A stretch of 64,000 nt of DNA from Branchiostoma floridae. Taxonomy: Eukaryota > Chordata > Leptocardii > Amphioxiformes > Branchiostomatidae. The translations under genes were made by a program, and so were the position numbers. The DNA lies in NCBI RefSeq assembly GCF_000003815.2, contig NC_049987.1:4117963-4181962 (forward strand). Direction: 5' to 3'. Shown piece by piece: positions 1 to 64,000 of the stretch. Within the stretch, counting starts at the first letter, position 1, and each line of letters opens with the position of its first letter. Below the pieces are notes generated by a model. The model saw only the letters and a list, made by a program, of their open reading frames with translations, did not search any database and was not told the DNA's origin.

Positions 1-839
1 CAGTCCTGAATCGGGGTGATATGCTGATGTAACCAGCTCTCGTGCCTGTGATGTGTTACGCCTATCTAATTAGGGCTGTTATTCCGGTTATATGGGTACA
101 GATACAGATACAGGAACCCCTTTTCTCAACTGGTAAAACGTCCAAATTTGCCGGCCATAAGTATGAAGTTCGCTATCTAATATTGATGAATTTAGTTGAC
201 TGTCAACCACTGACAGCTAAAACAACTTATCTAAACCTAACGAACGAACACACGAGAAAGAGTGTAGCAAGTTATGGAAGCACCTCATGCCAAATATGAC
301 AGCTTCGCATTCGAACAAATAGACAGACTTCAGATGATCTCAGATTTATACTAGAGTTCGGCGACCTCATACCTCTATGAAATATTTAGAGCTTTTGTAA
401 ATTTTATGCAAATGACTTACACATGTACATGATTTCTGCCTGGTGATGTTCATCATTGACTAACATACCCATGTCACAAGTATAAGATTCCCATCATTAA
501 TTATTTTTTTGAATATATTATGCAAATCAGTTCTACATTTGCATATTTGGTATCTTAATCATAATTTACATGTGTTATCCTCTTTAGAATGTCTGGACAA
601 AAATGCCGCTGCAGTTTCAAAATTAAATGTTAGGAGGCTGAAACTTGCCCCACTTTGTCATGACGCTAAAAGCTGTCTACTTCCGAAATGTCAAGACCAT
701 ATCATGTCCGGGACAAGAGAAACATTGTAAAAACTGCTATGATAGAATATCCTCATTAATTATGCAAATTTACTCTAATTTTGCATAATTTGTGTTTTAT
801 ATTGTACAACATTGTCTAAGGTAACTACAAACCAAAAAT

Positions 840-1180
840 CATGAAAATACGTTGTTTCCTTCTTGAGTTATCCTCTTCAAAAAAGCCCCTGCTATCCCAA
901 ACCTAGTTGCTAGGGGGCCCAAACTTATGTCACTTCTTTCTTAGCACAAGGGCTATCTAACACCCCAAATTCGTGACCATAGCTTGTTCAGAACACGAGA
1001 TAGCAAAACCGGAAGTTGCACTGCAGTACCAAGGGAAGTCGATATGGGGCCCAAAATCTAATCATTTTCAGCTTTTGTCACACCCTACCAACACACCAAG
1101 TATGAAACCAATCCACCCAGCTGTTCTTGAGTTATCTTGGTGACAGACACACAGGCAAACGCAGGGTAAAATATAACCTC
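840..1180 (-). repeat. Interspersed repeat family R1, copy 1
   Basis: This stretch shares an ordered set of words with 5327-5900, 26800-27720, 31365-32409 and 34310-34935: a ccccctag/ctaggggg core, ctgcagtacc, an aactcgaga/tcgagtta motif and 'atcatga' near the ends. It is a dispersed non-coding repeat; I do not recognise its class. Confidence 0.55.
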
Positions 1181-1354
1181 CATGACATTTCATGGAAGCT
1201 CATGGAAGTTATGGGAGAATATCACAGGGCTATGTTTGCATTCGAACAAACATTACATAATTCACCGTGATTTCATAGTATTACATACTTTTCATACACC
1301 GGCAGTAGTTATCGAAGGAAATAACAAGCTCGATGCTATCTCTTTTAAGAGGTA

Positions 1355-1404
1355 GAATTTCCATCAATGACAATGTTTAAAAACATTGTCATTGATGGAA
1401 ATTC
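1355..1404. repeat. Perfect 24-bp inverted repeat with 2-nt loop
   Basis: The arms at 1355-1378 and 1381-1404 are exact reverse complements separated by AA. The sequence could form a cruciform or a perfect RNA hairpin. The related copy near 6960-6980 lacks it. Confidence 0.85.
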
Positions 1405-1824
1405 GAAATGTCTATGATATCCATGAGTATATCTTGGCCTATATAGTTCATTGCCTTAGGTAATGCCTTACCTTAAAGCAGAATGATTTTTGGAAATTCT
1501 CGCACTTAAAGAAGAGTCTTCTGACAGCTAAGACAACTTTTTAAACCTAATTATGATGGACATACAAGTGAGGAAAAGCGCAGCAAGCTTAAAGTTACCG
1601 AAGCGAAACATTGCAAATATCATAGCCTCGCATTCGAACATACAGAATTTATATTCATATACCGGTAGTAGCTATCGAAGGAAATAACAAGTTTGATGCT
1701 TTAACGTTATATAGCTCTTTTATGTTCTGAAGAATGGGAATTCGAAATATCCATGACTAAAGAGATATATCTTTGTTCGATATCCATGAATATATTTGCC
1801 TATATAGTTCAATCATTACCTTAC

Positions 1825-1995
1825 CTTAAAGGAGCCTGGTTTTTGGAAATTCTCGCACTTAAAGACGACTCTTCTTCCTGACAGTAAATCCAGAGTGTTA
1901 CAAGTTTGTACCGGAGTCCGAAGGACATGATCAGACAATTACGTACTGGCAGCTTTTTTGACAGTTTCGAGTGTCACTTCGTTGCTGGTGTCCAT
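1825..1995 (-). pseudogene. Serine-racemase-like first exon, copy with in-frame stop
   Basis: The reverse strand reads MDTSNEVTLETVKKAAST, then TAA, then LSDHVLRTPVQTCNTLDLLS and on to ENFQKPGSFK, followed by the donor gtaagg. It aligns codon for codon with the open copy at 7351-7181, apart from the N-terminal tip and a 3-nt TAA insertion that makes the stop. Family knowledge: this is the N-terminus of serine racemase / threonine-dehydratase-like PLP enzymes, ending at the GSFK lysine that holds PLP. It cannot be a functional first exon as it stands. Because the insert keeps the frame, it could be a recent change or an assembly error. No downstream exons are seen between it and the window edge. 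Confidence 0.75.
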
Positions 1996-2189
1996 TTTGG
2001 TCACAGGGGGCGTAGCACACTACTGGCGAGGCCTTGAAATGTGGTTCAACCGCCTTGTTCATTATCAACGCCTTCTAGCCCGAGGCCTTCTAAAGATATA
2101 TCTTTTAAAACACCTGGATACTCAAAGCGGGCTTGAAAACGCTGATATATCACCGATCTTATGCTTTTGGGAAAGGCACTTTACATGAC

Positions 2190-2475
2190 TTTCGTCACTT
2201 CACTCAGGTTAAAATGAGCACCTAACTTCGGTTAGGGTCGTATCCCGGATAGGACGTTTGATGAGAGCCATAACTTGAGCACGTTAAAGATCCCACCGCA
2301 CATGTCGAAAAGAGTAGGGGTTCTTTCCGGTGTGAGTGGTTCAAACCCTACAATCCCACGGCCGCACCTGGGACAATTACTGTTGTATTGAGGTCACCGA
2401 ATGAGTGGCGCCGAATGGCAGCTCGCTCCAGCCCCTGGCTGCCAAGAGAGAGTAGTCGGCCCACCCAATAACAAT
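2190..2475 (-). mobile_element. LINE-like 3' region fragment, reverse orientation
   Basis: Reverse-complemented, it shares the words GAAAGTC.TGTAAAGTG.CTTTCCCAA and GTTCTTTAACGTGCT with 56080-56420, and both run in the same internal order. No protein is encoded here. It is likely the 3' untranslated part of a non-LTR retrotransposon. Confidence 0.5.
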
Positions 2476-2833
2476 AAGTGTATACTCGGGGATGACTGAC
2501 ACTTTACATTCATCGCTCTTTTACGTGGAGGTCTTATATAAGTACCTATAGCTAGTTTCGAAGTTACTCAAGTCGATTTAAGGAGAAACTGAGAGTTAAA
2601 ACACAGGGATCTAAATGCAGTGAACTACCGAAGTTTTCGGGGATGCAATCTAAAATTCTTAGACCGTAAACTTGACTTAAGCCAAAAGTGAGTAGCTTTA
2701 CGGTCCTGAATCGACTTTGCTGGCTCTAAATCAGCTCGGAAAACGCATGCGCAAACCCAGCCATTGTTTACTTTCACACCACTTCAGGCGAAATTGTCTG
2801 AACCCTATTCAGCGTCAGCATCAGTCCCCATAT

Positions 2834-2995
2834 CTAGGTTACCGGGTAGCCGTAGGGGCAGTCTCTCTGTCGATCCACAATGGTTCTCCACTTTTGACGG
2901 TCGTCGGCCAGTCTGGTATGATGGGCCGCCGTCCTTGGCATCGCTGGTCCACGTTCGGCGGGGGCGACTCCACGGCCGCATTCTTTCTTTCTTTC
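2834..2995 (-). mobile_element. Non-LTR retrotransposon ORF2 C-terminal fragment, frameshifted
   Basis: One minus frame reads SRPRRTWTSDAKD. A second frame continues DDRQKWRTIVDRQRDCPYG to a TAG at 2834. The basic GRPRRTW-type motif followed by RxxWRxxVxR is typical of the extreme C-terminus of LINE reverse transcriptases. The frame shift shows that it is dead. Confidence 0.6.
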
Positions 2996-4255
2996 CTTGT
3001 AGGATTGTGTGCCATCGGTTTAGCATATGGCATATACGACCTACAATTTGTCATTCGCCAATTAATGACCCCAAATTAAGCCTCGTTAGTTGTTTTGACC
3101 CCTCTTGACCTGCTGAATAGGATTGCTAATGTCACCAAAATGAACAGTATATGTCACTCATCAAAAACACTTAAAACCTTCCAAACTATGCATGTTGTAC
3201 ACAACAACTGATGAACTGGTGGAGGTACCAACGACTAAGTACTAGTATCTAATACCAGGTCAGAAAACAACAAGAAATTGTCCTGCCGGCTGCGCAAGTA
3301 AAGTGTCATAGTTGTCAAACCAAGAATTGGGGTGTTCAAATATTCTTTTTTTTTCCTATTAAACTATCGTAGAGCACGGTGCGTCGAGTGGAAGTTGACG
3401 CTGAGTACTCAGTGTAGGAGCATTTCCTAATTAAAAAGTTTTCAATAGCGTCTACATATGTTGAAATGTTAGGTGTGAAGGTCGTTCAGGGTGATTATGC
3501 ATGTAGATGTAACCTAGCCTGATCTAGAGTAAAATCGCGCCGAGGATCACGTGATGGCTGGGCTGTTACCATAGTATTTCCTATCCTGGCTTCCTATTGG
3601 TGACTCCAGTAACTGGAATGGTCCGCGCGGCTTATAGAGCCATTCTGCCACAAGCTCTCGGAGAGGCCGGGGTCAACAACCCCAACCATCGAGAGATTGT
3701 CTAAACAGGCTAGGTGTTACCAGCTCCTGTCGCACCGCTTGTATGTGATGTGTCACGCCTATCTATTTAGAGCTGTTATACCGGTTATATGGGTACAGAT
3801 ACAGATACAGAAAACACTCGTTCTCAACACTAGTAAAACGTCCAAATCTGCCGGCCACGAGCATGAAGTTCGCTATCAAATATTGATAAATGCAGTTGAA
3901 AGTCAACCACTGACAGCCAAAACTACTTTTTAAAACCTAAAACATGACGGACATGTAAGGAAAAGTTCAGCAAGTTACGTAAGCGCCACATCATGGCCAA
4001 ATATCACAGCTTCGTATTCGATCAGATATAATTCATATTTATATACCAGACATCGTAGTTATAGACGGAAATAACAAGTTTGGTGATAGCTCTTAAACAT
4101 TTATGTTCTGGAGAATAGAAAATCTGATAATTGATGCGCCTAAGGCCGTCTATACCGGCTATATAATACATGTAGATACATTGAAAAAAAATACAGAAAA
4201 TCCCTCTCTCGATAGCGTGATTAAAAGCCCAAATCAAATCTGCCGATCCCAAGTA

Positions 4256-4920
4256 CAGTAAAACCTGTCCGAGCAACCACCTGGCGCAGGCAACCACCTG
4301 CCGTCAGAGGACACATTGAAACAGTCCCGTCCATTTTTACATAGTTAAGACCCCCTCCCAAGCAACCACCTGTTTTCCCCATCCGGCAACCACTTTTTTA
4401 CAGTCCCAAAGGGGCATTCAACCTGCCCCAACCAACCAAAATTGATTGACAGCAGCTAGCAGCCATTTTATATGAAGAATTATTTACTAGGCACAGTTAC
4501 CCTGGACTTCTTTTCTTTATGTAAGGGAATATCAGTCAAGCATATTGCCAATGTGCACCGTGCAAAATGATTATCAGTGAGAATTTTGACATACTGGTAG
4601 AGAAATTGAAAGCACATGTTTGGGCTGTTCAAGGAAACAGACAACTACAAAACAAACCATGTTTGATTGTTAGACAAACTCAGCTCTGATTGTTAAACAA
4701 TGGTTTCTTGAAATTTGTTTGCATAACAGCATGGGGATTGAAAACTGTGCATCTCTTGTAGATATGTTTCCTGAGAACTAACTGAAAGGTGTATATCATG
4801 CGAACCGTATCATTTATTATTTTTGTTCACCAACCAACCAACTTGTCGGGAGCAACCACCTGTCCTCAGCAACTATTTTTGCTCGGTCCCTTGAGTGGTT
4901 GCTCAGGACAAGTTTGACTG
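4256..4920. mobile_element. pogo/Tc1-like MITE, copy 1 (TA target duplication)
   Basis: It starts CAGTAAAACCTGTCC and ends GGACAAGTTTGACTG, flanked by TA on both sides. Subterminal 'agcaaccacctg' words occur in both arms. Length is 665 bp with no transposase ORF. Copies of the family lie at 20606-21435 and 54544-55343. Confidence 0.7.
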
Positions 4921-5139
4921 TATTGATAAATTTAGTTGACTCTCAAACACTGACAGCTAAAACAACTTTTTTTAAAAACCTTACGAATGGGCACGCGAGA
5001 AAGAGTGTAACTAGTTACGAAAGCACCAAATGTCACGGCTTCGCATTCGAACAGACAGAATTCATTTTTATATACCGGTGATGATATAATAATCATCTGG
5101 TGTATTTTGCCAGCCAGTAGGTACCCAAAGTATGAGTAA

Positions 5140-5310
5140 TGAGGCTGTTTAACGTGGTCCAGGCACCTCCTCGAGCACGGGACCCCCGTTTTACGTCCCT
5201 CCCGGAAGACGACTTCGTGGAAAGCTTCGTGAGGCGACAGTATCCGGACGTCCTTGGTTGGGGGTCTCCCATCCAAGTACTGTCCGGACCGTCGCGTTGC
5301 TTTTTGTTTG
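5140..5310. mobile_element. Retroelement-like fragment
   Basis: A GC-rich stretch (ccaggcacctcctcgagc to catccaagtactgtccgg) unlike its AT-rich surroundings. It resembles a retroelement 3' region, but no diagnostic protein is present, so the class is uncertain. Confidence 0.3.
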
Positions 5311-5326
5311 TTTGAACCTTTATTAC

Positions 5327-5900
5327 CTTCGCCAAGAAGGTTATATTTTGGTTAGAAAATTTTCGGGTGTCCCAATATGTAGGTCGATCTCATATAACTC
5401 GAGCAGCTGTGGATGGAATGTCACGATATTTGGTATTTGAGTTGCGTTTGCGTATACCAAGGTTTTGCACGAAAATGGTACTTCTGGCACTTTCTGTCGT
5501 GAGTGCAGCGGGGTGAGTGTGTGTGTGTGTGTATCTGTGTACAAGATAACTTTTGACGCTGTTAATCGTTTTGCATTATATTTGGTAGTTATTTAGGGGT
5601 TTGGAAAACGAAGGTCAAGTTCGATATTGGGCGTCCTGGCAACAAGTTTTGGTACTGCAGCGGAGGTTCAAAGTTGGACGTTAAGTTTTCTGCTGGTGCC
5701 AGGTTGATGATTTTTTAGTGGTGGATAGGCCTTGGTGCAGGGAGCAAGTGGTGTAGGTTTGGGCCCCCTGGTGACTTGTTTTGAACTGCAGTGAACCTTT
5801 TTGTTCCAAACTTTTAAGAGGGATAACTCCAGTAGGGATTAATGAATATTCATTGTTTTCGGCAGGCAGGTACTGTAGGTCATGATTAACATAATGTCAA
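5327..5900 (+). repeat. Interspersed repeat family R1, copy 2
   Basis: It begins ACCTTCGCCAAGAAGGTTAT and contains the ataactcgag..gctgtggatgga segment and the aggtcaagttcgatattggg segment. Both recur in the copies at 26800, 31365-32409 and 34310-34935 (reverse orientation in the last two). No coding capacity. Confidence 0.65.
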
Positions 5901-6156
5901 ATTTATCTATGCAAGGTAAGGCGTCAATACATAGCTATTGGGTAGAATGTGTAATCTTATGTTCAAGCTATTAACTGACCTCTGTTCAGGGACAGTATCT
6001 GCCTCTGTTTTGGTTGCAAGTTGGAAAGTAGGTCAGACAAACAAACAAGCCTGTGTGGTTTATTTTTCAAATATCTGAATGAGGGGTTGTGTTTTTCCAA
6101 CAAAGCATGATATGAGGAAAGATGTGCACAGGAAATTATAGAAAGAACAAAAGAAT

Positions 6157-6814
6157 AGAGTTCCACGAACACATATCTTTGCCAAATAAACAAGGGTTAT
6201 TTTGAAGAGTGCCCGTTCTGACATTATAAATCCTTAAAGTAATGTCTTGCCCTATTGTACAGTAGATCTTACTGGATCATAGAGTTCTCTAATCTATCAT
6301 GCACATGAGTGAGTGAGTGACTGTCTGTAAACAACATAACTCGAGAAGCCTTGGATGGATCCTGGTGATATTCGGTAGGAGGGTATGTTTGGTAGGTAGG
6401 GGTCAAGAAAATGAAGGTCAAGTTCAATAATGCCTCAAGCAGCTTTCTAAGGTACTGCCGTGGAACTTCCAGTTTTTACTATAATTCCAGAGTGGTAATT
6501 AATGGGAATTCCATGCATGTAGCATTATGATGCTTAGTGAAGGTGAACATTATCGGACGTAAATCGTGCAGATTAATTTCACATTAACATAATTTAGGAG
6601 AAAACAAATATGGCCCTCGTTACAAAGATAGGACTTTCATATTTTGGATTTATGCATTTTTTGCATATCGAATTAAGGAACTTTGTAATCCAGTTATATC
6701 TACAATAAGACATTACCACCATAATGCCAAGGATTTATAAGGTCTGAAAAACAGTCAGGCTTTCATCATAATAACCCTTGTTTGTTTGGCGAAGGTATGT
6801 GTTCATGGAACTCT
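6157..6814. mobile_element. MITE-like element with 46-bp terminal inverted repeats
   Basis: Terminus 6157-6202 (AGAGTTCCACGAACACATAT..CAAGGGTTATT) is the imperfect reverse complement of 6768-6814. Single ends of the same family occur near 28885-28932 and 31200-31240. The 658-bp interior has no convincing ORF. Confidence 0.6.
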
Positions 6815-7180
6815 AGTTTATTCATGAGAAGCTCAAATCGGCCAGCAGGCCGCTTAACTTCCGAGATCGAGGGATCGGGTGTACCAACGCGACACGCGGC
6901 CGTAGCAATATCTCATAAACAATTACATGACATGTATATACGAATGTATATGTTCTGAAGAATAGAAATTCGAGATATCTATGACTGAAAAGATATAACC
7001 ATGAATATCTTTAGCCTGTGATTTAGCGCTTCTTAGGCCAGTCCTACATTGTCGTGCCCTCCGCGGGAGGAGGCTACAAGCTCCGGATAGCGGAGTTTGT
7101 GTTACACAGACTAGAATATATCTTCACCTTTATAGTTCCTTACTTTAGGCAATACCAAGGAGCTTTTAGTAATACCTTAC

Positions 7181-7351
7181 CTTAAAAGAACCCGATTTTT
7201 GGAAATTCTCGCACTTAAAGAAGAGTCTTCTTCCCGACAGCAAGTCCAGAGTGTCACAAGTTTGTACCGGAGTCCGAATGACATGATCAGACAACGTACT
7301 GGCAGCTTTTTTGACAGTTTCGAGTGTCACTTCGTTGTTGTTGCCTTCCAT
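7181..7351 (-). CDS. Serine racemase-like protein, first coding exon (partial gene)
   Basis: The exon encodes 57 residues, MEGNNNEVTLETVKKAAST through CDTLDLLSGRRLFFKCENFQ to KSGSFK, followed by the donor gtaagg in phase 0. Family knowledge: serine racemase and related fold-type II PLP enzymes start with the pattern HxTPVxxSxxLxxLxGRxLFFKCExFQKTGSFK. The last lysine forms the PLP Schiff base (Lys56 in human SRR), so the exon ends at the catalytic lysine. The enzyme would racemise or dehydrate L-serine in the cytosol. An upstream in-frame ATG at 7393 is possible, but the ATG at 7351 gives the usual length. No later exons are seen between here and position 1, so they must lie off-window and would have to be reached past the broken copy at 1825-1995. 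A threonine dehydratase-like paralogue is an alternative. Confidence 0.75.
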
Positions 7352-7481
7352 GTTTGTCACAGGAGACCGTAGAAGACAAGTAGTACTGACCACCTATAGC
7401 TGGGACGGAGAACTGACCACGTATTTAATTATAGCACACGCATACGTACGTCCTTTAAGAATGTGGTTCGACCGCACACAC

Positions 7482-7505
7482 ACTCACACACACACACACA
7501 CACTG
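7482..7505. repeat. (AC)n microsatellite
   Basis: A short CA repeat with a few interruptions lies directly upstream of the serine-racemase-like exon. Confidence 0.9.
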
Positions 7506-7519
7506 ACCATCTTGCCTTA

Positions 7520-9950
7520 GGCGGAACAAGGAGGTTACATGAGGATAATGACATATTTAACCTTTAAGTGCTGGATTAAAGATGCATTTTGCAAGAATTT
7601 TGATTTGTAACCAGTAATAAAGCGGAGTTATTATTCATTTGGAAACTGCAAAAGCTTTGCATTTGGAAAGGATGAAGTCTTAAAGAAACTGTCACAGTGT
7701 AGAAATGTCGACATACATTACCCTCACTGGGCATTTAGGCTGAAAAAAACCGCACAAGCCAGTTGTCAGCCATGTGTGGCAATGTTTTGGTTCGGAGGAC
7801 GAGTTTTGTATGATGCACAATAGTCTAGCATCCCTTCCTAAACATTGATTAATGTATCTTGATATGGTATGATGATACTCGACATTGGTAGGGATGTCTA
7901 CTTTTTTTCGTCCTATTAATGTTACCTAATGCATCGTGAACTTTTGACCCCGTTGTCTTCGAATACACAGAGGTACTGTAAAATTGAAAAGCACAAGTAT
8001 ACATTCAAATTAAGGTACATACGGGTGCATTACCGATGGCGCATTAATTTTTAGTAGATCCCTTGAAATCCCAATATATTCCAATCTTTTTTTATGTAGA
8101 GGTTTTCTGTTAGGTCAAATTGATTTGACTGGATGTCGACGAATGGCATGGGTCGTCCACAATTTACTCTTCTAGCGCCGCCCAGAGAGGTCAATTATTT
8201 GTCTAACTAGGCCTCTTAGGTGACAAAGTATCATAGACTTAGGATCATCCGAAGCCGTGAATTAGCCGCATATCTTCAAATTAATCACTCGAACGTCAGG
8301 GAACTAAAAGCAGTTTTTCCATCAACACTATGTGTCAATTAGGAAATGCGTAGCGTGTATTATGAGATAGGCATAGTAACCTGCAAATTGCCTTAACCTA
8401 CCAAACCACATCACCGACTCCACCACTTTCCCACAGTTCAAAGCTCGTTGCAGAAGCCACCTCCTGTCCGTCAGGATTTTAATATTAAACTCGTAGTATG
8501 ATAGTATACTGGCCTTCCACCCACTCCAATCTTTTAAGTAATTGCTATATGTTATAGATCAATTTCTTCCATATCTGTACTTGTGTGACACCTTATAGTT
8601 ATTGATTATTTTATTGTATTACATTGTATTGTTTCTTGTTATGAATTCTTTGTATGTTTGCAGCATCCTTGTAGGTTCTGCCGCTACCGCTGGCCTAATC
8701 TGTACATGCTCAACAGATTGTTGATTTTTTTTCTTTCTTTATCGTGAGGAAACAACGGCGGCCTGACTGTACTATGCCATTTGGGTCTTCGCAATTGGTC
8801 AAATAGGCTGAATAATTTGTCAATGGAGTTGCCATTGCCAACCCAAGTAAGACCATGTGTAGATCTATGGCTTCCTCCTCAGACGAGTCTTTCAGGTTCT
8901 TTGCCCAATTTCTGCCATTTTTCCAGCAACCCAGAGACCGAACTGGGGCACATCTCTAGACCACAACAGAGGTAGATCAATGCTTGTATAGAGATTCTGA
9001 CTGGATGTGATAAGATAAACGTACCAACGTCCGTACGAAACTTAACGGTTGTTTATTATATCTCCGTTAATACTCTATTTGATCATTCAATTTACCGCTA
9101 AACTTCAGCCAGAATTTTTTATATTTTAGAGCAAATACACCTCCGTTTGCCAAGCCATCTTAACAGCTAGCTGCATGAGATGGCATTCCTGTGTTATCCC
9201 AATTGATTGAGACAGTACAGTAGCCCGTTCAAAAGTACAATTGGGCCACCCCCCAAAACATGCATCAAGTCGATCATCATGAATTTCTCCGATGAATTCA
9301 AGTCGACCTCACTTAATATAATCAAATATTTGAGATGAAGGCTTTTTTTTCTCGGAAAAATGTCGGCATCCTAGTAATAGGTCGGACGTATACACGTACT
9401 ATGCATTAGCGGTGCAAGAGGGCCTCTTGTCATGGTGGCTATCGCGGTTAGAGATGTTATGAAAATGGTTTCATTAGGTGATTTATGAAGACAACTTGTT
9501 TATAGCATGAAGAATATATGAGTTTGGAATAGAAATGAAATATAACATCCCGAGAAATACCGATCATTTAATGGAATTGTGTAATTTCTCGTTAAAAAAG
9601 GTGAAACTAAAGTATGGTGAGAATTTTCTGACCTAATTAGGTCCAACTGTATACTATAGATAACTTGAGAAAAGGTTCTTGTGAAAGAAATCATACAAGT
9701 CGAGAAAGTATGCCAATCATTTATACACAGATGGGCATTCAGGCTAAGACTAAGAGCACACTAGCAAGACACTGACCACGCAGATTTTATTGCAGATTTC
9801 GTTGCAGAGTGAGTCTTTGACATCAGATCGATTACAGGTTGTTGCAATACACGGCACAGCACAACACACAAAAGCAAAACACTTGCCATTGGGTATAGTC
9901 GTAGGTTGGTTCTTTTTAAATCCTCGTCAGCACAGCACGAAAACAACTAT
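7520..9950. other. Intergenic, nothing recognised
   Basis: I found no exon with splice signals, RNA gene or clear transposon end here. The open frames are short and have no family signature. Confidence 0.5.
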
Positions 9951-10519
9951 TTAAGCCAAGTTTCAGAGATACGTATAAAAACCTTAAAGGCGGAGAAATA
10001 TTTCAGAAGATTTTAAGATCTATTAAAGGCATTGGAAACATACATCTGGCCTTTACGTAAGATTTCAGCGTTTGTAAATGTAACTTAATCTGTCGTGTTT
10101 CCTTACGTGAATTTTACATGTATTTTAGTATGCCGAAAAGACAACTTAAATGTTTAAAAAAGTTATAAAAAATAATCCGTTTTACTGTTTTACCACTGTG
10201 GTAATATTTCAAGTTTTTTAATATAAAACTGACAAATACCGTTTCTCTAGATCTGTTTACCTCGGCTATGTCAAATATAATAAGCCTTTGTCTGGCGTTT
10301 GATAAAGCATTGCGTCATCTAGATCTGCAGTTTTAAAACAGTGGCAAGATTTACTGTCAAAACTGACAATTGCGTTTTCCGGGACAAAATGTTATGTTAA
10401 TACCTCAGAAAAGTCAAATACAATATTCTTCTATGTTGTTTGTTCCGAAAGCTCATGACGTATTCGATCTTTCTGTGCGCAATTTTTGATTAGAACAGGG
10501 AATACCTCTTACGTTTAGC

Positions 10520-12262
10520 TTATATGCGCTCCCTTACATTACATCAAATACTGCGTTTTTCTGTTGAATATACGGCATCTGTAATCTATTTCGAACCGCC
10601 GTTTACGCAAAGAGGAGGGGGGGGGGGGGGGGCTTCCCCCGTTTAGCTTATATGTTGCCAAGAGGTATATGAAATCTTGCGTATTTCTGTTAAACATACG
10701 ACATGTTTAATCTTTGAATCAAGGCAGTTTAAGTGAACATGGGGAGACCTCCTCCGTTTAGCTTATGTTGCCAAAACGTATTTAAAATGTTACGTATTAC
10801 TGTAAAACACACGACATGTTTAATCTTTGAATCCGCTCAGTTTAAGCAAACAAGGGGAGACCTCCCCCGTTTAGCTTATATGTTGCCAGAACGTATATGA
10901 AATGTTGCGTATTTCTGTTGAACATACGACATGTTTAATCTTTGAATCCGCGCAGTTTAAGCGAACTAGGGGAGACCCCCCCCGTTAAGCTTATATGTTG
11001 CCAAAACGTACATGAAATGTTGCGTATTTCTGTTGAACATACGACATGTTTAATCTTTGAATCCGCGCAGTTTAAGCGAACTAGGGGAGACCCCCCCCGT
11101 TAAGCTTATATGTTGCCAAAACGTACATGAAATGTTGCGTATTTCTGTTGAACATACGACATGTTTAATCTTTGAATCCGCGCAGTTTAAACGAACTAGG
11201 GGAGACCTCCCCCGTTTAACTTATATGTTGGCAAAACGTAAATGAAAAGTTGGGTATTTCTGTTGAACATACCACATGTTTAATCTTTGAATCCGTGCAC
11301 TTTTAAGCGAACACGGGGCGACCTCCCCCGTTTAGCTTATATGTTGCCAAAACGTATATAAAATTTTGCGTATTTCTGTTGAACATCCGACATGTTTAAT
11401 CTTTGAATCCGCGCAGTTTAAGCGAACTAGGGGAGACCTCCCCCGTTTAGCTTATATGTTGTCAAAACGTATATGAAATGTTACGTATTTCTGTTGAACA
11501 TACGACGTGTTTAATCTTTGAATCTGCGCAGTTTAAGCGAACTAGGGGAGACCTCCCCCGTTTAGCTTATATGTTGCCAAAACGTACATGAAATGTTGCG
11601 TATTTCTGTTGAACATACGACATGTTTAATCTTTGAATCCTCGCAGTTTAAACGAACTAGGGGAGACCTCCCCCGTTTAACTTATATGTTGTCAAGACGT
11701 ATATGAAATGTTGGGTATTTCTGTTGAACATACGACATGTTTAATCTTTGAATCCGTGCACTTTTAAGCGAACACGGGGAGACCTCCCCCGTTTAGCTTA
11801 TATGTTGTCAAAACGTATATGAAATGTTGCGTCTTTCTGTTGAACATACGACATGTTTAATCTTTGAATCCGCGCAGTTTAAGCGAACTAGGGGAGACCT
11901 CCCCCGTTTAGCTTATATGTTGCCAAAACGTACATGAAATGTTGCGTATTTCTGTTGAACATCCGACATGTTTAATCTTTGAATCCGCGCAGTTTAAGCG
12001 AACTAGGGGAGACCTCCCCCGTTTACCTTATATGTTGCCAAAACGTACATGAAATGTTGCGTACAGTATTTCTGTTGAACATACGACATGTTTAATCATT
12101 GAATCTGCGCAGTTTAAGCGAACACGGGGAGACCTCCCCCGTTTGATTATATGTTGCCAAAACGTATATGAAATGTTGCGTTTTTCTGTTGAACATACAA
12201 CATATTTAATCTTTGAATCCGCGCACTTTTAAGCGAACACGGTGAGACCTCCCCCGTTAAAA
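10520..12262. repeat. Minisatellite, about 15 units of 115 bp
   Basis: The word ACATGTTTAATCTTTGAATC recurs near 10701, 10815, 10929, 11044, 11159, 11274, 11390, 11505, 11620, 11735, 11851, 11966, 12086 and 12200, giving periods of 114-116 (120 once, from a TACAG insert). Each unit holds GGGGAGACCTCCCC, an inverted repeat of GGGGAG/CTCCCC, followed by GTTTAGCTTATATGTTGCC. The first copies are the most diverged and include a G run. The short ORF at 11057-11245 is a by-product of the repeat. Confidence 0.95.
10612..10632. repeat. Poly-G tract
   Basis: An almost pure G run in the first minisatellite unit replaces the usual GGGGAGACC segment. It can form a G-quadruplex. Confidence 0.9.
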
Positions 12263-12269
12263 GCTCCTT

Positions 12270-13200
12270 GGTTTAGCTTATACTTTTGTGTAGTGAGTGG
12301 TGTTTAATCATGATGTTTTTCTTACTATTAAACGGCGAGCATTTCTTACTACAAGTAAATGTACGAATGATTTCTTTATCTACAAGCAAGCGTCAAGAAA
12401 GAACAGTCTGGACACACAGGCAGTGTCTTCCCGTGTTGCTCGTGTTTGTTTTGGTTATTGTGATATGCGTGGGCAGGCTAGATGTAAATTTATTCAGCGT
12501 TAATTTGTACGCGCATTCCGCATGGGGCGCGCCTCCGTCTGTGGCCGGCATACTATACATACACAGCGGCTGTGTCATGTGATAGGATGTATCCAATGGC
12601 AGAAAAGAGTGGGGGGTTCAAATTTACCATACCACAAGGAGAGGTTATTTTCCAGGCGCTCATTTGAAAAGAAGTATTGAAGAAAGTTTGGACCTGTTCT
12701 AACCCGCAAGTTGTGGCCGTGACACTGCTGTTACCGGCTAGGACCCCCGGTGACGGAATTTGACGCAAAGATAGTAGGTGGCTATCATTCTGTACAAGTT
12801 GATGTTGTTGGAAATCGACACAGATTGGGAAATCACGACCTTTGTACCATCCGGATTAATAGAAGCCGAGACTGCAAGCTGAACATGTTTCGCGTCCAAA
12901 TAATCCAAGAGTCCAAGACCATCCAACAACACGAGTCATATCGGCCACTACTCTAGATCTTACCGGATTCTTATTCCTGTGGTGGCCAGATGGAACTGTG
13001 TGCTCTTTTTAACTTACGCCGTGACGCTTCGCCCGACACTGGAAATGGGACTGTGGACTTAGATGCTGCACGGAATTGCACAGCCGTTGTGATTGCTTCA
13101 ACTGCCGACTACATCAGAATGATAGGCCACAAATACCTAGTAGGCTGTAGGTTTTTTTTTTACTTTTCCATGTAATGTTTTCTCGTAATTCAATTAAAAT
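12270..13200. other. Unique spacer between two tandem arrays
   Basis: About 0.9 kb of non-repetitive, more GC-rich sequence with several overlapping short open frames on both strands (12286-13175). None has a recognisable motif or supporting splice signals. It could hide a diverged exon, but I cannot support one. Confidence 0.4.
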
Positions 13201-13209
13201 TTCAAAGTT

Positions 13210-14295
13210 TCATCCATTGTATTTTCTTGCTTTAAAACGTGCTTATGATTAACTTTATCCCGCTTAAATGACACTTATCCACACCTTATAATTACCTTAA
13301 TGCACACGTATATGAGACGTAGAAAGGGAACTTTAAACATGTCTTAAGGGTGTTTAAGTACGTATTTATGACAACCTTTAGCTGCTAAAAGGACAAATAT
13401 AGACACATTAAAATCCTCTCAATGCGCATGTATATGAGACGTAAAGAGGCTTCAAAGAAGATAAAAGGGAACTTTAAACATGTATTAAGGGTGTTTTTAT
13501 AAGTGTTTATGACAACTTTAAGCTGCTAAAAGGGTAACAATGCACATCTTATTAAACATCTTAATGCACACGTATATGAGACGTAAAAAGACTTAAGAGG
13601 AAATAAACGTGAACTTTAAACATGTATTGAGGGTGTTTTAATAAGTGTTTATGACAACTTTAAGCTGCTAAAAGGGCACCAATACACAAAGTATAAACAT
13701 CTTAATGCACACGTATATGACAAGTATAAAGGCTTCAGAAGAAATAAACGTGAACTTTAAACATGTATTAAGGGCGTTTTAATAATCATTTACGAAATAT
13801 TTAAGCTACTGAAAGGCAACTTAAAAAACCGGAAAATACGGATCTATAAGCACCTAATGATCATCTTTACGCACACGTAAATGAGCCGTAACGATGTTTA
13901 AAGTTTTATGAAACGTAATATTTAATTGCAATTTAAATGAGTTTTAATAAACATTTACAACATCTTTAAGCTGCTGAAAGGCAACTTAAAAAACCGGAAA
14001 ATACGGACCTATCCGCACCTATAAGCCACCTAATGATCATCTTTACGCACACGTAAATAAGCCGTAACAATGCTTAAAGTTTTATAAACGTAATATTTAA
14101 ATGCAATTTAAATGAGTTTTAGTAATTATTTACAACAACTTAAAGCTGCCGAAAGGCAACTTAAAAAACCGGAAAATACGGACCTATCAGCACCTACGTA
14201 AAGACTACGTAACGCCAATCTTTACGTACTCGTATAAGAAATGTATAGATCCGTAAAGAAGGAAAATACGTCAACGTTAAGCATCATTTAAGCAT
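13210..14295. repeat. Diverged tandem array, 120-180 bp units
   Basis: CACACGTATATGAGACGTA-like words recur near 13309, 13429, 13570, 13710, 13873, 14050 and 14229, each followed by a TTTAAACATGTATTAAGGGTGTTTTA-like segment and AACTTTAAGCTGCTAAAAGG. Units grow longer and more diverged towards the lectin gene. About seven copies. Confidence 0.8.
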
Positions 14296-14547
14296 GCTTA
14301 AATTCCGTTTTTCATGCCGTGCAGGTATTGATTCTAGAAATTTGAGTTTTTGGTCATTTCCATCCTATAATTTCATGACAACGAAGTTCTCGTTGTGTGT
14401 AGCGATGTACTTAAACTTAGCGTAAACGTAGCCATTCTTCCTAAATTCATCGTACCACTTAGGTGTCACATTTAACGTAAAGCGTTGTAGGGACAGTAAC
14501 CCTTTGCCGCCACGGTGACTAATGGACTAGTTGTTGGGTCGAGCAGT

Positions 14548-14654
14548 TCACGGTGCAATACAAGTGTACCCCGCTGTGCCAAGTTCCTTACAAGTCCAGC
14601 CTTCATGACAGGAAGAGTTGGTACATTGGAAAGCAGTTCTTCCATGTTTGCGAC
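14548..14654 (-). CDS. Terminal exon: four-cysteine half-EGF module and stop
   Basis: Acceptor cctacag, then [20 protein letters not shown] and [14 protein letters not shown], then TGA. It has the first four cysteines of an EGF domain (spacing 4, 5, 9) but ends before cysteines 5 and 6. Confidence 0.75.
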
Positions 14655-15641
14655 CTGTAGGAAATGGAGCGAGTAAAATTTGATATAACGTTAGAAGACA
14701 CATATAGATATCTACTCTGTGGTGAGGATGCGAAATTAAGTTTAGTCTCTTTTTCTAGAGCCATTAATGCTACTTCTATATAGGCATTCGTAATTTCCCT
14801 TAGAAGCTGCTCAAGGGAATCGTCTTACTACAATATGTATATACAGACGTGTAGATTACGGGTAAACTTATAGGTAGCAGAAGTATCCTCTTGTATAGTT
14901 GTAAACACAGATACACGTTTTACCTCATAGGATGTTACAACGTAGACCTGGCTTCAGCGGTGAATATATGATTACTTACTCGGCATGAGGCAAGATATAC
15001 CCCCGTCAGTACCAACGCAGGTCCAACTGAACGGACAAGGGTTTGGCACGCAGCTGCTGTCTGAAATCAATATTTTCAAAGTCTGAGACTGTTGAAGCAA
15101 GACGTCAGTGACATTGTAGCTACGTATCAAAAGCATACGAGTGTGTGTCAAAAAGTGATGTAGATTTTTTATCATAGCAGGAAAAGACGGAAAAGGCACA
15201 GTGAGTCAGTTGACTTTCAGACTACCGCGTTCCTTGTCCGTTAGAAGCAAAGAAGAGTTTCACTGATCTCATTTCCAGTTCTTTAATATCAAATATCAAC
15301 CTCACAGGTTACTGTTTTTCATTTTATATGCCTAGTCACATTTCTGATCTCCTCGCAGCTGTTGGAGGGGTGTGCCATTGGGGCTAGTATTAATGGAATA
15401 CACCGAATCACCCGCTGTGTTCATCAAAGGTTTTCCACAAAATCAATTTTCATATACATATGCAGAATTTTATTTGCACAATAAGTAACCAGATATGACA
15501 ATCAGATATGACAGACTTCACCCAATATCAATTGCAACACTTCCAGTACCACAACCAATATAGCATTAAAGAGGGCATACATGTATGTCAAAGCTTCTTT
15601 AGAAACGTTCATGCGCGTGCACACACACAGGCGCGCACACG

Positions 15642-15704
<63 letters not shown>

Positions 15705-15855
15705 TCAATCACTCTCACTCATCCTCGCCGCATATCAGACTTCGCTGAGGCGGGCCGTCATCGTTCTCCAAGCCTTCCTGTCTGAAGCTGCTCTCAAGTG
15801 GCATCCCATCTCTGCCAGGTCTCGCTCTACTGTCCCTCGAACTGTTCTAACCTCC

Positions 15856-15917
<62 letters not shown>

Positions 15918-18900
15918 AACACACACACACACACACACAAACACACAAACACACATGAACATGGAAGAAAGCAAAAAAGACACTTTTTTAGGATTGAGTA
16001 ATGTCAGCAGCATCGGCTGTCGTTGAGCAAGCCGATAAAATGTTAACATGGCACTGGTCAGATAATTGGACCCTACCTTCACACCTGTCTCGCGTAAAAG
16101 GACCGGGACACTCGCACTGAAAGAAGCCCAAGTGTTCCAGGCAGGTTCCTCCGTTTAGACACGGATTGGATGCGCACTCGTCAATATCTGTAAGGAAATG
16201 CAGCACCACAAACATGTATATCATAAGGTGCTGGAGCAATACATTTTCCGTTTCCACGATAACATATAAATTCATTACCACTGGCTGTCAATCTAACGTT
16301 CCATAGAGACCTTTTTAACAACGATCTAGTCAAATGTTTTTTTCAGCTTATCATTAAGTCAACTATTTTGATTAGTTTGTAAGGTTTTCTGCATCAAATG
16401 TAAAAGCTCAGGTTTTGCCCCACTCATGTCACATGCAATGGCAAAATCTTGTTTCGGGTTAAATTGACCATTAATCCCTTGAACGATCATGATGGGACAG
16501 CATTATCATTATGAATGAAAAGGGAATCTTGGTTTACTATTTGGTAGTTATATAGTTCAAGAGACAACAGACCCATTGTTCAATGCATGAATGAAAAGTT
16601 AGAACTTTAGCTAGTTGCATAAGAAATAGAATTTTTCCATGCTGCGGAAAATAGGGAACATGTTTTGTATGCAATCAAAGAGGACATTTCTCTAACTCGT
16701 TGGTGTATAAAGTACAGTCTACAATAAAGTGACACTTACCCTCCTCATGTAGGTTACAACATTGAAAAACGCTTTGTTCCATGGGAATACGGTTACAATT
16801 ATGTTTGCTTTTTTCAGTATGTAGTCTGCGGGAACTAATCCTGAGCTTTGTGATGACTGTTCTGTGTCGAATGCTTGCAATGTTTAGATATTTCGTTGTA
16901 CGTAATTTTTTTCTGCTATGCATTTCTGCCATGAAAATTGGAGGCATATATTTTATCAAACGTTTGTCGATGGATGAAGTAATTAGTCATGAATTTAAGA
17001 CAAATGCCATTGATGGATGCTTGACATAGCCGAAACCCCTTTCGTCTAGCTTCTTGCGGTCTCCAGACGTCCAGCGTTTCGTGCATTATGTGTCTAGTTC
17101 AAATTGGCACAAAAATGTCTGATGATAGAATACCAGCTAGTACGCTCTTGTGCATTCTAACATAGCGTTTAATGTCGTAAGAGATGCTTCTGCCATTATA
17201 GTAAAATTACAAACAGAACTTGGTGTTTGAAATTTTTTTGCAGACTTTGGCCTGGATGGCTTAAATTGGTGATGACATTGGTCATTGGACTTTTGAATGA
17301 TCCCGAAATTTTCGAACCATACAACATTTAAAAAAGAGTTTTTAAGCGATCTAGAGGAGTCAGTTGATTTCATACATTTGGTCGAAAGTAACTCTCCCAA
17401 AATTGTGAGCATTTTTATATTTCAACCATAACACAGATATGTTTCTTCTTCTCCTCCTTATCTTCTCCTGTCACATCTCTAGATTTACCTATTTCTTTTA
17501 TTATCATCTATTATTTATCATATCAAATCGATTCATCTCATTCATTTTTGGGCCAAATTACCTCAAATTTGGCACAAGGGTGGGGTGGTCAATACCCATT
17601 GGCAAGTGTTTTTATTTTTTTCATATCTTCTTTTAGAATGAATTCATTGAGGTTTTTAGGTCGTTTTTAGACCCAAAATGTATATCATGACCCCTATACC
17701 ATGGTGTTATAACTAAATGACCTGACATTTCCCTATAGTGGTGAATTAGATGCTCATTCAGAGGATCCATGTATAGCATTTTGAATAAACCACTTTGAAA
17801 TGATTTATCGGGGAATTTTTGTGGGGGATTTTTGTATTTATAAGTGCCGGGGTCAATAACCCGTAGGTCCTTGGCCCCACCACCTGGTATTGTGAGGTTT
17901 CCCAGGTGTGCCTGGTTCAATGAAGTGACCAGCCAATGAGCTACCTTGATTATTCAAATTATCTGAAACTTGGTACAGGTATCAGGACAGTTCGGCACAC
18001 GGACACTTCGGCCTGAGTCCAGTACACTTCGGCCCCAGGCCGAAGACATTTCGGCTCCGCTAGTTCTTATGTGCGTGGGAATGCTATGCAATGTACAAAT
18101 TAATCGAAAAGCTATGTGATCGCAACGATAAAAATATTGAGAATTAAGTCTTGAAATAAATAAATGAATAAGTCTTGAAACTCGTTTCTCGAGTAGACAG
18201 GAGAACACTATATAATTTTGTATAAGCAAGGTACAAGTATATCGTGGACTGGACCCGGGGCCGAAGTGTCCTCGGCTTGGGGCTGAAGTGTCCTGATTGG
18301 CAGGGGCCGAAGTGTCCATGCGCCGAAGTGTCCGACATTCCCGTGGACGTCGACTCATGACAACAGGACCTCGTTTATACTTTTGGCACATGCTACTTCA
18401 AAATGATTTGTTTGGAGTTTTGGTCCATTTTGTGTACTCTGAAAGAGCCCATTCATGCACGGGGCGTGACGGGGGACACTTTTCAAATTCAATTTTGAAC
18501 TGGATTTGATTGTGCAAAAGCTCATGTTTTGAATGGAAGTGTTTTTGGACTGGTCTATTTTACTCGTGGTGCGCTTAGTGATTTCAGATAAAACGTTTAT
18601 ATAAAATGGTTAAAATATGCTCGCAAATGCTACATGTCTAGTTGTATACGAATTGCATCGCAGGGTCGAAATGTTCAAATATCATGAGCTTTAAAAAACA
18701 AAATAATTAAGGGTTAATGACCCGCCCCGAGGTGTATATAGTGTCATAACGACTGGTCCTTTGCTATAAACACCGAATGAGTGAAGGTTTTATCATATAG
18801 CCCATCCAAACTGACCCGGCGGCCGGCTCCACTCTGAACGCTAGCGCCCCTTCGTGCATTTATTCTCCCTGGGAAAGCTGTTCAGCTTCCCACTAGCTTG

Positions 18901-21900
18901 CCAGCCGCTGAATGTGGCTCCTGGACGTCACCCGAGCTTCCCATGACTCAGAAATGAGTCTGAATCTGATCATGAGATTTCTTGAATGAAAATCTGCGGC
19001 ACTTTGTCCATTATTTGTGCGGCAGCTTTAGAAATGCTGGCATGGTATGGACAATCTGCTTTCAGTTTGTCCTTTTAAATTGGACTTGAATTGAAAAAGA
19101 CTTTCATGTTTCATATGTATTAGGTTGATTTGTGTTTAAAATTTTTGCTTGAACAAAGTAACGTGCTATTGATGTCAACAGAAGGAGCCGTCACCCCTAC
19201 AATGTCAGTGATCATACCCTTTGCTGGGCAAAGTCCTGTGTGTCTATCCTTCTGATTGGTTCAAACTTTCAAAAGTCATTAACAAACGTTTGTTAATCAA
19301 ACTATGTAACGAATGGCTGTTAATGATTTTCCATGTACTACGGCGTCATAAACAACATGAAATCGGGCCATTTGATTGGTCATCGTGACCTGGTATAATG
19401 TAAGATAAATAATGTACCTGTTTCACAGTTGAGCCCGGTATAGCCTGGCTGGCAGGAACAGAAAATAGTGTCATCAGAGAAGCAAGTGAGGGCCTGTCCA
19501 CCGTTGTGACACATGTTGGGGACGCGCGGCATAGCGGCTGATAGACCGAATTTAAAGAAGAAAAAGATGAATCAGAAAATTAATCCTCACGTGCATTTCA
19601 TTATTCCCTTATTGAATAATATCGTGTCTGTATATAAAGTCTACAGCTGAAACGACCCCTGCAGTGCCACAAAAAACTAATACAGAAATCACTTCTTTCC
19701 GACCACATGAGCTGTCTATCACAAAAAAACTGTGACTATTGTTTGACACGAGATTTCGAAACTGGAAGTACGATGCTGTACCAAGGCAAGTCGCCAGGTG
19801 TCCCAAAATCTATACTCTCCAATAAGAACTTCAGTTTCGAGTGTTTTTTTACGTTTCATAATGCAATTTTATATTACTATCTATTTCGTCCCGTTTTCTT
19901 CATGTCCGCCAGCCAAGGAAAAAAAAACGGTGGACATGAAGAAAATTAGACAAAAAGCCTGACAAAATGGAGAAAAACACGTCCGGATCAGTCAGATCTG
20001 AACGTCTGCTTGGAGAATGCAGAATCTAGTCATTTCTTTAAACATAACATAACCGCATATCAAGTTTTATGACAATCAATAAATACTTGAGTTATGCTAC
20101 TGAGCTACATTCAAGCATACATGCATACAAAAGCTACGTAAAGCATAGACTTCGTAATGAAGGTAATCATGTGAGATACATACGGCTTTCGCAGACGTAG
20201 TTGTATTGCTCGGTGCATGACGTGTACACAGCTCTATATCCGTCGGCGCTGTCCAGTAAGACACATGTGTCATGGGGACTGTACATGCTTTTTGACGTCC
20301 ATTGAACTTGGTCTGTTCAAGGAAAGAAAACAGATAGAAAGCAGTTAGGAATTTGCCTTCAATATCATAAAAGGATGAACGCACCTAGGCATGTTAGGCT
20401 ATACTTTTTAACTGAAGCAGACCTGATCTAAGACGAATCATTTCTACGAAAATTAAAGGTGTTCATCATTTGTATCTCAACATATTGTTTTATGGCAGAC
20501 AAGCTCTTTGAATTAGTTTCTTGAATATCTAAAATAATAAAAGAATTCGAATACGAGGCTGTGAGTTTGATTAGCGTCCAAACTTAATATACAATTAAAG
20601 ACATACAGTCAAACCTGCCCAAGACGACCACCCGGGGGACCAGACAAAAGTGGTCGATTTGGACAGGTGGTCGCTGAGAAGAGTATCGACTCAAAACATG
20701 CCCGATGCAAAGTATAAATGGTTTCCGTTGTGTTAAATGGCAAATAGCAAGCACACTGCACGCACGCAAAGAGGCGAGGTCTTTAATTTCAAATACAACA
20801 CGCACGCACAGTGTTTTAAAGCTCAATATTTGTACACTAACGTTTTAGACAGTAAGGGAACTTTGATCGCCGTATCTGAAATAACTACTGTGCACCTTTC
20901 GAATTCGATGCCCGGTACGTCCCGATAGCGTACTTACCCATGGGTGAATGCATGGTACAGTTGGATAAAAGCACTCACACAGATCTTTCTTAAAAGGGTA
21001 TGAGGCTATATACGTTTCAGCATTCGTTCACTTTATAATGATATAAATTTAAAAAAAAAATTCTGTAACAACTAAATTCGGATTTTCTTACAACGAAATT
21101 TCCTCCCATATTACAGTTGACTGCCCCATTGGCCGCCGCCATCTTTATTCTAAACATAGAATTGTAATGGCAGTCAAAATCCGACGCAAACTGGTCGATT
21201 TCGGCACAAAATCACGCTAGTTATCATCAAAAATTGACGAAAACCTCAATTTTGAAAATGATGCGGTCGTTATGGGTCCCAATTTTGGCCGGTCGCGGTC
21301 GCGTTGACCAGGTGGTCGTTGAGAGAAGGTCGCTTAATGCTTACATCAATGGGGAAAAAATCGGGACCGAGAAAAAGCGGTCGAAATGGCCAGGTGGTCG
21401 CTGAGAAGAGGTGATCGCTCGGGCAGGTTTGACTGTATATTCACTGCAAAACTAATACCCACTGGAGATAGGGGCCCCATCGTTGTAGACAAAATTGGGA
21501 TGTGATTTGGTTCTCAGAGATGTCCATTCCGATACATCAGAGATGTGACTGCCAATCCACTGTTGTTCATTGGGTTCTTTAACGTCCATCAGATGTCCTC
21601 CCATGTCAGCACAGGTTGTGGACGCGGTCTCATGCGCCTGACTATCGTCAGAGAACCAGTAGCAGGTCCCATTGTTCAGGGCTGTTGAAGACAACAGAAA
21701 ATGGCGAAATAATCAGAACACTGAAAATATTTACATTATCTAGGTTATTACTTTTCCTTTACAATCTGCATAATGGTGCGCTGAGACTTAATTGTTTCAC
21801 AAGAAATATATTCTCTACAATGTAGACTAAAGAACTACATGAATACATTATAATCTGAAAAATCAAGGAATGTCACTTTTGGTAAAGCTGCGTTGCAGTA

Positions 21901-24900
21901 TTTACTTACCAATTTCACAGTTTTGCCCAGCTGATCCATATTTACAGACACAGGTATAGCTGCCCGTGCCGTCAATACATGTCCCTCCTCTCCAGCAAGG
22001 GTTACTTGCACATTCGTTGACCTCTGAAACGATATGCTGGTTTACAACACAAATCACTAACACGTTCAGACATTTAGTGACTTTGGTGCCAAATACATCC
22101 TCAATATATTATAATGAAATATGTCAGGTTGGACAATTACTTGTTTCGAAACAATTGTGACTTTATTGTTGTACGAGGGCGGTTCAAAAAGTAATGCCAC
22201 TGGTTTTATAACAGACTCATGTTTTCATCGAATAAGTTGAAATTTGGCACAAAGGTACAAGAATATATCCTCTTGAGATTGACATATTTCAATTTGTTGT
22301 TAAGATTTTTATGAGTGACTGAGTTGAGTTCAAGATGACCATACCCTTGTTATCCCGTCGGACGAAATTAGAGGGTCAATTAACGTGCAATTGATAATGT
22401 CTCCAAATGAATTGTAGCTATTGTAAGGAACTAAAATTGCACATGTATCAAGTTGCATTTCCCTATAAGCCACATGCCTATTTTCATCTTTGAAATACAA
22501 TCACTTATTATTTTTTCGTTCCTGGTGTGAAGTAAGGTCGTCAGGGTCGGTATTAGCAGTGGTTTAGGGTTGGGCTGCTTAAAGTTTCCATAACAATTCT
22601 TTTTTTATTAACTGCGAAAAATTAAACTGAACACACTTCTTGATCTTGAAACAGTTAATGATTGTGCCAAGTTTCGCATCTTTTGGCTAATGGAAAAGCA
22701 GTCTACAAAAACCTTTATTCAACAAATCACGTACTTGGCTTTTAAAACAAACAGTCTGTAATATAGCAACTCGCTCCATTCTAGTGGCTGTAAAAGATGT
22801 ACCATTGAGAGTTCAAACATGAAATTTAGCATGTAATCTATAGAGACATCTGTTACTATACAGGTAAAATTTCAGCTTCCTACAATAGTTTTAAAATTAT
22901 AAGATCTAGAGGAACTGACCTCCTGACAAGCTTTTAAGGGTATGGTCATCTTAAAATCATCTCAGTTGCTCATAAAAATCTTAACCACAAATTGAGATAT
23001 CTCAATCTCAAGAGGATATAGTCTTGTACATTTGTGCCAAATTTCAACTCATTCGATAAAAACATGAGCCTGTTATGAAACCAGTGGCATTACTTTTTGA
23101 ACCGCCCTCGTAATAATGCTGTCCAGTGTTGCAACAAAGCGTCACAGCGTCCATGCCAGTTGGTTGAAGAAGCTGGCCTATGGATTTTAAACTTTACATG
23201 TGCATAATGTTATAAGTATGTGACAGGAAGTGCATATGTGTAAAACCCCATCAAAGTACGAAGAAATGTACCCATTCCGCATCTGACTACGGCGTATCCA
23301 GGTGGGCAGTGGCAGGTGTAGCCTGGGACCTCGTTGAAGCATTCTGCGTTGTTCAAACATGGAGACGAAGTGCACTCATCTACGTCTGAAAAAAACATAA
23401 TGTATGATATGGTTTGTATTGACTGCCGTTTGTATGTCAGAGCGATGTTAGTCAGCATGATAACTAGAGAATGCATGGATGGATTGTTTTGATATTTGAT
23501 ATATGGGTAGGTCTTTATATGACAAAGGAAAGGTAAGAACAACCGTACGGAAGGGCGCTCTAGCTGCGTGATATGGTACTGTAGCGGAACGTCCGGTTTT
23601 GATATTTGTTCGACGAGTCCGCAAACTCCATAAAAGTCTAATTGACATTTTCTGCAGTGATACGTCCGATGGTTTCTCGACCAGCTCGCTATTTTTAGTG
23701 ATCGTCGGCGATTTTTAGGAGTCGGCCGACTCGGCGGCTCGCTGTGCACCGAAACTTGTTCTTGACATCAACGAGTAGTCACCGGTCAGATCTTTGCGGT
23801 GCAGAGCTTTGAGGTGTCGGGCGAGTATAGGGATGGCATATGTCAGTCGGTCTGACGATATTCGCCGACTTCCGTTTGTTTGCAAATGCAGACTTTCTTT
23901 GACCTAGCGTGTAATTATGACATTGTGGTTTCTGTTGTTTTATTTTTCTATTCTGCCCGTGCGGTCCATTAATTGGTTAAAAGTATTCATACAACTAAGA
24001 CTGAAATATTGCCTTTTTGTGAGAAACGTTTTGTCTTAGCTCGTCCGCGTGCCTTATTTTTGTCACAGACTGAACCTGAAATGATGCCCATTTTTATTGG
24101 CATGCACCAGACAGACGCTTGAAAAGCATGCGACGTGTAGGCACTAAGTTAGCACATTTTTTGGAGTGTAAAGCAGCAACTTACCTAGTTGACATAAGTG
24201 TCCCTGGTAACCCTGTACACAGAGGCACCTGCCATTCTCGCACGTGCCCCCATTCATGCAAGGGTTGCTGCTGCAGTATGCTGTAAGAAAGTGGGAAATG
24301 TGAACGAAATTTTTATCTCAAGTGTCAAAGGGGGAATGCGATCAGAACTTTTTATATTTGAAATCTGAAATTTGAAGATGAGATAAACTTTTAACTGAAA
24401 CGATGCAGGGAGTCTTGACATGTAATACAGATCAACGGATACCAAATCACACACTTAAAAGCTTCAGATATCTGTACTTCAAGGATCCGGGCAAAGAAAG
24501 GGAATGCTAAGACCAAAAAAGTTGTGTCTTTTTCTGGTCGAATGGGAAAATCCAAAAGAAAGAGAGGTTTAAGAAAGCCAGCTTGTATAGTCAATGCTTT
24601 TTAGTGTAATTCTATGGAAAAGTAGACTGGCAGTGAGATGTACGTCTTTTCTTCTTCACAGGTGTCGATATATTTGTCAGCGCACACGCGGTGATTTTAA
24701 GAGCAATTTCATTCAACGTTAATAACCGTACCATTTTCGCAGTTTCGCCCAGTTTGGCCGGATATGCAGTCACAGATATATCCATTCACGATGTCGATGC
24801 AGGTTCCACCGTTCATGCAAGGATTACTCCAGCATTCGTTAATGTCTGCGACACAAATATTGAGGAAAAACGTCAATGCTTCTACTGTTATTACAGTAAT

Positions 24901-25943
24901 TCTAATTTTTTTTAGAACTAGCACCATGAACACCAACACAGTCACCTATCATGGAACCGGTTCAACCAACGTTGCCTTCAGGAACTATCATAATGAATAC
25001 CATTGTTTCAATCATAAATAATCTTAACTTAATTTTCACTTGTGGTTTGTCAGTAGCTTGTTTTTGCCTGTCATCATGAAATTGATACCACTAAAACGTC
25101 AGAGCGAACTCCTACGACTCACTCTGTTCACACCTGGCTCCGTTCCATCCGGGTTCGCACTCACAGGTGAAACCGTTGACTTCATCTCGGCAACGGGCGC
25201 CATTCATACAAGGGGATCCGCTGCACTCGTCTATCTCTAAAAGGTAACAATACATAGTATATGATGGAACTAACTTGTAACAATATTTTAGCCTGGTATT
25301 ATAGCTTCCGAGTCTCTCCTGTCCTCTCCGCAACAGACTGCATTTACGGAGAGGAAAGAAGAGACTCGGGAGCTATAATACGGCTGGATACCAGGTTAAC
25401 AATATTTCTCCTGTTCATGTGTTGTTCCGTAATTAAGGAAGTGCACGTTGTATATCTCTGTATCTTTGCATTTCGTTAACTCGCCCCTACTGCACTGTTT
25501 CACAGTCTTGTATGTTAGTAGACACCGCGGTCAGTCCAGAACAGTTTCTAAAACATTTTCAAAACATTTGCCCCACCGCAGCTTACCTGTTTCACATTTG
25601 CTCCCTGTGTACCCGGGCGAGCAACGACAGACATCGTTCATGCACGTTCCGCCATTCATACAGTTGGTACTGCATTGGACTGTTCAAATGAAACAAAAAA
25701 AAAGTTTTAAGTATTATAGATTATAATGACGGAACAGACAGGTTTCGCCTTCCCGCCATTTATGATTCGCTGCTACCTGACGTCATCCAACGACTTCCGG
25801 ATTAGCGCAGCGAATCATTCATCTGATGAAGGTCGGAGTGTTCGGCCGAAAATTTATGGTGAGTTTCTTCCCTTGTGTTGGAACAAAGTTTAAACTTTTC
25901 ACTATGGAATTTACCAACACAGATGAGCTTTCATTCGTGTTAA

Positions 25944-25999
<56 letters not shown>

Positions 26000-26698
26000 A
26001 CAACACGGTGTATTCCGTATCACCAGAGGTATCAGCCCGACCGCGGGAGGGCTGGGACCGAGGGTGATGCGGAATACACCGTGTTGCATTTTATTTATGT
26101 CATACCCACCTGAGAAAACCCATGTTTTGATGCGAAATGCGCCAGAAGTTGAACAAATGTGGTACCCCCTAACAAAAAGTGTTGCAACAGCAATGTTCCA
26201 ACGTCCGAATCAGGTATTCGAATTGTCAACCGTGCCGTATTCGGCCCGTTCGAAATGGTTCGATTTACTCGAAGAAAGCTTGTGTGATACGCCTTTCGAA
26301 CCTGTGAGATACGGAAGTTACGGCCCGGTCCGGAACACCCGTATCGAACGTTTTCGCATCACAGGTATGACATAAAATAAGCTTACCAATGCAAACAACC
26401 CCTGCGTCCTCATGGTGTCCACAGTCGTGAGTCTCCCAGCCGTTATGAGGGCAGTCAGACAGGTATTGCTCGTCCCCGTTACACATTACTTCGTCAAGAT
26501 AAATCCTTCCACTTCCCATCCCAAAATAGGCGTGCTTAGGCGCTTCCCAAGCACCGGAATATCCAAGCTGACGACACACAACTTCGGCATCATGTAGGTC
26601 CCACGAGTCGTCGCATACTGTCCCCCATGGTTCGTTCCACCATGGAGAAACCTCCACCCTACCCTCGTGTGGGCCTTTACCCCCGGCGAGACGGAGGT
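14548..26698 (-). CDS. SRCR-EGF-C-type lectin mosaic protein (gene model, 5' end missing)
   Basis: Thirteen minus-strand exons join in frame, 5' to 3': 26698-26387 SRCR; 25679-25587, 25236-25123, 24845-24732, 24280-24185, 23385-23272 and 22023-21910 EGF; 21681-21463 and 20312-20184 C-type lectin halves; 19537-19418 and 16187-16077 EGF; 15060-14980 and 14654-14548 half-EGF modules, ending in TGA. Every junction is phase 1 with AG/GT borders, which is classic exon shuffling of extracellular modules. The product should be secreted or the ectodomain of a surface protein, binding glycans or other ligands in the manner of SRCR and lectin immune or adhesion proteins (family inference). No transmembrane segment precedes the stop, so secretion is more likely. 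The signal-peptide exon and possibly more modules lie upstream and were not found. LINE, mariner-like and pogo-like insertions sit in the introns. Confidence 0.85.
14980..15060 (-). CDS. Exon: four-cysteine half-EGF module
   Basis: Acceptor gatttcag, then [20 protein letters not shown] and ISCLMP, then donor gtaagt. Cysteine spacing is 4, 5, 8 with a W-T-C signature shared with the terminal exon. The exon is in phase 1 at both ends. EGF cysteines 5 and 6 are absent. Confidence 0.75.
15640..15703. repeat. (AC)n microsatellite
   Basis: A CA run of about 30 units in an intron of the lectin gene. Confidence 0.97.
15735..15850 (-). mobile_element. LINE reverse-transcriptase C-terminal fragment between two CA repeats
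   Basis: The minus frame reads [20 protein letters not shown] and [19 protein letters not shown]. The RDL..G..L..A..DR..WR pattern is that of LINE ORF2 C-termini. It sits between CA microsatellites in the intron separating EGF exon 16187-16077 from exon 15060-14980. Confidence 0.6.
15857..15957. repeat. (AC)n microsatellite
   Basis: A CA run with periodic AAAC interruptions. Confidence 0.97.
16077..16187 (-). CDS. EGF exon (calcium-binding type)
   Basis: Acceptor ccttacag, then [20 protein letters not shown] and [18 protein letters not shown], then donor gtaggg. The DIDEC start is the calcium-binding EGF signature and all six cysteines are present. Phase 1 at both ends. Confidence 0.9.
16200..19400. 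other. Large intron of the lectin gene
   Basis: About 3.2 kb between EGF exons. It holds the GGCCGAAGTGTCC-rich element at 17984-18346, a GC-rich patch near 18800-18930 and otherwise AT-rich DNA. I see no further EGF exon. Confidence 0.5.
17984..18346. repeat. Element with repeated ACACTTCGGCC / GGCCGAAGTGT words at both ends
   Basis: Left part 17984-18055 carries ACACTTCGGCC-type words. Right part 18250-18346 carries GGCCGAAGTGTCC and related words four times in reverse orientation. The arrangement suggests a small inverted-repeat element with internally repeated ends. Target duplication unclear. Confidence 0.55.
19418..19537 (-). CDS. EGF exon
   Basis: Acceptor ctatcag, then [20 protein letters not shown] and [19 protein letters not shown], then donor gtacat. 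Non-calcium-binding type. The first intercysteine spacing is unusual because the cysteine before PNMC is not evident. Phase 1 at both ends. Confidence 0.8.
19890..19946. repeat. Short hairpin, 17-18-bp arms
   Basis: TTTTCTTCATGTCCGCC is mirrored by GGTGGACATGAAGAAAA about 20 bp later, with one mismatch. Confidence 0.7.
20184..20312 (-). CDS. C-type lectin domain exon, second half
   Basis: Acceptor ttgaacag, then [20 protein letters not shown] and [22 protein letters not shown], then donor gtatgt. The C..(14-20)..C...YVCE ending is the C-terminal half of a C-type lectin fold. The QPD/EPN and WND calcium-sugar motifs are missing or unrecognisable, so calcium-dependent sugar binding is doubtful. 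It joins the first half in phase 1 (A + AC = Asn). Confidence 0.75.
20606..21435. mobile_element. pogo/Tc1-like MITE, copy 2
   Basis: It starts CAGTCAAACCTGCCC and ends GGGCAGGTTTGACTG, flanked by TA/TA. Length 830 bp, with 'gaccacc'/'ggtggtcg' words in both arms. It lies in the intron that splits the lectin domain. Confidence 0.85.
21463..21681 (-). CDS. C-type lectin domain exon, first half
   Basis: Acceptor cttcaacag, then [40 protein letters not shown] and [20 protein letters not shown] to NDGAPIS. It has the expected C-Y-W-F start, the A..C..MGGHL helix region and the WIG strand. I chose donor gtgggt (phase 1), because the later gtatta donor would break the frame of the next exon. Confidence 0.85.
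21910..22023 (-). CDS. EGF exon
   Basis: [20 protein letters not shown] then [18 protein letters not shown], donor gtaagt, phase 1 at both ends. A calcium-binding-like EGF with all six cysteines. Confidence 0.9.
22174..23110. mobile_element. mariner-like non-autonomous element (TA target)
   Basis: It starts CGAGGGCGGTTCAAAAAGTA and ends in its reverse complement TACTTTTTGAACCGCCCTCG, with TA on both sides. Inverted similarity extends about 150 bp inward at each end. Length 937 bp, with no intact transposase. It lies in the intron between two EGF exons. Confidence 0.9.
23272..23385 (-). CDS. EGF exon (calcium-binding type)
   Basis: Acceptor ttttttttcag, then [20 protein letters not shown] and [18 protein letters not shown], then donor gtacat. 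The DVDEC start and F-N-E-V/G-Y-T-C pattern mark a calcium-binding EGF. Phase 1 at both ends. Confidence 0.9.
24185..24280 (-). CDS. EGF exon
   Basis: Acceptor ttcttacag, then [20 protein letters not shown] and [11 protein letters not shown], then donor gtaagt. A compact EGF with a short C3-C4 loop (NGR). Confidence 0.9.
24732..24845 (-). CDS. EGF exon (calcium-binding type)
   Basis: Acceptor gtgtcgcag, then [20 protein letters not shown] and [18 protein letters not shown], then donor gtacgg. Six cysteines, phase 1 at both ends. Confidence 0.9.
25123..25236 (-). CDS. EGF exon (calcium-binding type)
   Basis: Acceptor accttttag, then [20 protein letters not shown] and [18 protein letters not shown], then donor gtgagt. 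Six cysteines, phase 1 at both ends. Confidence 0.92.
25289..25396. mobile_element. Tiny hairpin element with 11-bp target duplication
   Basis: TAACAATATTT occurs at 25278-25288 and 25397-25407. Between them, AGCCTGGTATTATAGCTTCC..GAGTCTCT pairs with AGAGACTCGGGAGCTATAAT..TACCAGGTT. It is 108 bp long and almost entirely stem. Confidence 0.8.
25587..25679 (-). CDS. EGF exon
   Basis: Acceptor tttgaacag, then [20 protein letters not shown] and [10 protein letters not shown], then donor gtaagc. Non-calcium-binding EGF, phase 1 at both ends. It directly follows the SRCR exon. Confidence 0.9.
25745..25870 (+). other. Hammerhead-ribozyme-like core motif
   Basis: ATGATTCGCTGC is followed about 35 bp later by its exact complement GCAGCGAATCAT. 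Four bases on come CTGATGA, then a 5-bp stem (GGTCG/CGGCC), then GAAA. This matches stems I and II and the conserved core of a hammerhead, but I could not find stem III. It may instead be a retroelement motif that only looks like one. Confidence 0.35.
25947..25995. repeat. (TA)n microsatellite
   Basis: A pure AT/TA run directly before a MITE-A copy. Confidence 0.97.
25996..26374 (+). mobile_element. MITE family A, copy 1
   Basis: It begins with the hairpin ATACAACACGGTGTATTCCG..CGGAATACACCGTGTTGCAT, carries ATGTCATACCCACCTGAGAA, and ends GGTATGACATAAAATAA. The same order is seen at 61457-61834 and, partly, at 38710-39243, 59806-59960 and 61880-62180. The ORF across it is shared between copies but has no known domain. 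It ends about 13 bp from the SRCR exon donor. Confidence 0.75.
26387..26698 (-). CDS. SRCR domain exon (group A pattern)
   Basis: Acceptor ttcatag, then [60 protein letters not shown] and [20 protein letters not shown] to GVVCI, then donor gtaagc. It is a complete scavenger-receptor cysteine-rich domain of about 103 residues. It has six cysteines, as in group A, and lacks C1 and C4 of group B. One exon in phase 1, the usual layout for shuffled SRCR modules. Confidence 0.95.
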
Positions 26699-26799
26699 CT
26701 ATGAATACAATTGTAAGCGTTATAGTTCAAGTGAAATGAAATTTGCTCTATTGTTACCTTTGCCAGAATGGCTAATATTATGTTTTAGGCTTGTGCGTC

Positions 26800-27720
26800 T
26801 GTTTGTTCTTCCGTCTGTAAACAGTATAACTCGAGAAGCCTTGGTATTTCGTAGGTGGGTAGAGGTCGGGAAAACGAAGGTCAAGTTCGATATTGGGCCC
26901 CTAGCTGCTTGCTAAGGTACTGCAACATAACCTCAATGTTTGATATCTCGTGTTCTGGACATGCTATGGTCGTGATTTTTAAGTAGTAGATACCCCTTGG
27001 GGCAGGAAGTGCGTGCTGTGAGTTTGTGCCCCCTAGCAGCTTTTTTTGGAACTGCAGGCGTCGGATTCCTTTCAAACTTCGGACGAGAATAACTCGAGAA
27101 CGTGCTGACGGATCGTCATGATTTTTGATATGCAGATAGAATGAGTGATGGCTTATATAATGGGATACAGATTATGGAAATCAACAGCTAATTTGCATAA
27201 TTAATGAGGACAGGATATAAATCCACTGCATTCCAAGATAATATTAATTATGCAAATGACGTCATTTGCATAATTAATGGCAAAACATGAACGTGTTGAC
27301 GGATCTTTATGATTTTTGGTATGTAGATAGCCTAAGTGAAGACTTACATAATGAAATACTAATTATGCAAACAAACAGCTAATTTACATAATCAATGAGG
27401 AAAGTTATCCACTGCATTCCATGATAGGACTTTCAAACTTGTCATATATGTAACTGACAAAGAGGGAAGGGAGTAAGAGGTGTATGTTAATGTCCCCTAG
27501 CGGCTTTTTCGGAACTGCAGGAGCCGGTTTAGTTTCAGACTTTGAAAGAGAATAAGTCAAGGGATGATCGGATCATCATGATTTTTGGTATGCTGAAAGC
27601 TTAAGTAATGCTTGGTACAATTTGATATTGATTATGTAAATTAGGATCTGATTTGCATAATTATTGGCGAAATTTTATAAACCCACTCTGTTCGATGAAG
27701 AGGATAACTCAAGAAAGGAA
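26800..27720 (+). repeat. Interspersed repeat family R1, copy 3 (with internal duplication)
   Basis: AACTCGAGAAGCCTTGG, AGGTCAAGTTCGATATTGGG and GGAACTGCAGG words occur in the family order. The segment from 27080 to 27700 repeats a 'gatcatgatttttggtatg..taatttgcataattaatg' unit about three times. Confidence 0.7.
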
Positions 27721-27729
27721 CAACAGAAT

Positions 27730-28440
27730 TTTGGCCAATTATGAGGGCCGTCTACCATATGGAAGGTGTATGTACTCCTCTGGAGTATCAGGTTGCTCAG
27801 AGCACTGACTGTTATCATGTTAACGTTAGGCCAGTCCAAAGTAATGTCTTGGTTCACGGATTCGCTGCTCCCATTTTACTGAATTTGGGGAAAAATTTTA
27901 TCTCAGTCCTAGATTACCAAAGTGAAATCGTCTGAGCAAGAGCGTTTGGTTGTAGCGTTGCTCTCATAGAGGTAAGGGTTGAAGTCTAAGAAAGATGGCC
28001 GAAAATAATAAGAGAAGGATAAGACATAAAAAGAGTGCGCTACAGTGAATGAGAGTGATTAGAATGACTGGAATGTATGAAAGGGAATAGACAAGCAAAA
28101 ATGGAAAGAAGGAAAGCAAAGAAGTTGAGGAATGAAAAGAAGGAAGGTCAAAAGGGGAAGACGCACAAAGTGGGGGCGAGGGAGGGAGAGGGGAAATGTG
28201 AAAAGTAAACAGACTTTGAGAGGCGTATAGATAAAGATTATGAGATTCTCGGATTTAAAAAATTGTATCTCTACTCCACCTCTGTGTAGTTGCTCTGACA
28301 CCTGTTAGATTCTCAAGTCTCAGGGGACTAGTTCTTGCTAGAGATCTTTGATATTTTTGATATTACGTCAGAAACTGGTTGGTATTGTCCGCACCAAGAC
28401 TAATGATTAAAATTCTGGCCCCCTAGTAAGTCATTTACAT
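27730..28440. other. Intergenic, nothing recognised
   Basis: AT-rich sequence with a purine-rich stretch (27990-28200, many GGAAG/AAAGG words). No coding or RNA gene signature. Confidence 0.5.
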
Positions 28441-28453
28441 CACATTTTCATGG

Positions 28454-28680
28454 ATGTACGAGGTAAGCTGGAAACAACACTGTACTAACAAAGTGTTGTT
28501 CTCTGGACTCCCCAAACTGCCAGACAAAGTACGGGCTAGACGACTGAGGTTTGCGGGGCACTGCTACAGAAACGATAAGGAAGCGGTGTCCAGCATAGTT
28601 TTGTGGAATCCACTCATGGGGAGAGGAGACAGGACAGACCACGGCTGGGAAGAGACACAGGACTAGTGGCAAACAGCATG
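28454..28680 (+). mobile_element. LINE ORF2 C-terminal fragment
   Basis: The plus frame reads LPKLPDKVRARRLRFAGHCY then RNDKEAVSSIVLWNPLMGRG. The RRLRFAGH(x)R motif followed by L(x)W(x)P is the typical region just before the end of LINE reverse transcriptases. A related fragment lies at 44509-44808. Confidence 0.7.
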
Positions 28681-29499
28681 GTAAAGGCGATGCTGGACAG
28701 GGTCTTCTGGGCTGCCGCAGTGATTCGGGTGGTAGGGGAGGAGAGACACCCGACGTAAGTCTAGTAAGTCATGTCATGAGGTGACCATCACCTTAGTTGA
28801 TAAGAGTTTGTGTGACTTTATCAAATAACATATAAAATAAAACGTCATGCGTAACACATTTATGTCTACAGACATCATTCTACATAACAAACCTGGTTCA
28901 TTTGGCAAACGTATGTGTTCGTGGAACTCTAGTTTACTTTGGTGACGACTGTCGGACATGATTTCACCATCACCCAGTGTGGCTAGGAGTCTTTCTGTGA
29001 CCTCATTATTCATTGCGGTTTGTCTCACCAAAGAGCACACAGTTGAGAATTGATAAAAGATAAGACGATGACTAACATGTAAGATGCCCCCTGCCCTAAG
29101 ATGCCCGGATTTTTTGCTGATCCTATTATGCAGAAGTACAGCGTGTTTGTTGCCACTGACTTTGCCAATCAAAAAGTTAAATAAGCATAGCTAATGCATA
29201 CAGCTGTTATTTGCATGCAAAGTATAGTTGTAACGTGTATTGTGTATTTACTTATCGTTTTGTCGAAAAACAGATTTTTACCAATACTGATGATTGCGCT
29301 GAAAAGAGGGTCGCTTCGTAGCGACGGCCCGTGCTACTAGGTGTACGATCCGTATCAAGCAGTGACACATTCATCACATAGATAAGAAATAAAAATTTAC
29401 AAAACAGCAAAAAGTTGAGTCTCTGAGTGTTTGTTTAGTAGAAAAGCGACCTGAGAAAAACAACGTAAACACCACAGTCGTTGACGGGAAACGTTGATA

Positions 29500-29660
29500 C
29501 ATATTCATATATATACGCGAGCGAACCTAGAGGTGACACAAGCGAACCTAGAGGTGACACAAGCAAGCGCGACGGTTTTTTGAAAGTTAAAAAATAACGC
29601 AAGTGGCAAGATGCCCCAACAGTCACCCAAGAGTGACACAACAGTGACACAACAGTGACG
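29500..29660. repeat. Short tandem repeats
   Basis: GCGAACCTAGAGGTGACACAA occurs twice in a row, followed by about three copies of an AGTGACACAAC unit. Confidence 0.8.
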
Positions 29661-31360
29661 CCAATATGCTTTCAACAGTATTTAAGTTATATTTTGTCTA
29701 CTTTTTACCAAGTATCAAAAGTAAACATCCTTTTATTACTGAAAAACTATTTTGGATACATTTTGGATATCATTCTACAGCGGTTTTTGATTCAGTTACA
29801 ACAGTTAGATTTCCACAAAACTTAACTTGTATCCGTATTCAGACTAACTTAAAAATACCTTTTGTTTTATTTGATGGGAAATAAATAGGCCAGAATTCTA
29901 TACCAAACACTAAATAAGTAACTGGTTTATCGATTCATACGTTGTAGGGCGGATATCAATTAGGATTTTACCATGGTCAATATTGACCAAAGGAGGCCAT
30001 ATGGATGAAAACCTACAGATGTGGAGAAACAGATTATCGTACAACGTTGAAAAAGAAATTATATCTATGTTGGATGATAATGTTTGCTTTTGAATTTGAA
30101 TTTGCGATACAAGCAATGTAATCATCGCTGGTAGCCTGCCGTAGATATAACACTAAACTTGCAAGCAGTCGGACCCCTAAGCCATGTTTTTTCCTGCCTT
30201 TTTACAAGTATGATACACTTAGACATTAATAGTTTGGCAAGCCATCCGTCGAGAGTGAAAATAACCCGCGCCACAAAAAAAACGTATGAAATATCAAAGA
30301 AATATCAAACTTTTTTCATTTGTGAAATTTGAAAACTGTTCGATAAAGCTATAAACATACACCATTACACATACCCGGTGCAAAACACATAAGCAATCGA
30401 GTCAAATCTGGTATATGGTTCGTGTCCATTCATTTGGGTCACTTCTTTTACTGTAAAAGTCTTTCAAGGTTATCATATATATAACATATGTTACATATCA
30501 TTCATCATTTTACAGGGATTTTTCATAAATTGACAACGCTGCGAATTCCGATAACCTGTTCATTTAGTCTAGAAACGCAACAGTGGCGCAGGTGAGGTTT
30601 TCTGTCGAAACACGACCTCGATTGTGCTGGATTTAGCCCTCGTCGCGGGAGACGAGAAGCACACACAATCACAATTCTACTGTCAAAAGAAAGCTAATAC
30701 TAGTATATCATAGAAATAAAATTTGTATTCATGTTTATTTAAATTGGTCACCAGCTTCCGAAAAGAGAAAATTACAAAAGCGGGGCAAGTTAGGGCGCAC
30801 TGTCTAGCGCAGCACAAAATCGGAAGTTATATTCACGAAAACGTCCTCAGTGTTTGCCACTTGTAACTAGGAGGGTGAAGGGTTCATGAACCATATGAAT
30901 GTATTTCTTATCCAAGTATGTTCTTTAGATGAATGTGTTAAAAATTCATTGATCAAAACTTGACCACTCTTTGGCAACTAGTGATCCGTGAGCGCCGTGA
31001 GTTCGAGCGCGTGAAAAGCAGGCATCTTAGGGCGGCCCCAGTTAGATGTTAAAAAAAGACCCATTGTCAATTTTAAAGTAGATAGTAAAGGAAATTTCGG
31101 TCACATACATCGTACTATATACCTACGATAGTTAGCTTACCCCATAAATCGCACGATGATCGCGGTAAATCATTGGCGCTGGTAAATCGTAGGTAAAAGT
31201 AGAGTTCCCCGAACACATCCCTTTGCCAAATAATCATGCCTTTATTCAAGACTTTAAGGTCTTATTCATGTACATGTATTACTAAAGAGCACCTATCCCA
31301 ATAGCAAACAACTGCATGAACGTGTGTTCCCCACAAACCAACAAACGCTACAAAAAAAAC
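29660..31360. other. Intergenic, nothing recognised
   Basis: AT-rich sequence without a supported exon. One end of the 6157-6814 MITE family lies near 31200. Confidence 0.45.
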
Positions 31361-31364
31361 ATAA

Positions 31365-32409
31365 CCTTCTTGGCGAAGGTGACAATAAAATTATGTACGA
31401 TGCTGTGATACTTTCCAACGCAACTTTCATCGTGCTTTGTCAAAATCATGTAGTCTCTACCCGACTCCGGCCTGGCCGAATAGTAAATTATGATAATAGG
31501 GGGCTTTGGCTAAGTGTCTATTGACATTCCTCTCTTTCTCAGTTACATGTGTGACGAGTTTGAAAGTCCTATCATGCCCTGAAGTGGATTTATAAACTTT
31601 CCACATTAAAAATTAGCTATTGATTTGCATTATTAGTATTTCGTTATGTATGGCAACACTTAGGCTATCTACATACCAAAAATCATGACGATCTGTTAAC
31701 ACGTTAATATTTTCTCATAGATTATGTAAATGAGGTAGTTATTTGCATAATTCATATGTATTGACATTTCTCTCTTTCTCAGCTACATATGTGACAAGTT
31801 TGAAAGTCCTATCATGGAATGCAGTGGATTTATGAACTTTCCTCATTAATTATGTAAATTAGCTGTTGATTTGCATAATCAGTATTACATAATGCAAGTC
31901 AGCATTAAGTTATTCTCATCAAAGTCGGTGCCTGCAGTTCCAAGAAAGCCGTTAGGGGGACCAAACTCACAGCACTTACTGTCTTCCCCAAGGGCTATCT
32001 ACCACTTCTATCTACATAGCGTGTCCAGAACACGAGATGTCAAAATTGGAAGTTTTGCTGCAGTACCTTAAGAAGTCGCTAGGGGGCTTATTATCGAACT
32101 TGACCTTCATTTTCCTAACTCCTACCCACCTACCAATGCAAATGTCATCAGGATCCATTCAAGGCTTCTCGTGTTACCCGCTCTACAAACAAACAAACGG
32201 ACGGACACACTCGGTCTGCTACCGTCCTAACGGAAAAAGGCTACGCCAACCATTTTCGAACTCGGCCTTCCTTTCCGCACACCGCTACTCAAATACCAAA
32301 TGTCATTAAAATCCATACACAGCTTCTCGAGTTATATGCTGTTGACCTACATATGAAACACAACATCATTCCATAACCGAAAAATAATATAACCTTCTTG
32401 GCGAAGGTA
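31365..32409 (-). repeat. Interspersed repeat family R1, copy 4
   Basis: ATAACCTTCTTGGCGAAGGT occurs at both 31366 and 32390, bracketing two internal copies of the 'tttgaaagtcctatcatg..gtggattta' segment plus the ccctaag/gggctatctacca and ctcgagttat words. Confidence 0.65.
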
Positions 32410-32514
32410 ATCAGCCATCGCGGAACGTCCTGTATTGTTAAAAATAATGGTATGGTTGAAATCAAATATAAAAATGCCAATACGGAACTCATGAGAACTT
32501 GAAAGTATACGCAA

Positions 32515-33298
32515 GTGTGAACCCCACTCACACGTGCGTGTATTTTCGAGTTGCCATGCGTTCCGTATGTCATACGCTGTCGCGCACACAATGCGTACCT
32601 CATACGCATCTGAATCGTTTTATATAAGCTTAAAGTACGCAGGTATACGGTAATACAGTACACCTGAGTTATAAATTGACAGTCCATCGGTCCCACGTCG
32701 GTCGAGTGCGGCGCGAGTACGCCATGTGTTCGAGCTTCATACGCAGTGATACGCTCATCCCGCGGTACGAGCTCTGAGAGGCTTAAACATAGCGTATGTG
32801 CAGCGAAGATACAACGCACAATGCCAACATGTTGCACGTTATCCGTTCGTTTTAAGATCAGGAAGCGCATTGTGCTTATTAGTAACGTATAACAAACGCA
32901 CATCTAACGTTTGCAGGTCACGCTATGAATTTGCACTAGTAATAGAAACAGCAGGAGGAAGCGGCTTTAATGAACCAAAAATAAACTTTGAATACAATTG
33001 GCATTTGTCGGAAATGCGTTCAGCATGTGATCAGCATAAGTTGGGTGCGTTCGAAATAGGTAGGAACGCGCCATGCATACGCAGCTAATCACAGCAAGAA
33101 AAACAGTGTTGTGTACTGCATACGCACCTCATAGGGAATGGATCTGCTGAAGTTGTGATTTATACGCCAGGTGGGTGTGACGCATGATTCAATTTACTCC
33201 GAAAAATTCAAAAAGGTTGGGCTTATCAAGCCTTATGGCTTCGCATTGGCAAAATTTCATACGCACTTGAAAATACACACACGTGTGACCCACCTTAA
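32515..33298. mobile_element. Inverted-repeat element rich in cgcatac/gtatgcg words
   Basis: Left end CTCACACGTGCGTGTATTTT is the imperfect reverse complement of the right end near 33260-33298 (AAAATACACACACGTGTGAC). The interior has many CGTATGC/GCATACG words and a 204-codon open frame on the minus strand (32289-32903) with no recognisable domain, probably by chance. Confidence 0.45.
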
Positions 33299-34309
33299 GG
33301 TCGACCTCTGGCTATGGCTTTTTGGACCCGTTGCCATGTAGTATTGGCATTAAAACGTGTTGCTGTATGTTTCTAGCCTCCCTAAAAGGCCTATAAGTTC
33401 TGTTGCACTGGAAACTATTTGCATACAGTAGAAATTATACGACATCAGAAAAAAGAAACAAGAGGTAGCCCTCTTCGAAATCATGCGCTCCCTATGAATC
33501 CGGCGTATCAAATTCTGTCAATGCGCAGCCGTACGCTCGAAATTTCGAACATTTTTCGAACATTTTCTCCATGGGTCAGGATCTATTTGAAAGCGGACAA
33601 AGACACGACCTTCCGCAGCGAGCAGCGACGCTTCGAAGGAGGCTTCACCTTGCGTACCTAGAATTTACCTATCGTGTAACGCGGCCGTGGAAAACTAACG
33701 ATATACATGGGAGGGCATGGCAAAATTTTGAATGCGGCAATATCTGCCTACGGTCTGGCTGATCATGAATCTCTATGTTTTCTACTTACCGCTGTGCAGC
33801 CCTAACTATAAAAATTCGCACTATCTTAGCTTACGTCTTGGTATTACTGGAAGTTGAAATGATTAAAAAACTTCCAGGAATGAAATGAATTGGACCTACA
33901 TCTGACCGCTCTTGCCTCGACGGCGAAGGTCAGGATGAACAGCACTAACTTGAGCATGTCTGATGCTCAATGACTTCTTGTAACTGTGCCCGGTACGTGA
34001 GCCCCGAGTTTTGATATTAGTGCATGAGATACATGTAAATTGTATGTACAAATATGGCTATCACTCATTCAATGTTTCCATTGCCATGTAGCACGGGCAC
34101 GGGTGCACTTGTTGTGCAGTTGCGTTGCCTCATTTATTAAGAGTAAACCCAAAGCAAATATTCAGCAGCCAATAGCACTGAGAATGCCCAAATTGGGCAC
34201 ACTTTACCTGGAAATGATGTAATATTGTTACGTGTTGGCTACACGTTGATCCCTTGTTATTCTGTGACTTGAAGGTAACCGGTCATGTCATGAGTGTTCG
34301 CACCTACGG

Positions 34310-34935
34310 AAATCGGTGCCTGCAGTTCCCAAAAAGCCGCTAGGAGGTCCAAACTCACAGCACTTACTCTCTGCCCTAAGGGCTATCTACCACTCAAAAA
34401 TCATGACCACAGCATGTCCAGAACATGAAGTGTCAAAATTAAAGTTATGCTGCAGTACCTTAGGCAGTCACTAGGGGGCCCATTATCGAACTTGACCTTT
34501 GTTTTCCTGACCCCCACCCACCTACCAAATATCATCAGAATCCATTCAAGGGTTCTCGAGTTATCTTGCATACAGACAAGCACACTTACATACAATTCTC
34601 GCTACAGCACCGTAGGTAAGAGCCAGGTAAACCATTTCGCACTTGACCTTCCTCTCCAAAACCGCTACACACCTACCAAGTATCTTGAAAATCGCCCAGC
34701 TGCATTTTGACTTATGCTGCCTGGAACAAACCACAAAAAAAACATACCAAGCTCGCTGCAGTACCGTAGGAAAATGCCAGGTAAACCGTTTTCGAACTTG
34801 GCATTCCTTTCGACGACCGTTACACACCTACGAAAAATCACATTAGTTCCATCCACAATTTCTCGAGTTATATGCTGTTGACCTACATAAACATTGTAGA
34901 CCCAAGTCAACAAAACATACTCTTCTTGGCGAAGA
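34310..34935 (-). repeat. Interspersed repeat family R1, copy 5
   Basis: GGTGCCTGCAGTTCC, ctaagggctatctaccac, ctgcagtacc and TCGAGTTAT words run in family order, ending near TTCTTGGCGAAGAG. Confidence 0.65.
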
Positions 34936-34966
34936 GAATAAAGCTTGACGTGTATTTACCAACAAA

Positions 34967-35088
34967 AGAAATGGGACTTACCCAAAGTCTTTGTCAAGGA
35001 ACAGCATGGCATCAGAGAAGCAGTGGGTTGTCCATTCATTGACAAAGACTGGAGTCGACCAGTCTAAAATTTGGGTAAGTCCAATTTC
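34967..35088. mobile_element. Small hairpin element
   Basis: GGGACTTACCCAAAGTCTTT at the left mirrors AATTTGGGTAAGTCC at the right. Internal TGTCAA/TTGACAAAGACT words also pair. About 120 bp, non-coding. Confidence 0.6.
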
Positions 35089-35099
35089 ATATCCTGGAA

Positions 35100-38000
35100 A
35101 TTAGTTTAACATTCAGAATTCTTTCACTTTGATTGTCGAAAGATAGTCGAAAACTCTAAAAGATATAACTTGGACAGAACAGCCGTGTAAAATTACACGT
35201 CAGTTTTGAGTTCTTTAACACTGACCACTCAAGAAGTAATACATTAAATTTTACTTTTACTTAAAAGTTAAAATACCAACATGCAACTGCATATCTCACA
35301 CTCACTCACTATCCGGTTTAGCGTCTGTTGTTCCCTGTCTTCCAGGCCAGGGATTATTGGACGTTTTATAGTGTTAAGTTTATTGCAAATTCTTGCCCTT
35401 GGGCTAATTGCAGGTAACATAAAAGATTCAAACAGTGTTAAAACAATATCACAAGTGTCTACTCTCGTCTAAAGCTACATGTAGTAAAAGCTAACTCTAG
35501 ATCTTGGGTTACTGGGTTTGACTCCTTTTTCGAAAACACTGTGGAAGACCTTTCGTCCCACCTTTTCTATTTATGTGTGGGTTTTGCGATGTTAGAAGGA
35601 GAACTGTTTTCTTTTTGTCTGTGAATGTGAGGAAGTCTGGGTGGAATTTGATGGCCTCTTTAAACAACTATTTTCTTTTGTGATTATAGCAAGAGCAGTT
35701 TGACATAAAATGTGTTTCGTCTTCCACCACGTTTGACATACATTGTTTGCACGTCCTTTCACACACGGGTATCTATAGCCTCTTATAATCATACACATAT
35801 ACACAATCATACAGGTAGACACATTCAGTTACTAAGTGTATTTCAAAATTCAATGTGTCCTGCATGTTAAATTTCACCCAATAATTTCTTATTCATCTAA
35901 ACAATTCACACATTGCTTGCCCCAAACATTGCACAGATTAGTTAAGTTATGCACAATCTTCCACAAGGCCTACTTTTAACTTAACATTTCACTATTCACA
36001 TTGTGTATAAAATTTACATATTTTAGATATGGCTTTGCCAAAATGTACATTTCTTATAAACATAGCAATAATGAGAGAAATTTCGATGTGTACACAAAGT
36101 ATTTAGCATTATCACGAATAATGTACACAACAATAGCAATTATTGTTAAGTAAACAAAAATCTACATTTATTACTTTTGTGACAAAGTATATTAAAGAAT
36201 CTAATGTAAAACTACATTTTAAAGAAATAACCACATAATTATTAAGAAATACCACGTCATAGAGTAGAGGCATTAAGCTTATTCATAATAAACCAAACAA
36301 TGGAAAAACCTTGTGAACTAAAAGACGTCTAACATTAAAGATGGTTTAGTAATAAAAAGAACATATTACATCTTATTGTATGGGCAATCTATGGCAATCC
36401 TACCTAATATCCCTAGTCCCTATACTTTGCTCCAAGCAGAGATGAGGCTTCCAATGGTTTTGGACATTTTGGTGTTTTCTTCCGGCTTTCTAAAACCCCG
36501 TCAAAAACACCTAAAAAAAGTCAAAACCAACCGGTTAAACGGAGCCTAACTTCTGCTTGGAAAGTAAGTTTCCTACAGTCAAAGTTCCTATTTGAACACT
36601 GTTCAGCTATTACATAATACTCAAATTTCAGTAAATTTTCAACCAAAACAAAGAAATACACAATTGTATATAATGCTTTACATCATTCAAGTGAGATACA
36701 CCTATGAAGCAATATTTGCCCTAGATTGGGACAACCTGAAGAAAGTTCTATGTTTTACAACAAAGTGTAGAAAACAATAATGCTTACAGGAGAAAAGTCT
36801 AGAAAATGTTGGACACTACAAATTACCATTAATTTAATAACTTAAAAGTACATTTTCTTATCATAAAAAGTTGCACAAAAACTCTGTATAAAAGCCCTTA
36901 TTAAAGGGTCTGCAACATTCATTAGAATTCACAAATCTAATATCATAATTACAAATCTTAAAGGCACAAAACTATTTGTAGTTATTGCTTAATACTAAGT
37001 TATCAATTTAATATGTACAAGATAAACAACAGTTGACAGAAGTTTTTTTTTCCTTTTTCTATTTTTGCCTACTACAAATGTATGAAAAAGAGAAGACTGA
37101 ATCCAAAACCATATAGCTTCTAAACACTGACCAGTCATTGCATTGTTATACATGTCATAAAATTGCTAAAAATGCATTTTGCAATAATCGTTTAAAAGTA
37201 TGTCATTTATCATTGAAGTGTAACTGTAAGTATTTTGAACTACATTTGTATTACAGTTCATCAAAATTGTGCTATTTTGAACTACATTTGTATTACAGTA
37301 GCACCAAAATAAACTTACCTAAATTCTGTGACTAAAAGTGTGTTAAATATTTTTTCTTGGAAAAAATTACCACATCTATCTACTTGGTTTGATGACAGTT
37401 CACTTAAAGTTTAAGGTAACAAAATCAAAATTTTCACAATCATGATATTCTATGAAATTATATACTAGCTACGGCACAAAGAATGAGACAAATGGTGAGA
37501 TGATATCCACAAATTTCATGTTCAGACAAAAATACAGGTTCATACATTGTCATGGATTTCATTGATTATTTTCTAGAAAAGTTTGTAGGCACTTGTCTTT
37601 TGACCCGTTTGATGTTAAACAACATCGATGAGAGTTCAGGTCAGAGATTCAGGTCTTACACATAGATCAATTAAGGAAGTTCTTTTTTTAACCTCCTTGC
37701 ATAGATTCTGATTACTTGGTGAATATTGTGGGACAAGGCTATATACCCGGGCCGACAAAACAAATTTTTGTATAGTAGCTAACTATCAATACATCAATTG
37801 TATTAAGAAACTGAAGGCACTGTGGTGTAGCATAAGTGAGTAAAAATTTACCAGACTGTGGTTTGTAATTTGTCCAGTCACGAATATTCAAAAGAGTAAG
37901 GTCCATACTCATTTGCACCATGGTGACCAAACAAATGCAACCATATTTCATATTCTAACATTCTATATAACTATAATATATACTCACCATATGTCAATAT

Positions 38001-38340
38001 CAGATTTTGACATGATTCTAGGTGCAAATTTATCCTACATTTATTTGCATATTCGTGACTGGGTACATGTGACAGCAACCAGACTTGCAGGCTGTTGTAT
38101 GTCGTGTCTCAGTTGTTATCATCCTTGAGGTCTCGGACAATGTCCTGTACACAAGGCATGTGACACACCAGTTACTATCAAATTTAAAAACTAAATGTCC
38201 ACACACTTCAAAGGAACCATAAGTCACTATTAGACCTACCCAGACCAGGTTTACCCGCGAGCTCTGGGCCTCACTCAGAAATAGGGTGCACATCTCAAAT
38301 TTGGTGACAATTATACAGTATGTGCTTCCGTGCCAGGCGC
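35100..38340. other. AT-rich non-coding region, possible 3' end of the eIF4E-like gene
   Basis: About 3 kb of largely unique AT-rich sequence with several AATAAA/TTTATT words on both strands and no supported coding exon. Its place downstream of the last recognised eIF4E-like exon fits a 3' UTR, but that is inference. Confidence 0.35.
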
Positions 38341-38352
38341 CCCTCAACCCCC

Positions 38353-38361
38353 TCCCCCCCC

Positions 38362-38392
<31 letters not shown>

Positions 38393-38394
38393 AC
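38353..38394. repeat. Poly-C tract followed by (AC)n
   Basis: About 26 C in a row and then CA repeats. Confidence 0.95.
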
Positions 38395-38709
38395 GCTGCC
38401 AGGGTTATTTGGGGGTTGATGATGAATGAGGACTAAACTTTAAACTTTACCTCTGTCACTAACATTCATTAGACCAGCTGCAAATATTGCTACTTCTGGG
38501 ATGTAACTTAAGAACCACATGGAAACAAGTGCCAGATAAACTGTGTCACCACCCGTCTCCGTTCAAAGTCGCACAGTTAGCTCGAATGTACCGATTTCGA
38601 TGAGTGTTTAAGTCACGTAAAGTTTTGTCTTCATCCCCAACATTATTTGCTGACACTGATGAACTTTCATGCCAAGATATTATCAGCTCCACTCCTAATG
38701 TTGCTAAAT

Positions 38710-39243
38710 ATAGAATACATAATCATTATGGTGTATTCTGTTTCATCCAAGGTACCAGCCCGACCCGCGGATGACATGGAATACGCTGTGTTGTATTTTA
38801 GTTATGTCATACCCAGGTCGGACAACACTGATTTTGTTGCCAAACTACTCAGAAAAAGGATATTACTAGATTTGACAAATTGTTCCAACCAGGTGTGGCA
38901 ACAATTTCATTCTTTAAGAACATTCATTAAAGAAAAATTCGAAGAAGAAAACTCTGTTTGCTTGCAGTGGAGTGCATTCTTTTTAATCGATGGAATACTG
39001 TGTGATACAACTAAGAAGCCTGCCTGATACGAAAAATTATCACCCGGTCCGCAACACCTGTATCGTACCGAAAATAATTTCATTAGGTTCGTAAATCATA
39101 AGAGCAGTTTTCTCACCTGCTGATATTTTAATGCCTGTCAGACATCGAAATGTCAGCATTGGTGAGAAAAACAACTTGGTAAAAGAAAAACTCTTATGAC
39201 CCATATCGTACGTTACAATGCATCACCGCCCAGGTATGACATA
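38710..39243 (+). mobile_element. MITE family A, diverged copy 2
   Basis: ATGGTGTATTCTG..GGAATACGCTGTGTTGTATT, then ATGTCATACCCAGG, then CACCCGGTCCGCAACACC and a GGTATGACATAA end, in the same order as 25996-26374. It has an extra insertion (39060-39200) that contains its own short inverted repeat. Confidence 0.65.
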
Positions 39244-39283
39244 AAAACAACTTTTAGCAGCACTAAGCTAGTGAAAAGCGTAC

Positions 39284-39467
39284 CTTGAGTACAGCATGTG
39301 CTGTGAGGTGTGCTGCAGTTGTGTAGGACTGCCCCGTACGGAGCGAGTCCTGGTGGTGTAAGTACTCGATGGAAGACTTCTCCTTTTGCGCAAACGTCTC
39401 AAAGAACGGCAGGAGTTTCTCCGAGGTCACGCCCCTGGCATACGCTATCACCAGCAGGATATTCTTG
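39284..39467 (-). CDS. eIF4E-like exon, C-terminal part of fold
   Basis: Acceptor cttacccacgcag, then KNILLVIAYARGVTSEKLLP, FFETFAQKEKSSIEYLHHQD and SLRTGQSYTTAAHLTAHAVL K, then donor gtacgc. SIEYLHHQDS aligns with IMEYKTHTDS of 4EHP. It leaves phase 0, with the stop on a later unseen exon. Confidence 0.8.
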
Positions 39468-42400
39468 CTGCGTGGGTAAGACATGATAGGGCAAAATTTG
39501 ATTAGAGAACATCGCCACAATCTCACAAACGAACCAGAAAAAAACATACCGGTAGTCAACATCATCTAAGCATAATGTCAATGATCATATGTAAATGTGA
39601 AAGATGATTGATTTCTTAGCTCCATAGTGTTGCTGATATTAGGACAATTTAAACTACAAACTTTATATATGAATATGATGTAAATTTGCAACCATTATTA
39701 ATTGTTTTTTTAAAGGACAGCATCAGAAAATTTTCAATTCTTTATTTTCCAGTAGTTTACTCATTAAAAAGTTGATGTACGTCAATTTTTACATTCATCC
39801 GCCTAATATGACCCTGTAGACACGTTTGAACTTCGCGCTCTCCTCCTCTCCCCGCCGCGCTGGCCGATGACGTAATGGCCTCGTTCTGATCGTCTGAGAT
39901 TGTATGACGTCACGGATCAGAAACTTCTGGCCAGCCATTTTGCTTGGTGAAGCTCGGTCCTCTCTGCGGTATTAAAATAATCACCCCGCCATTCTGGAGT
40001 TCAGTTTGTTGTTGTTGAAAATTACTTTCGTGGACCTGTAAGTCGCATTGTGAGCTGTCTACGAAGCCATAGTCCCCGGGAGGCTGAACATGATAAGCTT
40101 GTCTGCGAGTAAACCGCGCGGCGACGGGACGAAATCAAAACAATGGTTTTGGGGGAGGTTCACGCACCGTGCCATTCTGGACTATTACAAGAGCGTGTTC
40201 GGGTCAGTTCTTACCTTCTCCTTTCCGGACAGCACAGCGATAATTACACGTAAGCTTCCACGAATTTTGGTTGAATTCACAGTTGTCCAACTGGCAGGGA
40301 CATTAAAAAAAAAACGTTTTCCCTCTGACAACATACCCTTGATCGCTACATATCGAACGACCCCCTTTTCGCGCCGAAACAGATAGCACCGCAACTTGTA
40401 CAGGTCGTGCGAATTACGCCTCGCCTCTCACTTTATTTTCTGTTTCTCGGGTAAATTATCTGGACTGGTCGGTTTTTCAATCATGTACTAGTAGCTTTGG
40501 TGGAGATTGCTGGGGGTAACCATTCAAAACAAATCACGGACTCTGAAACGAAGCCGACACTTCGCGCAGTTCACAATGCCGGCCTGTGTTGTATGTAAAA
40601 ACAACAATGCTGTATGTATGTTTTGGCGCGGAAGGGGGATCGTTCGATATGTTAGCGATCAAGGGTATGTTGTCAGAGGAAAAACGTTTTTTTTCAATGT
40701 CCCTGCCAGTTGGACAATTGTGAATTCAACCAAAATTCGTGGAAGCTTACGTGTAATTATCGCTGTGCTGTCCGGAAAGGAGAAGGTAAGAACTGACCCG
40801 AACTCGCTCTTGTAATAGTCCAGAATGGCACGGTGCGTGAACCTCCCCCAAAACCATTGTTTTGATTTCGTCCCGTCGCCGCGCGGTTTACTCGCAGACA
40901 AGCTTATCATGTTCAGCCTCCCGGGGACTATGGCTTCGTAGACAGCTCACAATGCGACTTACAGGTCCACGAAAGTAATTTTCAACAACAACAAACTGAA
41001 CTCCAGAATGGCGGGGTGATTATTTTAATACCGCTGAGAGGACCGAGCTTCACCGAGCAAAATGGCTGGCCAGAAGTTTCTGATCCGTGACGTCATACAA
41101 TCTCAGACGATCAGAACGAGGCCATTACGTCATCGGCCAGCGCGGCGGGGAGAGGAGGAGAGCGCGAAGTTCAAACGTGTCTACAGGGTCATATTAGGCG
41201 GAACAATGTAAAAAATTGACGTACATTAACTTTTTAATGAGTAAACTACTGGAAAATAAAGAATTGAAAATTTTCTGATGCTGTCCTTTAAGCCTAATGT
41301 TAGTGGTTTTATAATTATGTAACAAGTCATGTATTCTTCTCTCTCAGGTTAGCCCTTGGCAATAGCATAAAATGGCTAGTTGGGCAGCCCTGACTGTTTG
41401 CAAACAGCTGAACAGATAAATAAATAAAAATTAATACGATACTCTCGATTTGAAGCAAAAGTTTGGAGCAGCCAATTTAAACACCTTTACAGTATCACTA
41501 AAACACCAGGGCCTTTGGCTATATCAAAATGAACAATGATGATGTTCTCTTCATAAAGCATAAGTTTTTGATAGAAGAAACTTTGATTTGAAGCATGACT
41601 CACCAGATTGCGTAGTTTGCCAGGACATTTTCTTTATCACGTGTCCAGATGGCGACTCTGTCTCCTCTTTTCCTCTTAGACACAACTGGGCAGAAAATAA
41701 CAACAAAAAAGTCAACATGGCTGCACCCATAACGCATGGTTAAAACAAAACAGATTTTTTCTACAGAAAACTTGAAAACTTTTTTTTCTAGCAGGCATTG
41801 TTTCAAAACAAAGCAAAAATGACTTGAGTCATACCAGTGAACTTACTGTTGGGTAAAATTTTTATTGTAAAATCATTAAAAAATATTTGCATACTAACCT
41901 GCACCACAGATTTCATCAGAGAAAGCCATTTCATCTCCTATCAAGGCAAGAAGCTAGACAAGACAGAAAAAACAGGCAATCTGAGATGGCACACTTCACC
42001 CCCTTCATTTACATCAAAATCACACTGACATGCCTCAAAATATACTTCACGTTCTTTGAGTTGAAGTGAGAACAAGCATTAAGCATTCTCTGTTGTCAGT
42101 CTGTTTACTCCAAACAAGTGCTCACAGTTACCAAGTGACGTTACATGTAAAAAGTAGATTCTGATGAAGTACTAATAATGCATGTATTAGGCCAAATGTT
42201 AGGGCAAGGAGGTAAACTACATTGTAGCATATTGGTTGGGAAAAAATAATGAATTCAAAGTAGAAATGCGCTTAATATACATATCATTTTAAGTTTAAAA
42301 AAGCACACTGTCATAAAAATGTAAAGAATTAGGAATATGGTAGCCTTCAGGCCCCATATACCTTTCTACATTTATCTAGTAATACTAAGGCCACAGCAAG

Positions 42401-45400
42401 TAAATTTTATGGATGACATCCTCTACAGACTACCAAAATAGTGCGATAGGGAAAAAAACAAGATGGGTGAAAAAAAAACAAGATGGCAACATTTTCAAAA
42501 ATAGGCACCATAAAGTTGTGATGACTGTTGTAAAAAGAATTAAATCATATCAGAGCCAACAATGCATTCATTACTGTATTTAAGACATGTACTGGTGTGG
42601 TAAAAGTGACACTAGTGTAGACCAACAAAGTTGGTAACCACACTCATAGCTTCCATATTGGTGTCACTTTTACAACTATCCAATAAGTTTCATTTCTACA
42701 ACAGTTACTACAGTCCTTGGTATCTCACAAGCGTCACTTCAACAAGTACAATTATTAGGCTGCAACTCAATATATTTGCTCATTTTGGTACTTAATCGTC
42801 ATGTTGACCATCCCTGCAGAAGAAAAAAATTCTTGTTTTTTTTCTGAAATCAGGCAAAAATTAATGCGCTCGCTGATGTCATCCATAAAATTTACTTGCT
42901 GTGGCCTAACTGTAAATATATGATTGGAGAATGTACAGACTACTGGCATACCATTTCCAACCACAGACTGGCTACAAAGTCCATGTCGTTCCTGATAGTG
43001 ATGACCCACTTGCCTCCCTGTTTGTTAGCGTCATCCTCCCACATCGGCATGATCCCAACCTGTGGGAGGGGGGCAGAATAGCTGTGTCAGTGTAGGAATC
43101 CAGAGCTGTGCAAACCTGGTGCTGAAAATTTAAAAGTACCTTGAAATTCAAAACATCATGCTCTGCATGGTGATACAAGAATCTCTTAGACTAGTTAATG
43201 AAGACATTGTACTTGAGGTCGCATCAAATTTCCCTACTTCTCAGATTTTTGCAAGTTTGATGGAATACATACAAGTCATGTACCTTCCTTACCTCGAATA
43301 AATTCTATAAAATTGATGTTTCTTAGTAGGGGGTCGTATCAGTTCTGCATCACTTCAGCAAAATTTCCGTGAAACTTGTATGTTTCTTTGAATTCATTGT
43401 TGCTACTGTCAGTATACTCAGTAAATTATTCAATGTCTGTTTCTTAGTAGTAACTGTTACATAGTAGGCATCCTACGCTACAACGTAGTTGATAATATGA
43501 TAATATTACAATTTTGTATAATTATGAATTCTATAAAACCTTTGTGAATAATAAAAATAAATTTTAATAATCTTAAAACATTTCTGAATTCTAGAAAATT
43601 TGTGTTTCTTAGTGATGGATGCTCCAGACACCACTGAGTAACTGTTGATATTTATCTAACAGATAGACTACAGGGATCACAAGAGTTCATCAGGCAGACA
43701 GCCAATATGAACGCCCCCAGTCTGTCTGCCTGACAAGTATGGTATGAGTCATGCCGAAGGCCTTCACCTCAGCTGTTTTGTAGGTTAAATATAACTTTCT
43801 CTGGCCAAACAGTGCATGATTGAGGAGCATAAGTATGGCTGATGCAACAGTGGAAATTTTGTTGAACTCACAGCAATGTTGTCAAACCAATTGGGTATTG
43901 ATCAGTTGCACAGTATTTTCTAATCAATTTTCTGATGAAGACTTTTGAATAAAAGGTCGAAACCGGTAAACCGTTGTGTCTCAGCCGTCATCCTTCTGAC
44001 GCCTTATCGACCAGTATTTTCTAATCAAGTTTCACCAGACTGAAAGATGCAATTATTATATGCCATTGATATATTGCTTCAATGGAAAACATTTTACAGA
44101 AAAAGAGTTTAAGAGATTTTGCAGGGTTTGACAGGGGTTTATGGAAAACGCTGGGCTCCATAAACCTCTGGGCTAGGCTGTAATGGCTACCTAATAAAAT
44201 AATATGTATTTACAGAAAATTTGTAGTCATGTGCATTTTTCAACCATACCGGAAGACTTAGCGTATCTAAACACATTGTTGAAAAAACTTAACACGACTT
44301 ATTCCAAGTACAAAATTTTAAGTTTTAAATTCATAGACAAATAACATTGGCTACACAGTCTGACTGAAGAAAAAAAATCTAATTTCAGGTTTTCAAAAGT
44401 TGCTTACCCTGAAGAAGTGGTAGTTTGCATTGTTGTCCAGGTGATGTGCAGGTGCCAGGTGGTTGTACACCTGCCAGAAGCCTTCAATCTATTTGGTGAA
44501 CAATAGGTGTGGTTAACACAGCACTATATGGTAACCTGCCTAGACTAAGTGATAAGATCAGGCAAAGGCGCATGCAGCTCTCTGGCCACTATGTGCGACA
44601 CCCAGAACTAGTGGCAAATGAGCTGATCTTATGGGAACCGGTCCAGGGTAAAAGAAAACCTGGCAGGCAGAAAACCACCTTTATAGACACACTCAAGCGA
44701 GATTCCGGGCTCGACAAACTGAGCAGCACAGCTGAACTAAGTTCACTGATGAAGGATAGGGAGGAGTGGAGAAGGAGGGTCCAGCATGCTTCCCGTGTTG
44801 GCATCTGACGATGTCCTCGTCTGACTGACTGATCATGGGGTGACATCACAGATCAAGATACAATAAAGTTCTTCATTACATTCAACAATAGTAAGTATTT
44901 ATCATATAGCTAGGCAACATCAACCAATCATAAGGCCCTTTTAGATATCAAAAATGTGTTTGATTAAACGTATATGATAGAATGTGCAAAACTGATAACT
45001 CACTGTTTCTACAGCAGAGATTTCCAGCAGGTTTTCGTTGTAGTTGGTGAAATCTGACTTCATCCTCATGGATTTGTTTTCCCTCCTGTCATACCAGAAC
45101 CTCCTACAAGGAAATGTCACAACAAAACAAATGTCTAACATACTGTAAATGCATTTAAGTTTGAGGGCATTTAATTTCATGGTACTAGGGAGAAAATGGG
45201 GGGAGACGGGAAGAAGTCGGAACAAAAAATTTCACGGAGGTTTTGAGTTTGTGTAAACCACGCACATTAGCTATGAACATTCCTGATTTTACAGTATTTA
45301 CAGTTTAATACCTTTAGGCTACACCTATCTTATTTGTTGTTTCTCAGATTTCCCTACTCTATTTTTTCCGATTTGAAAAAAAAAAAAAATTCAAATTGAT

Positions 45401-48400
45401 GGCCACACCTCGTGTTGACAAACTTTCACTGCCTCTCCTTTCTCAAACTAACTATATATGGACCTCAAATTCCAGTAGCTGTACTTACCTGGACGGTACA
45501 TTTATCATTTTTCTTCAAACTTTGAACTTTGCTACCAGGGACCCCCTAAATGTTGAGATGTTGTTATTTATGTTGTGCAACTTGAGTATGCCCCTCGTTT
45601 TCTCCTTCTCCCGAATTTTTGCAAAAGTTTTTAAACATTTTTTTTGACCGACTGACCGACCCAATTTTTTCTGAAAAAATCCGAGAAACAACAAATAAAA
45701 TTGGTGTGGCCTTAGGACAAAACTTACGGTATCAATCAGATACTTAAAAAAGAAAATATGATAATTGAAAAAGTGGCAATGTTCACCATGTGTGCTGTAG
45801 AGGATGGTGTACTGATGTAGACACACTGGTGGTCTTGTGTTCAGTGTTGCTGGAGTTGACTATAGAATCTCTCTTTTTTTCTTTCACTTTTTCCCCTTGC
45901 TTCTGTTTGGTTGTTGTTGGTTCAGGAGACTGAAAATATTCAAAGTTGGATGCTTGAATGTGAAATATAACATTACAATTTTACATGAAATTTCAGTGAT
46001 TGCAAAAAAATGGAAAGTAACGTTATATGTCATAGAGTGAGAAAGCTTAATAACGATACTACATGTAAACAAAAGTACACACAGCACTTTTTTTTTACAT
46101 GTACAATTTCTACAACGATCCATGATTATAGTATTATTCAATTTTTAACATGACATGTACACGTAATACCCATTTGCACCAAATGTACACCCTTCTGCTC
46201 TTATTGGAAATTGCGACCCATCAAAATATCATTCTTCAGACTTGAGGGTTTTGTTACAAAGTAATCAAATTATGACTACCAATGATGTACAATAGAAATG
46301 AGAAGAACATATTGGAAATCATTACAATTTCATCAATCAGATGTTTGTCAGAGCAAAATCTGGCGTCCCTTGCCAACGCTAGAGGTTTGACCCCCCCAAA
46401 AAGGCTAGGGTCAGCAGATATTTGCAAGGGATGGTCGGGTGATTGGAATATTACATCATTTCTTTTCCTATGCCTTACCGGGAATTCTGCGACGTCTGAC
46501 TCTGGGATAGGGCTCATGGAGCCAGATGAGAGGCTACCGTCCAGCACATCGTCCAGACGGTTCCTGAGCTGGATTTCTGTGTCACTGGGAGGGCCATTCA
46601 GCTTAAAATCACCCTAGAAATAGATGAAGAGACATGGAGTTAGTACTAGACTCTAGAGTGAATTTAGTGATCATCCTTCAGAAAAATATAAATTAAACCT
46701 CCTTGAGAAATCATACCAGGAATTGAGAACAACTAAACTTAATCTTAGGCCAAACCAATTTAATTTCTTTGTTCTCGAATTTTTTCAGAAAAATATTGAG
46801 GCGGTCGGTCGAAAATTTTTTTTTCTAAAATGCAAAAAGTCTGTGGTGAACTTATATAACACAAAAAAACAAGGTAAGTAGTCAAGTTTTCAGCTTTTCA
46901 TGGCATGATTTATCCAATGAATATCTTCCTTTGATTTTATACCACTGTTCTGATCTGTGACTGCAAATAAGCGCTCTGATTGGTTTATCAGCAGTATGTG
47001 CCTCTGGAATGGTTTTTTTTTTATCATAGCAAAACCTATATTATTTTTCTTGGGACTAATTTTTTTTCCAAATCGAAAAAAAATAAGGTCGGGAAATCCA
47101 AGAAGCAACAAATTAAATTGGTGTGGCCTTACCAACACTGAAAATGATTGGGGTTTACCTGACAGAATGGACCCTTTACAACTAAATGCACTTTCAGATG
47201 TGACATTAGAGCCACATGATCGCAGCAATGGGCTGTAAATACTTAGATAACCTGTGTCGCCCCCCGTCTCTGTTCAAAATTACTTGAAGTGTAACATTGC
47301 ATTGTTTAGATAAAGTTAAGTCTGCGCTCAGACAAATTTCGTGCTGAGGCACAAGGTATCAAACTTCAGCATTGCTACTATGAAATGAACAATATTTAAT
47401 TATTGATGTCAACAATAGAATAGCAATCTCAACTACATTGTATAGACTAAGTAACTTACCTCCTGTGACAGTTCTGAGGCACTGGAGTAGCCAACATTTG
47501 GGTTCTGGTGTCCAAAGGGACCCTGACCTTGTTGGCCACTTCGACTTCTGGAAAACAGGAATCAAACTGGTGTTTAGAGTGGTACATGTACTTAGACTAC
47601 TATTACTCATACTCCAGAACTTAGAAAAGATAATGTCCTGATTCCCAGGCCTGGGATGCCTGTAATGTCCGTATGCAAATGCAGGGCTTGAAATACTATT
47701 TTCTGCATACCTGCACTGGTGCAGGTAACATTGAAAATTACCAGACATGCACCAGACAAATTTTACCTGCATCACTGTGAATTTAGGAAGGAAAGCAGCT
47801 CATAACAATCCACATACACCTATCATTGGACACTTATGTATGAAACCCAGTACATGGACCAGTGCAGGTTAGGTGCAAATTATCGACACCAGAAATACCT
47901 GCACAGCTGCAGTTTTACCTGCACTAACCTGTATATGCAGGTGGTATTTCGAGCCCTGATTTACAATATGGTGACTGATGGTTAAATTTTGTAGTTGAAA
48001 TGGATGAAAATTGATGAACGCAAGGATGTATATATAATCGAATCAACTTTGGCCTACTTGAGTACATTGTATATCATCTCGGAAAGTCACCAACACAATC
48101 ATCGAAAATACAAATTACAATACATGATCAAATGGAGGAAAGCAGAAGAAAGTTGATTACCGTCTTCGGTTGCGTCGGTTCCTTTTCCTATTGCGGCTGC
48201 GACTGCGAGGGCCAGGGTGTGTTCTGATTGGGTAGAAACAGACTCTCATTACTTCTCAGTTATTGTATCACAAAACATGCAATTTCTATCAATAAATAAA
48301 ATTATGATATTTCATTTAGTTAGGACCATCATTCCATTTGATGATGGTAATTTCATCTTTGATTTATGTACATCTCATAGTATATTAACATGCAATTGAC

Positions 48401-51400
48401 ATAGCCCCATGGTGTTTGGCAGAAAAATAGTGCGTTGTGTTGTGAGTTGTGTTTTCTTTTCTTTTTCTAAAATATTTTAATCCTGAAAACAGTCAGAACC
48501 ATATAAGCTATTTTGGAAGAGATATTGTTATCTCCTGATGTATATCGTATATGATGCAGGAATACATGGGCGGGTGTGGTGCAAATTCCACAGCTGCCAG
48601 AGAGTCAAGAACTACATGTACCAAACTGGTCTGCTAACGGACCCTTTTTCTCGCCTGGCAAACCTATCCACTTTGCCACAACTTCGTCTCCAAGACAGTC
48701 CTTACCTACAGTTTACAAGTTTGAAAAAAGGTACCCAACATCATAGCCCACAGTACATACACAAAAAAAAATCATGGGTCTTATCATTAGTGGCAAGTGT
48801 GCAGATGTTAACACACTGGCAGCACCAGTTTTTGGCACCTTTAGACAGTTTAGCCGTGAGGCTCGGTGGGCGTCACTCCACCGTCATGGGGGCAGGGCGA
48901 GTTTAGAACTCAGGACCTTCTGATTCTGACTCCAACACTCTAGCCGTTGCGCCACACAGACACCCCCACAGCATGCACAAAGACCATGATAATCACTCAG
49001 TTGAATCAGAACTGACTCTTGTTCTAATCTGTTTGGATCTACTTCTGATTTGCCCTCTGACCTGTCGTCGTACAGACTGCCGTTACTGTCTGTCCTGTGC
49101 CACTGAGGTGGCCGATTGGTGCAGTAGGAACGAGACGACTGGGTGGATCCGACCGACGAGACACTGTCACGACTAGGACTCCGCACCAACCCAGGCCGCT
49201 TAAACATCCACAGACTTACACACAACAGGTACAGTAGGCAGGAGGAAGGGACAGGAAGGTAGAGATACAAAAAATCATGAGACAAAATGGACAGTTGAGC
49301 AGAATGCCAAAGAATCAATAAAAAGAAACAGAAAGATCATCACAAAAAGGAAAGGCAGAGAGGCAGTAAAGTAAAAAACAAACAGAAATAGACAAGAAAA
49401 TATCTGATATACATGACTTAGGTTCAAGAGCTTAAAAGTTTTCAATAAACAAAAATAATAAAGAAATCTACTGAAAAGGAAAGAGCGACAGAAATCGAGA
49501 AACCAAATGCCCCCGAAATAGAGTAAAGCTAAAGCTAAGGATTTACTTACAGTAGATGTATGTACACTGAGAAAGCTATGATTTAGATAAATTTATAAAA
49601 TTGTACCTTGCAGACCCGGATCCAGAGTCCTCTGGCTGAGACAGATACATCCTGTCGTCCTGGAAGGACGTCCTTCGCGGGAATCCATCCCAAGACTCGA
49701 TGGAATCTCTCCTTCCAATCTTCGGCCTGTGTTCCTTGGCGGTTTGGCGCGCCAGTTCCCGTTGCAGGTCCGACGAAAGCTTCTTGGGCAGACTGTTGGA
49801 GTTCCTTGGGTCGGTGGGGAGTTGGTCGGTGACGGTGTCCCACGTGCTCCAATTCTCTGCTGTTGTCCTTTGAGGAAACGTGCTCCAGAACTCGCCAGAC
49901 GGGAAGGTGAAGTCGTCGTCAGAGTCTACTTCAGACGAGCGGCGAGACGAGCTTCCTACGGATTCCGCGTAGTTAATCCTGGGCCAGTTCAGGTCTGCAG
50001 CGAAGGGGAGGGGCGGGCCATTACGCGACGGCGGACGGGATGGGGGGCGGGAGTTTGGGCGGGAAGACGGGCGCGATGAAGGGCCGAAGCTATCGAGAGA
50101 CTCAATAGAGCCTTGTCGTGACAACGGTCGGCTCGGCGGACCCTTCTTCCAGTTGCTCTCCCAAAACTGTGGCGGTCCGTTTCGTGAGGGTGGACGGGAG
50201 TTCGGCCGAGATGATGGCTGACAGTAGCTGTCTACGGACTCCATGGAGCCTTGGCGAGAGATTGGTCGACTGGGCGGGCCTCGATAACGAGATTTCTTAT
50301 TATCCATGTTATAGTGTTGGAGAGGGCCGTTCCGTGACATTGGCCTGGACGGAGAACCCCAGGAGCTATGATTGTCATCGTAGTAGAAATCTTGTGGGGG
50401 CCCATTCCGAGACTGTGGTCGGGAGGGGGGTCGAGAGTTTGGCTTGGAGCCTGGAGCCCTGGCGTATCTATCTAACGATTCTACAGAACTCTGTCGTGAC
50501 GTCTGCCGGTTGTCCCGCTGCCTGTTGTCGTAGTGCCCTTTCCTGTGGTCGCGTTGCGAGCGCTGCGAGTGCATCGAGCTACGAGAAGAGATGCTCTCTT
50601 GGCTCTCGCTGCTGACCATGCCTCCGCGTCCGCGACTGCCCCTACCCGGGCGGATGTTCTTACGTACTTCGACAGAGTCTTCTTGAATATACTTCCTCGG
50701 TTTCCTGTAGTTATCCTGCTTGTGTTTGTCTGTTGGCATGTCTCCCCAATGGTGTGCCTTTCCTTTCTGAGGCCCCCTATCATCTCCCATGGGGTACTGC
50801 AGCTCTTCCAGTCCTTGGGGCTCCTCTTCATACCAAGACTTACTAGGCTGATCTGGAGTGTTCTCCTTCTCATTAAAATCTATCTGTTCATCAAACGTGT
50901 TTGGTGACTTGGAGGACACCTCCTGGTTCTTATTTTCCTCCTTGCTATAAGGATCGTCTTTTTTCTTAGCCGTATAAAATTTTTGAGTCTCCCTTCGAGA
51001 GGGACTGTCTGTTTCTCTCCTATGTTTGCTACTTTTTTTGGACTCGGTGAGGCTCTCTTTGCTGGGAGACTTTTTGGGTTGGCTCCGAGGCGTCTTTTCT
51101 AACCTGAAGTCTGAATCCGACCTGAATCTATTGACTCTCTTGTCCCCGGATCTAGAGCTGTCTGTAGAGGTGTGACTATCCGATCGTCGTCTTCCTGGCT
51201 TGTCAAGTCTCGTTGAGCTATTCCATGGTTTTTGTACGTTGTGACTCTGAACTCTCCCCGACGAAACATCCCTCTTTCCGGGTTCAGCCTTTTTGTCTTT
51301 CCCGGCGCTTTGATTTCCTACTTTTGACCCTTTTTGGGTTCTATCTCGAGATTTACCCGGTTTCTTATCCACTTTGGCAAGCTCTATTCTATTGTAACTG

Positions 51401-51623
51401 ACAAATGTATCTTTGGTATCGATGCTATTGGCCGTTGATTTAGAACTTGAGGACAACGGTTCCGAGTCTTTAGTAGGTTTTTTCCGTTCCTTGCTGAGCT
51501 TGCTCAGCCATTTCGGACGTTTAGGCACTTCTGGGCGCTTTGAAGGTTCTGACGAAATCCTCTGAGAGGAGGGTTGACTTTCTTCACCTTTAGCCATCTT
51601 CTTAGACATCGAAAATTGGAAGT
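39284..51623 (-). CDS. 4EHP-like eIF4E-family protein with long Ser/Arg/Pro-rich N-terminus (gene model)
   Basis: Minus-strand exons: 51623-49607, 49566-49551 (microexon, tentative), 49198-49062, 48223-48161, 47547-47460, 46614-46480, then 45103-45004, 44488-44408, 43059-42952, 41953-41899, 41685-41604, 39467-39284. The first six encode about 810 low-complexity residues. The last six encode an eIF4E fold: FWYDRR, IEGFWQVYNHL, GIMPMWEDDANKQGGKW, LLALIGDEM, EICGAVVS, RVAIWT. Relative to human eIF4E, Trp102, Glu103, Trp166 and the binding-partner Trp73 are present, but the Trp56 position is Tyr, as in 4EHP/eIF4E2. It should bind capped mRNA and act as a translational repressor-type factor (family inference). 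The 46480/45103 junction is out of phase, so an exon encoding the HPL start of the fold is missing. The final exon with the stop was not found. The RNA-binding role of the N-terminus is a guess. Confidence 0.8.
39714..41287. mobile_element. 1.57-kb near-perfect palindromic element, TTAA target duplication
   Basis: Arms 39714-40376 and 40621-41287 are almost exact reverse complements of about 660 bp, around a spacer of about 245 bp. The ends read AGGACAGCATCAG, flanked by TTAA on both sides, a target like that of piggyBac-type elements. Each arm is GC-rich in its middle and contains the same open frame (MISLSASKPRGDGTKSKQWF...), unlike any family I know. The spacer holds MPACVVCKNNNAVC. It lies in the intron between exons 41604 and 39467. 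Confidence 0.9.
41604..41685 (-). CDS. eIF4E-like exon with Trp166-equivalent
   Basis: Acceptor ttctgcccag, then VSKRKRGDRVAIWTRDKENV and LANYAI, then donor gtgagt. RVAIWT carries the Trp that contacts the cap methylguanine in eIF4E. Confidence 0.9.
41899..41953 (-). CDS. eIF4E-like exon
   Basis: Acceptor cttgtctag, then LLALIGDEMAFSDEICGA, then donor gttagt. It joins the next exon in phase 1 to form EICGAVVS, a 4EHP-like spelling. Confidence 0.9.
42389..42906. mobile_element. PIF/Harbinger-like MITE (TAA target)
   Basis: GGCCACAGCAAGTAAATTTT at 42389 has its exact complement at the other end (42875-42906), with TAA on both sides. 518 bp, with a smaller inner hairpin at 42606-42676. It ends 45 bp from the donor of exon 43059-42952. 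Confidence 0.85.
42952..43059 (-). CDS. eIF4E-like exon with cap-binding Trp-Glu
   Basis: Acceptor cctcccacag, then VGIMPMWEDDANKQGGKWVI and TIRNDMDFVASLWLEM, then donor gtatgc. MWED is the cap-stacking Trp and guanine-pairing Glu of the family. Confidence 0.95.
43690..43733. repeat. Short hairpin TCAGGCAGACAG / CTGTCTGCCTGA
   Basis: Perfect 12-bp arms around a 20-nt loop in an intron of the eIF4E-like gene. Confidence 0.8.
43911..44033 (+). mobile_element. 79-bp insertion flanked by 22-bp direct repeats
   Basis: CAGTATTTTCTAATCAATTTTC (43911-43932) recurs at 44012-44033 with one mismatch. The segment between reads TGATGAAGAC..AGGTCGAAACCGG and on. With the preceding C it spells CTGATGA-stem-GAAA, a hammerhead-like core. 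The layout is that of a short retrotransposed piece with target duplication. Confidence 0.6.
44408..44488 (-). CDS. eIF4E-like exon with partner-binding Trp
   Basis: Acceptor caccaaatag, then IEGFWQVYNHLAPAHHLDNN and ANYHFFR, then donor gtaagc. The VETIEGFW junction matches the VEDFW helix that binds eIF4G/4E-BP-type peptides. Confidence 0.92.
44509..44808 (+). mobile_element. LINE ORF2 C-terminal fragment, intact frame to stop
   Basis: LYGNLPRLSDKIRQRRMQLS, GHYVRHPELVANELILWEPV and GKRKPGRQKTTFIDTLKRDS, ending REEWRRRVQHASRVGI and stop. A typical non-LTR reverse transcriptase tail (RR..L.GH.xR, G+.+.GR, W..RV). The 5' part is missing. It is inserted antisense to the host gene, starting about 20 bp upstream of an acceptor. 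Confidence 0.8.
45004..45103 (-). CDS. eIF4E-like exon with Tyr at the Trp56 position
   Basis: Acceptor ccttgtag, then RFWYDRRENKSMRMKSDFTN and YNENLLEISAVET, then donor gtgagt. FWYDRR aligns with FWYSRR of 4EHP. The Tyr in NYNENL takes the place of the cap-stacking Trp56, as in 4EHP. The exon needs a phase-2 partner upstream, which exon 46614-46480 is not. Confidence 0.92.
45317..45711. mobile_element. PIF/Harbinger-like MITE (TTA target), copy 1
   Basis: GGCTACACCTATCTTATTTG..at the left mirrors AAATAAAATTGGTGTGGCC at the right, flanked by TTA. 395 bp, no ORF. Sister copy at 46748-47128. Confidence 0.8.
46480..46614 (-). CDS. eIF4E-like gene, N-terminal region exon
   Basis: Acceptor tatttctag, then GDFKLNGPPSDTEIQLRNRL, DDVLDGSLSSGSMSPIPESD and VAEFP, then donor gtaagg, phase 0 at both ends. 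Acidic/Ser-rich, with no domain. Confidence 0.75.
46748..47128. mobile_element. PIF/Harbinger-like MITE (TTA target), copy 2
   Basis: GGCCAAACCAATTTAATTTC at the left pairs with AAATTAAATTGGTGTGGCC at the right, flanked by TTA. 381 bp. Short ORFs across both copies (RPHQFxLLxLGF) are repeat-derived, not a gene. Confidence 0.85.
47460..47547 (-). CDS. eIF4E-like gene, N-terminal region exon
   Basis: Acceptor ttttccag, then SRSGQQGQGPFGHQNPNVGY and SSASELSQE, then donor gtaagt. Frame chosen because it is the only one joining both neighbours in phase. Confidence 0.75.
47682..47958. mobile_element. hAT-like MITE
   Basis: CAGGGCTTGAAATAC at the left and GTATTTCGAGCCCTG at the right. Interior CCTGCAC/GTGCAGG words repeat in both arms. 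277 bp. A clear 8-bp target duplication is not visible. Confidence 0.65.
48161..48223 (-). CDS. eIF4E-like gene, Arg-rich exon
   Basis: Acceptor tacccaatcag, then THPGPRSRSRNRKRNRRNRR, then donor gtaatc. A strongly basic RS-type stretch, 63 nt, phase 2 at both ends. It may be a nuclear-localisation or RNA-contact patch (inference). Confidence 0.75.
48893..48962 (-). mobile_element. tRNA-derived SINE head
   Basis: The minus strand reads TGTGTGGCGCAACGGCTAGA then GAGTTCTAAACTCG, resembling Pol III A and B boxes at tRNA-like spacing. The sequence is too diverged for a real tRNA. Confidence 0.6.
49062..49198 (-). CDS. eIF4E-like gene, Ser/Arg-rich exon
   Basis: Acceptor atgtttaag, then RPGLVRSPSRDSVSSVGSTQ, SSRSYCTNRPPQWHRTDSNG and SLYDD, then donor gtcaga (a weak but usable donor). 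It enters in phase 0 and leaves in phase 2. Confidence 0.7.
49551..49566 (-). CDS. Candidate 16-nt microexon of the eIF4E-like gene
   Basis: Between acceptor ctttctcag and a strong donor gtaagt lie 16 nt that complete a split Ser codon and add VHTST. It converts the phase-2 end of exon 51623-49607 into the phase 0 needed by exon 49198-49062, which cannot otherwise join in frame. The upstream intron would be only 40 nt, unusually short. Skipping both introns lets the large exon read on to a stop (ending INLSKS). Confidence 0.55.
49607..51623 (-). CDS. eIF4E-like gene, large N-terminal exon (SR/SRPP-rich, 667 codons)
   Basis: Starts at ATG 51609, 14 nt after acceptor ttatcattacag: MSKKMAKGEESQPSSQRISS. 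Residues about 10-260 are Lys/Ser-rich with many SR and RR pairs. About 290-340 form a basic G/R patch (RPGRGSRGRGG). About 380-540 hold repeats of SRPxSRNGPP and SRP(I/L)SRQGS(M/I)ES(V/L)DS. The end is acidic/aromatic (FTFPSGEFWSTFPQ) and then RRDSIESWDGFPRRTSF. There is no folded domain; it is predicted disordered and heavily phosphorylatable. An upstream coding exon in phase 1 is possible because the frame stays open 5' of the ATG. Confidence 0.85.
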
Positions 51624-51719
51624 CTGTAATGATAAAAAAAAATAACAACTTAAGGGTAACATTTGCATAATAATGTTAAGCTTCATATGGTCTAGTCTTA
51701 CAGTTACAAACTACTACTG

Positions 51720-53400
51720 TTAGTTCTTACACATTCGTAGTATATAGATATTCAAATTAAATTAGACATCCATGTATATACATGTAGGCAATTCATTGTA
51801 TACACTTGTTTGTTCACTAATACATGTATATACAATCATGTATCTGTAGCAGAAGTCACTGTACCTTTATAATTTGTTATGTCAATAAAGATTTTTATTT
51901 CCTATATACACGTACTAGTACTAGTATGGTGACCAGCCCCTCCAGCTCTGTCCTGCCACTTGCTACACAATGTAATTGAAGGCCATACGTTGTCTGCTGC
52001 TAAATTAGTACTAGCTACCATAGCAGAAGCCATCTGGTCCTGTCACCGTCCTGGTCATTTCAATAAGTGTGGTGGATTCTTTTTCTTCTTACATGTATAA
52101 TGTTTCATTGTTTGATCGAGGTGTGGCTCTCCTCAAAGTCAAACAAGCTTATTAGGGACCTACATTCATAGAATGATCGATAGGAAAAAAATAATACATT
52201 GACTTGCTTTAGTGGGCTGTAATTCTCTGGCAGCCATTTTTTTTCATCAGTAGTACAACAACAAAGACCAAAGTTCAATAGGTCTTCGGGTCAACATTTT
52301 GTAAGTTTGCAACAGTCATTGAGTTTTGATTATGATTCATAAGGACAAATTCCTCAATAAGTGGGAAACAGTCATGTCAAGCTACAATAATATTCTCTTT
52401 TTGATATGATAAATTGTTACCTGGTCCTAGTCTACATTGAAATTCTGGGCAGCTGTGTACCATATTATAGGTGAGGTACCATACAGAAACACAAACAAAA
52501 AAAATGTATGTTTTTCCCTATTGAGGAAAACATATTACAAAAATGGATAAGATTATAACAGAGGTAATATTATAAGGGCAAACAATTTCAATTCTGCAAG
52601 GCTGGTGCCAGGGAAAAATGATAGGACTGAACAGGAGCTGGAATAGGAAGAATATGTGATTCTGAGGCACAATTTTTGTGACCACTATATGATACTGTCT
52701 CTGATCTTCATACCAATGTGAATGATAAGACTGGTAATACTAGTACTAGTACTGTAATCTGTTACTGTAATCTGGTAATACTGTCTGTAAATATACATAA
52801 AGTCACTCGGCCCCGCCCACCTAGACCCAAATGTAAAATGCTCACACAAAAGAATTGAAATATACACAATGAAAGATCTTCTCTGGGACTTGATACAATA
52901 ACATACTAATTACTGTACACATAATACAATCTTGAGTAATAAAACAATACCTACAGTAACACAATTGTAAAATGTTGATCAATTTTTTTCTATGATCTTA
53001 AATTGCTAGATTGAACAACTATTACAAATAAACATAAAATTGTGCTATCTTGTATGTATATCATATGACAATGATTCTTCAGATTTGTTTTCAGTGAGGC
53101 TCGAAACAAAACAACAAACAAAACAAAAACTACTCAAAATTTGCAAATCATTAAATTCTGTTACAACTTTGCAACAATGTTCTTCTCCATTTTCTCCCAG
53201 CCTTTTCTAATCTGTCTAGAGAACAAAATCCCGGCCAATATCATTGCCACTGTTTCTATTCCTGGTGCCCCCGACCCAACTCAACTGACATGTTTCAAAT
53301 ACCATCTCTAGTTCCCACCCAACTCATATAACACAAACCCCCAAACTTCACAACTTTCCCAATCACCAAATTCTAATCATACAAAAAAATATGTAATGAA
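51720..53400. other. Probable 5' intron of the eIF4E-like gene
   Basis: AT-rich sequence with scattered ACTAGT/TACATGTA words and no supported coding exon. Confidence 0.4.
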
Positions 53401-53423
53401 ATATGGAACAGAAATAATACTCA

Positions 53424-53700
53424 CGTAGAAAAATGGGCTTAAAATATGACAGAAGACAACGTAGATTCCGCAAAAGAAGATTTTCAGGCACGCCGGTTGG
53501 TGGGAGACTTCCAAAAATGGTATCAACACATGCAACACCAAGGGAGGGGTGTGTTCCGAATATTTCGGTTCCAAACTTTCAAAAAAACACCGAACCAGAG
53601 TCAGCAATTTTGTTGGCTATGGGATGAAATCATGGTTTGGTAGCGGCTACGTCTTAAGGCGAAGATCCGGGCTGTTTCCTTGGAGTTTGAAGCTTAAAGT
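53424..53700 (-). other. Possible 5' non-coding exon of the eIF4E-like gene
   Basis: A strong minus-strand donor (ctac/gtgagtatt) at about 53424 lies 1.8 kb upstream of the large exon, next to the likely promoter. The exon start cannot be fixed. Confidence 0.35.
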
Positions 53701-54108
53701 TGCGGCGACAAAAAGACATGACAGAGACGTGACGGGCGGTTGCTAAAAATGGGGGATGCCCTTTTGGACAACTTGTCATGACGTCATCCTTCACTTTCCA
53801 CAAAACTTTTCGTAAACAACTCAACATTAAAGAATCAAAGTACATTTTCCTATCGTAAAGAATGCGATATTGTAAAATATTAAACAATGGTTAGTATTTG
53901 TATCTTTTTCCACTCATTGTTTTAGATATATTCTTTTTAATATCTGTAATTTATTTCCCATCATCCTCATCGAGAAAATCAAAACAAGATGGCGCTGTCC
54001 ATCGAAAAAAAATCGGTTCTCTGGTATTTTTCTTGATTTCTGTCTTGTGGACGTCGTAAACTCCTTTCCAGTTCGATGCATCTTAAGAGAACTGACTGAG
54101 GGAAAATC
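53700..54108. promoter_or_regulatory. Likely bidirectional promoter: CRE and YY1-type site
   Basis: The palindromic cAMP-response element TGACGTCA is at 53779-53786. CAAGATGGCGCT at 53985-53996 matches the YY1 site often found just downstream of transcription starts of housekeeping genes. The region separates the minus-strand eIF4E-like gene from CCDC174, whose ATG is at 54109. No TATA box is evident. Confidence 0.55.
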
Positions 54109-62912
<8,804 letters not shown>

Positions 62913-63063
62913 ACAATATTGTTAATATATTAATTATAAAACTGATACTTCAGGTATACCGTCCTGCGATTTACAAATGATGTGTTAAGCAATAGATTTC
63001 CCATAGTAAGAGGGACACAGTCATTCTGTAATATAAAGTTCATATATATGCAGCATTTTGGTT

Positions 63064-64000
63064 CTAATTAATCAACCTCTGATTCATCTGTTCCTTAAGC
63101 TCAAAATAGAAATTTGCTTTTGAGTAATCACCAAGGTCTTTCCAGGTAGTGCGCAGATTGTTAAGTACAACTGCAATGTGAGGATGTGCAGTGTCCTCAC
63201 CATAGATAGTCCGCATCATCTGTAGTGATTGTTCATAATATACGGTTGCCTTTCTGTAATCACCAAGGTAACTCCAGGCCTTACCCAAGTTGTTAAGTGA
63301 GTTTGCAATGTCAGGATGTGCAGTATCCTCACCATAGATAATCCTGTACATCTGTAGTGATTGTTCATAGTAGCTGATGGCCTTTCTGTGATCACCAAGG
63401 TCACTCCAGGCAGCACCCAAGTTGTTAAGTGAGTTTGCAATGTCAGGATGTGCAGTGTCCTCACCATAGATAATCCTCTTCATCTGTAGTGATTGTTCAT
63501 AGTAGCTGATGGCCTTTCTGTCATCACCAAGGTCACTCCAGGCATTACCCAAGTTGTTAAGTGAGGAAGCGATGTCAGGATGTGCAGTGTCCTCACCATA
63601 GATAATCCGCCTCATCTGTAGTGATTGTTCATAGTAGCTGATGGCCTTTCTGTGATCACCAAGGTTCCTCCAGGGACCACCCAAGTTGTTAAGTGAGGAG
63701 GCGATGTCAGGATGTGCAGTATCCTCACCATAGATAATCCGCCTCATCTGTAGTGATTGTTCATAGTAGCTGATGGCCTTTCTGTGATCACCAAGGTCAC
63801 TCCAGGCGGCACCCAAGTTGTTAAGTGAGTCTGCAATATCAGGACGTGCAGTATCCTCACCATAGATAATCCGCCTCATCTGTAGTGATTGTTCATAGTA
63901 GCTGATGGCCTTTCTGTGATCACCAAGGTCACTCCAGGCGGCACCCAAGCTATTCAAAGAGTCAGCAATGTCAGGATGTACAGTATCCTCACCATGGATA
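63064..64000 (-). CDS. Kinesin-light-chain-like tetratricopeptide repeat protein, 3' part
   Basis: An open minus frame runs from the window edge to TAG at 63064, over 300 codons. It is a tandem array of 42-residue TPR units (LNNLGAAWSDLGDHRKAISY / YEQSLQMRRIIYGEDTAHPD IA), about seven copies with a period of 126 nt and very high identity between units. This is the TPR_12 type of kinesin light chain and of the nephrocystin-3/NACHT-TPR-like proteins expanded in lower deuterostomes and cnidarians (family knowledge). It acts as a protein-binding scaffold; any N-terminal effector domain lies off-window. The last unit is degenerate (LRTTWKDLGDYSKANFYFEL) and caps the solenoid before LIN. No intron is seen. 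It lies antisense, 300 bp after CCDC174 exon 6. Confidence 0.9.
   Translation of the reverse strand, partial: IHGEDTVHPDIADSLNSLGAAWSDLGDHRKAISYYEQSLQMRRIIYGEDTARPDIADSLNNLGAAWSDLGDHRKAISYYEQSLQMRRIIYGEDTAHPDIASSLNNLGGPWRNLGDHRKAISYYEQSLQMRRIIYGEDTAHPDIASSLNNLGNAWSDLGDDRKAISYYEQSLQMKRIIYGEDTAHPDIANSLNNLGAAWSDLGDHRKAISYYEQSLQMYRIIYGEDTAHPDIANSLNNLGKAWSYLGDYRKATVYYEQSLQMMRTIYGEDTAHPHIAVVLNNLRTTWKDLGDYSKANFYFELKEQMNQRLIN

Follow-up and report, generated by a model that had tools for sequence, protein, structure and literature searches.

A probable intron-bearing lancelet gene joining an eIF4E core to a long Ser/Arg/Pro-rich N-terminal tail

The cap-binding protein eIF4E is a much-studied small translation factor. 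In a 64,000-nucleotide stretch of the Branchiostoma floridae genome (contig NC_049987.1, positions 4,117,963 to 4,181,962; hereafter the window), exons encoding an eIF4E core lie on the minus strand behind a series of Ser/Arg-rich open exons, which raises the question of whether the two form one protein, to which class of eIF4E it would belong and what so long a tail might do. From 51,623 down to 39,284, splice sites and phase read from the sequence yield twelve exons with a single open frame of 1,065 residues, with phases of 2, 2, 2, 0, 0, 2, 0, 0, 0, 1 and 2 at the eleven junctions. The features of the region are the following (window coordinates).

53425..54000, minus strand: possible CpG-rich promoter and 5' untranslated exon region, with a candidate donor CTAC/GTGAGT that would end the exon at 53425
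49607..51623, minus strand: exon A, ATG at 51609, 667 Ser/Arg/Pro-rich codons, SRPxS repeats among them, in a frame of 699 amino acids from stop to stop; ends in phase 2 with a weak donor (acceptor percentile 0.992, donor percentile 0.883)
49062..49214, minus strand: exon B, Ser-rich; acceptor uncertain, placed at 49214 by eye and at 49094 by the scorer, in the same frame
48161..48223, minus strand: exon C, arginine-rich RS-type RTHPGPRSRSRNRKRNRRNRRR, in frame, its end codons shared with the neighbouring exons (acceptor and donor percentiles 0.963 and 0.935)
47460..47547, minus strand: exon D, RSRSGQQ...ASELSQE, ends in phase 0 (acceptor percentile 0.992, donor 1.000)
46479..46613, minus strand: exon F, linker GDFKLNG...VAEFP, phase 0 to phase 0 (acceptor and donor percentiles 0.993 and 0.997)
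45787..45929, minus strand: exon G, linker with the HPLQ motif and without Met, ending in HPLQHT plus two bases of the W43 codon
45004..45103, minus strand: exon H, RFWYDRR...ISAVET, bearing Y56
44408..44488, minus strand: exon I, IEGFWQVYNH...FFR, bearing W73
42952..43059, minus strand: exon J, VGIMPMWEDDANK...WLEM, bearing W102, E103, K112, L131 and E132
41899..41953, minus strand: exon K, LLALIGDEMAFSDEICGA
41604..41685, minus strand: exon L, VVSKRKRGDRVAIWTRDKENVLANYAI, first codon shared with exon K, bearing R157, R162 and W166
39710..41291, unstranded: recent palindromic repeat element in the L-M intron, outside the protein
39284..39467, minus strand: exon M, which encodes the C-terminal part with IEYLHHQDSLRTGQSYTT and either is spliced at 39284 or continues to a stop at 39266-39264

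Both outer boundaries of the chain resemble splice sites (acceptor TTACAG/ACTTC at 51623, donor TCAAG/GTACGC at 39284). Further upstream, the CpG observed/expected ratio is 1.04 in 53601-54000 versus 0.00-0.38 in four bins of 51601-53200; the candidate donor at 53425, picked for its location, has a low score of 1.5 bits, the sixth best among the twelve donors printed for 51630-54300. The stretch that precedes the HPLQ motif comprises 855 residues, 769 from exons A-D and 86 from exons F-G, which revises the tail length of 810 residues given in an earlier note on this DNA. An open stretch at about 47.15-47.27 kb fits after exon D but meets a stop at exon F and was for that reason rejected as part of the long coding sequence, and an alternative acceptor within exon M is not preferred (Pfam score of 164.2 bits, 3.2 lower than the 167.4 for the chosen junction). 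The palindromic repeat of the L-M intron consists of 537-nt arms that are 98% complementary, together with 81-nt arms at 99%; among the 41 genome-wide matches listed, two are the local arms, 38 others are at 95-96% and one is at 89%.

The join between tail and core linker is made by the D donor and the F acceptor, which are among the strongest sites of the chain and are both in phase 0. Weak sites occur at the exon A donor (0.1 bits) and at the acceptors of exons B (-2.4), I (-1.1) and G (-0.3); exon G has a coding score of -2.8, and exons K (-1.0) and M (0.8) are without coding signal. The whole chain was scored with splice matrices that represent a generic metazoan consensus and with codon scores whose training set of 1,181 codons was drawn from the core, a TPR frame in the window and exon A. 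The scorer made no use of homology and, being partly trained on exon A, is biased toward Ser/Arg-rich exons. When exon A and the exon H acceptor are anchored, the chain between them reaches 295.2 bits, while none of 37 decoys (36 from overlapping stretches of the window and one the reverse complement of the region itself) exceeds 274.8 bits; at an exon cost of 4 the chain scores 315.2 against a decoy maximum of 289.1.

The same scoring bears on the possibility that the region holds two neighbouring genes, one of which would encode a Ser/Arg-rich protein and finish before about 45.7 kb, the other being an eIF4E gene with a first exon of its own. Exon A read past its weak donor does stop, after INLSKS, the minus strand has ATTAAA at 48481, 47400, 46764, 45309 and 45175, and with exon G unanchored two genes obtain 305.2, 297.2 and 289.2 bits at boundary costs of 0, 8 and 16 against 295.2 for one gene, thus winning at the first two costs. 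However, this unanchored split ends the tail gene inside exon G and thereby drops the HPLQ exon, although homology requires it. Anchoring exon G makes one gene the better model (305.1 bits, against 301.3 for the best split even without a boundary cost), and the minus strand has no AATAAA from 51899 down to 41866. We regard two separate genes as improbable.

The best anchored split, which lies only 3.8 bits under one gene, starts at ATG 48249 and assigns exons C, D and F to the eIF4E gene. It is in line with a different alternative, that of two isoforms or promoters: the fusion exists or existed, but the principal product is a smaller eIF4E, of ordinary size or with an RS tail, that begins, after an alternative first exon, at an internal Met either in exon F or a little upstream of exon C. 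The Met of exon F precedes HPLQ by 54 residues, a usual length for the tail, and the bin that holds ATG 48249 (48001-48400) has a CpG observed/expected ratio of 0.87; however, this bin has a G+C content of just 35%, the remaining 18 of the 19 bins covering 41201-48800 have ratios of 0.18-0.69, the exon F Met has T at -3, and a start in exon F would leave the strong phase-0 D donor and the F acceptor idle. We consider this arrangement unlikely. From splice sites, phase and gene-model scores we infer a fusion of tail and core in one transcript; the suggestion that splice phases link the two is supported by twelve exons in frame and by gene-model scoring, the latter not under every setting.

The core itself belongs to PF01652 (166.2 bits at a cut-off of 28.7, E 6.4e-49, profile positions 1-148 of 158). 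Residue alignment agrees with the earlier note in placing Tyr at W56 and in finding W73, W102, E103 and W166 intact; W43, W46, W113 and W130 are Trp as well. At 21 printed pocket, tryptophan and dorsal positions, the only changes from human eIF4E-1 are W56Y, V69I, R112K, K159R and K162R. Contacts with YxxxxL-type partners on the dorsal face are presumably made by positions 37, 38, 40, 131, 132, 135 and 139; together with 69 and 73, reported as dorsal contact positions (V69/W73; PMC1260017), these give nine positions, eight of which are the same as in human eIF4E-1, with V69I the difference. E103 and W166, described in PMC11791286 as invariable in all eukaryotes studied, are both present. On these residues, the pocket and the dorsal face look competent for binding of the cap and of eIF4G/4E-BP-type partners. 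They also bear on whether the locus is a decaying or divergent eIF4E pseudogene with a fortuitously open frame, as might be suggested by the young palindromic repeat inserted in the L-M intron, the Pfam match that ends before most of the C-terminal exon and the two core exons without coding signal. Against this stand the open frame through 12 exons, the conserved introns and the pocket residues that are conserved or conservatively changed, and we hold decay to be very improbable.

Assignment of the core to a class is less straightforward. Class I is defined in PMC1260017 by Trp at both W43 and W56, whereas the core has Trp at W43 and Tyr at W56. The class II rule of the same source, Tyr/Phe/Leu at W43 with Tyr/Phe at W56, fits the core at Tyr56 and fails at W43, although fungal class II proteins are stated there to retain W43; under the revised definition of PMC11791286 (Y/F at W56 plus a change of R/K162 to I/V/L), the Arg at position 162 places the core outside class II. 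The class III pair, which Joshi et al. (2005, PMC1260017) give as Trp at W43 with Cys or Tyr at W56, is the one that the core carries, but the match of the core to the solved eIF4E3 in the PDB (1.5e-21) is weaker than its matches to class I or 4EHP, the best of which are at about 1e-34, and this argues against eIF4E3.

Comparison with the other paralogues is similarly mixed. With class I the core shares W43, L131/E132, a basic residue at 162 and the eIF4G/4E-BP-contact residues, and it is 45-46% identical to the lancelet's own and human eIF4E-1 and 43% to that of the fly; it differs in Tyr at W56, in eight extra residues in the loop before it and in having 855 residues ahead of the core where class I has a short tail. 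By eye, three introns (FFR/VG, LEM/LL and the phase-2 site after ANYAI) agree in position and phase with those of the lancelet eIF4E-1, which, however, is without the K-L intron and has introns in FWA and after GYQ that are absent from the window gene. With class II (4EHP/eIF4E2) the core shares Tyr at W56, Lys at 112 and the longer loop before Y56, and with the genome's own 4EHP the position and phase, by eye, of the intron at VET/IEGFW. The label '4EHP-type' is nevertheless unsupported: human 4EHP, to which class the core is 39-40% identical, has Tyr, Glu/Asn and Ile where the core keeps W43, L131/E132 and R162, and a separate 4EHP is encoded elsewhere in the genome. The proposed role as a repressor consequently does not follow. 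Elsewhere, the same genome encodes a 4EHP that is 84% identical to the human protein and an eIF4E-1 at 79%. A genome search with the core found no second copy, the best paralogue exon being that of 4EHP (41 bits, against 34.1 for eIF4E-1). Judged by these residues and introns, the window gene adds a third paralogue to the eIF4E-1 and 4EHP of this genome and is distinct from both.

The large Ser/Arg-rich tail is evident from sequence and motif counts, which describe some 855 Ser/Arg/Pro-rich residues that have no match in Pfam. No family was found by a Pfam search of the A-D protein at E up to 5, the PDB gave 0 matches to exon A at E up to 1, a scan of viral contigs with exon A returned 4 pattern matches and no relative, and a genome search found no second copy of this exon. 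Motifs were counted over the 855 residues with self-written patterns and 300 shuffles each; since the last patterns were written after reading the sequence, the excess is partly one of choice. SRPxS occurs 11 times versus 0.27 expected, R..S[IVM]ES.D four times versus 0.00 (all four R-x-x-S-[IVM]-E-S-x-D, in exon A) and RxxS/T 33 times versus 21.0, while SR/RS dipeptides (43 versus 33.5) are in modest excess over composition and SP/TP (9 versus 17.9) are fewer than composition predicts. Single matches were obtained for a YxxxxL-type motif (YNRIELA at residue 72, 0.12 expected, weak in that the hydrophobic place is Ala) and for a TOS-like FDEQI at residue 239 (0.02 expected). One PAM2 pattern, L[NP]..A..F.P, gave 0 matches.

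Taken together, the region probably represents a single gene with introns that encodes a third eIF4E paralogue, its core C-terminal to an 855-residue Ser/Arg/Pro-rich tail; the protein would act as a kinase-regulated cap-holder. The core would hold the 5' cap, probably less tightly than eIF4E-1 because Tyr replaces Trp56, and would present YxxxxL-type partners of the eIF4G, 4E-BP or 4E-T kind with a dorsal face like that of class I. The tail may be a low-complexity platform, probably unfolded, in which basophilic phosphorylation motifs cluster and an arginine-rich stretch could bind RNA or partner proteins; kinases would thereby control the choice of mRNPs joined by the cap-holder. We infer the single mRNA with all exons, as well as cap affinity, partners, disorder, phosphorylation and the regulatory role, and for the tail any function is suggested by motifs alone. 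A bolder and rather doubtful extension is that the gene represents an unclassified animal eIF4E lineage in which the cap-binding subunit brings its scaffold along: its phospho-regulated SR-type tail, with YNRIELA as a YxxxxL-like site, would take over in cis the part that eIF4G or 4E-T plays in trans, so that capped mRNAs are tethered in granules under kinase control or in specific translation programmes.

The earlier note suggested that this would be a new architecture for the family, which is too strong, as long-tailed eIF4Es are known. Trypanosomatid eIF4E3 and eIF4E4 are described as having long N-terminal extensions, and that of Leishmania eIF4E4, likewise placed before the cap-binding core, as disordered and multiply phosphorylated (PMC6379680); unlike these proteins, the window gene has an animal-like core and a tail with 0 matches to the one PAM2 pattern. 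In Drosophila eIF4E-7, an animal protein of class I type, the N-terminal part is enlarged as well, and the whole protein has 301-458 residues (PMC3382400), under half the length of the window protein; its core region is reported in the same source to be intronless and proposed to derive from a retroposed eIF4E-1 copy, whereas the window gene shares introns with its paralogues. What stands of the claim is that no match was found for an SRPxS tail this long: titles and abstracts of open-licence PMC papers yielded no published intron-bearing animal eIF4E of this kind, and an existing lancelet annotation is possible.

The W43/W56 residue rule does not sort animal eIF4Es cleanly, because the core has the class III pair, lies slightly closer to class I in its dorsal face and percent identity, and has an intron in common with 4EHP at one place. 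Deletion work, as presented in PMC1260017, assigns eIF4E function to the core rather than to the tails. If true, an animal paralogue in which some 855 residues of tail precede a core with conserved pocket and dorsal face would offer a natural experiment on a cap-binder as its own regulated scaffold, and the join between tail and core, if confirmed by transcripts, could make a small translation factor a large regulated scaffold.

On the minus strand, a 699-codon open frame extends from 51,675 to 49,576, and joining of exons from a start ATG at 51,609 through GT-AG sites yields 12 exons (A to D and F to M) that form a single 1,065-codon frame without a stop. The outer boundaries assigned to the gene in an earlier note, 51,623 and 39,284, coincide with the first and last boundaries of this chain, and if the last donor is left unused, the frame closes at TAG 39,266-39,264. 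The exons to which the argument returns are the following:

49607..51623, minus strand: exon A, start of the tail
45787..45929, minus strand: exon G, linker ending in the first residues of the eIF4E core
45004..45103, minus strand: exon H
39284..39467, minus strand: exon M, last exon

Exons A-D encode 769 residues, and the eIF4E core starts at residue 856 with HPLQ. HPLQ lies in exon G, as do the first two of the three bases that encode W43; exon G contains no Met, so that some exon upstream of G is required. Between exons D and F, an open stretch with an acceptor and a donor is found on the minus strand (47150-47273, TGGDTGYLSIYSPLLRS...); its inclusion would bring the frame to a premature stop within exon F, so this stretch may be an alternative exon that truncates the protein, or may have no role at all.

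The C-terminal 296 residues match IF4E as the sole Pfam family (6.4e-49). In a search of solved structures with the core, class I eIF4E and 4EHP score best, the first nine hits ranging from 6.8e-35 to 3.1e-34, and the structure of eIF4E type 3 follows at 1.5e-21. Alignment with the human, fly and own B. floridae paralogues shows Trp at positions 43, 46, 73, 102, 113, 130 and 166, with W56 to Tyr as the only change among the eight family tryptophans; the Tyr and the intact W73, W102, E103 and W166 described in the earlier note are seen in the alignment. Lys occupies position 112 and Arg each of positions 157, 159 and 162, and eight of the nine dorsal-face positions are those of human eIF4E-1, position 69 being Ile instead of Val.

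Comparison of introns with the paralogues, made by eye, reveals three that are common to the window gene and the own eIF4E-1 in both place and phase (after FFR, phase 0; after WLEM, phase 0; in the codon after ANYAI, phase 2), and one, after AVET (phase 0), that occupies the same place as an intron of the own 4EHP. The W43 intron shares phase 2 with that of eIF4E-1 but is displaced downstream by one codon. The own eIF4E-1 has nothing to match the K-L intron, and two of its introns (in FWA and after GYQ) are missing from the window gene. The introns that match the places and phases of the paralogues show that the window gene is no retrocopy and lend good support to exons H-L, with less for exon M. 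A near-perfect palindrome (39710-41291, arms 98-99% complementary) takes up the greater part of the L-M intron. At least 41 matches to its arm are listed genome-wide (235 candidates, 40 scored), made up of its own two arms, a further 38 at 95-96% and one at 89%, with at least six more inverted pairs among them, and we regard it as a member of a young fold-back repeat family.

The genome (513,431,437 bases in 431 contigs) was searched with the Pfam family (20 candidates scored), which gave nine exon matches: one in the window, two at a single place on contig C12, three at a single place on contig C3, and one at each of three more places. The C12 place (18.45 Mb) is 4EHP, with 84% identity to the human protein (123 columns); that on C3 is eIF4E-1, with 79% identity (136 columns); divergent copies are located at C12:14.35, C18:8.04 and C18:5.16 Mb, one of which was entered in the alignment. 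Since the genome has a separate 4EHP and eIF4E-1 along with these divergent copies, the window gene is assigned to a third eIF4E lineage. Several features of the extracted paralogue loci were also recorded. Three divergent eIF4E-like stretches occur in L012 (2603-3159), L013 (4126-4455) and L014 (6675-6800); the first two matches continue, retrocopy-like, across intron places of eIF4E-1 or 4EHP, and the third is weak with a stop inside. In the own eIF4E-1 locus (L011, 5253-5638), the beginning of the GVEPMWED exon appears four times in succession at spacings of 70, 146 and 146 nt, the first copy breaking off and the next two entering a short simple repeat read CVCVCV, and in the own 4EHP locus (L010, 5420-5630) one exon has its end (GEQFMVGEEICGAVISIRFQ) repeated a little farther downstream.

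Over aligned columns, the core is 45%, 46% and 43% identical to own eIF4E-1, human eIF4E-1 and fly eIF4E, and 39% and 40% identical to own and human 4EHP. This ranking of class I over 4EHP is not firm because the structures score the two alike and the best paralogue exon in the genome search with the core belongs to 4EHP (41 bits, 4.2e-8), followed by an eIF4E-1 exon (34.1 bits, 5.3e-6). At positions 131/132, the core has Leu/Glu, as in human class I, whereas 4EHP has Glu/Asn. The W43/Y56 combination fits the class III pair of the 2005 residue rule (PMC1260017), and the change at 162 that class II requires in the 2024 revision (PMC11791286) is absent. The 4EHP-like label proposed in the earlier note is not supported, nor is the repressor reading; the gene is best left unclassified, slightly nearer class I.

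For the tail, no Pfam family was detected in the 769 residues of exons A-D at E up to 5, and a genome search with exon A (6 candidates, 6 scored) returned only itself, with no second copy; the search with the core at E up to 1 (14 candidates scored) gave 10 matches, all to exons of the gene itself, of 4EHP on C12 or of eIF4E-1 on C3. The 855 residues before HPLQ contain 17.7% Ser, 11.0% Arg, 9.5% Pro and 8.1% Lys, a composition that suggests disorder. The motif SRPxS occurs 11 times, compared to 0.27 expected from shuffles, and R..S[IVM]ES.D four times (0.00 expected), the latter resembling basophilic kinase sites. Exons C-D encode the arginine-rich stretch RSRSRNRKRNRRNRRRSRSG, which we take to be of the type able to bind RNA or direct nuclear import.

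To assess the fusion of the SR-rich tail to the eIF4E core, as proposed in the earlier note, a small dynamic programme was used whose scores come from codons and splice sites and which is blind to homology. Exon A and the exon H acceptor were held fixed. At an exon cost of 4, 8 or 10 bits, exons C, D, F and G were recovered at the hand-set boundaries, and exon B was recovered in frame but from a later acceptor; at cost 12 only D and a shortened F were retained, and at cost 0 G was shortened and one extra exon appeared. The real chain scored 295.2 at exon cost 8 against a decoy maximum of 274.8, with none of the 37 decoys equal to it, and 315.2 against 289.1 at exon cost 4 (37 decoys). A two-gene model free to omit exon G, in which the tail gene ends inside G and a second gene starts at 45508, reached 305.2, 297.2 and 289.2 at boundary costs of 0, 8 and 16 with exon cost 8, and 325.2, 317.2 and 309.2 with exon cost 4, and so wins over one gene (295.2 and 315.2, respectively) at the lower boundary costs. 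But when exon G is anchored, as its HPLQ and W43 bases call for, one gene prevails even at zero boundary cost (305.1 versus 301.3 at exon cost 8; 321.1 versus 317.3 at exon cost 4). Under this anchoring, the highest-scoring division into two genes starts the second gene from ATG 48249, which leaves the arginine-rich exon C on eIF4E. Upstream of exon A, the bins of 53601-55200 have an observed/expected CpG ratio of 0.84-1.18; of the 19 bins in 41201-48800, 18 lie at 0.18-0.69 and one, 48001-48400, which includes ATG 48249, at 0.87. The tail-core fusion thus stands as probable, upheld by the in-frame chain and the anchored comparison and weakened by the unanchored one, and a long transcript spanning both parts is judged likely. 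Neighbouring features in the window are the following:

54109-54150, plus strand: ATG with a 14-residue reading, then GGTAAGT; resembles the initial coding exon of a divergent neighbour, with which the CpG-rich region would be shared
63067-63999, minus strand: TPR-repeat frame, neighbour at the right edge
26268-26726, 23213-23767 and 15991-16287, minus strand: SRCR domain and EGF domains, neighbours on the left side

Every kind of contact is retained in the pocket, where Tyr replaces one of the stacking Trp residues, a change also seen in 4EHP; the core is therefore likely to bind the cap, with weaker affinity, and its dorsal face seems suited to partners of the YxxxxL type. The nearest animal case found in print is Drosophila eIF4E-7 (301-458 residues; PMC3382400). 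As a working model, Leishmania eIF4E4 comes closest; its N-terminal extension is disordered, multiply phosphorylated and bound to PABP1 via PAM2 (PMC6379680). A single PAM2 pattern has no match in the 855-residue tail, and the partner would therefore probably differ from that of eIF4E4. The tail would act as a regulated arm on a cap-binding core, and we hold this whole explanation, mechanism included, to be reasonably likely.
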